A stretch of DNA of 64,000 nucleotides, from NCBI GenBank assembly GCA_022561875.1, contig JADFQJ010000012.1, positions 1 to 64,000 of the forward strand, written 5' to 3'. Positions 1 to 64,000 of this stretch are shown here, in pieces. This stretch comes from Bacteroidota bacterium. GTDB lineage: Bacteria > Bacteroidota > Bacteroidia > Bacteroidales > VadinHA17. The notes beneath the pieces are model-generated. The model had not been told where the DNA came from. It worked only from the letters and a program-made list of their open reading frames with translations, and did no database searches. A program made the position numbers and the translations under genes. Position 1 is the stretch's first letter. Each line of letters opens with the position of its first letter.

Positions 1-132
1 AGTTCCTGTGCTACTTTCGCCATAATACGTCTGACACACCAAAGGGGAGTCTGCCCCTCCTTTGTACTCCATGGTGCGTTTGGTTTCATTGTTTCCCGCT
101 GGCCAGTCAGGATTAGCTATTATTTCATCGAT

Positions 133-423
133 TCAATTACAATTTTGATCAAACAACCGTAGTGTCTCATCGGTATTTTTTAGACTTCCAATATAAATCT
201 TATCTGCTGCAACTTCAGGTACGGTTGTATCATCACTGCGCTCTAAAAGATAAAATATTACGTTTTCTATTTCCGCATTTTTTAAACCAACGGTGCTTAC
301 CTTGTACTTGTCTTTTAAAAACCGTATCTGACGGTTAACCCTCGAATCATTTTTCTGGTCTGTATAACTAATTATTAATATTTTTTTAATTGGAATTCTT
401 CTTTTAATTGACCACCATAATAA
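133..423 (-). pseudogene. N-terminal fragment of a glycosyltransferase, truncated
   Basis: Directly after the stop codon of the upstream toxin gene the minus strand stays open and encodes a peptide containing KKILIISYTD, then NDSRVNRQIRFLKDKY and STVG. This resembles the first beta strand and helix of GT-B glycosyltransferases (GT4 type), where a bacterial sugar transferase usually begins. No ATG precedes the motif; the codon before KKI is ATT. The frame ends at a TGA at 133-135, then stays open to the window edge with residues I do not recognise. No sugar-nucleotide binding half is present. I infer a decayed or recombined gene fragment. The family assignment rests only on the N-terminal pattern. 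Confidence 0.5.
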
Positions 424-759
424 TCAGTTATTATAATCAGTTATTTCAATTATTTCTACAGTTTTAATTTCGATTAATACTTGTTTTCCATGTTCATCAG
501 TCGGTACGGGCTTTTCGGCAGGTTCAAATATTAATCTATTTGGGTGGTCTAAATCGCATGCCCATTGCTCTTTTCTGTTTTCTTTTAGCTGGTGAAAGCG
601 ACCCGGCAAATATTCTAAATCAGCAAAACTTTCAGAATCAGCCATATCTTCTAATCGCTGCTGGTACAGCCTTGCTCTTTTTGCACCCATTTTTCTGACA
701 GCCAAACTATTATCGTTGGCGTATTTTTTCAATTTCTTATCTGCAAAAGTAATAATCAT
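424..759 (-). CDS. RelE/HigB-type toxin (orphan)
   Basis: The 111-residue protein has the pattern of plasmid-maintenance killer proteins of the HigB/RelE superfamily: an N-terminal basic helix region (FADKKLKKYANDN, then RKMGAKRARLYQQRL), the conserved LPGRFHQLKENRKEQWACDL block, the HPNRLIFEP strand, and a C-terminal VEIIEITDY strand. Such toxins act as ribosome-dependent mRNA endonucleases in the cytoplasm. In this subfamily an HTH antitoxin (HigA type) normally follows immediately on the same strand. Here the following bases encode a glycosyltransferase fragment, so the antitoxin is missing from the visible sequence. Either the toxin is inactive, its antitoxin lies elsewhere, or the locus is a recombination junction. 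Confidence 0.75.
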   Translation of the reverse strand: MIITFADKKLKKYANDNSLAVRKMGAKRARLYQQRLEDMADSESFADLEYLPGRFHQLKENRKEQWACDLDHPNRLIFEPAEKPVPTDEHGKQVLIEIKTVEIIEITDYNN

Positions 760-1196
760 TTTTCAATTATAAAAATATAATTAACACTTACTGTTAATTA
801 TTCTATTGAAAGGTTTTGTTTGTGTCCTTATTTTACATTCAATATTGGATAACTATTTTTTTACCATTTCACACTTTTTTATTAAATCGTACAATGTCTT
901 ATGCCTTGTTGCTAAACGTTGTAGATGTGTGAACTTACATATTATCTATATATCGACTTGTTTTAACTACATATATATCTTAAAATAGGGTGTGTATGTG
1001 TACTTTTAATCAGAAATATGATGTGTAATATGAATTATTTAGATTTAGAATGTACAAGTTACAAACATTTTGGTAACTAAAGCATAATAAAATGAGAATA
1101 TCCCTGAGAGACATTCCGTTTATCGAACTGTAATACCGGGAACAATTCACTTGCTATGCTTTTTCAGGAGTTTTTTCATTAGTGAGGAAGCCGCTT
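760..1196. other. Non-coding stretch, no gene seen
   Basis: This A+T-rich stretch lies upstream of the toxin gene and before the REP-like structure. The only open frame, on the plus strand at about 806-988, is cysteine- and tyrosine-rich, matches no family I know and has no promoter. I see no RNA gene or terminator with a clear stem and U-tract. Confidence 0.4.
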
Positions 1197-1370
1197 GGAT
1201 TGCCGTCTGCTTTAGCTGACGGATTATGGATATAATTATCTCATTAGGGCTTTAGCCCATATTGTTTAAAAGCCAGTGAAAAAACAGCCAGAGAAAAGAG
1301 TGAATTATAAAGGGCTAAAGCCCGGTATTATTTGTGCATTATGGCCGTCAGCTAAAGCAGACGGCAATCC
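1197..1370. repeat. Nested REP/BIME-like inverted repeat
   Basis: A 26-bp sequence at 1197-1222 (containing GCCGTCTGCTTTAGCTGACG) is present as an exact inverted copy at 1345-1370. Each arm is itself an imperfect palindrome. Nested inside is a second exact inverted pair, GGGCTTTAGCCC at 1247-1258 and its complement at 1312-1323, each also a small palindrome. The arrangement of paired palindromic units in inverse orientation is that of a bacterial interspersed mosaic element. Such elements are mobilised by REP-associated tyrosine transposases in other bacteria; no such transposase is in this window. No coding function is visible between the arms. Confidence 0.75.
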
Positions 1371-1413
1371 ATTATAATGGCTATAAAATATAATAAGCAG
1401 GTAATTGGCAGGC

Positions 1414-1427
1414 GGGGTTCGATTCCC
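1414..1427 (+). other. tRNA T-arm-like scrap
   Basis: GGGGTTCGATTCCC here matches the T-stem/loop of tRNA genes and is an inverted copy of the same segment in tRNA-Glu about 70 bp away. No D-arm, anticodon arm or acceptor stem can be folded around it. It may be a leftover tRNA 3' fragment from integration or recombination at the tRNA locus. Confidence 0.4.
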
Positions 1428-1445
1428 TTAACAAAAGTTGGTATT

Positions 1446-1479
1446 AAAAAAAACCCACCTTCGCTGAAGCTTCGGTGGG
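1446..1479 (-). terminator. Intrinsic terminator of tRNA-Glu
   Basis: On the minus strand, CCCACC and GGTGGG (1474-1479 with 1454-1459) form a G+C-rich stem followed by eight T residues (1453 to 1446). It begins about 6 nt after the tRNA 3' end, the expected place for a Rho-independent terminator of this single-tRNA transcript. Confidence 0.75.
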
Positions 1480-1484
1480 CGCTG

Positions 1485-1556
1485 TAGTCCGTAGGGGAAT
1501 CGAACCCCTGTTACCAGGATGAAAACCTGGCGTCCTAACCCCTAGACGAACGGACC
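1485..1556 (-). tRNA. tRNA-Glu (anticodon TTC)
   Basis: Read on the minus strand the sequence folds as a cloverleaf. The acceptor stem starts GGTCCGT and closes with ACGGACT. The D-arm region is TCTAGGGGTTAGGA. The anticodon stem is CCAGG/CCTGG around the loop TTTTCAT, giving anticodon TTC (Glu). The T-arm is AGGGGTTCGATTCCCCT. The gene does not encode CCA. Base pair 1-72 is G-T. It is a stand-alone tRNA with its own promoter and terminator. Confidence 0.93.
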
Positions 1557-1583
1557 TGATGAACTTTAAAAAAGTTCGGTTTG

Positions 1584-1613
1584 CAAAGGTATTATTATTA
1601 TTTTTTCCGGCAA
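1584..1613 (-). promoter_or_regulatory. Promoter of tRNA-Glu
   Basis: The minus strand has TACCTTTG (1584-1591), matching the Bacteroidota -7 box TAnnTTTG, and a TTG at 1611-1613 placed 19 nt upstream. Transcription would start about 20 nt before the tRNA. Confidence 0.6.
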
Positions 1614-1626
1614 CAAAAATTATCGG

Positions 1627-1634
1627 TAACTTTG
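1627..1634 (+). promoter_or_regulatory. -7 box for the small-membrane-protein/mutL transcript
   Basis: TAACTTTG at 1627-1634 fits the Bacteroidota -7 consensus and lies 21 nt before the ATG at 1656. It is divergent from, and almost back-to-back with, the tRNA-Glu promoter. It also argues against starting the downstream gene at the upstream ATG at 1581. The -33 element is weak. Confidence 0.45.
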
Positions 1635-1655
1635 CCTAAAATTATAATAATCAAA

Positions 1656-1937
1656 ATGGCTCTTCCAAGTTTTTTCAAAACATATAAACCTAAGGAATTC
1701 AACTATATTCCGCGATATTATGATCCACGGAAAGAGGAGTTGGAGGAGCGGGTCAGAAGAATTGAGCGGGAGATGGGAGATGATAAGGTAGAGGCTTACC
1801 GTCCAACCATCAGGAGAGGACAGATGAGAAATTATTTCAGAAGGAGGGAAAGAAAGGTCCAAAAACGATCGAATCTCCGGCTGATCATTATCCTCCTGGT
1901 ACTCTTTTTTATTGCTTATTTGTTTTTCTACTATTAA
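1656..1937 (+). CDS. Small conserved membrane protein upstream of mutL
   Basis: This 93-residue protein has a polar, basic body (MALPSFFKTYKPKEFNY..., then an acidic/basic helix with EELEERVRRIEREMG) and one C-terminal transmembrane helix (LRLIIILLVLFFIAYLFFYY). It resembles a small protein commonly found next to mutL in Bacteroidota, whose function is unknown to me. The ATG at 1656 is preferred over 1581 because the promoter boxes lie between them and homologues begin near MALPSFF. It is followed by mutL after 15 nt and is likely co-transcribed. I expect a C-tail-anchored inner-membrane protein with its charged part in the cytoplasm. Confidence 0.7.
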   Translation: MALPSFFKTYKPKEFNYIPRYYDPRKEELEERVRRIEREMGDDKVEAYRPTIRRGQMRNYFRRRERKVQKRSNLRLIIILLVLFFIAYLFFYY

Positions 1938-1952
1938 TATTCCGGAAAATTA

Positions 1953-3794
1953 ATGCACGATCTTATACATTTATTACCCGATTCAGTTGCTAATCAGATA
2001 GCTGCCGGAGAAGTGATCCAGCGCCCTGCTTCGTTGGTTAAGGAACTGGTTGAAAACGCAGTAGATTCCGGCAGCACCGAGATTAAGATCATTATTAAAA
2101 ATGCCGGCAAAACACTTGTGCAGGTTATTGATAATGGTTGTGGTATGTCGGAAACGGATGCCAGGATGGCATTTGAACGCCATGCAACATCCAAGATCAG
2201 TAAAGCGGATGATCTGTTTGAGATCAGGACATTGGGTTTCCGTGGTGAAGCCCTTGCTTCCATCGGTGCGGTATCCCAGGTTGAGTTGAAAACCAGGAGG
2301 AAAGAGGATGACCTGGGAACGCTTCTCCGTATTAACGGTACAAAAGTTGAAACACAGGAGCCGACAAGCTGTTCTGCAGGTAGTAACTTTGCAATAAAGA
2401 ACCTGTTTTATAATATTCCTGCCAGGCGTAGATTTCTCAAATCGAACCAGACCGAGCTTAAGCATATCATTGTTGATTTTCAACGAGTAGCCCTTTCACA
2501 TCCGGATATCAAGTTTATTATGCATCATAACGGTTATGAGATTTATCATCTTCTGCCCGGGAATCTCAGGCAAAGGATCGTTAGTGTTTTCAGCCGGTCG
2601 ATTGATCAGAATCTTATTCCCCTGGAGACGGAAACAAATATTGTTGAAATAACCGGGTTTGTTGGCAAACCGGAAAATGCAAAGAAAACTTTCGGAGAGC
2701 AGTTTTTTTTCATCAACAAGCGTTTTATGCGACATCCCTATTTCCACCGGGCGGTTATGGATGCATATGAGGGAATCCTGCCTCCTGAAACCTTTCCTTC
2801 ATATTTTATTTTCATGTCTGCCAATCCCCGGACAATAGATATAAATATCCATCCGACTAAAACTGAGATCAAATTTGAAGATGAACGATCGGTTTGGCAA
2901 ATATTGCATGCATCGATCAAAGAGACATTGGGTAAGTTTAATATTATCCCATCTCTGGATTTTAATACCGAAGGTTCAATTAATATTCCTGTCAGAAAAA
3001 AGGATGGAGAAATTATTCCGCCATTCATAAAGACCGACCCGGCATTCAACCCTTTTGAGAGAGAAGGCAGGGGGTTTGGGAGTACATCAATGGGCAGTTA
3101 TAAGGCGAAACAAGATGTACGTAACTGGGAAAAGTTATATTCCGGATTGGAGAAAAATGATAAAGGAAAAGATTGGAGGGGTTTTTCTGCAGATAATGAT
3201 CAGCAAACAATTGTGAGAAACCAGGGCATTCCCGAACAGGTTTTTTTCCAGGTAAAGAAAAAATATATTTTATGCACAGTTAAGTCGGGGCTAATGGTGA
3301 TTGATCAGAAAAGAGCTCATGAAAGGATATTATATGAAAATTACCTGCATTCGCTTAAAAATGAATTAGGTAATGCCCAGAAAGAACTTTTCCCTCAAAC
3401 AATAGAGATTGAGTCATCCGATTGGGCGCTTATTGAAGAGATTCTGGATGATCTGAACCGGCTTGGATTTGATATACGGAAGCTGGGAAATAATTCACTG
3501 ATAGTTAACGGATTGCCTTCATATACGGGCAGTGACGATCCGCAAGAGATCATTGAAATTTTCCTTGAAGATTATAAAAGCACGGAGAAAGATATTGAAA
3601 CAGGAGTGAAGGAAAAGATTGCCAGATCAATGGCACGTGCTTCAGCTATTCCTTATGGCAAACAACTTTCTATTGAAGAAATGAGAGAACTGATAGATTC
3701 TTTGTTCGCCACCAAATCACCAAACTATTCACCTACAGGTAAAACAGTGATCTATCTGATGCCTCTTGAAGAATTGGAGAAACGGTTTAAATGA
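1953..3794 (+). CDS. mutL: DNA mismatch repair protein MutL
   Basis: The 613-residue protein has the full MutL GHKL ATPase head. IAAGEVIQRPASLVKELVENAVDSG supplies the metal-binding Glu/Asn box, DNGCGM is motif II, and FRGEAL plus GT(K/R)V-type turns follow. The C-terminal dimerisation domain occupies about residues 430-613. MutL couples MutS mismatch recognition to strand removal. The usual endonuclease motif DQHAxxE is altered here to DQKRAHERILYE (from D451), with Lys in place of the metal-binding His. The C-terminal SPNYSPTGKTVI also differs from the canonical Cys/His box. The gene follows the small membrane protein by 15 nt and ends directly at a tandem repeat. Confidence 0.95.
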   Translation: MHDLIHLLPDSVANQIAAGEVIQRPASLVKELVENAVDSGSTEIKIIIKNAGKTLVQVIDNGCGMSETDARMAFERHATSKISKADDLFEIRTLGFRGEALASIGAVSQVELKTRRKEDDLGTLLRINGTKVETQEPTSCSAGSNFAIKNLFYNIPARRRFLKSNQTELKHIIVDFQRVALSHPDIKFIMHHNGYEIYHLLPGNLRQRIVSVFSRSIDQNLIPLETETNIVEITGFVGKPENAKKTFGEQFFFINKRFMRHPYFHRAVMDAYEGILPPETFPSYFIFMSANPRTIDINIHPTKTEIKFEDERSVWQILHASIKETLGKFNIIPSLDFNTEGSINIPVRKKDGEIIPPFIKTDPAFNPFEREGRGFGSTSMGSYKAKQDVRNWEKLYSGLEKNDKGKDWRGFSADNDQQTIVRNQGIPEQVFFQVKKKYILCTVKSGLMVIDQKRAHERILYENYLHSLKNELGNAQKELFPQTIEIESSDWALIEEILDDLNRLGFDIRKLGNNSLIVNGLPSYTGSDDPQEIIEIFLEDYKSTEKDIETGVKEKIARSMARASAIPYGKQLSIEEMRELIDSLFATKSPNYSPTGKTVIYLMPLEELEKRFK

Positions 3795-3796
3795 TT

Positions 3797-3886
3797 AGTT
3801 GGCAGTTGGCAAAAGGCAGTTGGCAATAAAAGACAAAAGACAGTTGGCAAAGGGCAGTTGGCAATAAAAGACAAAAGGCAGTTGGC
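3797..3886. repeat. Heptad-type tandem repeat behind mutL
   Basis: Two bases after the mutL stop codon the unit AGTTGGC begins at 3797 and recurs at 3804 and 3818, with AAAAGGC filling 3811. The pattern then recurs less regularly at 3842, 3856 and 3880, interleaved with AATAAAAGACAAAAG. The first four units keep an exact 7-nt phase. Confidence 0.75.
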
Positions 3887-4046
3887 AAACTGAAGGTCAG
3901 GTTACATATGGATATTCGGCTTACACGTAACAAATTAACCAATCAACCAATTACCTGACATTCTGTCCCGGTACGATTATAAAAACAGATTTTTTATCTT
4001 TGGCCCGGCTATTGAAGAATAAAAAATTCAAAACTGATCAAGAGAA

Positions 4047-4793
4047 ATGTATAATTTTGGATCTTCAGGAATAAAAAATATACCACCGGTAGTTAAGAAT
4101 CTTATTCTGCTGAACGTGGTCCTTCTGCTGGTTGATTTTGTGGTTGGATCTACTGTAAGGGTGAATCTGTCTCAGGTTCTGGGAATGTATTATTTTGAAT
4201 CGGAATCCTTCAGACCTTACCAGTTTATTACACATATGTTCATGCACGGTAGCATAACGCATTTGTTTTTCAATATGTTTGCTTTATGGATGTTCGGACG
4301 TGTTCTGGAGGGAGTGTGGGGCTCGAAACGGTTTTTTATATATTATTTTGTTACCGGATTAGGCGCTGCAGCCCTGCATACTTTTGTTCATTGGATCGAG
4401 ATATCCTCTTTAAGAACACAAATGACCCCGGAACAAATTCAGTTTGTTTACCAGGAGGGTGCCCGGGCTTTTGAACAGGGAAAGAATTTCATTAACCCTT
4501 TAGCGGGGAAAATGAATATAATATTAAACACTCCTACGGTTGGAGCTTCAGGAGCTGTGTTTGGTGTTTTACTGGGTTTTGGTATGTTATTTCCGAATAC
4601 ACGTCTGATGTTATTGTTTCCTCCTATACCTATCAAAGCGAAATATCTCGTTATAGGATATGGAGTCCTTGAAATATATCTGGCATTCTCACAGCCCGGA
4701 AGTAACATTGCCCACTTTGCACACATTGGTGGTATGTTGTTCGGGTTCATCCTGATTAAGTACTGGCAAAAGAACAGGAAAACATTTTATTAA
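4047..4793 (+). CDS. Rhomboid family intramembrane serine protease
   Basis: This is a 248-residue polytopic membrane protein with the rhomboid signature. HGSITHLFFNMFALWMFG lies in the second core helix, the catalytic serine is in GASGAVFG (Ser168), and the catalytic His226 is in FAHIGGMLFG. Rhomboids cleave single-pass membrane proteins within the bilayer; the substrate cannot be read from the sequence. A loop insertion between helices, around residues 118-150 (SLRTQMTPEQIQFVYQEG), is longer than in minimal rhomboids. A second rhomboid gene follows 16 nt later on the same strand, so the two are probably co-transcribed. Confidence 0.9.
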   Translation: MYNFGSSGIKNIPPVVKNLILLNVVLLLVDFVVGSTVRVNLSQVLGMYYFESESFRPYQFITHMFMHGSITHLFFNMFALWMFGRVLEGVWGSKRFFIYYFVTGLGAAALHTFVHWIEISSLRTQMTPEQIQFVYQEGARAFEQGKNFINPLAGKMNIILNTPTVGASGAVFGVLLGFGMLFPNTRLMLLFPPIPIKAKYLVIGYGVLEIYLAFSQPGSNIAHFAHIGGMLFGFILIKYWQKNRKTFY

Positions 4794-4809
4794 AAACGAA
4801 TAGGGAAGA

Positions 4810-5694
4810 ATGAATATAATCGATGAACTTAAGGATTCATTCAGGCAGGGAAGCATACTTACAAAATTCATTTACATCAATATCGGAGTTTTTGTAGCAG
4901 TGAAAATTGTGCAGATATTTCTGTATCTGTTCAATACTCCCGGCGACACAATGAATCTCCTCAAGTGGCTGGCTGTTTCGGCCGATCTGTCAGAGGTTAT
5001 AAAAAGGCCGTGGACAGTCGTTACATACATGTTTCTGCACGAAAATTTTATTCATATATTATTTAATCTGCTTTGGTTTTATTGGTTTGGAAGAATATTT
5101 CTCGAGTATTTTGAACAGAAAAAACTGGCAGGTGTTTATATTCTGGGTGGTCTGGCCGGTGCTGTTTTATATATATTGTCATTCAATATTTTCCCTGTAT
5201 TTGGATCCATACTGCATAACTCACTGGCGCTGGGTGCTTCGGCCTCAGTAATGGCTATAGTTATAGCTGTATCTTTCTATGTTCCGGATCACACGGTTCA
5301 TATGATGTTTTTCGGTCAGATTAAGATAAAATACCTTGCCATTGCTGTTTTCTTGTTAACCTCAATATTTGATTTCTCGACTAATACAGGCGGGAAAATT
5401 GCACACATTGGCGGTGCATTGCTTGGATACCTGTTTACTTATCAATACAGAAATGGTAAGGATATTACCCGTGGAGTTAACCGGTTTACAGACGCTGTTG
5501 TTTCTTACTTCAAACCAAGGAAGAAAATGAAAGTGACATATAAGCGTCCTAAAACCGACATGGAATTTAACCGGGAAAGAGCTGAGAAACAAAAGGAAAT
5601 TGACGGGATACTTGATAAAATCTCAAAAGGCGGTTATGAAAGTCTTACAAAAAAGGAGAAAGAGATCCTGTTTAAAATGGGGAAGGGGAAATGA
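4810..5694 (+). CDS. Rhomboid family protease with C-terminal cytoplasmic tail
   Basis: The 294-residue protein has a rhomboid core with LHENFIHILFNLLWFYWFGRIF, the nucleophile motif GASASVMA (Ser144) and His199 in IAHIGGALLG. The motif is GxSA, where the consensus is GxSG. After the last helix comes a soluble tail with KRPKTDMEFNRERAEKQKEIDGILDKISKGGYESLTKKEKEIL, a helical module seen at the C-terminus of many Bacteroidota rhomboids (DUF6576-like). The catalytic Ser/His pair is intact, so activity is likely. It directly follows the first rhomboid gene, with AGGGAAG just before the ATG. Confidence 0.88.
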   Translation: MNIIDELKDSFRQGSILTKFIYINIGVFVAVKIVQIFLYLFNTPGDTMNLLKWLAVSADLSEVIKRPWTVVTYMFLHENFIHILFNLLWFYWFGRIFLEYFEQKKLAGVYILGGLAGAVLYILSFNIFPVFGSILHNSLALGASASVMAIVIAVSFYVPDHTVHMMFFGQIKIKYLAIAVFLLTSIFDFSTNTGGKIAHIGGALLGYLFTYQYRNGKDITRGVNRFTDAVVSYFKPRKKMKVTYKRPKTDMEFNRERAEKQKEIDGILDKISKGGYESLTKKEKEILFKMGKGK

Positions 5695-5905
5695 ATAGGT
5701 GTCGAACGGAATATGGAAGAATGGAAAAATGGGGCAATTGAACGCCGGATTATTCAGTATTCCCCTGTAGAAATACCTCCTACCCCCGGTGAAATATTTT
5801 CGTACCTCAAATTTCACCCCGACACGGTCATTCTTCCCTGCGGGGCAGGCAAGGCAGGCATCATTCCAATGTTCCGAAATAACTACGTATTAATAACGTT
5901 ATTAT

Positions 5906-6856
5906 TTAAAAAGGAAGTTTCGTAAGATCAACATTTCCGCCGGAAAGAATAACCCCTACCTGTTTATTTGCAAATATTTCAGGATTTTCCATTACAGCGC
6001 CGAGAGCTACAGCCGATGAGGGTTCGATGATTATTTTCATCCTTTCCCATACCATTCGCATAGCATTAACAATGGTTTCTTCACGAACAGTGATAATATC
6101 GTCAACTTTTTCGCGGATAATAGTGAATGTCATCTCACTGAGGGAGGTCAGCAGTCCGTCGGCGATGGTATCCGGGTTCAATGAAGGCTGCAGTATCCCG
6201 GATTTAAACGAGCGGTAAGCATCGTCGGCTTTTTCCGGTTCTGCACCAATCACTTTTGTTTTGCTGTTACAGCTCTTAATCCAGGTAGATGTCCCGCTTA
6301 TCAATCCGCCGCCACCAACCGGTGCAATTACAATATCAAGGTATGGATAATCCTCAATAAATTCCTTTGCTGCAGTTCCCTGTCCGCTAATAACATGGAA
6401 GTTATCATAAGGATGTATAAATGTTGCCCCGGTATTTTTTACAATTTTTTCAAGCTCTGATTCTCTCGCTTCCAGCGTTGGTTTGCAATATGTTATTTTT
6501 GCCCGGTAACCTTTTACCGCTTTCTTTTTTATTTCAGGTGAGTTTTCAGGCATGACAATAAAGGATGGAATACCTCTTAATTTTGCTGCCAGTGCAAGAG
6601 CTGCAGCATGATTACCGGAAGAATGGGTAGCCACTCCGTTTTTTGCCTGTTCGTCTGATAAGGAAAAAACTGCATTGCAGGCGCCCCGAAACTTAAAAGC
6701 GCCTGCTTTCTGAAAATTTTCACATTTAAAAAATAGTTTAGAATTTAAAAGGGTATTAATACTTTTTGATGTAAGCACCGGTGTTTTGTGGATATAAGTT
6801 CCGATATGCTTGTGAGCTTCAATAATATCTTCGAACCGTGGGATTTTTTGATTCAT
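5906..6856 (-). CDS. Threonine/serine dehydratase-like PLP enzyme
   Basis: This 316-residue fold-type II PLP enzyme carries the Schiff-base lysine in KAGAFKFRGACNAV, the substrate/phosphate segment SSGNHAAALALAA, the glycine loop APVGGGGLISG and the C-terminal LSGGNVD strand. It would deaminate threonine to 2-oxobutyrate or serine to pyruvate; close relatives are serine racemases. It lacks the C-terminal ACT-like regulatory domain of feedback-inhibited biosynthetic IlvA. It sits downstream of the ilv-leu-glt block but is separated by about 190 bp containing repeats, so it may be transcribed separately. Substrate choice cannot be settled from sequence. Confidence 0.85.
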   Translation of the reverse strand: MNQKIPRFEDIIEAHKHIGTYIHKTPVLTSKSINTLLNSKLFFKCENFQKAGAFKFRGACNAVFSLSDEQAKNGVATHSSGNHAAALALAAKLRGIPSFIVMPENSPEIKKKAVKGYRAKITYCKPTLEARESELEKIVKNTGATFIHPYDNFHVISGQGTAAKEFIEDYPYLDIVIAPVGGGGLISGTSTWIKSCNSKTKVIGAEPEKADDAYRSFKSGILQPSLNPDTIADGLLTSLSEMTFTIIREKVDDIITVREETIVNAMRMVWERMKIIIEPSSAVALGAVMENPEIFANKQVGVILSGGNVDLTKLPF

Positions 6857-6919
6857 AAATGTTACAAAGTTGCAATGTAAGTTACCATTTAATAGGACAT
6901 AGTTTCACAAATTTACCCT

Positions 6920-7042
6920 AAACGATCTGAAGAAATCGGACGATTACTTAATCACATTCCCGATAAATCGGGACTGAAAAGTATAAATAGCCCGGTCTTC
7001 AGATTGCCGACTGCCGACTGCCGACTGAAGATTGCCGACTGC
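6920..7042 (+). repeat. Partial copy (right half) of a dispersed element with four-helix-bundle-like ORF
   Basis: From 6920 the sequence is almost identical for about 120 bp to 46976-47096. It encodes the same KRSEEIGRLLNH peptide in the plus direction and includes the small palindrome TCCCGATAAATCGGGA. The two copies differ by a point change and by one unit of the terminal heptad array (three units here, two at 47 kb). The left half of the element and the ORF start are absent here. Confidence 0.8.
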
Positions 7043-7048
7043 GAGTCA
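7007..7048. repeat. Heptad tandem repeat including the gltD stop codon
   Basis: CCGACTG occurs at 7007, 7014, 7021 and 7035, with AAGATTG at 7028, all in exact 7-nt phase. The next heptad (7042-7048, CGAGTCA) holds the complement of the gltD TGA stop at 7046-7048. Confidence 0.85.
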
Positions 7049-8470
7049 CCCGGCGAGTAAAACCCGGTGAATATGATTTGCTGCTTGTTGACCGGATGCA
7101 ATGGCTTTTACTACCAGACCGGGGCCTGAAACCGCATCCCCAACGGCAAATATTTTAGAGCGGTTGGTTTCAAACGAATCATTCACTTTAATATTCCCTT
7201 TTTCATCAGAATCCATGTTTAGTTGCTCCAGCAGACCCTTATAAACAGGACGTGTAAATCCAAGGGCAAGAAAGACCATGTCTGCCTCAAAAGTCTTAAT
7301 GCTTCCTGATTTTTCAGACATAATCAATTGATTTTTGTCTCCTTTTTTCCAATCAAGTTCAACTGCTTCAATCCGGTTTACAATACCGTTTAAACCGGTA
7401 AATCTTTTTGTTCCAAGGCTCCAGTAACGTTTACAACCTTCTTCGTGCGAAGTTGTGGTCTTCAGGATAACCGGCCAGAATGGCCAGGGATTATCTTTTT
7501 GTCTGGTCTCAGGAGGTTTTGGTAATATCTCGATCTGGATTAAACTTTTGGCTCCCTGGCGAACAGCTGTACCGACACAATCCGAACCTGTATCTCCTCC
7601 TCCGAGAACTATCACATTCTTATTCTTTACAAAGATTCTTTCATTATCAGGAATGCTTTCCCCGGCAATCGCCCTGTTCTGTTGAGTCAGATAATCCATT
7701 GCAAAATGGATACCTTCAAGGCCTCTGCCTTCGATTTGCAGATCCCTTGGTTGCATAACACCAACAGCCAAACATACGGCATCAAATGTTTCGAGCAGGT
7801 TTTGTGCCGTTATATCCTTACCTATCAGGGTATTTGTTTTAATCACCAAACCTTCCTCCTCAAGAAGTTGTATTCTACGATCGATAATATTTTTATTCAA
7901 TTTAAAATCAGGTATCCCATACCTTAATAATCCTCCCGCTTTATTTTCTTTCTCAAAAAGTGTTACGGTATGCCCAAAGCGGTTTAACCTGACAGCCACT
8001 GAAAGGCCTGCCGGTCCTGATCCCACAACAGCCACTTTTTTCCCTGTTCTTTTCTCCGGTGGTCTGGGTACAATATAACCCATATCAAAAGCCTTTTCGA
8101 TCACTGCAACTTCGTTTTCACGGATAGTCACAGCCTCATTTTGGATAGCCAGCACACAGGACTTTTCACAGGGAGCCGGACAAACTCTGCCGGTAAACTC
8201 AGGAAAATCGTTGGTTAAGTGAAGAATATCACTGGCTTCTTTCCAGTCGCCCCGGTAAACAGCATCCTGCCATTCAGGCATTCTGCTTCCCACCGGGCAT
8301 CCCCAATGACAAAACGGAACACCACAATCCATACAACGGGATGCCTGAAGAATCCTGTCATCCGTATTCAGGGTTTGTTCAACATCACCATAATCCGATA
8401 TTCTTTCTTCTACCGGACGATTTCCGGCTTCTTTTCTTTTTACTTCAATAAATCCTTTTGGATTTCCCAT
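7046..8470 (-). CDS. gltD: Glutamate synthase small subunit
   Basis: This 474-residue flavoprotein is the NAD(P)H-dependent beta subunit of glutamate synthase. The N-terminal iron-sulfur region has CMDCGVPFCHWGCP and CPAPCEKSCV. The FAD-binding Rossmann fold is GSGPAGLSVAVRLN, the NAD(P) fold is GGGDTGSDCVGTAVRQ, and a final FAD motif is FAVGDAVSGPGLVVKAI. It passes electrons from NAD(P)H to the large subunit for conversion of 2-oxoglutarate plus glutamine into two glutamates. It lies 354 bp downstream of gltB; the gap contains repeats but no gene. The length fits the family. Confidence 0.95.
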   Translation of the reverse strand: MGNPKGFIEVKRKEAGNRPVEERISDYGDVEQTLNTDDRILQASRCMDCGVPFCHWGCPVGSRMPEWQDAVYRGDWKEASDILHLTNDFPEFTGRVCPAPCEKSCVLAIQNEAVTIRENEVAVIEKAFDMGYIVPRPPEKRTGKKVAVVGSGPAGLSVAVRLNRFGHTVTLFEKENKAGGLLRYGIPDFKLNKNIIDRRIQLLEEEGLVIKTNTLIGKDITAQNLLETFDAVCLAVGVMQPRDLQIEGRGLEGIHFAMDYLTQQNRAIAGESIPDNERIFVKNKNVIVLGGGDTGSDCVGTAVRQGAKSLIQIEILPKPPETRQKDNPWPFWPVILKTTTSHEEGCKRYWSLGTKRFTGLNGIVNRIEAVELDWKKGDKNQLIMSEKSGSIKTFEADMVFLALGFTRPVYKGLLEQLNMDSDEKGNIKVNDSFETNRSKIFAVGDAVSGPGLVVKAIASGQQAANHIHRVLLAG

Positions 8471-8591
8471 GATGCTTTTTCAGATATTTAAAATAATATA
8501 AATTGCATTGTTCGTATTTATTAGCTTTCAGAATTCATGTTTCATATTTTGGTTACAATTTATGCATACCTTAAAAGCATAATAAGTATAT

Positions 8592-8739
8592 GGATTTTGC
8601 GAACGAAGTGAAGCAATCTTTCATGACTTTTCGTAAAGCTTCTGGCAGTCCACTTATTTTGCATTCTGGTTATTTTTGGGAGTTTGCGTCGTCACTTCGT
8701 TCCCCATGACACTCTGGTCAGGGCAGGCTCGCAAAATCC
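8592..8739. repeat. Interrupted inverted repeat between gltB and gltD
   Basis: GGATTTTGCGA at 8592-8602, followed at once by ACGAAGTGA (8603-8611), has inverted counterparts TCACTTCGT at 8692-8700 and TCGCAAAATCC at 8729-8739. The right arm is split by 28 bp. The pattern looks like a REP-type palindrome that has acquired extra sequence. The rest of the 8471-8824 gap holds the heptad array next to gltB and nothing else I can name. Confidence 0.6.
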
Positions 8740-8793
8740 TTTTTCAACCAATAAAATCCGGATAAAACTTCTCCTTTTCGCTATTCTTTCAAA

Positions 8794-8828
8794 GAGTTAC
8801 GAGTTACGGGTTACGGGTTACGAGTCAC
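8794..8828. repeat. Heptad tandem repeat including the gltB stop codon
   Basis: Five units in exact 7-nt phase: GAGTTAC twice, GGGTTAC twice, then GAGTCAC at 8822-8828, which contains the complement of the gltB TGA stop (8825-8827). Confidence 0.85.
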
Positions 8829-11800
8829 TCAGCGTAATTAGGGTCATAGTCAGCGCGGCGTAATTTCAGATTTATTTCCCTCAGCTTTATTTCATTAAGC
8901 GCTTTTTTATATTCCAGTGGTAGTACCTTTACAAATTTTGGCAGGTATTCATCCCAATTAACCAAAACTTTTTCTGCAATTGCGCTTTTTGTATACTTCC
9001 AGTGTGTTGAAATCATTTCCTGCAACTCCCTGACATCTTCATAATCCGTCAATATGGTTAATTCAACCAGGTCATGGTTACAGTAATAAGAAAAATCTCC
9101 ATTAAGGTCTAAAACATAAGCTATCCCCGCACTCATTCCTGCCGCGAAATTTCGACCGGTTTTACCCAAAACAACAACGCGACCTCCTGTCATGTATTCA
9201 CAACCATGATCTCCTACACCTTCAACCACTGCAATTGCGCCGCTATTTCTTACACAAAACCTTTCGCCGGCAATTCCATTCACATAGATTTGTCCCTTCG
9301 TAGCTCCGTAAAGGATTGTATTTCCAATTATAATGTTTTCTTCTGCCTTTATTGTTGAAGAGGTTGGCAGAACCACTACGATCTTTCCACCTGATAAACC
9401 TTTACCGAGGTAATCATTCGCATCTCCCTCGAGCCGAAAGCTAATACCGTTTACAAGGAATGCACCAAAACTTTGTCCGGCGGAACCATAGAAATTACAA
9501 TTGATGGTATCTTCAGGAAGTCCATCCAGGCCATACTTTTCAGTTATTTCTCCGGAGAGCATCGCCCCGACCGAACGGTGGGTATTTGTAATTTCTCTGG
9601 ATATCCAAACCTTCTCTTTGTTTTTCAAGGCTTTGCCTGACAATCTGATGATCTCCTTATCGATTACTTCATCAATTTTGTGATGTTGAAGTTCAGTGTT
9701 ATACAAAGAATTAAAATCCGATTCTTTCGGATATGATATAATAGAGGAAACATCGAGTTTCTTTGCCTTTCTGTGATTTATGTCTTTTCTGACAAATAGC
9801 AAATCACTCCTCCCCACCAATTCGTCAAATTTCCTGAATCCCAGTTGTGCCATATATTCTCTTACTTCCGTGGCAAGAAAATTAAAATAGTTAACCACAT
9901 ATTCCGATTTGCCAAGGAAGCGTTTTCTTAATTTCCTGTCCTGCGTTGCAATACCTGTCGGACAGGTATTCAGGTGACATTTTCTCATCATAACACAACC
10001 CAAAACAATCAGTCCGGCAGTTGCTATTCCAAACTCTTCAGCGCCAAGCAATCCGGCAAAAATGATATCCCTGCCTGTTTTGATCTGACCATCCACTTGT
10101 ATTTTCACTCTACCCCTAAGATTGTTTATTACCAGGGTTTGATGGGTTTCAGCCAATCCCATTTCCAATGGGATACCGGCATGTTTGATTGAACCTGCCG
10201 GACTTGCTCCTGTACCGCCTTCGGTTCCGCTTATTACAATCAGATCGGCATGTGCTTTAGCTACACCGGCTGCAACGGTACCTACACCATCTTCTGCAAC
10301 AAGTTTCACACTGATTTTAGCATTTTTATTTACGCATTTCAGATCGAAGATCAGTTGAGCCAGATCCTCAATTGAATAGATATCATGGTGAGGGGGTGGT
10401 GAAATAAGGGTTATACCCGGTAATGAATTTCTGATACGGGCAATCACCTTATCAACTTTATGACCGGGAAGCTGACCGCCTTCTCCCGGCTTCGCTCCCT
10501 GCGCAATTTTTATCTGAATTTCATCAGCATTGACCAGATAATGTGTATTCACACCAAATCGTCCCGAGGCAACTTGTTTAATAGCGCTTCTTCGATTAAC
10601 TTCATTGGAACCCGTTTTAAACCGGTGAGGATCCTCTCCTCCTTCACCTGTATTGCTTCTTCCACCGATTTTATTCATTGCTATTGCAAGCGCTTCATGG
10701 GCTTCTTTACTAATTGCCCCGAAAGACATAGCGCCGGTCACAAATCGTTTCATAATGACCGATACGGGTTCGACTTCTGATATATCGATTGGATTTTTCC
10801 TAAAATCAAGTAATCCTCTCAGAAAAACAGGACGGCGCGTATGAAGATCGCTTAATTCAGAAAACTCCTTGAATTTCCGGTAATCGTCATTTGCTGTCGA
10901 CCATTGTAATAAACCAATTGCCTCAGGATCCCAGGCGTGATATTCTCCATCTTTCCGGTAAGCATATAATCCTTGCTGCAAAACCTTCTCATTCCCATTG
11001 TTAATCTGGTACGCAATCTTGTGATCCGCATGAATTTCTTCAGCGATTTCATCAAGACCGATTCCTCCAATCCTTGAACAGGTACCTTTAAAATATTTTT
11101 CAATAACATCTTCCCCTATTCCGACTGCCTCGAAAATTTGTGCGCCAAAATAACTTCTGAGAGTACAAATGCCCATTTTGGAAATGATTTTCAGTAGTCC
11201 CTTATTGATGGATTTTATGTAATTCTGTCTTGCCATGGAATAGGGAATGGATATTTTACCTGATTTGACCAAATCGTATAAGATGGCAAAACTGACATAA
11301 GGATTAATAACGCTTGCTCCATAACCAAGGAGTAATGCAAAATGATGTATTTCCCTGGCCTCGCCTGTTTCCACAATTAAACCAACCTGCATTCTTTTTT
11401 TTGTTGAAATCAAATGATGATGAATGGCGGAAACCGCCAGGAGTGAAGGAATAGGCGCCAGTTTTTCAGAGACCTGTTTATCGGAGAGAATAATAAAATT
11501 ATTTTTGTCATCTACTGCTTTTTCAGCAGATTCACATAGTTTTTTTAAAGCTGATTCAAGGCCCTTTCCACCTGAATTTACATTAAATACCATTTGAAGT
11601 GTTATATTGCTGAACGCTTCATGCTTCAAATCCTTGATTTTCCCCAGATCTGTATTGGTGATTATGGGAGACCTGAGTTTGATTAATTTACAGTGTTCCG
11701 GTGTTTCGATGAGAAGGTTCTTCTGAACCGAACCAATGTAATTAGTTAAAGACATAACCAGGCCTTCCCGGATCGGATCGATAGCCGGGTTCGTTACCTG

Positions 11801-13348
11801 GGCAAACATTTGACGGAAATAATTAAACAACCGCTGAGGTTTCCTGGCAAATATTGCCATTGGGGTATCGTTTCCCATTGAACTGACAGGTTCCCTTCCA
11901 TCGACTGCCATTGGTTTAATTATTACTTCAATATCTTCCTTACTATATCCAAATGCTTTAAGATAAGCAGGATATTTATCTCCCAGATTTGACGGAACCC
12001 TCTTTTGAACCTCAATTTCCTCAAGATTAAGACGATTTTCTTTCAACCAGTTTGCATATGGATTTCTTCTTGTCAATTCAGCTTTCAGTTCTTCGTTTGG
12101 AATAATAATTCCCAATTGAGTATCCACCAATAGTAACTTCCCAGGCCTTAATCTTCCTTTCTCCCTGATTTCTTCCTCTTTAAAGATTTGGACCCCCGTT
12201 TCAGACCCCATCACAATCAGGTCGTTTTTAGTTATGAGGTATCTTGAAGGTCTTAATCCGTTTCGATCGAGTGTACCTCCGATATACCGTCCGTCGGTTA
12301 ACAAGATTGATGCCGGGCCATCCCAGGGTTCCATAAACGTTGAATGGTATTCATAAAAAGCTTTTAAGCTATTGGGTATAGGGTTTTTGTCGTTCCAGGA
12401 TTCGGGAATTAACATACTCATGGCATGTGGAATAGTGCGTCCGGTAAGCATTAAAAATTCCAAAACATTATCCAGTGAAGCTGAATCACTTTTCCCGGGT
12501 TCGATTACCGGGAATAATTTTTTAAGGTCTTCACCAAAAAGTTCTGATTTCAGAAGGGATTCCCTGGCATGCATCCATAATCTGTTCCCTTTAATGGTGT
12601 TGATTTCTCCGTTGTGTGCTAAATACCGGAAAGGTTGTGCCAAATCCCATGTCGGGAAAGTGTTGGTGCTAAATCGTGAATGCACCAATGCAATAGCACT
12701 TTTCAGATGTGGATCACAAAGATCGGGATAATATTCGGCAAGTTGATCCGGGGTAAACATTCCCTTATACACAAGTGTTTTAGTTGAAAGGCTTGGGATA
12801 TAAAATGCTTCTTCACAGAACAGATTGGAATTCCTGACTTCCCTTTCAATCTTTTTTCTTACGATATATAATTTCCTTTCAAGTTCATCCTGTTCCAGTC
12901 TGGCTGAAATAAAAATCTGGAGAATTGAAGGCTCAGCAGAGATTGCAATTTCACCCAAACCTGAATTATTAACCGGCACTTGTCTGAACTCAATAAAATT
13001 AAGACCTTCTTCGATAATAACCTGAAGCAGTTTTTCTTTATACCATTTAGCTGCTTCTTCCTTTTTTGGAAGGAAAATGAGACCGGTACCATATTCTCCC
13101 GGGTTTGGAACTTTAATCCCATTATGTAAAAAAAAATCATGTGGGATTTGAATAGTAATTCCGGCTCCGTCGCCCGTTTTATTATCCGCACCTTCTGCTC
13201 CTCTATGAGCCATATTGATGATCACCTCCAATCCGCGCTGAATAATTTCATGGGATTTTCGCCCTTTTATATGCGCAACAAATCCAATTCCACAACTGTC
13301 ATGCTCATTCTCAGGATTATACAATCCGAATTTCCTTTGCTGTTTCAT
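8825..13348 (-). CDS. gltB: Glutamate synthase large subunit
   Basis: The 1507-residue protein is a full-length ferredoxin/NADPH-type glutamate synthase alpha subunit. The N-terminal glutaminase starts at Cys19 (DSCGIGFVAHIKG) after a short propeptide, as in other Ntn amidotransferases. The central and FMN-binding synthase domains carry TGEGGEDPHRF, GAKPGEGGQLPGHKV and the 3Fe-4S cysteines in CVMMRKCHLNTCPTG. A C-terminal right-handed beta-helix (GxxG repeats, TGGRVVVLGKTGRNFAAGMSAG) follows. Ammonia released from glutamine is channelled to 2-oxoglutarate. The start lies only 11 nt behind leuB, suggesting transcription as part of the ilv-leu operon. Confidence 0.97.
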   Translation of the reverse strand: MKQQRKFGLYNPENEHDSCGIGFVAHIKGRKSHEIIQRGLEVIINMAHRGAEGADNKTGDGAGITIQIPHDFFLHNGIKVPNPGEYGTGLIFLPKKEEAAKWYKEKLLQVIIEEGLNFIEFRQVPVNNSGLGEIAISAEPSILQIFISARLEQDELERKLYIVRKKIEREVRNSNLFCEEAFYIPSLSTKTLVYKGMFTPDQLAEYYPDLCDPHLKSAIALVHSRFSTNTFPTWDLAQPFRYLAHNGEINTIKGNRLWMHARESLLKSELFGEDLKKLFPVIEPGKSDSASLDNVLEFLMLTGRTIPHAMSMLIPESWNDKNPIPNSLKAFYEYHSTFMEPWDGPASILLTDGRYIGGTLDRNGLRPSRYLITKNDLIVMGSETGVQIFKEEEIREKGRLRPGKLLLVDTQLGIIIPNEELKAELTRRNPYANWLKENRLNLEEIEVQKRVPSNLGDKYPAYLKAFGYSKEDIEVIIKPMAVDGREPVSSMGNDTPMAIFARKPQRLFNYFRQMFAQVTNPAIDPIREGLVMSLTNYIGSVQKNLLIETPEHCKLIKLRSPIITNTDLGKIKDLKHEAFSNITLQMVFNVNSGGKGLESALKKLCESAEKAVDDKNNFIILSDKQVSEKLAPIPSLLAVSAIHHHLISTKKRMQVGLIVETGEAREIHHFALLLGYGASVINPYVSFAILYDLVKSGKISIPYSMARQNYIKSINKGLLKIISKMGICTLRSYFGAQIFEAVGIGEDVIEKYFKGTCSRIGGIGLDEIAEEIHADHKIAYQINNGNEKVLQQGLYAYRKDGEYHAWDPEAIGLLQWSTANDDYRKFKEFSELSDLHTRRPVFLRGLLDFRKNPIDISEVEPVSVIMKRFVTGAMSFGAISKEAHEALAIAMNKIGGRSNTGEGGEDPHRFKTGSNEVNRRSAIKQVASGRFGVNTHYLVNADEIQIKIAQGAKPGEGGQLPGHKVDKVIARIRNSLPGITLISPPPHHDIYSIEDLAQLIFDLKCVNKNAKISVKLVAEDGVGTVAAGVAKAHADLIVISGTEGGTGASPAGSIKHAGIPLEMGLAETHQTLVINNLRGRVKIQVDGQIKTGRDIIFAGLLGAEEFGIATAGLIVLGCVMMRKCHLNTCPTGIATQDRKLRKRFLGKSEYVVNYFNFLATEVREYMAQLGFRKFDELVGRSDLLFVRKDINHRKAKKLDVSSIISYPKESDFNSLYNTELQHHKIDEVIDKEIIRLSGKALKNKEKVWISREITNTHRSVGAMLSGEITEKYGLDGLPEDTINCNFYGSAGQSFGAFLVNGISFRLEGDANDYLGKGLSGGKIVVVLPTSSTIKAEENIIIGNTILYGATKGQIYVNGIAGERFCVRNSGAIAVVEGVGDHGCEYMTGGRVVVLGKTGRNFAAGMSAGIAYVLDLNGDFSYYCNHDLVELTILTDYEDVRELQEMISTHWKYTKSAIAEKVLVNWDEYLPKFVKVLPLEYKKALNEIKLREINLKLRRADYDPNYAE

Positions 13349-13359
13349 ATCCTGATCCT

Positions 13360-14427
13360 TTAGTTACTTTCAATATAGTTTGCAATCCAGTCTCCAACCT
13401 TCGATGTTGTTTTTGGATTATCGTTTGCAATATCTTCTGTGACGATACCTTGTTTCAGGGATTGTTCAACAGCAAGGTATATTAAGGATGCCTCATCTTT
13501 AAGCTTAAATGCATAATTAAACATCAGTGATGCTGACAATATTGTGCCGAGAGGATTTGCGATATTTTTTCCGGCAGCCTGCGGATAGGATCCGTGAATT
13601 GGTTCAAATACAGAAGTAAGTTTACCAATTGAAGCTGAAGGCAGCAAACCAAGTGATCCGCATATCACTGAAGCTTCATCAGTGAGTATATCTCCAAACA
13701 TATTTTCGGTGACCATTACATCGAATCGTTTTGGATTTTGTATGATTTGCATAGCTGCATTATCTACAAACATAAAGTCCAGGTCAACATCCGGATATTC
13801 TTTGCCCATTTTCTGAGCCGTTTCTCTCCACAACCTGGAAGAAGCCAAAACATTTGCTTTATCCACAACTGTGAGTTTTCCGGAACGTTTTTTTGCATAT
13901 TGAAAGGCTAAGTGAAGGATCCTTTCAATTTCCTCTCTGGTATAAATGCAAGTGTCGAAGGCAACATTACCGTCTTCTGATCTTCCTCTCGGTTCTCCAA
14001 AATATATTCCACCTGTTAATTCCCTGATAACAATAAAATCAACTCCGTCAATTATTTCAGGTTTTAACGGTGATTTTTCGATCAATGACGGGAAAGTAAA
14101 AACGGGACGAATATTAGCAAACAGACCCAGTTTTTTCCTCATAGCGAGTAATCCCTGTTCGGGTCTGATAAAAGCCTTTGGGTCCATATCATATTTCGGG
14201 TCACCAATGGCACCAAACAAAACTGCGTCAGATCGTTTACATAACTCAAATGTCTCGTCAGGAAACGGATTTCCAGCTTTATCAATAGCAATTGCTCCGA
14301 CCAATCCTTTTTCATACCGTATCTTATGATTGAATTTACCGGCAATAGCTTCCACAACTTTTACTGCCTGTGAAATGATTTCAGGTCCAATTCCATCTCC
14401 GGACAACAATGCAATTCTAATGTTCAT
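13360..14427 (-). CDS. leuB: 3-isopropylmalate dehydrogenase
   Basis: The 355-residue protein has the isocitrate/isopropylmalate dehydrogenase fold: [11 protein letters not shown] at the start, [16 protein letters not shown] in the substrate loop, [33 protein letters not shown] with the metal-binding Asp residues, and the nucleotide segment [19 protein letters not shown]. It oxidises and decarboxylates 3-isopropylmalate in leucine synthesis. If the upstream enzyme makes citramalate, it can also act on 3-methylmalate for isoleucine. It starts 1 nt after the stop codon of the citramalate/isopropylmalate synthase gene, so the two are translationally coupled. Confidence 0.95.
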
Positions 14428-14428
14428 T

Positions 14429-15946
14429 TTATTTTAAATTTTCAATGATATTCAACATTTTGACAGTGGCTTTTATTGCTGCTTCGGTTTGATCGGCTTC
14501 AACAGCCCTGGTTCTAAATTCATGATCTTTAAAATTCCAGGTAATGATAGTCTCTACTAACGCATCGGTTTTCCCGCCGGGAGGGATGGTTACAATATAA
14601 TCGATAAGAATCGGTCGTTCTTTGTGCAAGGAATTGTAAATTTTCCATAATGCTTTCATAAAGGCATCATACTGACCATTTCCTACTGAACTTTTTTCAT
14701 ATGATTTTCCCTGGATTTCAATACATATATTTGCTACCGGTTTAAGACCATTTGCAAGCGACAATGAATAGTGCTTAATCTTAACAGGATTATCTATTGC
14801 ACCGTTTCCCAATACATCCGATATGATATATGGCAGATCTTCCGTGGTTACATATTCTTTCCTGTCTCCTAATTCAATAACCCTGGCTGTGACTTTTTTC
14901 ATTGATTCCGGATCAAGATCCAATCCCAACACTTCAAGATTTTTTTTAATATTAGCTTTACCTGAGGTTTTCCCGAGAGCATATTTCCTTACCCGGCCAA
15001 ACCGTTCAGGTATAAGGTTGTTTTGATATAAATTATTCTTACTGTCACCGTCAGCATGAACACCACAGGTTTGGGTAAAAACATTTTCACCAATCAAAGG
15101 TTTGTTTGAGGGAATCCGGATACCGGAAAATGATTCTACCAGTCGACTGATCCTGGTAAGACTGTTTTCATTAAGATTGGTTTTTATTTTCAAATGATCA
15201 TTCAGAATTCCTAATACACTGGATAGGGGGACATTACCTGCACGTTCACCAAGTCCGTTTACGGTTGTGTGTATTCCCCGGATTCCCGCTTTAATGGAAG
15301 CAAATACGTTTGCCACAGCCAGATCATAATCGTTATGAGCATGAAAATCAAAATGTTTACCGGGATATCGCCGGATCATTAATTTGCAAAATTCATACGT
15401 CTGATCCATATTTAAAATTCCCAGCGTATCAGGCAACATATACCTGTCAATTTTTTCATCTTTAAGAGAATCCATCAGGAAATAAACATAATCTCTTGAA
15501 TTTAACATCCCATTCGACCAGTCCTCAAAATAAATATTAACCTTGATCCCCAGCTCATTTGCATAATGAATGGAGTTACAAATATCCCTGATGTGCTCAT
15601 CGGGTGTTTTTCTTAATTGTTCGCGAAGATGCTTAAGAGAACCTTTACTTAAAAGATTCATAACTTTTGCACCTGTTTTATTGATCCAGTCGATTGAAAT
15701 ATTACCGTCAATAAACCCAAGGACTTCAACTTTATCCAGGAGATTATTTCTGCCGGCCCAATCTGTAATTTTCTTAACCCCTTTGAATTCTCCTTCAGAA
15801 ACCCTGGCTGAAGCCACTTCAACACGGTCAATTTTTACTTCTTCCAATAATATCCTGGCTATGTTCAGTTTTTCCACAGAATTAAAGGAAACCCCTGAAG
15901 TTTGCTCACCATCCCGCAGGGTGGTATCCATTATTTCAATTTTCAT
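14429..15946 (-). CDS. Citramalate synthase/2-isopropylmalate synthase paralogue
   Basis: This 505-residue DRE-TIM enzyme begins [16 protein letters not shown], has the metal-binding [15 protein letters not shown] and [13 protein letters not shown] motifs, and ends in a LeuA-type allosteric domain ([16 protein letters not shown]..., [13 protein letters not shown]). It is the second synthase of this kind in the operon. Its divergence from the neighbouring LeuA and its place beside leuB, leuC and leuD suggest (R)-citramalate synthase, condensing pyruvate with acetyl-CoA to start isoleucine synthesis without threonine. That substrate is inferred, not shown. Its start overlaps the leuD end by 11 nt. 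Confidence 0.8.
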
Positions 15947-16544
15947 TTTCGAATGATTTTATTTTCTCGAAATCAATGATCCGGCGCTTTAAGCTGATCA
16001 AATAATCAATGTCATCATAACCGTTCAACAAGCACTCTTTTTTATAACTGTTTATTTCGAAATTTTCTTTTATACCTGATGCAGCAAGGCTGATCTCCTG
16101 GTTTGGGAGGTCGATTTTTACAATGGTTCCGTGATCATTTTCAATAGCTGTAAACAGGATTTTTAAAAAGGATTTAGTAACCTGAACGGGGAGTAACCCG
16201 GTATTTAATGCGTTATTCTTAAATATATCGGCAAAAAAACTGGATACCACTACCTTAAACCCATAATCATAAATAGCCCACGCGGCATGTTCCCTGCTGG
16301 ATCCGCTACCGAAATTTTTTCCTCCCAAAAGAATCTGTCCTGAGTATTCCGTATTATTCAGTATAAAGTCAGGAACAGGTTTATTATTCTTATCATACCT
16401 CCAATCCCTGAACAGGTAATTGGCAAATCCTTCCCGGGAAATGGCTTTAAGAAATCTGGCTGGAATAATCTGATCAGTGTCAATATTCTCAGCAGGCAGA
16501 GGAACACAGGTTGATTCTAGTATTTCAAATTTATCGATTGGCAT
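15936..16544 (-). CDS. leuD: 3-isopropylmalate dehydratase small subunit
   Basis: The 202-residue protein matches LeuD. It has the swivelling aconitase C-terminal-like domain with [13 protein letters not shown] near the N-terminus and [18 protein letters not shown], the loop that contacts substrate. It pairs with LeuC to isomerise 2-isopropylmalate to 3-isopropylmalate, and probably citramalate to 3-methylmalate. The gene lies 6 nt downstream of leuC and overlaps the next synthase gene by 11 nt, consistent with coupled translation. Confidence 0.95.
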
Positions 16545-16550
16545 TTTTTA

Positions 16551-17945
16551 TTATTTAAATATTCGCGGATCAGTAATTTTTCCTGTAATAGCTGAGGCAG
16601 CTGCAACTAATGGACTGGCAAGCAGTGTTCTGGCTCCGGGGCCTTGCCTTCCTTCAAAATTCCGGTTAGAGGTAGAAACAGAATATTTTCCTTCAGGAAT
16701 TTTGTCCTCGTTCATAGCAAGGCATGCCGAGCAGCCAGGCTGTCTTAGCTCAAAACCTGCTTCGTAAAGGAGATTCACCAGGCCTTCTGCTTTAGCTTGC
16801 TTTTCAACCTGTTTGGAGCCGGGAACAATCCATGCTGTTATTCTATCGGCTTTTTTGTGACCCTGTACCAATGAAGTGAAAGCGCGAATGTCTTCAATCC
16901 GGCCATTTGTACAACTTCCAACAAAGACAAAATCAACCGGGAGGTCAATCAGTGATCTGCCTGGTATGAAATTCATGTATTCCATTGATTTCCTGAAAGA
17001 TTCTCTGTTGTTCTCTTCGATATCCTCAATAAAAGGGATACTGTCAGTTATTTTCATCCCCATTCCCGGATTTGTACCATAAGTGATCATAGGTTCGATA
17101 TCTTCTGCTTTGAAAGACAATTCCTTATCAAATACTGCGTTATCATCAGATTTGAGTGTTTTAAACAGGATAAGGGATTTATCCATATCTGTTCCTTTTG
17201 GAGAGAACTTACGATCTTTTATGTAATTAAATGTAGTTTCATCGGGAGCGATTATACCTCCGCGTGCACCCATTTCAATGCTCATATTACAAATAGTCAT
17301 CCTTGCTTCCATACTCATGTTTCTTATAGTAGAGCCCGCGTATTCAATAAAATAGCCGGTACTTCCACTGGCTGATATTTTGGATATAATATGGAGAATT
17401 ATGTCTTTTGAGCTAACACATTTATTAAGTTTTCCATTAATAAAAATTCTCATTTTCTTCGGTTTGGTCTGAAGGACACATTGGCTGGCCAATGCCATCT
17501 CCACCTCACTGGTACCAATCCCAAAAGCTATACAGCCAAAAGCGCCATGAGTGGATGTATGGCTATCGCCACAAACGATAGTCATGCCAGGTTGCGTAAG
17601 TCCAAGCTCCGGTGCGATAACGTGAATTATCCCGTTAAATGGGTGATTTATACCATACAAAGTTATATTATGCTCTCTGCAATTTTCACTTAGTTTATCT
17701 ACCTGCTGCTTTGATAATTCATCACGAATAGGGAGGTGCTGGTTTTGTGTAGGTATATTATGATCTGCAGCAGCAATGATTTTTTCAGGTCTGAAGACCG
17801 GGAAATTTCTTTTCCTGAGGCCTGCAAAGGCCTGAGGACTGGTTACCTCATGAATCAGATGGCGATCGATATACAAAACATCAGGGCCATTTTCAATGGA
17901 TGAAATAACGTGTGCATCCCAAATTTTATCAAATAGTGTTTTCAC
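16551..17945 (-). CDS. leuC: 3-isopropylmalate dehydratase large subunit
   Basis: The 464-residue protein is an aconitase-superfamily LeuC. It has HEVTSPQAF and [14 protein letters not shown] in the N-terminal part, and the 4Fe-4S cysteine motifs [12 protein letters not shown] and [12 protein letters not shown]. It forms the dehydratase with LeuD. The start codon is GTG (17943-17945) and overlaps the leuA stop in the arrangement GTGA, a strong sign of translational coupling. No in-frame ATG upstream would avoid a large overlap with leuA. Confidence 0.95.
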
Positions 17946-19462
17946 TTTTTCATTCCATTAACTGTAACATCATAGCATTTAGAGATTGCATCAACAAATG
18001 CTTCGACTGATGCTGTTATTATATCGGTATTAGCAGAAAACCCATAGTAGAGCTTACCTCGGTTTTCAATCTGAATATGCACTTTGCCTATGTCATCACT
18101 CCCTCTTGTTATAGCCTGAATAAGGAATTCCTCAAGACGTACTTTACGATTTATCAATTGTTTGACAGCAGAAAAAGCCGCATCTATCGGTCCATTCCCT
18201 GACGCAGTGGCTGAAACAATCTTATCGTTCATTTTTAATCTTACGGTAGCCATAGGGACGGCTGATTTTCCACATATTACCTGTAACAGATCGAGCTTTA
18301 TATGTTTTCCCTCTATTTTGGCTGTTCCGGCAAGTATTCTCAGGTCATCATCTTTAATATCTTTCTTTTTGTCAGCAAGAGTAAGAAATTTATGATATAA
18401 TCCATTCAATTTTTCTTTACTGAAGCTATATCCAAGTATTTCAAACCGGTGTTTTAAGGCAGCCCTTCCGCTTCTGGCAGTAAGTATAATTGAAGATTCC
18501 TTAATACCGATATCCGTTGGATCGATTATTTCATAATTTTCCCTTTTTTTCAATACGCCGTCCTGGTGTATACCGGAGGAATGTGCAAAGGCGTTCCTGC
18601 CGACAATTGCTTTGTTAGCTTGAACCGGCATTCGCATGATAGTAGAAACAAGTCTGCTGGATGCATATATCTTTTTGGAATTAATCCCTGTTTTAAAAGG
18701 AAGATCAGAGTGGCTCTTCATGATCATTGCAATTTCTTCCAATGAAGTATTTCCCGCTCTTTCACCAATTCCGTTTAAAGTTACTTCCACTTGTCTGGCT
18801 CCGTTCAGGACTCCCATAATAGTATTGGCTGTTGCTAATCCCAGATCGTTATGACAGTGAGTTGAAATAACGGCCTTATGAATGCCTTTTACATTTTCTT
18901 TAAGGAATTTTATTTTTGCTCCATATTCCTCAGGAAGGCAATATCCTGTAGTGTCAGGGATATTAAGCACTGTTGCACCAGCCTTGACCACAGCTTCAAT
19001 TACCCTTGCAAGATACTCATTTTCTGTACGACCTGCATCTTCAGCGAAGAATTCAACATCGTGAACAAATTTCTTTGCATATTTCACTGCTTCCACAGCC
19101 CGTGTAATTATCTCCTCCTGGTTGGAATTCAGTTTATGAGTTATATGGAACCAGGAGGTGCCTATACCGGTATGAATACGTGGTTTTTTTGCAAACTTTA
19201 ATGACTCTGCAGCCACTTCAATATCATTTTTCACAGCCCTTGTTAATGCACAAATAATGGGTTGTTTTACAGCTTTCGATATTTCTACTATCGATTGGAA
19301 ATCACCAGGGCTGGAAACGGGGAATCCTGCCTCAATAATGTCCACTCCAAGTGTTTCCAGGGCTTTTGCAATTTCGATTTTTTCGACTGTATTCAATTGG
19401 CAACCAGGCACCTGTTCTCCATCTCTGAGGGTTGTGTCGAAAATAAATATCTGATCTTCCAT
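17942..19462 (-). CDS. leuA: 2-isopropylmalate synthase
   Basis: This 506-residue protein opens with [19 protein letters not shown] and contains [15 protein letters not shown] (metal-binding His pair), [14 protein letters not shown] and [10 protein letters not shown], typical of LeuA. A C-terminal leucine-sensing domain ([20 protein letters not shown]) is present, so feedback inhibition is expected. It condenses 2-oxoisovalerate with acetyl-CoA, the committed step of leucine synthesis. It overlaps leuC by 4 nt and follows ilvC after 62 nt, where no terminator is visible. Confidence 0.95.
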
Positions 19463-19524
19463 TTTAGTTGGTCTTTAATATATTATTAATTATAAGTTCG
19501 TCGCTGCGTTCCTCACGTCATTCA

Positions 19525-20574
19525 CTATTCTCTATTAGATCTTAATTTCCTTACCTGTACACCGGTCTGCCACATTTCCGATTCCCTCATTTCTTTCAAT
19601 TCAGCATCCAGTTCACTCTTATAGTTTTCACTCCCGGTCCTTTCAAGTACAATTCTGGTTTCATTTCCTGTTTTCACGCTTTCATACAAATCATTAAAAA
19701 CCGGCAATACTGCTTCACGGAATTTATGCCTCCAGTCCAATGCCCCTCTTTGTGCTGTAGCGCTGCAGTTTGCATACATCCAATCCATACCGTTTTCATC
19801 AACCAGTCTTATTAAGCTTTGTGTCAACTCTTCAACAGTTTCATTAAAAGCTTCGCTTGGACTATGACCATTTTCACGCAGTACTTTATACTGAGCTTCC
19901 ATAATTCCTGCAATTGCACCCATCAGAACTCCTCTTTCCCCGGTAAGGTCGCTATACACTTCGTTCTTAAAAGTTGTTGGAAACAGGTAACCGGATCCTA
20001 TGGCAATACCTATAGCTAAAGTTCTTTCTTCAGCTCGTCCGGTGAAATCCTGGTAAACTGCATAGCTTGAATTTATACCACTGCCGGCGAGGAAATTCCT
20101 ACGTACACTTAACCCCGATCCTTTTGGCGCAACCATGATAACATCTACATTATCGGGTGGTACTACCCCGGTTTGCTCCATATAAGTTATTGAAAATCCA
20201 TGTGAGAAATAGAGAGCATCCCCTTCGTTGAGGTATTGTTTCAGGTTTGGCCACACTGAACGTTGAGCAGCATCAGATATCAGATATTGAATAATTGTAG
20301 CTTTTTTAGCAGCTTCTTCGATAGGAAACAAGGTCTTTCCGGGTATCCAGCCATCTTTTACTGCCCGTTCCCAATCCTCTTTAAAATCGGGTGACTGGCC
20401 TATAATTACGTTAAACCCATTATCTCTCATATTCAAAGATTGCGCAGGGCCTTGAACGCCATAACCAATAACAGCGATTATTTCATTTTTTAGGACCTCA
20501 AGTGCTTTTTTGACAGGAAATTCATCACGGGTTACTACATTTTCTGTTACACCTCCAAAATTAATTTTTGCCAT
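19525..20574 (-). CDS. ilvC: Ketol-acid reductoisomerase
   Basis: The 349-residue protein has the KARI Rossmann motif GYGVQGPAQSLNMRDNG, the catalytic segment MVAPKGSGLSVRRNF, and DLTGERGVLMGAIAGIMEAQY with the metal-binding Asp/Glu pair followed by the knotted helical domain (EELTQSLIRLVDENGMDWMY). It converts acetolactate and acetohydroxybutyrate to dihydroxy acids using NAD(P)H in valine, leucine and isoleucine synthesis. It lies third from the synthase genes in the same direction, about 100 nt after ilvN. Confidence 0.95.
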   Translation of the reverse strand: MAKINFGGVTENVVTRDEFPVKKALEVLKNEIIAVIGYGVQGPAQSLNMRDNGFNVIIGQSPDFKEDWERAVKDGWIPGKTLFPIEEAAKKATIIQYLISDAAQRSVWPNLKQYLNEGDALYFSHGFSITYMEQTGVVPPDNVDVIMVAPKGSGLSVRRNFLAGSGINSSYAVYQDFTGRAEERTLAIGIAIGSGYLFPTTFKNEVYSDLTGERGVLMGAIAGIMEAQYKVLRENGHSPSEAFNETVEELTQSLIRLVDENGMDWMYANCSATAQRGALDWRHKFREAVLPVFNDLYESVKTGNETRIVLERTGSENYKSELDAELKEMRESEMWQTGVQVRKLRSNRE

Positions 20575-20674
20575 AATTTTAAATAAATGTTAATAATTAT
20601 TTAATAGTAATTTTATTTCTTCTATCTAAAAATATTTACTCGTTTCAAAAGATCAGTTATCATAATTCTATATT

Positions 20675-21250
20675 CTAAAAATCAGATTTTATTTCTGCCA
20701 CAAAGTCATTATCCTGTTTTATATTATTTGCCTCATCCATCTCTTTGAGATATGCGATCAACTCTTTTTTTTGTTTTGTAATAGCTACCCTTCCTGACCG
20801 GACAAATTGTAAAACCCCATAAGGGTCAAGTTTATTCAGCAGATCAGCTGTATCCTGTTTGTGGCCTGTTTTTTCAATAACCACATATTCCGGTGTAATT
20901 TCAAGGAACCTGGCATTTGATGAACGAACAATAAATTCAATCTTGTTACTTTTCATTAACTCAGTTGTTCGTACTTTATACAAGGCTATTTCCTGGTAAA
21001 TAATTTCATCGTTTGTGTGTACAAATACTTTAAGAACATCAATTAGTTTTTCCAGTTGTCGTTGTATTTTATCAATCAGATCTTCTGTTGTATTGACCAC
21101 AATGGTTAATTTATGAATTCCCTTAACGGCAGATTCGGAGGCAGCTATACTTTCGATGTTAATTTGTCTTCTTGTAAAGATTAGAGTAACCTGGTTAAGA
21201 ATACCAATATGATGTTCTGTAAATAGTGAGACAGTAAATTCTTTTTTCAT
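20675..21250 (-). CDS. ilvN: Acetolactate synthase regulatory subunit
   Basis: The 191-residue protein carries an N-terminal ACT domain (FTVSLFTEHHIGILNQVTLIFTRRQINIESIAAS) and a C-terminal regulatory domain (EFIVRSSNARFLEITPEYVVIEKTGHKQ, LLNKLDPYGVLQFVRSGRVAI). It binds valine and stimulates and feedback-inhibits IlvB. The gene follows ilvB by 71 nt. One copy of the 29-30 bp dispersed repeat lies in that gap, so the repeat has inserted inside an operon. Confidence 0.93.
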   Translation of the reverse strand: MKKEFTVSLFTEHHIGILNQVTLIFTRRQINIESIAASESAVKGIHKLTIVVNTTEDLIDKIQRQLEKLIDVLKVFVHTNDEIIYQEIALYKVRTTELMKSNKIEFIVRSSNARFLEITPEYVVIEKTGHKQDTADLLNKLDPYGVLQFVRSGRVAITKQKKELIAYLKEMDEANNIKQDNDFVAEIKSDF

Positions 21251-21265
21251 TGTATTAAATATTAG

Positions 21266-21295
21266 GTAACTATTCAGTGTCTTAAGTTTGGAATG
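21266..21295 (-). repeat. Copy of the 29-30 bp dispersed repeat
   Basis: On the minus strand the sequence begins CATTCCAAACTTAAG and ends ACTGAATAGTTAC. It is identical to the copies near 38.6 and 47.1 kb and differs by a 1-nt insertion from the one at 53.8 kb. It sits between ilvB and ilvN. Confidence 0.9.
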
Positions 21296-21321
21296 CTAAT
21301 ATAAAGAAATGCCTAAAGCAC

Positions 21322-23031
21322 CTAACAAAGTTTAACTTCAGAAACTGACGAACCTGGTTCTATCATAGGGAAAATGTTCCCTTCTTTTTCTACCATTATC
21401 TCGAGCAGGCAGGGTTTTTCGCAGGAAAGCATTTCATCAATGGAAGTCTCAAGGGTTTCCCGTTCTTTAACCCGCCTTGCTGTAATATCAAAACCTTCTG
21501 CAATTTTGATGAAATCAGGATTAACAAGTTCAGTTGATGCATACCTTTTATCAAAAAACATTTCCTGCCATTGCCGGACCATACCTAGAAAATTATTGTT
21601 TAAAATAATTATCTTCACCGGAAGTTTATATTGGAGGATAGTTCCCAATTCCTGTATTGTCATTTGAAACCCCCCATCTCCAATAAACGCAATAACCGGA
21701 ACATTAGGTTTACCCACTTTTGCACCTACAGCAGCTGGTAATCCGAAGCCCATTGTTCCCATCCCGCCGGAAGTAATCAGGCTATTAGGATTTTTAAACT
21801 TATAATATCTTGCAGTTGCCATTTGATGTTGGCCTACATCGGTTATAATGATGGCTTCTCCCTGTGTTTTTTCAGAAATAAGACTAACTATTTCACCCAT
21901 TCTTATTTTTCCCCGGGATGGATAACATTCCTGTTTTATAACTTTATCGTTTTCAATTTTATTACATGATTTAAATTCAGAAAGCCACTCAGGATAGGAG
22001 TTAGCTTTCACCTGATCAATAAGTGCTTTTAGAGCTTCTTTGGCATCACCGTGTAGTTCAATATCGACTTCTACATTTTTGTTTAATTCAGATCTGTCAA
22101 TTTCGATATGGATAATGTTGGCATTTATTGCATATCTTTTAAGGTCACCCGTGACCCTGTCATCGAACCGCATTCCAATAGCAATCAGCAAATCAGCTTC
22201 ATTTGTTTTGATATTAGGTCCATAGTTACCATGCATTCCAAGTAATCCGGTATATAGTGGATGTTTGGCAGGAAATGCAGATAATCCCAATAGAGTTAAT
22301 GCCACGGGAATACCTGTTTTTTCCACAAAGGCCATCAGCTCTTTCTCTGCCTTTGATATCAGAATACCATGGCCTGCCAGGATCAATGGTTTTCTGGCAT
22401 GATTGATAAGAATTGCTGCGGATTCAATATCAGCAGGGTTCAGGGGAATATTTGGAATATAGCTTCTGAGGCTGGTGCATTTCTGATAGTTGAAAGTTAA
22501 TGTTTGCAGTTGAGCATCCTTGGTAATATCGATCAAAACCGGACCGGGTCTGCCAGAACCTGCAATATAAAAAGCTTTCGAAATAACTTCAGGGATATCT
22601 ACAGCTTGTTTGATCTGATAATTCCATTTGGTAATCGGCATTGAAATTCCAAGAATATCAGTCTCCTGGAAAGCATCTGATCCTATCAGGCTCGAGGTTA
22701 CCTGGGCAGTTATGAAAACTACAGGAACAGAATCAAGAAAAGCATTGGCAATACCGGTTATCAGGTTTGTAGCTCCTGGTCCGGAAGTAGCAAAGCATAC
22801 TCCTGTTTTACCTGTAACCATTGCATATGCCTGAGCTGCATGTGCTGCACCTTGCTCATGCCGCGTCAGTATGTGCTTCAGTTTTTTGTCTTCAATATCA
22901 TATAATGCATCATAAATTGGCATAATAGCGCCTCCAGGGTAACCAAAAATGGTTTCTACTTTTTCCTCGAGGAGGGAATAGAGCAGTGCCTTTGCCCCGG
23001 TGATCTTTTCGTTTTTTCTTGTCTTTGCCAT
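21322..23031 (-). CDS. ilvB: Acetolactate synthase catalytic subunit
   Basis: This is a ThDP enzyme of 569 residues from the ATG at 23031. The N-terminal PYR domain has FGYPGGAIMPIYDAL and the catalytic Glu in RHEQGAAHAAQAYA. The central FAD-binding domain has GMHGNYGPNIKTNEADLLIAIGMRFDDRVTG. The C-terminal PP domain has the ThDP motif GDGGFQMTIQELGTI...NN. It condenses two pyruvates, or pyruvate with 2-oxobutyrate. An upstream TTG at 23073 would add 14 residues without family support, so the ATG is preferred. It lies 46 nt after ilvD and works with IlvN. Confidence 0.95.
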   Translation of the reverse strand: MAKTRKNEKITGAKALLYSLLEEKVETIFGYPGGAIMPIYDALYDIEDKKLKHILTRHEQGAAHAAQAYAMVTGKTGVCFATSGPGATNLITGIANAFLDSVPVVFITAQVTSSLIGSDAFQETDILGISMPITKWNYQIKQAVDIPEVISKAFYIAGSGRPGPVLIDITKDAQLQTLTFNYQKCTSLRSYIPNIPLNPADIESAAILINHARKPLILAGHGILISKAEKELMAFVEKTGIPVALTLLGLSAFPAKHPLYTGLLGMHGNYGPNIKTNEADLLIAIGMRFDDRVTGDLKRYAINANIIHIEIDRSELNKNVEVDIELHGDAKEALKALIDQVKANSYPEWLSEFKSCNKIENDKVIKQECYPSRGKIRMGEIVSLISEKTQGEAIIITDVGQHQMATARYYKFKNPNSLITSGGMGTMGFGLPAAVGAKVGKPNVPVIAFIGDGGFQMTIQELGTILQYKLPVKIIILNNNFLGMVRQWQEMFFDKRYASTELVNPDFIKIAEGFDITARRVKERETLETSIDEMLSCEKPCLLEIMVEKEGNIFPMIEPGSSVSEVKLC

Positions 23032-23077
23032 ATTATTCTGTTTTCGGACTGTGGTTATTAATTGATAGATCAAATCG

Positions 23078-24898
23078 TTATATTTCTCTAACAGCGCCTT
23101 TATTTGCCGAAGTAACCATTTGCGCGTAAGCTTTTAAAGCATCAGAAATATGACGAACCCGGTTTTTGGGTTTAAATGCCATAGCGCCTTTTTTTTCTTC
23201 CTTATTCAATCTATCTGAAATTTCTTCGTCAGTAAGTTTAACGTTTATCATTCTTTGTGCTATGTCAATTTCTATTACATCATTTTCCCAAACCAGTGAA
23301 AGTTCACCGCCGGCAGCAGCTTCAGGTGATATATGGCCAATGGAAAGACCGGATGTTCCACCAGAGAACCTGCCATCTGTAATAAGGGCACACTTTTTAT
23401 CCAAATTCCGCGACTTAAGGTATGAAGTCGGGTAGAGCATTTCCTGCATACCTGGTCCCCCTTTTGGTCCTTCATACCTTATCACAACTGCATCACCTGC
23501 CTTAACTTCACCGTTTAAAATACCATCACAAGCCGCCTCCTGTGACTCATATATCCTTGCTTCACCCCGGAAATAAAAAAGGGAAGGATCAACACCCGCG
23601 GTCTTCACAATGCATCCATCCCTGGCAATATTACCATAAAGAACAGCAAGTCCTCCATCCTTGTTGTAAGCGTTATTAATATCCCTTATACAACCCTTTT
23701 TCCGATCCGTGTCAAGGTTACCATATATCTTATCCTGGGAACCCATTTCAAGACTTTTTACATTTCCTGGTGCACTTCTGAAAATACTAATTGCTTCACT
23801 TGTAACTGTTTTTCTTTGAATATCAAATGCATTGATGGCATCTTTAAGGTTTGGAAAATCAATTCTTCCAACGGAAGTGTGGATAAGTCCTGCCTTTTCA
23901 AGTTCTCCCATAATTGACAGTATCCCACCTGCTTTGTTAACATCCTGAACATGGTAACCTGAGTTGGGCGCTACTTTGCATAATGTCGGGACCAGTCTGG
24001 ATAATCTGTCAACGTCTGTCATACTGAAATCAACCTCAGCTTCATTAGCAATGGCAAGCAAGTGTAATATTGTATTTGTTGAGCCTCCCATGGCAATATC
24101 CAGAGACATAGCGTTAAGAAATGCCTCCCTTGTTGCAATTGACCGTGGTAAGACGGAAGTATCGCCATTCCTATAGTACCGGTAGGCCAATTTAACAATC
24201 AGGTTAGCAGCCTGTTCAAACAACCTTAACCGGTTTTTGTGGGTAGCAATAATGGTTCCGTTTCCGGGAAGAGCAAGGCCTAGGGCTTCATTAAGGCAGT
24301 TCATGGAATTCGCAGTAAACATACCTGAGCAGGAACCGCAAGTTGGACAGGCAGCCTTTTCAATTTTATTTAGAAAAGAATCACTCACAGATGGATCTCC
24401 GGCCATGACAATTACATCAACAAGGTCATAATGTTTGTCATTAACAACTCCGGCTTCCATTGGACCGCCGGAAACAAAAACTGTCGGGATATTCAGTCTC
24501 ATTGCTGCCATTAGCATTCCGGGAGTAATCTTGTCACAATTACTGATACATATCATGGCGTCTGCCATATGAGCATTACAAACATATTCAATGCTATCTG
24601 CAATCAGTTCACGGGAGGGAAGTGAATACAGCATTCCTTCATGGCCCATTGCAATACCATCATCAATTGCAATAGTATTGAATTCGGCGGCATAGCAACC
24701 TTGCTTTTCTATCCATGACTTTATGAGCTGACCGGCGTTGTGCAGATGAGTATGACCCGGAACAAATTGGGAGAAAGAATTCACAACTGCAATGATCGGA
24801 TTCCCGAATTGTTCTTCCTTCATTCCGCTAGCGCGCCATAGACTTCTCGCTCCGGCCATATTCCTTCCTGCAGTTGTACGATGACTTCTTAATTTCAT
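23078..24898 (-). CDS. ilvD: Dihydroxy-acid dehydratase
   Basis: The 606-residue protein matches IlvD/Edd dehydratases. It has [31 protein letters not shown] and [32 protein letters not shown] with the iron-sulfur cysteines, plus [14 protein letters not shown] and [20 protein letters not shown]. It dehydrates dihydroxyisovalerate and its isoleucine homologue to the 2-keto acids. It is the first structural gene of the ilv-leu-glt cluster. Its ATG is only 12 nt after the U-tract of an intrinsic terminator, which marks the leader as an attenuator. Confidence 0.95.
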
Positions 24899-24910
24899 AA
24901 GTTAATTTCT

Positions 24911-24950
24911 TGAAAGAAAAAGCCGCTCTCTTTCTGTGAGAACGGCTTTT
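24911..24950 (-). terminator. Attenuator terminator upstream of ilvD
   Basis: On the minus strand AAGCCGTTCTC (24948-24938) pairs with GAGAGCGGCTT (24930-24920) as an 11-bp stem with one G-T pair and a 7-nt loop. The run TTTTTCTTTC follows. It ends about 12 nt before the ilvD ATG, so read-through is required for operon expression. Its 5' arm can pair with an upstream segment (24973-24986) instead. Confidence 0.85.
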
Positions 24951-24972
24951 TTTTATTGTTTTTTCAAAACAT

Positions 24973-25033
24973 ACCTTTCTCACCTTCAATATCCGTAAAG
25001 GATATTAATAATAAAAAGGTTGAGAATTAAGGT
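24973..25033 (-). promoter_or_regulatory. Antiterminator and anti-antiterminator segments of the ilv-leu leader
   Basis: Segment 2 (24986-24973, AAGGTGAGAAAGGT) contains GTGAGAA, exactly complementary to TTCTCAC in the terminator's 5' arm. Pairing would block the terminator. Segment 1 (25033-25016, ACCTTAATTCTCAACCTT) lies inside the leader-peptide gene over its Thr-Leu-Ile-Leu-Asn-Leu codons and can pair with segment 2 with small bulges. A ribosome stalled on those codons would cover segment 1 and favour antitermination. This is the classic three-way switch of amino-acid attenuators; the folding is inferred from complementarity. Confidence 0.7.
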
Positions 25034-25045
25034 ACGTTTAAACAT
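24986..25045 (-). CDS. Leader peptide of the ilv-leu operon
   Basis: A 19-codon ORF reads MFKRTLILNLFIINILYGY and stops with TGA at 24988-24986. Eight of 19 residues are Leu or Ile, clustered as LILNLFIINIL; there is no Val. It starts about 20 nt behind a Bacteroidota -7 box and is followed by alternative RNA helices and an intrinsic terminator just before ilvD. Scarcity of charged tRNA-Leu or tRNA-Ile would stall ribosomes here and let RNA polymerase read into the operon. It is too short for standard gene calling and the peptide itself is not expected to have a function. Confidence 0.8.
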   Translation of the reverse strand: MFKRTLILNLFIINILYGY

Positions 25046-25065
25046 TTTCTTCTTGAATTAAACAT

Positions 25066-25096
25066 CAAATGTAGAGATAAATATTAATTATCAAAA
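25066..25096 (-). promoter_or_regulatory. Promoter of the ilv-leu operon
   Basis: The minus strand has TTTTG at 25096-25092, an 18-nt spacer, then TACATTTG at 25073-25066, matching the Bacteroidota -33/-7 pattern. The predicted start near 25059 leaves about 14 nt before the leader-peptide ATG. Confidence 0.65.
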
Positions 25097-25120
25097 TTTA
25101 CAAGAAAAAAATATTACAAA

Positions 25121-27331
25121 TTAAAAAATAGTAAAAGCTACAGTAACACCTGCCATAACTATTGTAACCATGGTCATCAGCTTGATCAGTATGTTAAGGC
25201 TTGGTCCTGAGGTGTCTTTAAACGGGTCTCCGACAGTATCACCGATAATTGCGGCTTTATGTGATTCTGATCCTTTTCCTCCAAGATGGCCCGATTCGAT
25301 ATATTTTTTGGCATTATCCCAGGCGCCACCTGTATTTGCCATAAATACCGCCATCACAAATCCGGTTCCCAGTCCGCCGACAAGTAATCCCATAACTCCG
25401 GGGACACCGAATATCAATCCAACCAATATTGGAACAGTGATTGCGAGCAACGAGGGAAGAATCATTTCAATCTGTGCTCCTTTTGTGGAGATTTGCACGC
25501 ATTTGGCATATTCAGGTTCAGTTGTACCCTCCATAATACCTGGGATCTCTTTGAACTGGCGTCGAACTTCAGCAACCATCTTGGCGGCACATCTTCCAAC
25601 AGCATTCATTGTCAATCCGCAGAAGAGGAAAACCATCATTGAACCAATAAAAATACCAATCAGGACTATTGGATTCATCAGATGGACCTGGAAGTATGTC
25701 ATAAAATCATCCATTGTAATAAGATCAAGTTGAAATGGATCGGTTATTTCAAATCCGTTAGGGAATATGTATGAGCTAGTACTTTCAAAAAGTCTGTGGA
25801 TACCAACTTTAAGTTCTTCAATGTATGAAGCCAGCAATGCCAAAGCTGTAAGAGCAGCTGATCCGATCGCAAATCCTTTTCCGGTAGCAGCAGTTGTATT
25901 TCCTAACGAATCAAGAGCATCCGTCCTTTTTCTTACTTCAGGATCCAGTTTACTCATTTCTGCATTTCCTCCGGCATTATCAGCTACCGGGCCATAAGCA
26001 TCGGTAGCCAGGGTAATCCCCAGTGTTGACAGCATACCGACCGCAGCAATACCAATTCCATACAAACCCATCTTTGAATTGTCCATATCACCGCCTGCGG
26101 CAAATAGAAAAGCAAAAATAATTCCCAGAACTACAGAAATGACAGGTATGAAAGTAGAGATCATTCCAATCCCAAGTCCGGAGATGATCAATGTGGCTGG
26201 TCCGGTATCAGAACTCTTTGCAATATTTAGTGTAGGCTTGTATTCTTCTGAAGTAAAATATTCGGTTGATTTACCAATAACTATCCCGACTAAAAGGCCT
26301 ACGACCATTGCTAACCAAACGCCTACCCAGTTTTGGATATCAAGTAACCACAAAACACCAAGAGCTCCGAGAACAATGAGTATTGAACTTGTATTAATAC
26401 CACGGGAAAGTGAATTAAGCAAATCCTTTTGGGTGGCTCCTTCTTTGGTTTTTACCATATATATTCCGAGAATAGATAATACAATTCCCACAGCAGCTAT
26501 AAGCATTGGCGCTATCACTGCTTTAAACTGTGCTTCGGTATTACCGATAAATGCAGCTGCTCCCAATGCGGCAGTGGCAAGGATAGAACCGCAGTATGAT
26601 TCATAGAGATCTGCTCCCATACCGGCCACGTCACCAACATTATCACCAACGTTATCAGCAATTGTAGCCGGGTTTCTGGGATCATCCTCCGGAATTCCCG
26701 CCTCTATTTTTCCAACAAGATCAGCGCCAACATCAGCCGCCTTAGTGTATATTCCGCCACCAACCCTGGCAAACAGAGCCTGTGCAGAAGCTCCCATACC
26801 GAATGTCAGCATAGTAGTGGTTATTATCTGGAGATGGTGGGAATTCTCAGCTGCAGGGTACACAGCATTAAGTACTATGAACCAGACGGAAATATCCAGA
26901 AGTCCAAGTCCTACAACAACCAGACCCATTACAGCTCCGCTGCGAAAAGCGATTCTTAATCCCTGGTTCAAAGACCTTCTTGCGGCATTGGCAGTTCTTG
27001 CAGAGGCATGCGTAGCAGTGCGCATTCCAATAAAACCGGCCAAGCCTGAAAAAAATCCACCTGTCAGGAAAGCAAATGGAACCCATACGTTCTGGAGATG
27101 GAAACCATATGCTAAAATAGCAAAGAGGATTGTCATAACAAGGAAAAACAGAGCAACAATTTTATATTGTTGTTTAATGTATGCCATAGCACCTTCTCTT
27201 ACATGTTTGGCAATCCTTTTCATTGTATCAGTGCCTTCGCTTTCCTTCATAAGCTGATGGAAAAAGAACCATGCGAAAAATAATGCAATAACAGATGCAA
27301 CAGGTACAACCCAAAACAATTTACTAATCAT
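25121..27331 (-). CDS. hppA: Membrane-bound cation-pumping pyrophosphatase
   Basis: The 736-residue protein has about 16 membrane helices and the signature of membrane pyrophosphatases: DNVGDNVGDVAGMGADLYES for Mg-PPi binding, the KAADVGADLVGK segment, and GGAWDNAKKYIE near the C-terminus. It hydrolyses pyrophosphate and pumps H+ and/or Na+ across the inner membrane. The segment GNTTAATGKGFA has Ala at the position that is Lys in potassium-independent enzymes, so a K+-dependent type is expected. The ion cannot be decided from what I can see. It is a single-gene unit with its own promoter. Confidence 0.95.
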   Translation of the reverse strand: MISKLFWVVPVASVIALFFAWFFFHQLMKESEGTDTMKRIAKHVREGAMAYIKQQYKIVALFFLVMTILFAILAYGFHLQNVWVPFAFLTGGFFSGLAGFIGMRTATHASARTANAARRSLNQGLRIAFRSGAVMGLVVVGLGLLDISVWFIVLNAVYPAAENSHHLQIITTTMLTFGMGASAQALFARVGGGIYTKAADVGADLVGKIEAGIPEDDPRNPATIADNVGDNVGDVAGMGADLYESYCGSILATAALGAAAFIGNTEAQFKAVIAPMLIAAVGIVLSILGIYMVKTKEGATQKDLLNSLSRGINTSSILIVLGALGVLWLLDIQNWVGVWLAMVVGLLVGIVIGKSTEYFTSEEYKPTLNIAKSSDTGPATLIISGLGIGMISTFIPVISVVLGIIFAFLFAAGGDMDNSKMGLYGIGIAAVGMLSTLGITLATDAYGPVADNAGGNAEMSKLDPEVRKRTDALDSLGNTTAATGKGFAIGSAALTALALLASYIEELKVGIHRLFESTSSYIFPNGFEITDPFQLDLITMDDFMTYFQVHLMNPIVLIGIFIGSMMVFLFCGLTMNAVGRCAAKMVAEVRRQFKEIPGIMEGTTEPEYAKCVQISTKGAQIEMILPSLLAITVPILVGLIFGVPGVMGLLVGGLGTGFVMAVFMANTGGAWDNAKKYIESGHLGGKGSESHKAAIIGDTVGDPFKDTSGPSLNILIKLMTMVTIVMAGVTVAFTIF

Positions 27332-27415
27332 ACTAATAATACTTTTAATTAAACATTATTGATAATTATTATGCCCGTTAAAATTGTGCGAGGTATAAAT
27401 AAATATTATTATTTC

Positions 27416-27445
27416 CAAAAATATATTAGAATATAGCTTCGCAAA
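27416..27445 (-). promoter_or_regulatory. Promoter of the pyrophosphatase gene
   Basis: The minus strand has TTTG (27445-27442), an 18-nt spacer and TATTTTTG (27423-27416), about 85 nt upstream of the hppA ATG. Confidence 0.6.
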
Positions 27446-27475
27446 GTAATTAAAAAATGCAATTAATAGATTAAA

Positions 27476-27507
27476 TTGAAATTGATTATATTTTCATTGT
27501 ATTTTTG
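27476..27507 (+). promoter_or_regulatory. Promoter of dapD
   Basis: TTG at 27476-27478 and TATTTTTG at 27500-27507 are separated by 21 nt, with the dapD ATG 32 nt further on. The element is divergent from the hppA promoter. Confidence 0.45.
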
Positions 27508-27539
27508 TTTTGTTGCCCGAAACATAAAACTTGTAAGAT

Positions 27540-28358
27540 ATGCCTGAAAAATTAGTTACTTATATTAATAATGCATGGGATTCAAGAGATCTTTTGAAAG
27601 ACGAACAATACTGCGCGGCAATCAGGGATGTGGTGGAATTGCTTGATAAAGGCAAGGTGCGAGTTGCCGAACCTGCGGGAAATAGCTGGAAAGTAAATGA
27701 ATGGGTGAAAAAGGCAGTGATTCTCTATTTTTTAATACAAGAAATAAAAGTCATCACTATTCCCCCATTTGAATTCTATGATAAAATTGATTTAAAAAAA
27801 GGATTTAAAAAATTAGGTGTCAGGGTTGTTCCGCAAGCAATAGCACGTTATGGGTCATACCTGGCAAAAGGAGTAGTGCTGATGCCGTCGTATGTGAATA
27901 TTGGTGCATGGATAGGCGAAGGAACTATGGTAGATACCTGGGCTACGGTTGGGTCCTGTGCACAGATTGGGAAAAATGTTCACCTCAGTGGCGGAGTGGG
28001 TATTGGAGGTGTACTCGAACCCATTCAGGCTAAACCGGTAATTGTTGAGGATAATTGTTTCATCGGATCAAGAAGTATTGTTGTTGAAGGAGTTAGGATT
28101 GAAAAGGGAGCTGTGCTTGGGGCAAACGTAGTGTTAACAAAAACAACAAGGATAATTGATGTTACCGGAAGTGAGCAGGTTAGTTCAAAAGGACTGATTC
28201 CATCGCGATCGGTGGTGATCCCCGGAAGCTATACCAAAGAATTCCCTGCCGGGAAGTTTCAGGTTCCCTGCGCTTTGATAATAGGTAAGAGAAAGAAATC
28301 AACCGATCTGAAGACCTCATTAAATAATGCCTTAAGAGATTTTAATGTAGTTGTCTAA
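27540..28358 (+). CDS. dapD: Tetrahydrodipicolinate N-succinyltransferase
   Basis: The 272-residue protein has the helical N-terminus of DapD (WKVNEWVKKAVILYFLIQE) followed by a left-handed beta-helix of hexapeptide repeats (GVVLMPSYVNIGAWIGEGTMVDTWATVGSCAQIG, then GGVGIGGVLEP and the active-site-like FIGSRSIVVEGVRI). It transfers succinyl from succinyl-CoA to tetrahydrodipicolinate in the succinylase branch of lysine and meso-diaminopimelate synthesis, needed for peptidoglycan. It is followed after 11 nt by a glycosyltransferase gene. Confidence 0.95.
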   Translation: MPEKLVTYINNAWDSRDLLKDEQYCAAIRDVVELLDKGKVRVAEPAGNSWKVNEWVKKAVILYFLIQEIKVITIPPFEFYDKIDLKKGFKKLGVRVVPQAIARYGSYLAKGVVLMPSYVNIGAWIGEGTMVDTWATVGSCAQIGKNVHLSGGVGIGGVLEPIQAKPVIVEDNCFIGSRSIVVEGVRIEKGAVLGANVVLTKTTRIIDVTGSEQVSSKGLIPSRSVVIPGSYTKEFPAGKFQVPCALIIGKRKKSTDLKTSLNNALRDFNVVV

Positions 28359-28369
28359 TAATTCTGACG

Positions 28370-29485
28370 ATGAGAATAGGTTTTGATGCAAAACGTGCAT
28401 TTTTTAACAGTAGCGGATTGGGAAATTACAGTCGTGATACCATTTCAATTCTGATAAGCAATTTTAGCGAGCATAATTATTTTTTATATTCACCGCCCGG
28501 ACCTCCTGCAATTAAATATGAAACCGGCTCATCAGCTTCTATCTGCGAACCAATGAGTTTTATTGCCAGAAAATTCCCTTCTCTCTGGAGGAGTTTTATG
28601 TTACCCGGGCAGTTGAAGGCGGACCGGATTGATCTGTTTCACGGGCTTAGTAATGAAATTCCATTTAATATGAAGAGCTCGGGAATAAAATCGGTTGTGA
28701 CTGTTCACGACCTGATCTTTCTGAGATTTCCGGAATGGTATCCCTTTATTGACAGGAAAATTTATGAGATCAAATTCAGGAAGAGTTGCCGGGATGCAGA
28801 CAGGATTATAGCCATCAGTAAGCAAACAAAGGATGATATTGTTGAATTCTTTGGGATAGATCCGGATAAAATTGATGTGGTTTATCAGGGATGTAACCCG
28901 GCTTTTCAGGGAAAAGAAATTCCTGAACAGATTGAACAGATCAGAAAAAAATATACTCTGCCGGATGTTTATCTGCTGTATGTTGGGACTGTGGAAAAAC
29001 GCAAAAACCTTCTTACAATTATCAAAGCTTTGAAACTAAGTAACCTTGATATTCCCCTTGTTGTTGTGGGAAGACACACACCATATGCCAGGCAGGTAAA
29101 TAATTATATCCGGGATAATGATCTGAAAAATATCCGGTTTATTAAGCATGTTGATAATTATGAACTTCCGGTTTTTTACCAGAATGCAAAAATATTTATT
29201 TATCCCAGTATTTTTGAAGGGTTTGGGATCCCGATACAGGAAGCATTGTTTTCAAAAGTTCCTGTAATAACAACAAAAACAGGATGTTTCCCTGAAGCCG
29301 GCGGTCCGGCTTCAGTTTATATTGATCCGGAAAATGCAGAAGATCTTGCTGAAGCAATTCTGAAATTATTAAAAAGCACCCCTTTCAGGGAGAAAGTGAT
29401 AAGTGAAGGTTATGCTTATGCTCAGAACTTCACCCGGGCGAAAATCGCTGAAAATCTTATGGGGGTTTATAATAAAATTGTTTGA
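28370..29485 (+). CDS. Group 1 (GT4-type) glycosyltransferase
   Basis: The 371-residue GT-B enzyme has an N-terminal glycine-rich entry (DAKRAFFNSSGLGNYSRD), a mid segment HDLIFLRFPEWYP, and the C-terminal donor-binding domain with YVGTVEKRKNLLTIIKAL and IYPSIFEGFGIPIQEAL (the E-x7-E motif). It transfers a sugar from a nucleotide-sugar donor, most likely in lipopolysaccharide or exopolysaccharide assembly on the cytoplasmic face; acceptor and sugar are unknown. It overlaps the following Sua5-type region by no coding bases, with the next ATG 2 nt after its stop. Confidence 0.9.
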   Translation: MRIGFDAKRAFFNSSGLGNYSRDTISILISNFSEHNYFLYSPPGPPAIKYETGSSASICEPMSFIARKFPSLWRSFMLPGQLKADRIDLFHGLSNEIPFNMKSSGIKSVVTVHDLIFLRFPEWYPFIDRKIYEIKFRKSCRDADRIIAISKQTKDDIVEFFGIDPDKIDVVYQGCNPAFQGKEIPEQIEQIRKKYTLPDVYLLYVGTVEKRKNLLTIIKALKLSNLDIPLVVVGRHTPYARQVNNYIRDNDLKNIRFIKHVDNYELPVFYQNAKIFIYPSIFEGFGIPIQEALFSKVPVITTKTGCFPEAGGPASVYIDPENAEDLAEAILKLLKSTPFREKVISEGYAYAQNFTRAKIAENLMGVYNKIV

Positions 29486-29487
29486 TA

Positions 29488-30051
29488 ATGGAAATCGATA
29501 TTGTTAATTCATTAAAAGTACTGATTAACGGAGGGGTGATTTTGTATCCGACAGATACAATCTGGGGATTAGGATGCGATGCTACCAATGCAATAGCTAT
29601 TGACCGTATTTTTAAGATAAAAAACCGGAAAGATAAAGAGAGTATGCTTATTTTATTGGACAGGATTGAAGAAGTGAGCAAGTATGTATCCGAAATTCCT
29701 GCAGAGGCAATTAAATTGATTGGATCTTCTGTTTCTCCTACCACAATTATTTATCCGTCGGCACAAAATTTACCACAAAACCTTCTTCCTGATGACTCTT
29801 CGATAGGGATCAGGGTGACAGCAGATCCTTTCTGTTCGGAACTTATTCGCAGGTTTGGCAGGCCTTTGGTTTCAACATCCGCCAATATCAGCGGGAGCCC
29901 GAATCCTGGGAATTTCTCTGAGGTTGAAGATGATATTATCATGGAAGCAGATTACGTGGTTAGATGGAGGCAGAATGATTATACCCGCAATGTTCCTTCA
30001 ACCATTTACAAAGTGGATGAACAGGGTGAGATAATTATTATCAGGAAATAG
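29488..30051 (+). CDS. Sua5/YciO/YrdC family threonylcarbamoyl-AMP synthase
   Basis: The 187-residue protein has the YrdC-type fold: GGVILYPTDTIWGLGCDATN at the N-terminus, KNRKDKESMLILLD with basic residues that bind ATP/bicarbonate-derived carbamoyl groups, and LVSTSANISGSPNPG near the end. These enzymes make threonylcarbamoyl-AMP for the t6A modification of tRNAs reading ANN codons. The start is the ATG at 29488, not the TTG at 29482, which overlaps the preceding gene's stop. It lacks the C-terminal Sua5 domain, so it is the short TsaC-like form. Confidence 0.88.
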   Translation: MEIDIVNSLKVLINGGVILYPTDTIWGLGCDATNAIAIDRIFKIKNRKDKESMLILLDRIEEVSKYVSEIPAEAIKLIGSSVSPTTIIYPSAQNLPQNLLPDDSSIGIRVTADPFCSELIRRFGRPLVSTSANISGSPNPGNFSEVEDDIIMEADYVVRWRQNDYTRNVPSTIYKVDEQGEIIIIRK

Positions 30052-30179
30052 AAATTATAAATACGACTAACACAACTTGTAAAAAAAGACGGGTAAATTT
30101 TGCTTTTGCTGCACTTTTTTTATGTAATTTTGGGATATTATCATAAAAACAATAGCGTTATTATTAACAAATTGGATAA

Positions 30180-32078
30180 ATGATCAGCAGATTATCAGGG
30201 AAATTCAATCATCTTTTTAGTCAATCGCACACTCCCCGTTGGATAGTGTTCCTTATTGACTTAATTATTTGTTTTTTTTCCATTTCTCTTGCTCACCTTC
30301 TGCGTTTTAATTTTGAAATGCCCAAGCAATATATTGATACTATATCATTTGTGATTCCGTATGTATTGTTTATTCGTGCTGTTAGTTTTATGATATTCCG
30401 TTCTTATGCAGGTCTTATCCGATATACCAGTGCAAAAGATACCGAGAGGACTGTTATGGTAGTGTTATTCGGAACTTCTATACTTGTTATTGGAAATGTT
30501 GCAATGAATAAACTGTTTCTGGGAGTAAACCTGATCCCTTATGGCATTATTGTCATTGATTTCCTGATTACTGTATTTGTAATGTCCGCTTCACGTCTTT
30601 TTATTAAATCACTTTATCTCGAAATCAATAATCCGGCATCACAACGAAAAAAAGTTATTATACACGGAGCAGGCCATTTGGGGGTAATTACCAAACAGAC
30701 TCTTGACAGGGATGAAGGGGCTAAACTTAAAGTTCTATATTTTATTGATAATTCAAATTGCGGTAACAAACTTGAAGGGGTCAGTATCTGTCATGAAAAA
30801 GAGTTACCCGAAATACTTGAAAACAATGAAATATCAAGGATTATAATTACCAAAAAAGATATTGAACCTGAAAAGAGAGAAGCTCTCATTGATCTTTGTT
30901 TAAAATATGATGTTAAGGTTTTGACCATTCCCGAAGCAAGTACATGGATAAACGGAGAGCTGAGTTTTAAACAGATCAAGGAAATCAGGATTGAGGACCT
31001 GCTGGAACGACCACCGATTAAGTTGGATGAAAAAACAATCAGGCAACAAACCTCAGGCAGAAGTATTCTGGTTACCGGAGCTGCAGGATCCATTGGAAGC
31101 GAGATAGTAAGACAATTAACAAAATATCATCCGAAAAAAATTATTTTGTACGATCAGGCAGAATCGCCACTCTATATGAATGAACTTTTACTTCAGGAAA
31201 AGTTCAGATTTTATGATTTTGAAATTGTTCTTGGTGATATTGCAAATAAGGAACGATTGATCCGGATCTTTGAAAAATTCAAGCCTGAGATTGTTTATCA
31301 TGCTGCCGCTTATAAGCATGTACCTATGATGGAGAACAACCCTGAAGAAGCAATTCGCACCAACGTCCTGGGGACCAGAATCCTGGCTGACTTATCAGTA
31401 AGTTATGGTGTCAGTAAGTTTGTTATGATATCAACCGATAAAGCTGTTAACCCTACAAATGTGATGGGGGCTTCGAAAAGAATAGCGGAAATATATATCC
31501 AGAGTCTTAACAAACAGGTAAAAACCAGTTTTATCACAACACGTTTTGGGAATGTGTTAGGATCGAATGGCTCTGTAATTCCAAGATTTAAGAAACAGAT
31601 TGAAAATGGCGGCCCGGTTACAGTAACGCATCAGGAGGTTACAAGATATTTTATGACCATTCCTGAATCATGTCAGCTTGTTCTTGAAGCCAGTGTTATG
31701 GGGAGAGGAGGGGAAATATTTATCTTTGATATGGGAAAATCAGTGAAGATCATTGATCTTGCAAAGAAGATGATCCGTTTATCGGGATTAACACTCGGAA
31801 AGGATATCCGGTTAAATATCATTGGTTTGCGGCCGGGAGAAAAACTTTATGAGGAGTTGCTGAACAACAAAGAAAATACCATCCCAACATACCATTCCAA
31901 GATATTGATAGCCAAAGTGCAGAAAAATGATTTCAAGGGAGTGCAGAAGAAAATAAACGAATTGATAAAATTTGAAGAAAAAAATCCATTTGATATTGTC
32001 AGGGAAATGAAAGAAATAGTTCCTGAGTTTATTAGTGAGAATTCGATATATGAACAATTAGACGGTGTCAGTGATTAG
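30180..32078 (+). CDS. Membrane-anchored nucleotide-sugar epimerase/dehydratase (CapD/WbpM type)
   Basis: The 632-residue protein starts with four transmembrane helices (about residues 20-140). A first nucleotide-binding domain (GAGHLGVITKQTL) follows, then the SDR domain with TGAAGSIGSEIVRQL, the ISTDKAVNPTNVMGASKRIAE catalytic region and the GLRPGEKLYEELL C-terminal segment. Relatives are UDP-GlcNAc 4,6-dehydratases/C4-C6 epimerases making rare sugars for capsule, O-antigen or protein glycosylation. As in the large WbpM class, a Met takes the place of the usual Tyr in the YxxxK-like motif. It stands alone between convergent rimM and the glycosyltransferase/Sua5 pair. The exact sugar product is unknown. 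Confidence 0.9.
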   Translation: MISRLSGKFNHLFSQSHTPRWIVFLIDLIICFFSISLAHLLRFNFEMPKQYIDTISFVIPYVLFIRAVSFMIFRSYAGLIRYTSAKDTERTVMVVLFGTSILVIGNVAMNKLFLGVNLIPYGIIVIDFLITVFVMSASRLFIKSLYLEINNPASQRKKVIIHGAGHLGVITKQTLDRDEGAKLKVLYFIDNSNCGNKLEGVSICHEKELPEILENNEISRIIITKKDIEPEKREALIDLCLKYDVKVLTIPEASTWINGELSFKQIKEIRIEDLLERPPIKLDEKTIRQQTSGRSILVTGAAGSIGSEIVRQLTKYHPKKIILYDQAESPLYMNELLLQEKFRFYDFEIVLGDIANKERLIRIFEKFKPEIVYHAAAYKHVPMMENNPEEAIRTNVLGTRILADLSVSYGVSKFVMISTDKAVNPTNVMGASKRIAEIYIQSLNKQVKTSFITTRFGNVLGSNGSVIPRFKKQIENGGPVTVTHQEVTRYFMTIPESCQLVLEASVMGRGGEIFIFDMGKSVKIIDLAKKMIRLSGLTLGKDIRLNIIGLRPGEKLYEELLNNKENTIPTYHSKILIAKVQKNDFKGVQKKINELIKFEEKNPFDIVREMKEIVPEFISENSIYEQLDGVSD

Positions 32079-32157
32079 ACCAATTCGCCTAATTCCTTAA
32101 AATGAATTTCCCAAAACAAAAAATGATTTTTTTTAGTTTTCAGAGCAGACTCAATAT

Positions 32158-32682
32158 TTATTCAAACAAATCGAGCAACCCCTCAGGTGTTTTAATATAT
32201 ACCAGTTTTTTATGTGAATCAATTTCAAGAATAAGATCTTCGTGGATTGGAACAAGAACAGTTTTTTGATCCTGTTTGATCTGGAAAACCGGATTATCCG
32301 GATATAACAGAATTTCAGTTATTTTACCAATCTTACCATATTTGTGATCATGTACAGTGTATCCTTTCAGGTAGCTATATTGAAATCCTTTTAGTTCCGT
32401 GATAATGATATCGGAGAATCCGGTAAACACCTTACATCCAGTTAATTTTTTACCCTGATTTTCAGTTTTAACAGAATCAAAATTGAGCAAAATACTATTC
32501 TGACCAAAAGGATCAGCGGCATGAATAAAAAAAGGAACCAGATGTCCTTCAATCTCAAGGAAAACTGATTCCAGGTCATAAAATTTTTCAGAAACCTCAT
32601 TATAAAGTCTGAGAACTACCGAACCGCTTACTCCTCTGGTTTTGCTGATAGTTCCAAGCCAATAAACATTTTCAGGATCCAT
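32158..32682 (-). CDS. rimM: 16S rRNA processing protein RimM
   Basis: The 174-residue protein fits RimM: an N-terminal beta-barrel starting YWLGTISKTRGVSGSVVLRLYNE and a C-terminal PRC-barrel with YTVHDHKYGKIGKITEILLYPDNPVFQIK and VLVPIHEDLILEID. It binds ribosomal protein S19 during assembly of the 30S head. It lies 29 nt behind rpsP on the same strand, an arrangement conserved in many bacteria. Confidence 0.92.
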   Translation of the reverse strand: MDPENVYWLGTISKTRGVSGSVVLRLYNEVSEKFYDLESVFLEIEGHLVPFFIHAADPFGQNSILLNFDSVKTENQGKKLTGCKVFTGFSDIIITELKGFQYSYLKGYTVHDHKYGKIGKITEILLYPDNPVFQIKQDQKTVLVPIHEDLILEIDSHKKLVYIKTPEGLLDLFE

Positions 32683-32711
32683 TATCTCACGGAAGCATGA
32701 TCAATAACAAA

Positions 32712-33467
32712 TTATTCTTTCTCGCTTTCTTCAGTTTTTTTCTCTTCGGCTTTTATTTCAGAAGTACTTTCTTCTTCTTTCTGTTCTTCGTCTTTGGATG
32801 GATCTTCTTTTATTTTGTCTTCAGAAACTTCTTCCTTTTTATTTTCTTTTAGTTTTTCAGGTGTTTCTTTCTCGCTTGCTTCCTGATCTTTCTTCTCTTC
32901 TTTTAGCTTTTCAGCGGTCTCCTCCTTGCTTGCTTCCTGATCTTTTTTCTCTTCAGGGGCTTCTTCGGGGCTTTCTTTTGCAGCTTCAGCTTTTTCTTTT
33001 TCAGCTAACTCTGTATTTTTTTCTGCTAACTCAGCTGCTTTAGCTTCCCTGATCTTTTTTTCTGCTTCAAGACGTTTTTTCTCTTCATCGTCCAGATCTT
33101 TTGCAACTTTACTTTTCTTTGTCTGGATCATAATCTCTTTGTCTTTCAGCCATGCTTTATATCTGGTTTCGGCTTCCTCTTCAGAAAAAGCTCCTTTTTT
33201 AACTCCGTTTAGGAGATGACTTTTTAATAATACACCGTTATATGATAAGATAGCTCTACAGGTGTCGGTAGGTTGAGCGCCTTTTTGCAGCCAATCCAAT
33301 GCTCTATCAAAATCCAATTCAATAGTAGCAGGATTTGTTGTCGGATTGTACATGCCGATCCTTTCAATGTATCTGCCATCCCGTGGCGCCCTGCTATCAG
33401 CTATCACAATGTGGTAATAAGGACTCTTCTTTCGTCCGTGTCGTGTTAATCTGATTTTAGTTGGCAT
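32712..33467 (-). CDS. rpsP: 30S ribosomal protein S16 with long charged extension
   Basis: Residues 1 to about 85 are a normal S16 ([38 protein letters not shown]...). The protein has 251 residues, whereas most S16 proteins have about 80-90. Bacteroidota versions often carry an extension, but this tail runs for about 160 residues of Glu/Lys-rich, apparently disordered sequence. It contains repeated [13 protein letters not shown] and EKLKE blocks and ends in [10 protein letters not shown]. The tail may contact ribosome surroundings or be a repeat-expanded linker. The gene leads the rpsP-rimM operon from a good promoter. Confidence 0.93.
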
Positions 33468-33816
33468 TCTCTACGCTTTTTTAATGATTTACCTGCTTGA
33501 AAAATAAGTGGCTGCAAAGATACATTTTTATTTAGTTATACAATTACCCTTAAAGATATTTTTGAACACCTCAAATCCGCAATATGGATGAGATTCTGCA
33601 ATAAGAACGCGGGAACCGAAGAATGAAGGGATGAACTCGGCGTAACCAATATCTCAAATATAAAGAAATTACTTGCGGATTTAAGGAAACAGTAAACCTG
33701 GCAACGAGAGTTATTCAATACTTTTCAACAAATATTTTATAACAACATGTTTTGTGTAATTTTGTTTTTTTTGAGTCAGGGAAAATCCTGCGAATATTAC
33801 GTGTAAAGATACATTT
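33468..33816. other. Divergent intergenic region rpsP/dnaE
   Basis: This 349-bp stretch contains the rpsP promoter on one side. On the dnaE side is TAATTTTG at 33757-33764, a possible -7 box with no clear -33 partner. No gene, RNA or repeat is evident between them. Confidence 0.4.
33515..33543 (-). promoter_or_regulatory. Promoter of rpsP-rimM
   Basis: The minus strand has TTG (33543-33541), an 18-nt spacer and a perfect TATCTTTG (33522-33515), about 48 nt before the rpsP ATG. Confidence 0.65.
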
Positions 33817-36800
33817 ATGACTGACTTTGCGCATCTTCATTTACATACACAATACTCTATTCTTGATGGAGCATCAAGTATACCGGAGTTAATCAGGAAG
33901 GTTAAAACGTTTGGCATGAAAGCAGTAGCTATTACTGATCATGGGAATATGTTCGGCGTTAAGGAGTTTCATAATGAAGCCAGGAAAGAGGGGATTAAGC
34001 CAATATTGGGCTGCGAAGTTTATGTTGCCTGCAACAGCAGGTTCAATAAAGATAAAAAAGAGGATCGGGCAGGTTGCCATCTGATACTTCTGGCTAAGAA
34101 TTTGCAAGGGTATAAGAACCTGATTAAAATGGTTTCCCTGGCCTGGATCGAGGGTCATTATTATAAACCCAGGATAGATAAAGAATTGCTTCGTAAATAT
34201 AATGATGGGATCATTGCATCTTCTGCCTGTCTTGGCGGGGAATTGCCTTCTGTAATTCTTAACCAGGGAAACGAAAAAGCTGAAGAGGTAATAAAAGAAT
34301 TCATGGATATTTTTGGCGATGACTATTACCTTGAACTTGTAAGGCACCAAACCGATGATCCTGAAATTGACAGTGATACCTATGCCCGCCAGGTCATTGT
34401 TAACAAAAATCTTGTTGAATTATCAAAAAAATTTAACATTAAGCTGATTGCCACCAACGATGTTCATTTTATCAATGCTGAAGATGCAGAAGCTCACGAC
34501 AGGCTTATTTGCCTGAACACCGGCAAGGACCTGGATGACCCTGACAGGCTCAGGTATACAAAACAAGAGTTTCTGAAAACTCCACAGGAGATGAGTGAAA
34601 TCTTCTCTGATATTCCAGAAGCTCTTGGGAATACACTTGAAATTGTTGAAAAAATTGATGATTATGAGCTTAATCAGGCTCCCGTCATGCCTGATTTTCC
34701 GATCCCTGAGGGCTTTGAAGATGAGAACAATTACCTTCGTCATCTCTCATATGAAGGAGCTAAAGAAAGATATGACGTTATTACAGATAAGATAAAAGAG
34801 AGGATAGATTTTGAGCTGTCTGTAATACAGAAAATGGGTTATCCGGGATATTTCCTGATCGTACAGGATTTTATTAGCGCTGCAAGAAAAATGGGAGTTT
34901 CTGTTGGACCAGGAAGAGGTTCAGCTGCCGGTTCGGTAGTTTCATACTGTACCAGGATCACGGATATAGATCCATTGAAATATAACCTTCTTTTTGAACG
35001 GTTTCTGAATCCTGATAGAATTTCAATGCCTGATATTGATATTGATTTTGACGAGGATGGTCGTGATCAGGTACTTAAATGGGTGGTGGACAAATATGGG
35101 CAAGATCATGTAGCTCATATTATTACTTTTGGCACAATGGCAGCGAAAATGGCAATACGGGATGTAGGCAGAATTCAAAAACTTCCTTTGTCGGAAGCAG
35201 ACAGGCTGGCCAAATTAGTGCCCGAACGACCGGGAATTACATTAAAAACGGCTTATAAAGAGGTTCAGGAGCTTAGGGCTGCACGAACTTCAGGAAGTGA
35301 ACTTGTTTCACAGACCCTTAAATTTGCTGAAATCCTTGAAGGGTCAGTTCGCCATACGGGCCTGCACGCTTGTGGTATCATTATCGGAAAAAATAAACTG
35401 ATTGATCACCTTCCAATTTCAACAAGCAAAGACTCAAGTCTTCTTGTTACCCAGTTTGACGGCAATCATGTTGAAGATGTTGGAATGCTGAAAATGGATT
35501 TACTGGGGCTTAAAACATTATCCATTATCGGGGATGCTGTGGTAAATATAAAGGAATCAAAAGGAATTGATATTGATATAAATAATATTCATCTCGATGA
35601 TGAGAAAACCTATGAACTATATAGCCGGGGTGATACCACAGGTTTGTTTCAGTTCGAATCAGCAGGAATGAAAAAATATCTCAGGGAACTGAAGCCAAAC
35701 AGGTTTGAAGACCTCATTGCTATGAATGCTTTGTACCGTCCGGGACCAATGGAACATATTCCCAGATTCATTTACAGAAAACACGGGCAGGAAAAAATTC
35801 ATTATGAACTTCCGGTAATGGAGGAATACCTGAAAGATACATATGGTATTACTGTTTATCAGGAACAGGTGATGCAACTCTCACAGGCTATGGCTGGATT
35901 CTCACGGGGGCAGGCAGACTCTTTGCGGAAAGCTATGGGGAAGAAGAAGAAGAAGGTTATGGATGAACTGAGAGAGAAATTTTTTGAGGGTTGCAGGAAA
36001 AATGGATACGACGAAAAAATCGTCGGAAAAATCTGGCTGGATTGGGAAGCTTTTGCAGAGTATGCGTTTAACAAATCACACTCTACCTGTTATGCTTTTA
36101 TTTCATACCAGACAGCTTACCTTAAAGCTCATTTTCCTTCCGAATATATGGCAGCGGTTCTTAGCCGGAATATAAATGATATAAAGAAGATCACTATATT
36201 CATGGACGAAACCAAACGTATGGGAATATTTGTTTTTGGTCCTGATGTGAATGAGAGTAATATAAAATTTACTGTTAACAAAGATGGTAATATTCTTTTC
36301 GGGCTTGGAGCCATAAAAGGTATGGGGAGCAATGCTGCCCGGCAAATTATGACTGAACGAAAAAAAAACGGATCGTACAATGATATTTATGATTTTGCCG
36401 GAAGGGTTAACCTGTTGGCAGTAAACAAGAAAAACTTTGAAGCTCTTGCATTGGCAGGAGCCTTTGATAATTTTAAAGAAATTACAAGAGGACAATTCTT
36501 TGGCGAAGATAGTAAGGGGAATTCTTTTGTTGAAAACCTGATAAGGTATGGCAATAAAATAAGGAATGAAAAAAGCACATCTCAGAAATCCTTGTTTGGA
36601 GAGGAACAGGGGTTTGAAATAAAGATGCCGGAAATCCCACAGGTTGCTGATTGGTCAAAGCTGGAAAAACTAAATAAAGAAAAAGAAGTTATTGGCATAT
36701 TTCTTTCCGCACATCCACTGGATGACTTCAGGCTTGAAATCGACCAGTTTTGCAACACTTCACTTGCACAACTTAATAATCCTGAATCATTGAAAGAAAA

Positions 36801-37302
36801 GGAACTAACAGTGGCAGGAATAGTTTCCGATATCAGGCAGGGAACAACCAGGAAAGGAAAACCGTTTGGAATTCTTACTCTGCAAGATTATACCGACACC
36901 TACCGGCTTGCAATGTTTAATACCGATTATATTAATTATAGTAAATATTTTGCAGTGGGTTATTTCTTGTTGATAAAGGGGAGAATCCAGCCAAAATATT
37001 ATAATAAGGAAGAGCTGGAATTTAAAGTGAAAAAAATACATCTTTTACCTAATGTAAGAGAAGAACTTATCAACACAATTTCATTAGAAATGCCGATTAG
37101 TGAAATTACCCCCGAATTTATCGATGATTTTGACAGAATCACCCTGGAAAACAAGGGAAAAACCACGGTGAAATTCAATATTTATGACAACGAGGGGAAA
37201 TATTATATTGAAATGTTCTCCAGAACAAGAAAAGTTTATTTATCAGATAGCTTTATTAACTTTCTGGATGGAAAAAGTAATATTGAATTTAAATTGAATT
37301 AA
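33817..37302 (+). CDS. dnaE: DNA polymerase III alpha subunit
   Basis: The 1161-residue protein is the replicative polymerase of the DnaE1 type. The N-terminal PHP domain has HLHTQYSILDGAS and TDHGNMFG. The polymerase catalytic aspartates are in MPDIDIDFDEDGRD, with GPGRGSAAGS in the palm and YRPGPMEHIPRFI and FNKSHSTCYAFISYQTAYLKAHFP in the fingers. A C-terminal OB domain (LTVAGIVSDIRQGTTRKGKPFGILTLQDYTD) follows. It extends primers at the fork with the beta clamp and a separate proofreading subunit. It is transcribed away from rpsP and followed by trxA. Confidence 0.97.
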   Translation: MTDFAHLHLHTQYSILDGASSIPELIRKVKTFGMKAVAITDHGNMFGVKEFHNEARKEGIKPILGCEVYVACNSRFNKDKKEDRAGCHLILLAKNLQGYKNLIKMVSLAWIEGHYYKPRIDKELLRKYNDGIIASSACLGGELPSVILNQGNEKAEEVIKEFMDIFGDDYYLELVRHQTDDPEIDSDTYARQVIVNKNLVELSKKFNIKLIATNDVHFINAEDAEAHDRLICLNTGKDLDDPDRLRYTKQEFLKTPQEMSEIFSDIPEALGNTLEIVEKIDDYELNQAPVMPDFPIPEGFEDENNYLRHLSYEGAKERYDVITDKIKERIDFELSVIQKMGYPGYFLIVQDFISAARKMGVSVGPGRGSAAGSVVSYCTRITDIDPLKYNLLFERFLNPDRISMPDIDIDFDEDGRDQVLKWVVDKYGQDHVAHIITFGTMAAKMAIRDVGRIQKLPLSEADRLAKLVPERPGITLKTAYKEVQELRAARTSGSELVSQTLKFAEILEGSVRHTGLHACGIIIGKNKLIDHLPISTSKDSSLLVTQFDGNHVEDVGMLKMDLLGLKTLSIIGDAVVNIKESKGIDIDINNIHLDDEKTYELYSRGDTTGLFQFESAGMKKYLRELKPNRFEDLIAMNALYRPGPMEHIPRFIYRKHGQEKIHYELPVMEEYLKDTYGITVYQEQVMQLSQAMAGFSRGQADSLRKAMGKKKKKVMDELREKFFEGCRKNGYDEKIVGKIWLDWEAFAEYAFNKSHSTCYAFISYQTAYLKAHFPSEYMAAVLSRNINDIKKITIFMDETKRMGIFVFGPDVNESNIKFTVNKDGNILFGLGAIKGMGSNAARQIMTERKKNGSYNDIYDFAGRVNLLAVNKKNFEALALAGAFDNFKEITRGQFFGEDSKGNSFVENLIRYGNKIRNEKSTSQKSLFGEEQGFEIKMPEIPQVADWSKLEKLNKEKEVIGIFLSAHPLDDFRLEIDQFCNTSLAQLNNPESLKEKELTVAGIVSDIRQGTTRKGKPFGILTLQDYTDTYRLAMFNTDYINYSKYFAVGYFLLIKGRIQPKYYNKEELEFKVKKIHLLPNVREELINTISLEMPISEITPEFIDDFDRITLENKGKTTVKFNIYDNEGKYYIEMFSRTRKVYLSDSFINFLDGKSNIEFKLN

Positions 37303-37390
37303 ATTATCTTTACACGAGTTTCTGTTGATTGGAAAAAGAATATAACCATAAACACACAAAGTAATAACGAAATATTAATAAATTATTATC

Positions 37391-37708
37391 ATGACAGTTG
37401 AAGTAAATGATTCAAATTTTGAAGAAATTGTTCTGAAATCAGATAAACCTGTTATTATTGATTTCTGGGCCGAGTGGTGTGGTCCGTGCAGGATGGTAAG
37501 TCCCATTGTTGAGGAAATCAGTGAAGATTTCAAAGGGAAAGTTATTGTTGCAAAAGTAGATGTAGACAGCAATCCTGGTATTTCATCAAAATTCGGTATC
37601 AGGAATATCCCTACAATTATGTTTTTTAAAAATGGGAAAATGGTTGATAAGCAGGTAGGCGCCGTTCCTAAAAGCAATCTTGTTTCAAAGCTCGAACCTT
37701 TATTGTGA
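37391..37708 (+). CDS. trxA: Thioredoxin
   Basis: A 105-residue cytoplasmic thioredoxin with the redox site WAEWCGPCRM and the cis-proline loop GIRNIPTIMFFKNGK. It has no signal peptide. It reduces protein disulfides with electrons from thioredoxin reductase, which is not in the window. Length is typical. It lies 88 nt after dnaE. Confidence 0.95.
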   Translation: MTVEVNDSNFEEIVLKSDKPVIIDFWAEWCGPCRMVSPIVEEISEDFKGKVIVAKVDVDSNPGISSKFGIRNIPTIMFFKNGKMVDKQVGAVPKSNLVSKLEPLL

Positions 37709-37776
37709 TATGAGTTTTTTCTTTCACGCTATATTTCCGTCAGTCCCGCTCAGAAATAATCTTCACTCTATTTGAT

Positions 37777-38367
37777 ATGCCTGGAATAACAACCGCAGGA
37801 ATTTTTTGTGCTTCAAGTCCGAGAATTGATGCAGAGTTTTTTAAAGCTGCTGATGAATTAGCCGGTATTCTTGTTGAAAATGATATAACCATTTATTTTG
37901 GGGGAGGGAAATATGGACTGATGGGCCAGATTGCAACACGCGTAATAAGGGATAATGGAAAGATCATTGGCGTTATCCCCCGTTTCATGGAAGAAGAAAA
38001 CTGGCATCACAGGGAGATTAAAAACATGATTGTCGTTAACTCCATGCATGAACGGAAAGAAACAATACTTAATCATAGTGAGGCTCTTATAGCTTTTCCC
38101 GGTGGTTGCGGGACAGTGGAAGAGCTTATGGAAGCTATTACCTGGAAACAGTTAGGATTATACACAGGACCAATAATAATCCTTAATATTAAAGGTTATT
38201 ATGATCCGCTATTGACATTACTTGACAGGATGATTGAAGAAAGTTTTCTGCGTGAAGTTCACAGGAAAATGTGGAGTATAGTCAAAAAGCCGTCTGAAGT
38301 TATGGGTGCAATCAGCAAATCACCACCCTGGAGTATTAAAGCTAGAACCTTTGCTGCTGTGAAGTGA
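37777..38367 (+). CDS. LOG family protein (cytokinin riboside phosphoribohydrolase-like)
   Basis: The 196-residue protein has the Rossmann-like fold of the LOG/TIGR00730 family: IFCASSPRIDAEF at the N-terminus, GGGKYGLMGQIA, and the diagnostic FPGGCGTVEELMEAITWKQLG motif. Members hydrolyse AMP or cytokinin nucleotides to base and ribose 5-phosphate; the physiological substrate in this organism is unknown. Its last codons (GTG AAG TGA) form the first unit of a 15-unit heptad repeat, so the coding end has probably been shaped by the repeat. Confidence 0.88.
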   Translation: MPGITTAGIFCASSPRIDAEFFKAADELAGILVENDITIYFGGGKYGLMGQIATRVIRDNGKIIGVIPRFMEEENWHHREIKNMIVVNSMHERKETILNHSEALIAFPGGCGTVEELMEAITWKQLGLYTGPIIILNIKGYYDPLLTLLDRMIEESFLREVHRKMWSIVKKPSEVMGAISKSPPWSIKARTFAAVK

Positions 38368-38465
38368 AGAGCAAAGAGTGAAGAAGCAGGAAGAAAGCGG
38401 TGAGAAATGAGAAGTGAGAGATGAGTGAAGAAGAACAGGAGGTAAGAAATAAGAAGTGGGGAGCA
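38361..38465. repeat. Long purine-rich heptad array behind the LOG gene
   Basis: Fifteen consecutive 7-nt units run from 38361 to 38465 in exact phase. They are variants of AGAAGTG (for example GAAGTGA, AGAAATG, AGAAGTG, AGAGATG, AGAAATA). The first unit contains the stop codon of the upstream gene. Almost all bases are purines on the plus strand. Confidence 0.75.
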
Positions 38466-38532
38466 GGGATTTGACGAAGTTTTAAGCTAACAGATGAAAG
38501 TTAACTTCTCTAAATAAATATCGTAACTAATC

Positions 38533-38642
38533 AGTCGGCAGTCCACAATCGGCAGTCGGCAAAAAAGTAAATAACAATCAAACAATTAGAATACAATGGC
38601 AACTGGATTTAGAATTCCAAACTTAAGACACTGAATAGTTAC
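38533..38642 (+). repeat. Left-half copy of the dispersed element plus 29-bp repeat
   Basis: Heptads AGTCGGC, AGTCCAC, AATCGGC and AGTCGGC occupy 38533-38560 in exact phase. Then come 53 bp that match 46878-46930 with one mismatch, reaching an ATG at 38596 and the codons for MATGFR. At codon 7 the sequence changes abruptly into the 29-bp dispersed repeat (38614-38642). The central ORF and right half are missing, as if deleted by recombination up to the 29-bp unit. Confidence 0.8.
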
Positions 38643-38648
38643 TAAATA

Positions 38649-41600
38649 TCATTCTACTATCCGCATACCGATAAATATTATATCATCTATCTGAGGCAGG
38701 TCCCCTCTCCATTCTTCTATGGTTTTGTTCAGATGTTCTTTTTGTTCATTTATGCTCATATGCTGAATAGAAAGAAGGAGTTCTTTTAGTGTTCTTGTTT
38801 TGAATTTTTTTCCATGAACTCCTCCGAACTGGTCAGCATAACCATCTGAAAAAAGATAAAAGATATCTCCTTTAGCAACCTTAATTGTATGGTTGGTAAA
38901 TTTCCGACCCACTACAATGGATGAACGGCCAATAGAAAACCGGTTGGCTTTTATTTCAGTGAGTTCACCGTCTCTGATAAGGTAGAGTGGATTATAAGCT
39001 CCTGCATATTGTATCTCTCTTTTTTTAGAATCATAGACAATGAGAGCAAGGTCCATGCCATCCTTAACTTCATCGTCATCACTTTGCTGAGAAAGTGTTC
39101 CTGAAACTTCATCGTTAAGTTGGTCAAGGATTGCAGCAGGTTCAGTAAAGCCATATTCTTTGATGATCTTATTAAGGGAATTGTGACCGATTAACGACAT
39201 AAAAGCCCCGGGAACACCATGCCCTGTGCAATCAACAGCGGCAATGATCTGCTTCGAATCAGTTAAATGGAGCCAGTAGAAATCTCCGCTTACAATATCT
39301 TTTGGTTTAAATAGAATAAAAGTATCAGAAAGTGAATCCTCAGGAGGAAGAATTGCTTTCTGGATCCTTTTTGCATATCGTATACTGGCTGTAATATCCT
39401 TGTTTTTCTCTTCAATCTCTTTACTTTTCTGAACCACCTCTGCAGTACGTTCAACAACTTTCTTTTCAAGAATTTGTTTTTCCCTTATCAGATTACGTTC
39501 TCTGACTTTAATAAAAACGAAAACAGCAACTAAGACCAGGATTATACATCCGATGATAAACCACCATGATTGATAAAATGGAGGCCTGATGGTAAAACTG
39601 AAAGAAATTGGTTCCGGATTCCAGGTGCCGCTGCTATTTTTTGCTACTACCTTAAATATATACCTCCCGGGAGCCAGGGAAGGATAAATTGCCCTGGTTG
39701 TTGTTGTTACAGGGCGCCAGTCATCTTCGGCACCCTCAAGCATTACTTTGTAACGTACTGCCGCGGGGTTTGACAAAGATATACTGTAATAATCAAATGT
39801 CAATGATTTTTCTGCATGGTTCAGGCTCATTCCGGAAATCATATCTCTGGACTCATAATTTACTTTTAATGATTTGATATGAGTTAAAGGTTCAGGAATA
39901 TTTTTCCTGGCCTTTCCCGGGTCATATCTTGTTACACCATTAGCCGTTCCAAACCACAAATTGCCATCAGCATCCTTGAAAGAGGCATTGTCTTTTGTCT
40001 CGATTCCCACATACCCGTTCTTCTCAGTGAAGGTGTATATCTTTTTTTCAATCCGGCTGAATTTATTTAATCCGTTATTAAACCCGATGTATATGTTATT
40101 GCTATCGTCAACATTGATAACTGAAACAATATTTGACAGTAATCCGTCAGCTCTGGTATAATGTTTTTCAATTCTGTCCTTCTCAACAACAAACACTCCG
40201 GAATTAGTTCCTATCCAGATATTACCGTTTAAATCTTCGGCCATTGTTTTTGGAACCAGTTCATTTTCCGGACTAATTCTTATAAAAGTGTCCTTTGCAG
40301 CCACATATTTTGTCAGTCCTTTTTTCCGTTCCGATCCGATCCACATATTTCCCTTAGAATCCATGAATAATGATGTTATCCCGTTTCCGGCAAGTCCGTT
40401 AATCTGCGTATAAGTAATCCCTTCGCCTTTATCATTATCCCAGACAATAAGCCCCTCGTTTGTCCCAACCCATAACCTGTTTTTGTTGTCAATTTCCATT
40501 GCATTTACAATAAGGTCATAGTAAAGCAATTTGTTGAGGTAAGAATCAAATACGAATTTTTCCTTGTCGATCAAATATTGAAAAACGCCTCCTCCACTTG
40601 ACCCTATCCACAGGTTATTTTCCTGATCTTCTTTTATAAACCGGATTTTGTTATCTATCAGGTTCTTCTCCCTGTTAAGGATCCGGATTTTCTCTTTTCC
40701 GGTTTTCAGAGGATCGAAAACGCATATACCTTTATTGGTCCCAAACCAGAATTTTCCTGTTTTATCTTGTTGTATAGCCCAGACATTCTTATCCGGCAGT
40801 CCCTCTTCGGGTATTATTGTAATGAAACTTTCTCCTTTGAAAATGGATAAGCCATGGTACTGGCTTGCAATAAGAATGTTGCCCTCCCTGTCTTCTGTGA
40901 TGCACTGTATATGGCTTGCTATTAGTCCATTATCAAGGGTAAAGTTTGTCATCTTTTCCCCTGTGAACCGGGTAATACCACCTCCCCAGGTTCCTACCCA
41001 AATATTACCCTGACTGTCTTCAGTAATATAGCTGATCCAGTTTTTTACAAGACCATCCCTTTTATCGTAGATAATCATTTTCTTCTTGTCGGGGAGGTAT
41101 TTGTACAAACCGCCATTATATGTTCCAAACCACAAATTTCCCTGCGAGTCTTCAAACATAACGGTTTTCATCCAGTATTTTGTCATGTCCCTGAGAAGAT
41201 AATTGTCAAATCTATTATCTCTCTTATTATATATTTTAACGCCGACATCTGTTAAACAGTAATATGTTCCCTCCCGTGTAAGAAGAGAACTAAAAACTTT
41301 ATCACTTAAACCCTCTTTCCCCATAAAAATTTCAGTAGAAACCTGATCAATATCGTCAAATGGGTTTTTAAAAAGAATTGCTCCATTGCCTGATGTTGTA
41401 ATCCAAAGATAACCTTCCTTTGTTTCTGTAATTGATGTAATATCCCCGTTTATTGGAATAGAATCCGGTTCGAGAATCTCAAATTTTGTTCCATCATACC
41501 GTGTAATCCCTCCGTCGATATGCCCGAACCATAAATTACCCCTTGAATCGGCAAAAACAGTAAACACTCCTTTCGCGGCAAGTCCATTCTCTGATGTGAA

Positions 41601-41843
41601 ATTTTCAAAGTTAATTCCGTCAAAACGGGATACTCCGCCGGCAGTTCCCAGCCAGATATAATCATTTTGGTCCTGCAGCAGGGAATATACTTTTGAGGAG
41701 TTTAATCCATCCTCAACACTATAGTTATCAAAATAGTAAGTTTGAGCCTGGAGGATTGATGATATGAACATCAGGAGTGAAAAAAAAATTATTCGCTTTG
41801 AACAACGAATAATTTTCAGGGACAGTAAGACAGAAGGGATCAT
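38649..41843 (-). CDS. Two-component-type propeller sensor with SpoIIE phosphatase output
   Basis: The protein has about 1064 residues from the ATG at 41843; a GTG at 41864 is less likely. It starts with a signal peptide (IIFFSLLMFISSILQAQ). Two seven-bladed propellers' worth of Reg_prop repeats follow (xxLWxGTxxGGxxRxD units, about residues 35-670), then a Y_Y_Y domain (about 690-755). Next come one transmembrane helix (about 760-780), a coiled coil and a PP2C-like SpoIIE domain (about 840-1060; SGDFYWLH, DCTGHGVPGAFMS, SDGYADQFGG). It would sense an extracytoplasmic ligand and dephosphorylate a cytoplasmic target, with no histidine kinase part. The gene follows the TPR-caspase gene by about 25 nt. 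Confidence 0.9.
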   Translation of the reverse strand: MIPSVLLSLKIIRCSKRIIFFSLLMFISSILQAQTYYFDNYSVEDGLNSSKVYSLLQDQNDYIWLGTAGGVSRFDGINFENFTSENGLAAKGVFTVFADSRGNLWFGHIDGGITRYDGTKFEILEPDSIPINGDITSITETKEGYLWITTSGNGAILFKNPFDDIDQVSTEIFMGKEGLSDKVFSSLLTREGTYYCLTDVGVKIYNKRDNRFDNYLLRDMTKYWMKTVMFEDSQGNLWFGTYNGGLYKYLPDKKKMIIYDKRDGLVKNWISYITEDSQGNIWVGTWGGGITRFTGEKMTNFTLDNGLIASHIQCITEDREGNILIASQYHGLSIFKGESFITIIPEEGLPDKNVWAIQQDKTGKFWFGTNKGICVFDPLKTGKEKIRILNREKNLIDNKIRFIKEDQENNLWIGSSGGGVFQYLIDKEKFVFDSYLNKLLYYDLIVNAMEIDNKNRLWVGTNEGLIVWDNDKGEGITYTQINGLAGNGITSLFMDSKGNMWIGSERKKGLTKYVAAKDTFIRISPENELVPKTMAEDLNGNIWIGTNSGVFVVEKDRIEKHYTRADGLLSNIVSVINVDDSNNIYIGFNNGLNKFSRIEKKIYTFTEKNGYVGIETKDNASFKDADGNLWFGTANGVTRYDPGKARKNIPEPLTHIKSLKVNYESRDMISGMSLNHAEKSLTFDYYSISLSNPAAVRYKVMLEGAEDDWRPVTTTTRAIYPSLAPGRYIFKVVAKNSSGTWNPEPISFSFTIRPPFYQSWWFIIGCIILVLVAVFVFIKVRERNLIREKQILEKKVVERTAEVVQKSKEIEEKNKDITASIRYAKRIQKAILPPEDSLSDTFILFKPKDIVSGDFYWLHLTDSKQIIAAVDCTGHGVPGAFMSLIGHNSLNKIIKEYGFTEPAAILDQLNDEVSGTLSQQSDDDEVKDGMDLALIVYDSKKREIQYAGAYNPLYLIRDGELTEIKANRFSIGRSSIVVGRKFTNHTIKVAKGDIFYLFSDGYADQFGGVHGKKFKTRTLKELLLSIQHMSINEQKEHLNKTIEEWRGDLPQIDDIIFIGMRIVE

Positions 41844-41869
41844 AATAATATTATTAATGAGCACTGAAT

Positions 41870-44230
41870 TTATTGCTCTTTAATTATAAAGAAAAACGTT
41901 CCGTTTTCGTCTTCCAATCCGGCTATTTTTCCAAACTTCGGTCGTTGTTGATTGTTTTTTACCACAGCCACAGTTACCTGGGAAACGATGCTTTCAATAG
42001 GTATACAAGCATTCGGATTATTTGCCAGGGAAGTGGCAAACGTTCGCGTAAATTGTGAATTGTCTACTGCCAGCTCATAACCGGCAGATGAGAATACCTG
42101 TGAAGATTTGGACCTGGTGTCTTTCCAGTTATCACAACTCCTGTCGGATGGTATAGACCGCATAGCCTGGTAAAATGTAGGTCCTGATTCACAAGCATCA
42201 GTTACTATCAGAGTATGTGTTAACGAAATTGCATAGGATTGCATAGATGCTTTCAGTGTATTAATATTATAATAAGTAAACTCGTCATCACGTTTGGCAT
42301 CAACAGGTATCCAGTAACCTGTTTCATTAATGAATTTTCCGTGTCCGGCATACCAGACGAAGAGGGAGTTTACATGATTGCTTCGCAGCAGGTCGCGGAG
42401 TTCAATGGAAAAGAACTTTTCCATTTCTTTCTTGGTCATATCCTGCTTGGTGATAATATTATGGATTTCGTATTTTGCCAGGGATGCTTTCATCAGGCTG
42501 ATGTCCTTTACAGGGCCCTCAAGGCTGGCAAAGGTTTCATAGTTTGAATTTTCAATAAAAACAACCCAGGTTTTCCCCATCGGGTTAGATTCAGAGATGA
42601 TAGCACCTTCTCTGTTTAATAAAAATTCTGCTTCAGTTTTGTTTCCATACATATCTTCAGCTACAACCGTGAACTTGTTCTTATTCATAATATCAATGTT
42701 AGCCGAGAATTTTGGATTTTCAGCATCAACACGGTAACTTGCTGTAACTCCTTCAATAAATATGGATCTGATCCTGCTTTCATCTGTTATTTGCCCTTCA
42801 ATATATAAGCTGGGCTCATTGCTTTCCAGGTAAATAAGATTATTATCTGATGCATACGGAGCTAAGATTTTTACGACCGGAGGATCTACCTCTGTACGCC
42901 TGATCGGGAAAATCCCGGTTTGTTTATTATCATATACATCAAGAGCAGTAATTACCAATTCATTAAAACCTCTTATATCAACATCGGTTACAAATTCATA
43001 ATGGTTCTCTTTCTTCTCAAAATGCACATCCTTATCGTTTATTTTCAGATATTCCAAATCACTTTCATCCCAAACCTTACCTTTTAAAAGGATGGATTCT
43101 TTATCACCGGGTAATTCAAGAATAGTTCCGCTTTTTGGTTCGGGATCAACAAGAATAATTTCCGGCTTGTCATTTTCCCTGTTTATTTCAAATAACCTTG
43201 CTTTTGTCTCATCCAGCAGTTTTCTTGCATTGACATCATATTCCGAAAGTTTGGTGATGGTTTCATAGTCTTTAGCAGCGGCTGCATAATTCATTGAATG
43301 TTCGTATGATCTGGCCCTCGCAAAATAATAATCCGGATTTTCCTTGTCCAGTGAAATAGCAATGGAATAGTCGCTGACAGCATTCAGGTGCTGATTAAAT
43401 TGCTGGTAATAACTTCCACGAAGGAAATACCATTCAGGATTGTCAGTATCGAAAATAATTATTCTTGAGATGTCATTTATCCCGTTGGGATAATCAAGTT
43501 GTTTAACATACAGATCACTTCTGATATGATAGGCTCTGATATTTTTTTTGTCCAGGTTTAGCACGTAATTACAATGTGTCATGGCCTTATCAAATTTCCC
43601 CCGGTCCTTGCATAAGTCAGCCAGCTCAAGATGAGCCTTGACAAAATATCTGCTTTTTGAGATAGATTTATCAAAGAATTTTTCAGCTTTGTCGAATTCT
43701 TCAAGTTTTACTGATATAACTCCCATGTAATAATTGTTAAGGGAATTATCTTTTATTACCAGGGCGGTATCGGCAACTTCGCGGGCCCTCTCGAACTTCT
43801 CCAGTGCAAGAAGGGTTTCTATTTTTTCCTGATACGGAGGCAGTACTCTTTTAGCCAGACGTGTAGCTGTATTTAAAGCACTTAAAGCCTGGTTGTATTT
43901 GCCAACATCATTATAGCACCTGCCAAGATAATAAAACAGTTCTTCATCTTTGGGTTTAAAAACGGTAGCTTTACTGAAATCTTCAATAGCAGCCTCTTTA
44001 TTTCCAAGCTTATCATATAATTTACCTCTTTCAATATAAGCTTTCGTATAATCAGGATCAATATTAACAGCTTTGGTGAATTCTTCAATAGCAAATTCAA
44101 ATTTCTTTGATTCAATAAAATCTCCCCCGGCTTTGTAATGTCTTTTGGCACTTTGTCCCTCTACATTCATCGAAAATAAAAGGGAAACGATTAATATGCC
44201 TGTTAATAAACAACTTCTTTCAACTTTCAT
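41870..44230 (-). CDS. Exported TPR-caspase protein
   Basis: From the ATG at 44230 the 786-residue protein begins with a signal peptide (MKVERSCLLTGILIVSLLFSM, cut near NVEGQ). About eight tetratricopeptide repeats lie at residues 30-340, followed by one or two Ig-like beta domains (about 360-520). The C-terminal caspase-type peptidase has His630 in WYAGHGKF and Cys680 in TDACESG as the dyad. The protease should act outside the cytoplasm; its substrate is unknown. A TTG at 44275 would place extra charged residues before the signal peptide and is rejected. It leads the propeller-SpoIIE gene on the same strand, so the two may form one signalling unit. Confidence 0.88.
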   Translation of the reverse strand: MKVERSCLLTGILIVSLLFSMNVEGQSAKRHYKAGGDFIESKKFEFAIEEFTKAVNIDPDYTKAYIERGKLYDKLGNKEAAIEDFSKATVFKPKDEELFYYLGRCYNDVGKYNQALSALNTATRLAKRVLPPYQEKIETLLALEKFERAREVADTALVIKDNSLNNYYMGVISVKLEEFDKAEKFFDKSISKSRYFVKAHLELADLCKDRGKFDKAMTHCNYVLNLDKKNIRAYHIRSDLYVKQLDYPNGINDISRIIIFDTDNPEWYFLRGSYYQQFNQHLNAVSDYSIAISLDKENPDYYFARARSYEHSMNYAAAAKDYETITKLSEYDVNARKLLDETKARLFEINRENDKPEIILVDPEPKSGTILELPGDKESILLKGKVWDESDLEYLKINDKDVHFEKKENHYEFVTDVDIRGFNELVITALDVYDNKQTGIFPIRRTEVDPPVVKILAPYASDNNLIYLESNEPSLYIEGQITDESRIRSIFIEGVTASYRVDAENPKFSANIDIMNKNKFTVVAEDMYGNKTEAEFLLNREGAIISESNPMGKTWVVFIENSNYETFASLEGPVKDISLMKASLAKYEIHNIITKQDMTKKEMEKFFSIELRDLLRSNHVNSLFVWYAGHGKFINETGYWIPVDAKRDDEFTYYNINTLKASMQSYAISLTHTLIVTDACESGPTFYQAMRSIPSDRSCDNWKDTRSKSSQVFSSAGYELAVDNSQFTRTFATSLANNPNACIPIESIVSQVTVAVVKNNQQRPKFGKIAGLEDENGTFFFIIKEQ

Positions 44231-44334
44231 CTTTTTTGATTTTATGAAACGGTTTTCCTTATACAATTTTTCCAACTTTCAAATATAAGCAATTTTTTAA
44301 TTACTTTCCGAAGCTATGTTCTTACCTTTAGGTC

Positions 44335-45216
44335 ATGGTTTTTTTTTCATTAACAAGCATTGGTGACTTGTCACAAAGGTTTAAAAGAGAGTTGAAAGAG
44401 CAATATTCAATTTCTGAAATACAGAATTTCCTTTACCTTATCTTTCAAAACCTGATGGATCTTTCACAAACAGATATTCATATCAATCCGGGGAGAAAAG
44501 TCTCCTGTTATTTAGTTGATAAATTTACCGCAATTATCAATGAATTAAAACAAGACAAACCAATTCAGTATGTTCTCGGTAAAACGGAGTTTTATGGATG
44601 TGTTATAAATGTTAATCCGGATACTTTGATTCCAAGGCCTGAAACCGAGGAGCTGGTTAGATGGATACTTGATGAGGCAGGTGGGTATTCCTGTAAAATT
44701 TTTGATATTGGAACAGGTAGCGGGTGTATTGCTGTTGCTCTGGCTAAAAACAACCCTGCTGCAAAGGTGTTCGCATCTGATCACTCTGCTGAAATCCTGA
44801 AAGTTGCCAGGGAAAATGCCAGGATCAATAATACTAACGTAAAATTTGCTCTGTTTAATATTATTTTACCTGAAACCCCTGATGTTTATGGTATTTGGGA
44901 TATTATAGTCAGTAACCCACCCTATGTTACCGAATCTGAAAAAGCACAAATGAAAAAAAACGTTCTAAACTATGAGCCACATAATGCACTTTTTGTTCCT
45001 GATAATGATCCCCTGGTTTTTTACAGGGCAATTCTTGAATTTGCTGAATCAAACCTCAGACCGGGAGGGAATATATTTTTTGAGATAAATGAACTTTTTG
45101 GAAGACAAATGGTACAATTATTGCAAAAATTCAACTATCAAAATGTCATACTCCGCAAGGATATCAATGAGAAAGACAGAATGATAAAAGGAACAAAAAA
45201 ATTTAAAAATGATTGA
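44335..45216 (+). CDS. prmC: Release factor glutamine methyltransferase
   Basis: The 293-residue protein has a helical N-terminal domain and an AdoMet methyltransferase fold: VLGKTEFYGCVINVNPDTLIPRPETEELV, the AdoMet loop FDIGTGSGCIAVALAKNNP and the catalytic NPPY motif in VSNPPYVTESE. PrmC methylates the Gln of the GGQ motif in release factors 1 and 2. It is notable that prfB (RF2), its substrate, lies two genes downstream in the same direction. It overlaps recX by 8 nt and is divergent from the TPR-caspase gene. Confidence 0.93.
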   Translation: MVFFSLTSIGDLSQRFKRELKEQYSISEIQNFLYLIFQNLMDLSQTDIHINPGRKVSCYLVDKFTAIINELKQDKPIQYVLGKTEFYGCVINVNPDTLIPRPETEELVRWILDEAGGYSCKIFDIGTGSGCIAVALAKNNPAAKVFASDHSAEILKVARENARINNTNVKFALFNIILPETPDVYGIWDIIVSNPPYVTESEKAQMKKNVLNYEPHNALFVPDNDPLVFYRAILEFAESNLRPGGNIFFEINELFGRQMVQLLQKFNYQNVILRKDINEKDRMIKGTKKFKND

Positions 45217-45688
45217 ATATCAGGAAAACAAACAATACCTGGCTGCGCTGGGCAAAGCTCAAAAACTTTGCAGCAGGCATGAAACATGTCTGTCCGAAGT
45301 AAGGAAAAAACTTGATCAATGGAATGTTAATTCTGCTTATCACGAAAAGATAATCAGCGAACTGATAAAAGAAAAATTCATTGATGAAACCAGATATGCC
45401 GGTCTGTTTATTAAGGAAAAGTTCCGGTTAAACCAATGGGGAATAATAAAGATACGTCATGCCATGAAATTAAAGAAAATCCCTGAATATATTGTCAATG
45501 ATGCAATTGAAAAACTTCCGAAAGATGAATATTTAAGAACACTTGAGAAGATACTGAAGTTAAAGCTTAGAAACCTGAAAACAAGGAATAAGTTTGAACA
45601 AAAGGAGAAACTATATCGCTATGCTGCAAGTAAAGGTTTTGAAAATGACAAGATCATGGAGGTGATCAATACAGTTCTTGGTACGTAA
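45209..45688 (+). CDS. recX: Regulatory protein RecX
   Basis: This 159-residue, helix-rich basic protein has tandem three-helix RecX modules: ALGKAQKLCSRHETCLSEVRKKLDQWNV, then ELIKEKFIDETRYAGLFIKEKFRLNQWGIIKIRHAMKLKKI. RecX binds RecA filaments and limits their growth. recA is not in the window. The gene overlaps prmC by 8 nt and is probably co-transcribed with it; prfB follows from its own promoter. Confidence 0.85.
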   Translation: MIEYQENKQYLAALGKAQKLCSRHETCLSEVRKKLDQWNVNSAYHEKIISELIKEKFIDETRYAGLFIKEKFRLNQWGIIKIRHAMKLKKIPEYIVNDAIEKLPKDEYLRTLEKILKLKLRNLKTRNKFEQKEKLYRYAASKGFENDKIMEVINTVLGT

Positions 45689-45707
45689 TACATTTTTTGT
45701 AATTTTG
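45678..45707 (+). promoter_or_regulatory. Promoter of prfB
   Basis: TTG at 45678-45680, a 19-nt spacer and TAATTTTG at 45700-45707 match the Bacteroidota pattern, 38 nt before the prfB ATG. It overlaps the end of recX. Confidence 0.6.
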
Positions 45708-45744
45708 AGACTCTGAAACATTGATCTGGAAAAATTTTAATCAA

Positions 45745-46837
45745 ATGATAAATCAGGAACAAATTAACGAATTAGCTGAACGCCGGGATGCGTTAAGGAG
45801 GCATCTTTGACATCGATGATCTGAGACAAAAAGTTACTGAAAAAGAAAAATTAACACAGGCGCCTGATTTCTGGAATGATTCGGCTGAAGCGGAAAAGCA
45901 ACATAAGGAAATTGCCGGTTTGAAAAGCTGGGTTGTTGATTTTGAGGAGGTTGAGACCGGCTATGATGATCTTACCGTACTTTTTGATTTCCATTTTGAA
46001 GGTGAAGCTACTGATGAAGAGGTTGAAGTGCAATATCAGGAAGTGCTCAGGTTTATTGAAAAGCTTGAATTAAAAAACATGCTCAGGAAAGAGGAGGATA
46101 AGCTGGGAGCAATAGTTAAGATAAATCCGGGGGCAGGTGGAACCGAAGGTCTTGACTGGGCAGAGATGCTTATGCGTATGTATATACGCTGGGGAGAACG
46201 GAACAAATACAAGGTAAAGGAACTTTATTACCTGCCGGGTGATGAAGCAGGGATCAAGACCGTGACACTTGAGTTTGTGGGTGATTATGCATATGGTTAC
46301 CTGAAAAGTGAAAGCGGAGTACATCGCCTGGTACGAATCTCACCATTTAATGCCCAGGGAAAGAGACAAACCACTTTCGCTTCTGTTTTCGTTTCTCCCG
46401 CTGTTGATGATGATATCAAGATCGAGATCAATCCCGGTGATATTACATGGGAGACATTCAGGGCAAGCGGTGCCGGAGGGCAAAATGTAAATAAGGTTGA
46501 AACTGCTGTTCGTCTGCGACACCAGCCATCTGGCATTGTGGTTGAAAACCAGGAAACACGTTCGCAACAGAAAAACAAAGATAACGCGTTACGGTTACTG
46601 AAGTCACATCTATATGAACTGGAACTGAGAAAAAGACAAGAAGAAAAAGCAAAAATCGAAGGTGCGAAGAAGAAAATTGAATGGGGTTCACAGATCAGGA
46701 GCTATGTATTGCATCCTTATAAAATGGTAAAGGATATCAGAACATCATACGAAACATCTGATGTGCAAGGAGTTCTTGACGGCAATCTGAATAAACTGAT
46801 AAAAGCTTATCTGATGGAATTTGGAGGCAGTATGTAA
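45745..46837 (+). CDS. prfB: Peptide chain release factor 2, with programmed +1 frameshift
   Basis: The gene starts at 45745 ([21 protein letters not shown]) and meets an in-frame TGA at 45808-45810. A strong internal Shine-Dalgarno AGGAGG lies just before CTT TGA C, the classical RF2 autoregulatory site. Slipping from CTT into the +1 frame continues with GAC at 45809 and yields a protein of about 363 residues. The body has SPF (about 199-201) for stop-codon reading and GGQ (about 244-246) for peptide release. RF2 shortage raises frameshifting and restores RF2. Without the shift, callers report only the part from 45920. Confidence 0.96.
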
Positions 46838-46842
46838 TTAAT

Positions 46843-46877
46843 AGTCGGCAGTCCACAGTCCACAGTCCACAGTCGGC
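46843..46877. repeat. Heptad tandem repeat behind prfB
   Basis: AGTCGGC, AGTCCAC three times, then AGTCGGC follow each other in exact 7-nt phase, starting 6 nt after the prfB stop codon. They form the left edge of the dispersed element below. Confidence 0.85.
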
Positions 46878-47096
46878 AAAAAAGTAAATAACAATCAAAC
46901 AATTAAAATACAATGGCAACTGGATTTAGAAATTTAACTGTATATATACCAAAAGAAATTTTTGATGATTTAAATAAACGATCTGAAGAAATCGGACGAT
47001 TACTTAATCACATTCCCGATAAATCGGGACTGAAAAGTATAAATAGCCTGGTCTTCAGATTGCCGGCTGCAGACTGAAGATTGCCGACTTAATAAT
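46871..47096 (+). repeat. Most complete copy of the dispersed element
   Basis: The left part (46871-46930) matches 38554-38613 and the right part (46976-47096) matches 6920-7042, both nearly identically. The right part contains the TCCCGATAAATCGGGA palindrome and ends in a short heptad array (CCGGCTG, CAGACTG, AAGATTG). It fills the gap between prfB and fumC together with a copy of the 30-bp repeat at 47127. Confidence 0.8.
46913..47077 (+). pseudogene. Internal-deletion remnant of a four-helix-bundle protein
   Basis: A 54-codon frame begins MATGFRNLTVYIPKEIFDDL, continues NKRSEEIGRLLNH and ends in IPDKSG and repeat-derived residues. The first eleven residues look like the N-terminus, and FDDLNKRSEEIGRLLNH like the C-terminal helix, of the roughly 120-residue four-helix-bundle family (TIGR02436, related to S23 intervening-sequence proteins and DGR accessory proteins). 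The middle helices are missing. Parts of the same unit occur at 38.6 kb (left) and 6.9 kb (right), so I read this as the most complete copy of a degenerate repeated element. Function is unlikely. Confidence 0.55.
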
Positions 47097-47126
47097 TCAA
47101 AGTATAATGAGATTAGCCATTTTAGG

Positions 47127-47156
47127 CATTCCAAACTTAAGACACTGAATAGTTAC
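47127..47156 (+). repeat. Copy of the 29-30 bp dispersed repeat
   Basis: Identical to the copy at 21266-21295 (opposite strand) over 30 bp. It lies 30 bp to the right of the dispersed element and 48 bp before the fumC ATG. Confidence 0.9.
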
Positions 47157-47204
47157 GATTATTTCATTTTTCACAATACAGTAAATCCACATAAAAATAA
47201 AATC

Positions 47205-48599
47205 ATGGAATATCGAATTGAAAAAGACACAATGGGTGAAGTAAGAGTTCCTGCTGATAAATACTGGGGGGCTCAAACCCAAAGATCAAAAGAAAATTTT
47301 AAGATTGGTAAAGGTATAATGCCGGATGAAATTATATGGGCTTTTGCTTATTTAAAAAAAGCTGCTGCTCTTGTTAATGTCGATCTGAATGTTTTACCTG
47401 AGGAAAAAGGTGAAATAATCGCTAAGGTCTGCGATGAGATAATTGAAGGAAAACTTGACGATAACTTTCCTTTGGTTGTTTGGCAAACCGGTTCAGGCAC
47501 CCAATCAAACATGAACCTTAACGAAGTTATTGCGAACAGAATACACGTTCTCAAAGGAGGGAAACTTGGTGAGGGAGATCGTTTTGTCCATCCTAATGAT
47601 GATGTGAATAAATCTCAATCGTCGAATGATACCTTTCCTACAGCTATGCATATTGCCGGTTATAAAATGCTGATTGAGATTACTTTTCCCGGAATTGAGA
47701 AACTGAGAGATACGCTCAAACAGAAAGCTATTGAGTATAAGGATATTGTAAAAACAGGCCGCACACATCTTATGGATGCAACACCATTAACACTTGGTCA
47801 GGAGTTTTCAGGATATGTATCTCAGCTTGATCACGGATTAAAAGCTTTGAAGAATACACTACCGCATCTGAGTGAACTTGCCCTGGGGGGTACGGCAGTG
47901 GGTACGGGATTGAACACTCCAAAAGGATATGACGTAAAAGTAGCTGAAAAAATTGCTGAGCTCACCGGACTTCCTTTTGTTACTGCTGAAAATAAGTTCG
48001 AAGCATTATCGGCACATGATGCCATTGTTGAAGTGTCGGGAGCGCTAAAACGACTTGCCGTAAGCCTGATGAAAATAGCAAACGATATCAGGACACTGGG
48101 ATCAGGACCAAGATGCGGCATAGGTGAGATAAACCTTCCTGCAAATGAACCCGGCTCATCAATTATGCCCGGGAAAGTAAACCCTACGCAAAACGAAGCC
48201 CTTACAATGGTTTGTGCACAGGTTATTGGTAATGATACCGCCATAGCTATCGGAGGAATGCAGGGTCATTTCCAGCTTAATGTTTTTAAACCGGTAATGA
48301 TATATAACTTACTTCAATCTGCAAGATTGCTCGGGGATGCATGTGTGTCGTTCAGTGAGAAATGTGCTGAAGGGATTGAGCCCAACCATGCCAATATCAG
48401 TAAGAATCTTGAGAATTCACTGATGCTGGTTACTGCACTTAACACTCATATTGGTTATGAAAATTCAGCGAAAATAGCTAAAAAAGCCCACAGCGAAGGG
48501 AAAACACTGAAAGAAGCTGCTCTTGAATCCGGATTGCTTACTGAAGAACAATTCGATGAATGGGTAGATCCGGGGAAAATGATAGGATCTCTGGATTAA
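47205..48599 (+). CDS. fumC: Class II fumarate hydratase
   Basis: The 464-residue protein belongs to the fumarase/aspartase superfamily. It has [15 protein letters not shown] at the N-terminus, [38 protein letters not shown] and the signature loop [15 protein letters not shown] with the catalytic Ser. It converts fumarate and L-malate in the TCA cycle. Length and motifs are those of iron-independent FumC. Its promoter region overlaps the repeated DNA upstream. It is a single-gene unit. Confidence 0.95.
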
Positions 48600-48738
48600 A
48601 TAAAAAGAGGGTACTCACGACTTTTGATACATCCTCTTATTTAGTTCAAGATGAAGCATGAGTTAGTCTGATTAATAAATTATCCTATTTTTAATAAGTT
48701 GGTTTTTCCGTTTAAACCATTATATTTTATATATAGCC

Positions 48739-49461
48739 ATGAGAATAAAACTATTCATCATTCTATTCTTTATAACAAACTGTGTCTTTGCTCAGAAAAA
48801 TTTTATGAGCCTTACTATGGGGGCGTCAATTCCTGTTGGTAGCTTCGCAGAGTCAGAAAATATTTATTCGGACGGGTTTGCCGGATCAAACTTTGTTCTC
48901 AACTTTGACGCCGCTTATTTCTTTATGCCTGTTGTCGGAATTAGCGGAACCTTTTCTTTCGGTTCCAGTTATGGTGGTGGAGAATCGCTTGAGAATGCAA
49001 TGTATGATGATGTACTTGAAAAATTCCCGATCCTGAGTGTGCCGGCCGACCCGGAATTTAATTTTGATGCAGGTAAGTGGAACTATGTGAACCTTATGGC
49101 GGGACCGCAAATTACTATTCCCCTGTACAACCTGAATATCGACTTTAAAGCGCTGGGTGGATTAAGCTTTGTTTTTGTTCCATCACGGGATATGAGACTT
49201 GAACTGGATGGTGGTGAATTTGTAAGCTCGACACAGGGAGATGAGTTAAATGTCGGATATATGCTTGGAACCGGAGTTCGTTTTGGCGTGGGAAGAGGAG
49301 CAGGAATCAGATTAGGACTTGATTATTATCATAGTAAACCGGCACTTGTTACAAAAAACAGCTATACTGTCAATAATAATTTACAATCTCTCCCGGATGA
49401 CCAATTTGAAGTATCTATAAATTCATTGCACCTGGCACTCGGAATTGCTTTCAATTTTTAA
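48739..49461 (+). CDS. Outer-membrane beta-barrel protein
   Basis: The 240-residue protein has a signal peptide (MRIKLFIILFFITNCVFAQ) followed by alternating hydrophobic/polar strands (SLTMGASIPVGSFAESE, FVLNFDAAYFFMPVVGISGTFSFGSSYGGG, and the C-terminal NSLHLALGIAFNF ending in Phe). This is the pattern of small OmpA-like or porin-family barrels of Bacteroidota. No ligand or partner can be named. It ends just before a heptad-type repeat. Confidence 0.75.
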   Translation: MRIKLFIILFFITNCVFAQKNFMSLTMGASIPVGSFAESENIYSDGFAGSNFVLNFDAAYFFMPVVGISGTFSFGSSYGGGESLENAMYDDVLEKFPILSVPADPEFNFDAGKWNYVNLMAGPQITIPLYNLNIDFKALGGLSFVFVPSRDMRLELDGGEFVSSTQGDELNVGYMLGTGVRFGVGRGAGIRLGLDYYHSKPALVTKNSYTVNNNLQSLPDDQFEVSINSLHLALGIAFNF

Positions 49462-49489
49462 CCAATCCGGCAATCAGTAAAATGCCGAA

Positions 49490-49517
49490 AGTCTAAGAGT
49501 CAAAAGTCGAAAAGTAA
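49490..49517. repeat. Short heptad repeat behind the barrel gene
   Basis: AGTCTAA, GAGTCAA, AAGTCGA and AAAGTAA follow in 7-nt phase, sharing an AGTC/AGTA core, 28 nt after the stop codon. Confidence 0.55.
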
Positions 49518-49568
49518 AATGGAGAAACCAAAAATAATAATGTAGCTTATTCTTCTTACTTTCCTGTA

Positions 49569-49601
49569 TTTGAATAGAATGATAAAAATAAATTAATTTT
49601 G
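49569..49601 (+). promoter_or_regulatory. Promoter of the methylmalonyl-CoA mutase genes
   Basis: TTTG at 49569-49572 and TAATTTTG at 49594-49601 are separated by 21 nt, placing the transcript start near 49608. This lies downstream of an upstream TTG codon (49604) and supports the ATG at 49622 as the start. Confidence 0.5.
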
Positions 49602-49621
49602 CTTTGAAAAAACATATCACT

Positions 49622-51502
49622 ATGCCAGGGAGAAAGGGTAATAATTTATTTGAAGATTTCCCCGTTGTATCAACAGAAAAATGGGAAGAAAAGATCAGGC
49701 AGGATCTGAGAGGCGCCGATTACGATAAAAAACTTGTATGGCTCTCTCCGGAAAGTATCAGGATCAAACCCTATTACCGTTCAGAACATCTTGAAGGTCT
49801 TGATTATCTGAACTATCCTCCGGGAGAATTTCCTTATACAAGGGGATATTGGAAGTCTGGAAACAAATGGGAGATCCGTGAGGATATTCTGGTGAAACAA
49901 CCTGAAGAAGCAAACAGCAAGGCACTCCGGGCATTGAAAAATGGAGCTGCTGCTTTGGGGTTTAATGTAAACCCGGGTGTGGTGAAAAATTCTGAAGATC
50001 TGGCAAAACTGCTTGATGGAATAGATCTTGAAAAAACAAGTATTAATTTTCTTACCGGGACTGAAGGACCCATGATAATTTTGCTGTTAGCAGAGATCAT
50101 AAAAAAAAGAAATGTAAATCCCGGTGAAGTTTGCGGTTCTGTAAATCACGACCCCATCGGTTACCTGACAATGAATGGCAAATACATCATTAACAAGGAA
50201 CAGGATTTTGATAACGCCGCCGGACTTATTGAGAACCACGATAGAAAACTTCCTGCATTCCGGTTGATCGGTGTAAACGGGATGAATTTTCGTAATGCCG
50301 GCGCTTCAGCAGTAATGGAACTGGCATTTAGTCTCGCTGCAGGAAATGAATACCTTTCAATATTTACCGGAATGGGACTGCCGGTTGACCTGGTTGCTCA
50401 AAAAATACAGTTTAACCTGGGTTCGGGGTCCAATTATTTCATGGAAATTGCCAAACTGCGGGCTGCAAGAATGCTTTGGGCCGGAATTGTACAAGCCTGG
50501 GGACCGGAATCACAAGAGAGTTTAAAAACTTACATCCACTCTGAGACTTCTGACTTTAATAAAACGATTTACGATCCCTATGTGAATATGTTACGGGCAA
50601 CTACCGAAGCCATGGCTTCAGCAATCGGGGGCACAAATTCACTCTATGTAAAACCATTTGACCGGAGCTTCAGGGATTCATCCGGTTTTTCAGAAAGAAT
50701 AGCACGTAACACACAGCTAATACTTAAGGATGAGGCATATTTTGATAAGGTAACCGATCCGTCGGCAGGTTCATACTATATTGAATCCCTGACCGCTTCA
50801 CTTGCGTCGGAAACATGGAAACTTTTTCAGCAGGTGGAAAAAGAAGGAGGATACATTGCAGCACTGGAGAAGGGTTTTATACAGAAAAAAATTAAAGAAA
50901 TATGCAGGAAACGAATTTTGAATCTTGCTACCCGGAAAGAAGTGCTGGTGGGAACTAATCAGTATGTGAATTCAGAGGAAACTGCATGTGATGATGCTGT
51001 TGTGAGAGAAACCGGTCCGGATAAAAAACTTCCGGATAACCCGGTTGTCGAACCGCTGAAAAAAATCCGCGCTGCAGAAGCGTTTGAGGAATTACGGATG
51101 AATACCGAAAAATTTGCAGGTAAAACCCCCGAGGTATTCCTGTTTGGTTACGGTGATAAAAATATGAGAAAAACACAGGCTGATTTTGCCGCAAACCTGT
51201 TTGCAATAGCAGGATTTAATATTGTTGATAATACAGGTTTTGAAACGGTAGAGAAAGGATTGGATGCAGTAAGGGAAAAAAAACCGGAAATAGTTGTTCT
51301 ATGCAGTTCGGATGAAGAATATCCTGAAATTGCAGACATAATTTATCAGAATTTAAGCGATAAAACTATTCTGGTTATTGCAGGTTATCCGAAAAAATCA
51401 ATTGAAAACCTGAGAGAAACCGGATATAAACATTTCATCCATATTAAAACGGATGTATTGGATATATTAAGAGAATTTCAGCGTGAATTAAAAATTGTTT
51501 AA
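49622..51502 (+). CDS. mutA: Methylmalonyl-CoA mutase small subunit
   Basis: From the ATG at 49622 the 626-residue protein (MPGRKGNNLFEDFP...) has the TIM-barrel domain of methylmalonyl-CoA mutases (GANGxxFRNAGASAVMELAFSLAAG-like, [23 protein letters not shown]). The C-terminal Rossmann domain lacks the cobalamin-binding DxHxxG motif, as expected for the non-catalytic beta subunit. It pairs with the large subunit encoded 24 nt downstream to interconvert succinyl-CoA and methylmalonyl-CoA, in propionate production or breakdown. The TTG at 49604 would add six residues and is less likely. Confidence 0.93.
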   Translation: MPGRKGNNLFEDFPVVSTEKWEEKIRQDLRGADYDKKLVWLSPESIRIKPYYRSEHLEGLDYLNYPPGEFPYTRGYWKSGNKWEIREDILVKQPEEANSKALRALKNGAAALGFNVNPGVVKNSEDLAKLLDGIDLEKTSINFLTGTEGPMIILLLAEIIKKRNVNPGEVCGSVNHDPIGYLTMNGKYIINKEQDFDNAAGLIENHDRKLPAFRLIGVNGMNFRNAGASAVMELAFSLAAGNEYLSIFTGMGLPVDLVAQKIQFNLGSGSNYFMEIAKLRAARMLWAGIVQAWGPESQESLKTYIHSETSDFNKTIYDPYVNMLRATTEAMASAIGGTNSLYVKPFDRSFRDSSGFSERIARNTQLILKDEAYFDKVTDPSAGSYYIESLTASLASETWKLFQQVEKEGGYIAALEKGFIQKKIKEICRKRILNLATRKEVLVGTNQYVNSEETACDDAVVRETGPDKKLPDNPVVEPLKKIRAAEAFEELRMNTEKFAGKTPEVFLFGYGDKNMRKTQADFAANLFAIAGFNIVDNTGFETVEKGLDAVREKKPEIVVLCSSDEEYPEIADIIYQNLSDKTILVIAGYPKKSIENLRETGYKHFIHIKTDVLDILREFQRELKIV

Positions 51503-51526
51503 TAACAATCGTGTTAGTTTACAAAT

Positions 51527-53683
51527 ATGAAACCGGATTTTTCCAGAATAGATTTCAGAGATTTTAAAAAAACATCTCTTAGTAATACCGGGTGGGAGAA
51601 ACATCATCAAACATCATCCGTCTGGCAAACTGCTGAAAAGATACCGGTCAAACCGGTATTTACCCGGAAAGATATAGAAGAGCTGGAACACCTTGATTAT
51701 GCCGCAGGACTGCCACCCTTTCTCAGAGGTCCTTATTCCACTATGTATGTTATACGTCCCTGGACTATACGTCAGTATGCCGGTTTTTCAACTGCCGGAG
51801 AATCCAACGCATTTTACCGGCGAAACCTTGCTGCCGGTCAGAAAGGATTGTCAGTTGCGTTCGACCTGGCTACTCACCGTGGTTATGATTCTGATCATGA
51901 AAGGGTTGTTGGAGATGTGGGGAAAGCCGGGGTTGCCATTGACTCAGTGCTTGACATGAAAGTTCTTTTCGATCAGATACCACTGGATCAGATGTCTGTC
52001 TCCATGACAATGAACGGCGCTGTATTGCCGGTCATGGCATTCTATATTGTTGCAGCTTTGGAACAAGGAGTAAAGCCTGAACAATTAACCGGGACAATTC
52101 AAAATGATATACTCAAAGAGTTTATGGTTCGTAATACCTATATATATCCTCCTGAAATGTCGATGCGGATTATTGCCGATATATTTGAATATTCTTCCAA
52201 AAACATGCCGCATTTCAATTCCATTAGTATCTCAGGATATCATATGCAGGAAGCGGGCGCTACTGCCGATATCGAACTGGCATACACACTGGCTGATGGT
52301 CTGGAATATTTGAGAGCAGGGATAAAGGCAGGCATGGATATTGATTCTTTTGCACCCCGCATATCCTTTTTCTGGGCTATTGGAATGAACCATTTTATGG
52401 AGATTGCAAAGATGCGGGCTGCCCGGATGTTATGGGCAAAGATCGTAAAACAATTCAACCCTGAGAATCCAAAATCAATGGCCCTGAGAACACATTGCCA
52501 GACTTCAGGATGGAGTCTTACCGAGCAGGATCCTTATAATAATGTGGCACGAACCTGCATTGAGGCTATGGGAGCTGCACTGGGCCATACCCAGTCGCTG
52601 CATACAAATGCACTGGATGAGGCTATTGCCCTGCCAACGGATTTTTCAGCGAGAATTGCCCGGAACACCCAGCTTTACATACAGGAAGAGACGCAGATCA
52701 CCCGTACAGTAGACCCATGGGCCGGATCATATTATGTTGAAAACCTCACAAATGAACTGGCACGGAAAGCATGGGAAATGATCGAAGAAGTGGAGAAACT
52801 GGGAGGTATGGCCAAAGCAATTGAAACAGGAATACCTAAAATGCGGATAGAGGAAGCAGCAGCCAGAAAACAGGCAAGGATCGATGCGGGGAAAGATATT
52901 ATTGTTGGTACTAATATGTACAGGCTCGATAAAGAAGATCCCATTGATATCCTGGAAGTAGATAATACTTCTGTAAGAAGATCACAGATTAACAGGCTCA
53001 GAGAGCTTAAGAAAAACAGGAACCAGGAGGAAGTTGATAAAGTTCTTGATGCTATAACCGGGTCGAGCCGTACCGGTAAAGCCAATTTACTGGAACTTTC
53101 TGTTGATGCAGCGAAAAAAAGAGCTACATTGGGAGAGATATCGATGGCTATTGAAAAAGTTGCAGGAAGATATAAAGCTGTGATACGATCAATATCAGGA
53201 ATATATTCATCAGAATCAATGGGAGACAAAAAGTACAAAAAAGCCAGGGAACTTGCCGGAAAATTTGCTGAACTTGAAGGCCGCCAACCAAGGATCATGA
53301 TAGCAAAAATGGGGCAGGATGGTCATGACCGTGGTGCAAAAGTGGTATCAACAGGTTATGCCGATATCGGATTTGATGTTGATATAGGACCACTTTTCCA
53401 GACACCTGCCGAAGCGGCAAAACAAGCTGTTGAAAACGATGTTCATGTGCTTGGTATTTCAAGCCTGGCAGGAGGGCACAAAACACTTGTTCCATATGTA
53501 ATAACTGAACTGAAAAAGCTTGGCCGGGAAGATATTCTTGTGGTAGTTGGAGGTGTCATCCCTTCACAGGACTATAAATATCTGTATGACGCGGGTGTTG
53601 TCGGCATATTTGGTCCGGGAACATCCATTTCTTATACTGCAGTAAAATTATTGGAGATACTGATAAATATTATTGAAGAATAA
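51527..53683 (+). CDS. mutB: Methylmalonyl-CoA mutase large (catalytic) subunit
   Basis: The 718-residue protein has the catalytic TIM barrel ([60 protein letters not shown]). Its C-terminal cobalamin domain carries GQDGHDRG (Asp598, His600, Gly603), the DxHxxG motif whose His replaces the base of adenosylcobalamin, and GGVIPSQDY. It performs the carbon-skeleton rearrangement between succinyl-CoA and (R)-methylmalonyl-CoA. The MeaB-type chaperone, epimerase and decarboxylase are not adjacent. It is co-transcribed with mutA. Confidence 0.97.
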
Positions 53684-53729
53684 AGTATAATAAAATACCT
53701 ATTTAAATACCTATTTAAGCTAAAGTATA
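53681..53729. repeat. 12-bp tandem duplication behind mutB
   Basis: AAATACCTATTT occurs twice in tandem (53693-53704 and 53705-53716), bracketed by direct copies of TAAAGTATA at 53681-53689 and 53721-53729. The first bracket starts at the mutB stop codon. Confidence 0.7.
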
Positions 53730-53823
53730 TTTCTGATTAGTAGTTATATACATTTTCATTATACTGCTATCACTCTTGTTTATAATCAGGTTCTTTGGGA
53801 TTCATTGCCCGTTGTATTTAACT

Positions 53824-53853
53824 ATTCCAAACTTAAGACACATGAATAGTTAC
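53824..53853 (+). repeat. Variant copy of the 29-30 bp dispersed repeat
   Basis: Begins ATTCCAAACTTAAG and ends GAATAGTTAC, with one extra base (ACACAT for ACACT) relative to the other three copies. It lies directly upstream of the next gene's -7 box. Confidence 0.85.
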
Positions 53854-53864
53854 CATCTTTTTAT

Positions 53865-53872
53865 TATCTTTG
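53865..53872 (+). promoter_or_regulatory. -7 box of the DUF4190-like gene
   Basis: A perfect TATCTTTG at 53865-53872, 24 nt before the ATG at 53897. The region where a -33 box would lie falls inside the dispersed repeat, so the repeat may contribute to promoter strength. Confidence 0.5.
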
Positions 53873-53896
53873 AATTGTAACAATAATAAAATAAAC

Positions 53897-54463
53897 ATGG
53901 AAGAACAAAAAACTACAGCAGGACAAGGCCTTGGTGTTGCAGGCCTTGTTGTCGGTATTTTAGCAGCAATACTTGCATTAATACCATGTATTGGATGGAT
54001 TGCCATTATTCCAGGTGTGATAGCCCTGGCTTTGAGCTTAGTCGCTTTTTCACAAGCCAATAAAGGGAATGGCAGTAAAGGTGTGATAATCGGTGCCCTG
54101 GTTGTATCCATTATTGCTATAAGTATCGGACTTATTCAAATTTTTTTGGTTGCCACTATTGCATCAAAGGGAGGTCATATTATAAATAAGATTGAAAAAG
54201 TAGCCAGGGAATTTGAAGATGAATTTGAAGGTGAGTATGGGAAAGATTTTGAAGAAGCAATGGAAGATGTAGAAAAATCAATGGAAAAAATTGATGACGA
54301 TCTTGAGAAAACAATGGAGAAACTTGAAGAAGACATGGAAGAAGTAAGCGACCGGTTTGAAGAACTGAGCGATGAGGAAAAAGCCGGAAAAATAGGGAAA
54401 GCTGCCGGGAGAGCATTAAAAGAGTTTTTGGAGGAAATGAAAGATACGACAGATATTAAGTAG
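53897..54463 (+). CDS. DUF4190-like membrane protein with acidic coiled-coil tail
   Basis: From the ATG at 53897 the 188-residue protein has two transmembrane hairpin segments (LGVAGLVVGILAAILALIPCIGWIAIIPGVIALALSLVAF, then GVIIGALVVSIIAISIGLIQIFLVATIA), as in DUF4190. A strongly acidic helical tail (EDEFEGEYGKDFEEAMEDVEKSMEKIDDDLEKTMEKLEEDMEE) likely forms a coiled coil outside the membrane. Function is unknown. The TTG at 53870 overlaps the promoter box and is rejected as a start. The next gene begins 5 nt later. Confidence 0.75.
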   Translation: MEEQKTTAGQGLGVAGLVVGILAAILALIPCIGWIAIIPGVIALALSLVAFSQANKGNGSKGVIIGALVVSIIAISIGLIQIFLVATIASKGGHIINKIEKVAREFEDEFEGEYGKDFEEAMEDVEKSMEKIDDDLEKTMEKLEEDMEEVSDRFEELSDEEKAGKIGKAAGRALKEFLEEMKDTTDIK

Positions 54464-54468
54464 TATCA

Positions 54469-54885
54469 ATGAAAATATTTCCCGGTTGGCAGGATGCTTA
54501 CCATAGAATAAATATGATCTTTGCCGGAGTAATTGTAATGATATTCCTTTACTCCGGTTTTTTTTCTCCCCGGGAAGATAATTATCCTGTCAAATGTGTT
54601 CATAAAGAAATTCTTGGAAAACCTTGTCCCTCCTGCGGATTGTCACACAGTTTTTCGGAAATTATAAGGGGAAATTTCAAGAAAGCACGGGAGTGGAACC
54701 TCAACGGTTTCCCTGTATTCTTTTTTTTTCTTATCCAGTTGTTTCTGAGGGTGCTGGTATCGGTTGTATATGCCCGAAAGCCGGTACATGTACAATGGAT
54801 AATCGCCATTGACATTACTGTCTCACTATTGTTATTTCTCTACTGCTTCAGGTACCTGATACTGTTCCTGTTTACCACTTTCTGA
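54469..54885 (+). CDS. DUF2752 family membrane protein
   Basis: The 138-residue protein has three predicted membrane helices and the DUF2752 signature KPCPSCGLSHSFSEIIRGNFKKAREWNLNG in the first loop. The family's function is unknown to me; the CPxCG pair suggests a metal or redox site at the membrane surface. It follows the DUF4190-like gene by 5 nt and probably shares its transcript. Its TGA abuts, base to base, the stop codon of the convergent MBL gene. Confidence 0.85.
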   Translation: MKIFPGWQDAYHRINMIFAGVIVMIFLYSGFFSPREDNYPVKCVHKEILGKPCPSCGLSHSFSEIIRGNFKKAREWNLNGFPVFFFFLIQLFLRVLVSVVYARKPVHVQWIIAIDITVSLLLFLYCFRYLILFLFTTF

Positions 54886-55737
54886 TCAGCTGTTCCCAAA
54901 ATATTCTTCAAGAGTAAAAGTCTCTCTGACCCGGTATCCTTTTTTTGCCTTATCTATCGAACAGCATTCATTATAAACATCATGCTGAAAAAACAGGATA
55001 TAATCGTTTTCGTAAGCCTCTTCTAAAAACCGCTCTTTTTCTTTAAGTGTTACAAGAGGTTGTACATCGTAACTCATATTCCAGACAGTTCGGATATGGG
55101 CTGTTGACGGGATCAGATCAGCCATGAAGACGACAGTTTTTCCCAGGTAATTGATAAAAGGTATAATTTGACCTGCTGTATGACCATTAAACAATCTGAC
55201 CCTGAAACCCGGATATAATTCGATATCATCTTCAATGAATTTTAATTGACCACTCTCATGCATGGGCAGCATATTTTCGTCAAGGTAAGCATCTGCTTCT
55301 CTTTTATTAGGATTCATAGCCCATTCCCACTGCTGCCGGCTTACCCAGTAATTTGCATTGGGGAATACCATTTCAAATCCGGTTCCGGTACTGCTGTTTT
55401 TTACTCCTCCGCCACAATGATCGGAATGGAGATGGGTAATGACCATATCTGTAATATCTTCCGGCTGGTATCCATACTTACCTAAAGCACCTTCCAAACC
55501 AAAACCGCCATGTAATTGAACAAAACTGAAAAATTTTTCATCCTGCTTGTCACCCCACCCGTTATCTACCAGAATACGTTGTTTTCCATTATCAAACAAA
55601 ACAGAACGGCTCGCCCAGCTACAGAGATTGTTGTCATCTGACGGATATTGTTTTTGCCACAATGTTTTCGGAACCACTCCAAACATGGCGCCACCATCAA
55701 GCTTGAAATTGGAAATATGAACAGGTACTAATTTCAT
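54886..55737 (-). CDS. MBL-fold metallo-hydrolase
   Basis: The 283-residue protein has the metallo-beta-lactamase fold: the dinuclear metal motif THLHSDHCGG (His102-His107), the LFNGHTAGQIIPF histidine, VFMADLIPSTAH with the bridging Asp, and FQHDVYNEC. It resembles the lactonase/AttM-like and general hydrolase branches. No substrate can be assigned. It has no signal peptide. A perfect TATCTTTG box lies upstream on the same strand. Confidence 0.85.
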   Translation of the reverse strand: MKLVPVHISNFKLDGGAMFGVVPKTLWQKQYPSDDNNLCSWASRSVLFDNGKQRILVDNGWGDKQDEKFFSFVQLHGGFGLEGALGKYGYQPEDITDMVITHLHSDHCGGGVKNSSTGTGFEMVFPNANYWVSRQQWEWAMNPNKREADAYLDENMLPMHESGQLKFIEDDIELYPGFRVRLFNGHTAGQIIPFINYLGKTVVFMADLIPSTAHIRTVWNMSYDVQPLVTLKEKERFLEEAYENDYILFFQHDVYNECCSIDKAKKGYRVRETFTLEEYFGNS

Positions 55738-55762
55738 ATCTTAATTCTTTATCTTTAGTCCC

Positions 55763-55770
55763 CAAAGATA
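55763..55770 (-). promoter_or_regulatory. -7 box of the MBL hydrolase gene
   Basis: Minus-strand TATCTTTG (55770-55763), 25 nt before the ATG at 55737. No clear -33 box. Confidence 0.45.
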
Positions 55771-55829
55771 AAAGATTATTCCGGACCCGGGAGGGTGTTG
55801 ATTTTTGCATTCCGAGAACGAATTATTTT

Positions 55830-57200
55830 ATGAAAATCCATTTTATAGCAATTGGGGGCAGTGCAATGCATAACCTGGCCATCGCGTTAAGCAAAAAAGG
55901 GAATCAGGTAACAGGTTCTGATGATGAGATTTTTGAACCTTCAAAAACAAGGTTGACTGATGCAGGCATTTTGGCTCCTGAAACCGGCTGGTTTCCTGAT
56001 AAAATAACCGGGGAAATTGATGCTGTTATCCTGGGGATGCATGCAAGAAAAAATAATCCGGAGTTGCTCAGGGCGCAGGAGCTGGGTTTGAAAATATATT
56101 CATATCCGGAATATTTTTATGAGCAAACCAGGAATAAAAAAAGAGTGGTGATAGGTGGAAGTCACGGAAAAACAACCATCACTTCCATGATCATGCATGT
56201 ATTGAAATACAACGGCATTCTTTTTGATTGGCTCGTAGGTGCCCGGATCGATGGATTTGATACAATGGTAAAACTGGACGCTGACTCAAAAATTGCTGTG
56301 ATCGAAGGAGATGAGTATTTATCTTCCCCTATTGACATGCGCCCGAAATTTTTACTTTATAAACCCCATATTGCATTGATCAGCGGAATTGCGTGGGATC
56401 ATATGAATGTTTTCCCAACCTTCGAAAATTATCTTGACCAGTTCATTGCTTTTGTGAAGAGCATTGAGAAAGGCGGAACATTGGTTTATTGTAATGAGGA
56501 TGAGAATATAAGAAAAATAACAGGCCGGGCAGAAGAATCGGTCCGGAAAATACCTTATAATACCCATCCTTACGCGATCAGGAATAATCAGACATATCTT
56601 GTTACGGAAAGTGAAGAGATCCCGCTGAAGATATTCGGGAAACATAATCTACAGAATCTGGAAGGGGCAATGAAAATTTGCAGGGAACTGGGTTTGAGTG
56701 ATAAAAAAATCTATGATGCCATAGAATCTTTTCCCGGAGCTTCCAGGAGACTTCAGGTTTTGGAAAAATCGGATAACAGTATAGTCTTTTTCGATTTTGC
56801 CCATTCACCATCAAAACTAAAGGCTACCATCGATGCTGTAAAAGAACAGTTTCCAAATAAAAAACTGGTGGCAATTATTGAATTGCATACGTTCAGCAGT
56901 CTGAACCAGGATTTCCTGCCGCAATACAAAGGAACAATGAACAAAGCAGACACTGCACTTGTCTTTTTTAGTCCGGAAACGGTAAAACACAAGAAGCTGA
57001 AACAGCTAAACCCTGAACAGATCCGTAAAGCATTTGACCCGGCACGTATCGAAGTGTTTTCATCAACATCTGCCCTGGTTGACCGGCTGGATGAATTGAG
57101 TTCAGAAAACACAAATTTTCTTTTCATGTCTTCCGGCAATTTCGCAGGTCTTGAGATAAAGGAATTGGCTGGCAGAATTATTAAGAATTCAGTCAAATAA
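55830..57200 (+). CDS. mpl: UDP-N-acetylmuramate:murein tripeptide ligase (Mpl)
   Basis: This 456-residue Mur-ligase family protein has an N-terminal UDP-binding Rossmann fold (IHFIAIGGSAMHNLAIALSKKGNQVTGSD), the ATP loop GGSHGKTTITSM, the EGDEYLSS segment and a C-terminal domain with DFAHSPSKLKATIDAV. It re-attaches the recycled tripeptide L-Ala-D-Glu-meso-DAP to UDP-MurNAc in peptidoglycan recycling. MurC is the main alternative, but the IGGSAMHNLA start and EGDEYLSSPIDMRPKF favour Mpl. Confidence 0.88.
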   Translation: MKIHFIAIGGSAMHNLAIALSKKGNQVTGSDDEIFEPSKTRLTDAGILAPETGWFPDKITGEIDAVILGMHARKNNPELLRAQELGLKIYSYPEYFYEQTRNKKRVVIGGSHGKTTITSMIMHVLKYNGILFDWLVGARIDGFDTMVKLDADSKIAVIEGDEYLSSPIDMRPKFLLYKPHIALISGIAWDHMNVFPTFENYLDQFIAFVKSIEKGGTLVYCNEDENIRKITGRAEESVRKIPYNTHPYAIRNNQTYLVTESEEIPLKIFGKHNLQNLEGAMKICRELGLSDKKIYDAIESFPGASRRLQVLEKSDNSIVFFDFAHSPSKLKATIDAVKEQFPNKKLVAIIELHTFSSLNQDFLPQYKGTMNKADTALVFFSPETVKHKKLKQLNPEQIRKAFDPARIEVFSSTSALVDRLDELSSENTNFLFMSSGNFAGLEIKELAGRIIKNSVK

Positions 57201-57272
57201 TTATCAAATATTTACTTTTGATATTACATTTGTTCAGAGTCGATATAACCAGCTAACATTAATTGAAAAAGA

Positions 57273-58052
57273 ATGATAAGAAAAATATTTTTACATGGAT
57301 TTTTATTATTGGGGTTATCTTTTTCATTATTTTCTCAGGACACCTTAAAAGCGCCGGACTTAGTAACAGACAGACCTACCCAGTCAGTGTCTCCGGTAAT
57401 TGTGCCTGCAGGATCTTTCCAGGTTGAAACCGGTTTTATTCATGAGTTTGTGACATCAGATATTTCAAACACATTTTATAATACCACTTTATTGAAATAT
57501 GGTTTGACAGAAGGTTTCGAGATAAGGCTTGGAATGGATTATCTTAAAAATGTCGAACAATGGAATGATGGTGATACTCAATTTATTACAAGAGGATTCA
57601 CACCGGTTGTTATAAGCTCGAAACTACATATAGCGAGGGAACAGGGTATATGGCCTGAAGTAGCTTTTTATGCCGGGGTAGGTGTTCCCAAAACCGGTGC
57701 CGGTGCATATATGACCGGTTATCTTGCACCTACGCTCAAGGTTTTAGCATCGCATACCATTGGTAAAAACTTTTCACTTGGGTACAATATCGGAACTGTA
57801 TGGGATGGCGAAACGCCACAACCAACAGGAATCTATTCTGTTGTTATCGGGATGACTGTTTCTGAAAGGATTGGGATTTTTTTTGAAAACTATGGTTTTT
57901 TCAGGAAGGGATTTTTCGACTTCCGTTCGGATGCAGGAATTGGCTGGTTATTAAAAAAGAACCTGCAAATTGACCTGTCAGGAGGTTTGGGGCTAAACAG
58001 TAAAGCGCCAAATGGTTTTATTAGTTGCGGGATTTCATGGAGAGTGCCGTAA
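57273..58052 (+). CDS. Outer-membrane transporter-like barrel protein
   Basis: The 259-residue protein has a signal peptide (FLHGFLLLGLSFSLFSQ) and a beta-strand-rich body beginning DLVTDRPTQSVSPVIVPAGSFQVETGF, typical of the phenol-degradation MetA-like outer-membrane family often annotated as transporter. The C-terminus ISCGISWRVP is strand-like. The transported compound is unknown. Two TAnnTTTG boxes lie upstream at 57213 and 57225. Confidence 0.7.
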   Translation: MIRKIFLHGFLLLGLSFSLFSQDTLKAPDLVTDRPTQSVSPVIVPAGSFQVETGFIHEFVTSDISNTFYNTTLLKYGLTEGFEIRLGMDYLKNVEQWNDGDTQFITRGFTPVVISSKLHIAREQGIWPEVAFYAGVGVPKTGAGAYMTGYLAPTLKVLASHTIGKNFSLGYNIGTVWDGETPQPTGIYSVVIGMTVSERIGIFFENYGFFRKGFFDFRSDAGIGWLLKKNLQIDLSGGLGLNSKAPNGFISCGISWRVP

Positions 58053-58056
58053 TACC

Positions 58057-58257
58057 CTAATGCAATTCCTCCGCTTTAAAGTTTTGATGAATAGCATCAG
58101 CTATTGCATCATACCAATTGATTTTTACAGTGATAGCATCCTTGATTTGGTGTATTTCTTTAATCGTTAACTCCCGTTCTATTTCCTGTTCAGCTACTGT
58201 TTGCACATCTTCAATACATAGCGAATAGATAATTTCTTTTCTGTATGATTTTTCCAT
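58057..58257 (-). CDS. Small hypothetical protein
   Basis: From the ATG at 58257 the 66-residue protein (MEKSYRKEIIYSLCIEDVQ...) is mostly helical and slightly acidic, with an ERELTIKEIHQIKDAITVKINWYDAIADAI core and no signal peptide or membrane segment. I do not recognise a family. It converges with the outer-membrane protein gene, 4 nt between stops. A TTG at 58308 would extend it by 17 residues without support. Confidence 0.6.
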   Translation of the reverse strand: MEKSYRKEIIYSLCIEDVQTVAEQEIERELTIKEIHQIKDAITVKINWYDAIADAIHQNFKAEELH

Positions 58258-58361
58258 TGTTTTTCTCTTTACACAAACAAATTTACTAAAATGAATTAAC
58301 GCAATCAAAAAGAGTTACAAACAGGTTATTTATAAATTATATTGTAGAAATTGTTAAAATT

Positions 58362-59177
58362 TTATTCATTCAGTTTCTCACCGCAAAATTTGCAAAAAAC
58401 AGCATCTGTTTCATGTCCTTCTTTCATGCAATGCGGGCAAACCTGTGTTGTGACAGCTTCACGCCGGGCCTGGCTGAATTCTGCGGTGATAATACCCGTA
58501 GGTACGGCAATAATCGCATATCCAAGTATCATAACACAGCTTGCAAGGAGCTGACCTAATGCTGTGGCAGGAGCAATATCTCCATATCCAACGGTAGTGA
58601 GCGTAACAATAGCCCAGTAAATCCCTTTAGGAATACTGGTATATCCACTTTCCGCACCCTCAATAAGATACATTACGGTTCCTATCACAAGGACAATTGT
58701 GAGAACAGCAAATAAAAATACACTGATTTTGGTTTTGCTGGCTCTCAGGGCTTTGATAATGGTCGCTCCTTCAGTTGTATACCGGGTAAGTTTGAATATC
58801 CGGAAGATCCTGAAAAACCGCAAAGCTCTTATAATGACTAATCCCTGCGCTCCTGCAAATATAATAGCAAGGTATGTCGGAATGATAGCCAGCAGATCGA
58901 TAATTCCGTAGAAGCTGAAAATATAACGGGAAGGCTTTAACACAACACCAATTCTGATAATATACTCCAGGGTGAAAATAATTGTGATGATCCATTCGGC
59001 TAAATGAAGCTGTGGCCCGTATTGTTGTTCGATTTTGGGAACACTTTCAAGTATTACAGCAGCTACGCTAAACAGGATGATAAACAGCAGGGAAACATCA
59101 AAAAGTTTACCCGCAGGGGTGTCAGCTTCAAAGATGATCTCATATAAACTGACTTTCAGGGAATTTTTATTTTTCAT
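58362..59177 (-). CDS. Voltage-gated potassium-type channel with C-terminal zinc ribbon
   Basis: The 271-residue protein has six membrane segments. The voltage-sensor-like S4 is positively charged (VIIRALRFFRIFRIFKLTRYTTEG), and the pore helix and selectivity filter read TLTTVGYGDIAPATALG, the K+-selective TVGYGD. After S6 (GYAIIAVPTGIITAEF) a short cytoplasmic tail carries CPHCMKEGHETDAVFCKFCGEKL, a zinc-ribbon pair of CxxC motifs. It would conduct K+ across the inner membrane. A zinc ribbon is common on bacterial Kv-like ion transporters; a gating role is possible but unproven. Confidence 0.9.
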   Translation of the reverse strand: MKNKNSLKVSLYEIIFEADTPAGKLFDVSLLFIILFSVAAVILESVPKIEQQYGPQLHLAEWIITIIFTLEYIIRIGVVLKPSRYIFSFYGIIDLLAIIPTYLAIIFAGAQGLVIIRALRFFRIFRIFKLTRYTTEGATIIKALRASKTKISVFLFAVLTIVLVIGTVMYLIEGAESGYTSIPKGIYWAIVTLTTVGYGDIAPATALGQLLASCVMILGYAIIAVPTGIITAEFSQARREAVTTQVCPHCMKEGHETDAVFCKFCGEKLNE

Positions 59178-59356
59178 CTGTTCATAAGTTTTTTGTTTTT
59201 CAAGCAGTGAGGCAAGTTAATAAGAAAATAGCTTTACAAATTAATTCTGTGAAATATTGTTTTACTGTAGATATTTTATAGTTGACACATTTTTATCCGG
59301 GACTGCTTTCGAAATAAACGAATCTTTCGTACATTTGAATAAACTATACAATAACA

Positions 59357-59929
59357 ATGAAACAACTATTCCGGAATAATTTTAATGAAGCTCTCGATGT
59401 ACTGAAAAAATTCATATCCGATGAAAAAAACCTGGATAAGCTTGAAAAAGCAGGTCAGTTACTCCTGAAATCGATCCGGTCAGGGGGGAAGATACTCTCT
59501 TGCGGGAACGGTGGATCAATGAGTGATGCCATGCATTTTGCAGAAGAGCTTACCGGAAGGTTTCGTGGGAACAGGGACTCTATTCCTGCAATTGCCATTT
59601 CTGACCCGGCTCACTTAACATGTACAGCCAACGATTTTGGATACGATTTTGTTTTTTCAAGGTTTATCGAAGGGGTGGGAAAAAAAGGTGATATATTGTT
59701 TGCAATCAGCACCAGCGGGAATTCTGCCAATGTGATCAATGCAATTTATGCTGCAAAAGAAAAGGGGATGAAGGTGATAGGGCTGACAGGCAAAAATGGC
59801 GGGAAAATGGCTGATCTGTGTGATGTGGAGATCAGGGCACCCGAAACAAAATACTCTGACCGGGTTCAGGAAATACACATTAAGGTGATACATTCTCTTG
59901 TCCATTATATTGAAGAGCAACTGATCTAA
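59357..59929 (+). CDS. gmhA: SIS-domain phosphoheptose isomerase-like protein
   Basis: The 190-residue protein has the SIS fold of Gmh[22 protein letters not shown] for phosphosugar binding, [24 protein letters not shown], and [14 protein letters not shown] at the C-terminus with the expected His. GmhA isomerises sedoheptulose 7-phosphate to D-glycero-manno-heptose 7-phosphate for lipopolysaccharide or glycoprotein heptose. The other heptose genes are not adjacent. Length is typical. TACATTTG at 59330-59337 is a likely -7 box. The ComM-type gene follows after 14 nt. Confidence 0.85.
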
Positions 59930-59943
59930 ATCTTATTTGAATT

Positions 59944-61485
59944 ATGCTTGTAAAAACATTTGGCAGCGCCGTTTATGGTATTGATGCCACAAAAGTAACT
60001 GTTGAAGTAAACGTATCTAAGGGAGTAAACTTCAATCTTGTAGGATTACCTGATAATGCCGTAAAAGAGAGCCAGCAACGAATTGAATCCGCAATCAGAA
60101 CCAATAATTTAAAATGGCCGGGTGGCAAAAAGATCATTATCAACATGGCGCCTGCAGATATTCGTAAGGAAGGATCAGCATACGACCTGCCGTTGGCTAT
60201 AGGTGTGCTTGCTGCCTCGGAACAGATAGGTAATCGGGATCTGGATAAATATGTGATGATGGGAGAGCTTTCTCTTGATGGCGGATTACGGTCGATAAAA
60301 GGGGTACTGCCTATTGCCATACAGGCAAAAGAGGATGGGTTTAAGGGATTTATCCTGCCTGAGCGAAATGCCCGTGAAGCTGCGGTTGTTGATGATCTGG
60401 AAGTTTATGGAATTGAGAACATCAGTGAAGTGATTGCTTTTCTTAGCGGTAAGAAGCAACTGGAACAGACTATTGTTGACACGCGTGTAGAATTCTTAAA
60501 CAATGTGAATAAGTATGATCTGGATTTTGCTGATGTAAAAGGGCAGGAGGATGTTAAGAGAGCCCTGGAGATCGCAGCAACAGGAGGACATAATGTAATT
60601 ATGATCGGTCCGCCCGGTGCCGGTAAAACAATGCTGGCAAAACGCCTGCATACCATTATTCCGCCTCTTACCCTTCGTGAAGCATTGGAAACAACAAAAA
60701 TACACTCAGTTGCAGGTAAAATTGACAGAAATACTTCTCTTATGACCGGCAGGCCATACCGGTCGCCACATCATACAATATCAGATGTAGCCCTTGTCGG
60801 TGGAGGGACATACCCCCAACCCGGGGAGATAAGCCTGGCCCATAACGGAGTTTTGTTCCTCGATGAACTTCCTGAATTTAAACGCACCGTGCTTGAAGTA
60901 ATGCGTCAACCTCTGGAAGACCGTATGATCACTATTTCAAGAGCAAAATTCACCGTGGAATATCCTGCCAGTTTTATGCTGGTGGCCTCAATGAACCCCT
61001 GTCCATGCGGATATTACAACCATCCTGACAGACAATGCATGTGCATCCCCGGGATAGTGCAAAAATACCTGAATAAAATCTCCGGACCATTGCTCGACCG
61101 GATAGATATTCATATTGAAGTGATCCCCGTTCCGTTTGATAAACTATCTGATAAAAGGGATGCGGAATCGAGTGAGAAGATCAGGGAAAGGGTTATTAAT
61201 GCACGGAATATCCAGGAAAAACGGTTTACTGATAATCCGGATATCTATTGCAATGCACAAATGAATACAAAACTTCAGAGAAAACATTGCTATATCGACC
61301 AATCAGGCAAGGAGATGCTCAAGAATGCAATGGATATGATCGGACTGTCGGCCCGTGCCTATGACAGGATATTGAAGGTTTCAAGAACAATTGCTGATCT
61401 TGAACAATGTGAAAATATTCAATCCAATCACCTCGCTGAAGCTATCCAGTACCGGAGCCTCGATAGGGAAGGATGGGCTGGTTAA
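59944..61485 (+). CDS. comM: YifB/ComM family Mg-chelatase-like AAA ATPase
   Basis: The 513-residue protein has an N-terminal Lon-like ChlI domain (VEVNVSKGVNFNLVGLPDNAVKESQQRI) and an AAA+ module with Walker A GPPGAGKTMLAKRL, Walker B LFLDELPEF and the MRQPLEDRMITISRA sensor region. A zinc-like CPCGYYNHPDRQCMC segment and a C-terminal helical domain (ADLEQCENIQSNHLAEAIQYRSLDR) follow. ComM is a hexameric helicase promoting branch migration in natural transformation and recombination. The stop codon is immediately followed by a heptad repeat. Confidence 0.92.
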   Translation: MLVKTFGSAVYGIDATKVTVEVNVSKGVNFNLVGLPDNAVKESQQRIESAIRTNNLKWPGGKKIIINMAPADIRKEGSAYDLPLAIGVLAASEQIGNRDLDKYVMMGELSLDGGLRSIKGVLPIAIQAKEDGFKGFILPERNAREAAVVDDLEVYGIENISEVIAFLSGKKQLEQTIVDTRVEFLNNVNKYDLDFADVKGQEDVKRALEIAATGGHNVIMIGPPGAGKTMLAKRLHTIIPPLTLREALETTKIHSVAGKIDRNTSLMTGRPYRSPHHTISDVALVGGGTYPQPGEISLAHNGVLFLDELPEFKRTVLEVMRQPLEDRMITISRAKFTVEYPASFMLVASMNPCPCGYYNHPDRQCMCIPGIVQKYLNKISGPLLDRIDIHIEVIPVPFDKLSDKRDAESSEKIRERVINARNIQEKRFTDNPDIYCNAQMNTKLQRKHCYIDQSGKEMLKNAMDMIGLSARAYDRILKVSRTIADLEQCENIQSNHLAEAIQYRSLDREGWAG

Positions 61486-61520
61486 GGAAGAAGGGAAGAA
61501 AGTAAGAAGTAAGAAGTAGG
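61486..61520. repeat. Heptad tandem repeat behind comM
   Basis: GGAAGAA, GGGAAGA, AAGTAAG twice and AAGTAGG follow in exact 7-nt phase, beginning at the first base after the TAA stop codon. Confidence 0.75.
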
Positions 61521-61604
61521 ATGTCCTGTCCTGAAAAATGTTTCATATTTTTATGCAACAAATGGTCCAATTTCATTTGAAAACATACAATTTGATAAGA
61601 GGAC

Positions 61605-62870
61605 ATGAATATGGCCAAAGCTTCACGTGAATTTCAGGTTTTCGCCAAACCGGTTGGCTCCATCTGCAATCTGGATTGTCACTATTGTTACTACCTGGAG
61701 AAGGAACACCTCTATCCAAAGGGCGAAACGTTTCGTATGCCCGACGATATTCTGGAGGAGTACATTGTCCAGCACATCAATGCTTCACCCGATCCGGTAA
61801 TCAGCTTTTCCTGGCATGGTGGGGAACCGACTATCCTGGGACTGGATTACTTTCGCAAGATTGTAGCACTTCAGCATAAGTATCAGCCATCTAATCAGAG
61901 TATCACCAACGGTATGCAAACCAATGGTACACTCCTCAACAAGGAATGGTGCCACTTTTTAGCAGCAGAAAGCTTTACTGTCGGGATTAGCCTGGATGGT
62001 CCGCAGAAGTTGCATGACCGTTATCGCCTAACCAGGGACCAAAAGTCTACTTTCGGGCGAGCTATACATGGATATAACCTCTTACAGCAACACCGGGTTT
62101 TATGTGAAATACTATGTGTAGTTAATGCTGATAATGTCCGGCAACCTCTTGAGGTATACCGATTCTTTAAACAACTTAATGCCCAATATATAACTTTCAT
62201 ACCTTTAGTAGAGCCGAAGACTAATTCCAAAAGCGGCGTAAGCTCCCCCACTGTGCAGGCTGAATCATTTGGTGTTTTTCTCTGTACCATTTTTGACGAG
62301 TGGATAGCGCAGGACATCGGACGGGTCAAAGTTCAAATATTCGAGGAGGCTGTCAGAACTGCCTTCGGACAGGAACATACGCTTTGTATCTTTAAAAAGA
62401 CCTGTGGCGGTGTTCCCGTCGTAGAACATAACGGAGATTTCTATTCATGTGACCATTTCGTTGACACTGAACATTTACTTGGAAATATAAAGGAAACACC
62501 ATTGGTAGAATTGCTCGGGAATCCGGCGCAAAAAACATTCGGGCAAAACAAATTGGATGCATTACCGCGTTATTGCCAGGTATGTGAGGTCAGGGCTATG
62601 TGTAATGGTGGGTGTCCGAAAAACCGATTTATCAAGACACCGGATGGTGAACCGGGACTGAACTACTTGTGTGTGGGTTACAAACATTTTTTTACTTACT
62701 GTTTACCTTTTGTTGAAGAGGTAGCTGCACAATGGCGACGACAAACATTGGAACAGCAAATCCCGCAGGCACGCGGTGCAGATGCACGATCAACTCCAAA
62801 AACGGGACGTAACGATCCATGCCCATGTGGCAGTGGTGAAAAATACAAGAATTGCTGTAGAGGCAAATAA
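61605..62870 (+). CDS. Anaerobic sulfatase maturase-like radical SAM enzyme with SEC-C tail
   Basis: The 421-residue protein has the radical SAM motif CNLDCHYCYY (Cys21, Cys25, Cys28), then FSWHGGEPTILG and a SPASM region with extra cysteines (CIFKKTCGGVPVVEHNGDFYSCDHF, CQVCEVRAMCNGGCPKNR, CVGY) for auxiliary 4Fe-4S clusters. It matches anaerobic sulfatase-maturating enzymes, which oxidise a Cys or Ser of sulfatases to formylglycine. The last about 20 residues (GRNDPCPCGSGEKYKNCC) are a SEC-C zinc motif. No sulfatase is in the window. AAGAGGA before the ATG is an unusually good Shine-Dalgarno for this genome. Confidence 0.9.
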   Translation: MNMAKASREFQVFAKPVGSICNLDCHYCYYLEKEHLYPKGETFRMPDDILEEYIVQHINASPDPVISFSWHGGEPTILGLDYFRKIVALQHKYQPSNQSITNGMQTNGTLLNKEWCHFLAAESFTVGISLDGPQKLHDRYRLTRDQKSTFGRAIHGYNLLQQHRVLCEILCVVNADNVRQPLEVYRFFKQLNAQYITFIPLVEPKTNSKSGVSSPTVQAESFGVFLCTIFDEWIAQDIGRVKVQIFEEAVRTAFGQEHTLCIFKKTCGGVPVVEHNGDFYSCDHFVDTEHLLGNIKETPLVELLGNPAQKTFGQNKLDALPRYCQVCEVRAMCNGGCPKNRFIKTPDGEPGLNYLCVGYKHFFTYCLPFVEEVAAQWRRQTLEQQIPQARGADARSTPKTGRNDPCPCGSGEKYKNCCRGK

Positions 62871-62916
62871 TCCGTTGAACCTGACTTATCCAACATAAAA
62901 AGGTACTGGCAAGACG

Positions 62917-63777
62917 TTAGGTTTTAAGCTTCTCTTTGAAGAAGGCAATTGTACGCTTCCAGGCAAGTTCAGCCGCTTCTTTGTGATACCGGTTAGGATT
63001 TGAGTCGTTATTAAACGCATGCCCGGCCCCCTCATAAATATATATCTTGTAATCAATGGAGGCTTTCTTTAGTGCCTCTTCGAAAGCAGGGATACCACTG
63101 TTTATTCGTTCGTCAGAACCAGCATAATGTGCAAGTACAGATGCTTTAATCTTTGGGACATCCTCAACCGCAGGTTGCCTGCCATAATAAGGAACCGCTG
63201 CTGATAAATCGGGAGAGTTAACTGCAACCTGGTTTGTCATTCCTCCTCCCCAACAGAAACCCGTGCATCCGACTTTTCCTGTTGATAAAGGATGTGTTTT
63301 TAAGTATTGAACCGCAGCAACAAAATTTTTCATGGTCGACTGACCATCAAGCTCACGCATTAACGATCTTGCCTTATCGACAACCTCTGGTGTACCCCCT
63401 AGTGGTGATAGAGCATCTGGTCCAATCGCTAAAAACCCTTCCCTGGCCATACGCCTTGTAACATCCTGGATGTGGGGCTGAAGACCTTTGTTTTCGTGTA
63501 TTACAATTACACCAGGCAATTTTTTCTCTGTTTTTGGTCTTGCCAGATATGCACGAACTTCCCCTGTTTCACCCGGATATTTAATAAATTCCGTGTGAAG
63601 GTTGGGATCATCATTTGGAAAGGTAGCGGCTCTGGCATAGTTATTCTCTAATAGAGGAAGCAAAGTAAATGCGGCTGCAGTGCTACCGGTTAGCACAAAT
63701 AATTTCCTGAGGAATACACGACGATCCAGTCGTCCTTTTGCATATTCATCGTACAAGTCACTAATTTTTTTATCCAT
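62917..63777 (-). CDS. Exported dienelactone hydrolase family protein
   Basis: This 286-residue alpha/beta-hydrolase begins with a twin-arginine-like signal (DRRVFLRKLFVLTGSTAAAFTLLPLL), so export in folded form is likely. The mature part has VIVIHENKGLQPHIQDVTRRMA, the nucleophile elbow GFCWGGGMTNQ (Cys), and the acid/His segments YAGSDERINSG and GAGHAFNN. It resembles carboxymethylenebutenolidase-type hydrolases; the real substrate is unknown. It converges with the radical SAM gene and has no evident co-transcribed neighbour. Confidence 0.88.
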   Translation of the reverse strand: MDKKISDLYDEYAKGRLDRRVFLRKLFVLTGSTAAAFTLLPLLENNYARAATFPNDDPNLHTEFIKYPGETGEVRAYLARPKTEKKLPGVIVIHENKGLQPHIQDVTRRMAREGFLAIGPDALSPLGGTPEVVDKARSLMRELDGQSTMKNFVAAVQYLKTHPLSTGKVGCTGFCWGGGMTNQVAVNSPDLSAAVPYYGRQPAVEDVPKIKASVLAHYAGSDERINSGIPAFEEALKKASIDYKIYIYEGAGHAFNNDSNPNRYHKEAAELAWKRTIAFFKEKLKT

Positions 63778-64000
63778 AGTTCTTTTTTTTCTAAATTATT
63801 ATTGAATAGTGTAGTATTTTATATAATCCAGTTGGTGGATAAATGCTGGAGTTTTTTTTCAAAATAGTTTCTATCGTTTTTTGTATGTTCAAGTAAATTT
63901 AATTTAACCGAATGATATATCCAAAAAATAGTGATTTTATAAAAAACGGGACTGTTTAATTATAAGAAGAAATGGATATAAAAACAATAAAAAATCAGCC
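63778..64000. other. Right-edge intergenic sequence
   Basis: A+T-rich sequence upstream of the dienelactone hydrolase gene. No repeat or RNA is visible. A possible gene start (ATG at 63972) lies at the extreme edge and cannot be judged. Confidence 0.4.

Follow-up and report, generated by a model that had tools for sequence, protein, structure and literature searches.

A leader-peptide attenuator very probably controls the ilvD-led branched-chain operon of a Bacteroidales bacterium and recurs in its relatives

How does this Bacteroidota bacterium adjust the expression of its branched-chain amino acid genes to its needs? The question is raised by a short region, 24911-25096, located immediately upstream of ilvD on the minus strand of the 64 000-nucleotide stretch of DNA analysed here (the window). 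The original prediction, made by reading the sequence, proposed for this region the geometry of ribosome-stalling attenuation. This geometry is supported by the anatomy of the leader, the folds of its alternative states, its conservation and covariation in relatives, all computed here, and by the his and trp leaders. We conclude that the leader is very likely a ribosome-mediated transcription attenuator of the kind found before trp, ilv and leu in E. coli, and that it controls the branched-chain operon headed by ilvD.

All of the elements of the leader are on the minus strand. The promoter is composed of a -33 element TTTTG (25092..25096) and, after a spacer of 18 nt, a -7 element TACATTTG (25066..25073) that matches the Bacteroidota consensus TAnnTTTG. 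The leader ORF, read directly from the sequence (24986..25045, with the ATG at 25045), encodes MFKRTLILNLFIINILYGY* in 19 codons; eight of these (four Leu and four Ile, at positions 6-8, 10, 12, 13, 15 and 16) specify Leu or Ile, and none specifies Val. There are three mutually exclusive pairings in the region. Segment 1 (ACCTTAATTCTCAACCTT, 25016..25033) is complementary to segment 2 (AAGGTGAGAAAGGT, 24973..24986); segment 2, through GTGAGAA, can also pair with segment 3 (TTCTCAC, 24936..24942), which comprises the end of the 5' arm of the terminator and two bases of its loop; and the third pairing, 3:4, is the intrinsic terminator itself (24911..24951). Promoter, ORF, 1:2 complementarity and GTGAGAA/TTCTCAC match had all been predicted, and each was recovered, with segments 1 and 2 at the coordinates given in the prediction. 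The terminator, predicted as an 11-bp hairpin ending 12 nt before ilvD, is indeed present, with a U-rich tail that stops some 12 nt short of the ilvD ATG, but the stem is longer, with 14 bp (24951-24938 with 24930-24917, including one G-U pair) around a loop of 7 nt, and ends 18 nt before the ATG. The U-tract is interrupted by a C (TTTTTCTTTC). A further hairpin, AATATCC...GGATATT (24988..25006), is predicted within 1:2, where the ORF ends; its sequence is mostly retained within the genus, and it is a possible pause hairpin.

An automatic promoter and terminator pattern scan of the window detected neither element of the leader unit. The promoter was missed because the rule applied was the sigma-70 consensus, and the terminator because the rule needs at least five T in the eight bases after the stem, the stem of this terminator absorbing its own T-run.

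The states of the leader were compared by folding the nascent transcript cut where the terminator loop ends, before the 3' arm exists. The assumed ribosome footprint extended 14 nt downstream from the first base of the A-site codon, and the RNA behind the ribosome was omitted. With no ribosome, 1:2 forms and P(2:3) is 0.000. With the A site at each codon tested between positions 6 and 16, a permissive stretch that includes all eight Leu/Ile codons, segment 2 is free and P(2:3) is 1.00. A ribosome that has reached the stop codon covers segment 2, and P(2:3) falls to 0.00. Folding with segment 1 open or ribosome-covered, the comparison suggested together with the original prediction, separates the two states completely (P(2:3) 0 versus 1.00). 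Because a stall at codons 15-16 leaves segment 1 behind the ribosome, the earlier Leu/Ile codons are probably the effective ones. The completed terminator is the most stable fold in every case, so antitermination must be kinetic; a finished terminator is usually the best fold in attenuator switches.

From these states we infer the stalling, termination and read-through events, and the amino acids that count, as follows. The transcript would begin shortly after the TAnnTTTG box, and its 19-codon leader would then be translated. Under a shortage of Leu-tRNA or Ile-tRNA, the ribosome would stall at a Leu/Ile codon and cover segment 1, leaving segment 2 to take segment 3; no terminator would form and the operon would be transcribed. 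When charged tRNA is ample, the ribosome would arrive at the stop codon and cover segment 2, allowing 3:4 to form and transcription to stop before ilvD. If the leader is not translated, 1:2 would pair and the terminator would form too. Through its leader, the bacterium would very probably restrict synthesis of the branched-chain enzymes to times when these amino acids are scarce.

The composition of the ORF is unremarkable by itself: an open frame with at least eight I/L is kept in 232 of 5000 shuffles (4.6%). The full strict architecture was found in only one of 3620 shuffled upstream regions, and there is no second match to it on either strand of the 64 kb window. The 1:2 duplex of the window has an energy of -20.7 kcal/mol, compared with a mean of -10.7 for synonymous recodings (p=0.0008), and segment 1 is tuned to segment 2 beyond coding need. 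The same tendency is seen in the relatives, with a mean z of -1.28 in the expected direction and p<0.05 reached singly at 36 of 102 loci. When segments were swapped among all loci, only 30 of 102 native 2:3 pairings ranked among the best 5%, but this test is weak, one segment-2 sequence being common to many loci; as in all our shuffle and swap tests, relatedness among the loci is not fully accounted for in the statistics. Cross-class and loop-base tests (see below) were used in its place.

We collected ilvD upstream regions at the levels of family, order, class and phylum and added those of named GTDB genomes. Among the loci with an ilvD at least 58% identical, 92 of 181 pass the strict test. 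Leader ORF and terminator, whose conservation in relatives had been proposed as a check on the original prediction, are found together, with the 2:3 pairing, by this test at 47 of the 50 ilvD genes of the same family and at 28 of 52 elsewhere in the order. There are two matches in 25 from other orders of the class and none in 29 from other classes; the set of named genomes, which extends to other phyla, gives 21 of 79. This automatic test is conservative and misses units that are visible by eye, namely in a member of the genus (L003), at L078, in Odoribacter laneus (L210) and in Bacteroides graminisolvens (L216). In the Bacteroidales, I/L/V-rich leader ORFs are kept at the same place, the amino acids of the pathway being retained while the sequence drifts. 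The promoter box is conserved as well: TAnnTTTG occurs within 72 nt before the leader ORF at 79 of 94 related loci, versus 7.7% in shuffles, at a median of 22 nt from the leader start codon.

Two loci of another order of the class (L117 and L119), with a distant ilvD, carry an I/V-rich ORF (MQISIIITSVIVVNV...), a segment 2 of the GGGAATG type and a terminator. To judge from their sequences, they may represent a distant version of the same element outside the Bacteroidales.

In the terminator stem of 27 family sequences, 91.3 per cent of the cells are paired and 76 cells are double-changed, versus 29.8 after shuffling; the covariation score is 0.670, and it does not exceed 0.294 when the partner is slid by one column. 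The stem predicted before ilvD thus covaries, and this bears on whether the main effect of the leader could lie in translation, through ribosome stalling or reinitiation that exposes the start of ilvD, and not in termination of transcription. For Bacteroidetes, one paper has proposed reinitiation downstream of leader genes and reports distances of 11-14 bp (PMC4833913). Here, the leader stop codon lies 87 nt from the ilvD ATG and the covarying hairpin, with its U-tract, stands before ilvD; we regard a mainly translational role as extremely unlikely.

The 2:3 pairing on which attenuation of transcription would depend is also conserved, in two unrelated, compensating sequence classes of segment 2/segment 3, GGTGAGAA/TTCTCACC and CCGGGAA/TTCCCGG. 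The mean 2:3 energies of the native classes are -14.4 and -14.0 kcal/mol, versus -6.5 and -6.6 for cross-class combinations; we rely on class averages because few leaders of one class outdo each of their cross-class partners, only five of 25 in the CCGGGAA class as against 50 of 57 in the other. The terminator accounts for part of the difference, since segment 2 has to be similar to segment 4. The bases of the terminator loop provide a test independent of the terminator, since they take no part in 3:4. The 2:3 helix extends into the loop by a mean of 1.27 nt, versus 0.57 nt with swapped loops (0 of 2000 as high).

These results can be set against a simpler reading of the hairpin, as the ordinary 3' terminator of the upstream gene, with the ORF present by chance. 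The neighbour, hppA (pyrophosphatase), does adjoin the leader on the same strand, ending at 25121. However, a promoter and a conserved ORF stand between hppA and the hairpin, and a plain terminator leaves the 2:3 complementarity, loop bases included, unexplained. Moreover, hppA is upstream at only 12 of the 102 attenuator loci, so the leader unit travels with ilvD. We consider a terminator of hppA very improbable, and retain attenuation before ilvD.

The same genome carries two further leaders of this type, which were located by family search: MSLIQLHHHHSHACAQTRMK with a terminator before hisG, and MNYIYRNNSWRGWWTWINIRERLTLRC with a terminator before trpE. Both are present in a congener too. 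Because three biosynthetic operons carry three cognate leaders, the ribosome-mediated reading is far more likely than it would be from any one leader alone. A riboswitch, a T-box or a protein-binding attenuator, with the small ORF being incidental, would be expected to look similar, with alternative structures and a terminator. Against this stand the His and Trp leaders before the his and trp genes, the leader ORF that retains the amino acids of its pathway despite sequence drift, and the Rfam searches. At gathering score, Rfam recognizes only a tRNA in the 64 kb window and nothing at the locus; at the relaxed threshold, the locus yields only sub-threshold look-alikes, with no T-box or riboswitch. 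Such a non-ribosomal regulator is thus highly unlikely at this locus. The best of the look-alikes is RF00506 (Thr_leader, the enterobacterial thr attenuator; minus strand 24913-25029, 34.6 bits for a gathering score of 55), a match that is likely to reflect only shared architecture and A+U-rich Ile codons.

Upstream of trpE at L241 and L242, in the same genus, there are Trp leaders containing RGWWTW and RWWGWWTW, with a terminator. At L238 and L240, the arm and loop of the his attenuator terminator (TTTGAGTAAATC) are complementary to a conserved TTTACTCAG located about 20-25 nt before the hisG ATG. This match could perhaps constitute a further switch or mask the start site.

To which amino acids would the ilvD leader respond? 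The original prediction took the absence of Val codons as a sign that only Leu and Ile are sensed. Val is absent from the window leader and from all seven leaders examined in the genus, but it is present in 25 of 48 family leaders (absent from 23) and in 29 of 30 leaders of other families (absent from one), many of which have Val runs. Because the leaders of relatives are often Val-rich, sensing of Leu and Ile only would be a local state. The Val content of the leaders is 5.3 per cent where leu genes follow in the operon and 23 per cent elsewhere (raw counts). On the ilvD tree, no more than about three changes of the Val-poor trait are seen, so its association with leu genes is offered as a suggestion.

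The first structural gene, ilvD (23078..24898), matches NCBIfam NF009103 and TIGR00110 above cut-off. It is followed, also on the minus strand, by ilvB, ilvN, ilvC, leuA, leuC, leuD, a citramalate-synthase-like gene and leuB (13360..23073), all identified by NCBIfam except leuD, and by a gltB-like ORF (8825..13348) that begins 11 nt after leuB. The intergenic gaps from ilvD through gltB do not exceed 100 nt. A gltD-like ORF (7046-8470) and an ilvA-like ORF (5906-6856) come next on the same strand, preceded by gaps of 354 and 189 nt, respectively. The names gltB, gltD, ilvA and leuD were assigned by inspection of the translations rather than by family search. The order ilvDBNC-leuACD-leuB is common among relatives in the family. 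The predicted control of an ilv-leu-glt operon agrees with the close spacing of leuB and gltB in the window, but the glt part varies among relatives: gltBD follows leuB in three of them and is absent there in others, including a member of the genus. Control of glt by the leader is plausible here and is not a general feature. Within the leu cluster, the best NCBIfam match of the citramalate-synthase-like gene (14429-15946) is the Leptospira CimA model, below cut-off, which suggests a threonine-independent route to isoleucine.

The mechanism is the classical one of textbooks, and it is from Proteobacteria and Actinobacteria that leader-peptide control of amino acid synthesis is best known. In E. 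coli, the ilvGMEDA, ilvB and leu operons are controlled by leader-peptide attenuators, which have in common with the window a leader ORF with cognate codons, the pairings 1:2, 2:3 and 3:4, and a terminator before the first structural gene of a branched-chain operon. The window differs by its Bacteroidota promoter, its ilvD-first operon with leu genes and its leader without Val; Leu_leader has no match in it at either Rfam threshold. Bacteroid-trp RNA (RF01692), which we take to be a Trp leader-peptide attenuator, controls trp, whereas the genes of the window are ilv and leu; it has no match in the window and none in the genome, whose own trp leader it does not recognize. In the literature and Rfam searched for leader-peptide control in Bacteroidota, only a trp motif was found. 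The literature search found no description of the ilvD element, although Lopatovskaya et al. 2010, cited in PMC4833913, may include Bacteroidetes examples that overlap with ours. The present analysis adds a branched-chain family apparently uncatalogued in Rfam and spread over much of the Bacteroidales, together with leaders of the same type before his and trp and a small number of loci with tandem units.

In published work, Bacteroid-trp was reported as a cis-regulatory candidate in Bacteroidetes (PMC2864571), and leader-like sORFs in 5' UTRs of Bacteroides thetaiotaomicron were found reminiscent of leader peptides that mediate attenuation (PMC7366714). A wide survey of 2010 that reported a Bacillus case named Proteobacteria and Actinobacteria as the other groups in which leader-peptide systems had been demonstrated (PMC2965389). 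BCAA uORF attenuators are described from Corynebacterium and others, including the motifs ilvB-II, in Corynebacterium, and ilvB-OMG, with a BCAA-rich uORF, a terminator and an antiterminator before an ilv operon (PMC10272879); the terms searched in that paper returned no mention of Bacteroidetes. The gene concerned is ilvB, versus ilvD in the window, and the likeness noted here is one of architecture.

More tentatively, attenuation might be a general and ancestral control of the ilv, his and trp operons in the class Bacteroidia, with the sensed codons retuned according to operon content (Leu/Ile where leu genes are joined, Val-rich where they are not) and with two complete attenuators in series in some lineages. 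If attenuation is general there, close coupling of transcription and translation would be required in these bacteria. The attenuator family, which occurs in the gut genera Bacteroides, Phocaeicola (P. faecalis, L228) and Odoribacter, offers a simple test of this coupling in the phylum and of the response to amino acid supply, and its sequences could serve directly as the seed alignment of a new RNA family.

Apparent tandem attenuators are present before ilvD in three separate genera, at L050 (G051), L162 (Labilibaculum sp. K2S) and L086 (G157). Each of these loci has two complete I/L/V-rich leader ORFs in series, each followed by its own hairpin terminator; poor U-tracts are seen at L050 in the first terminator and at L086 in the second.
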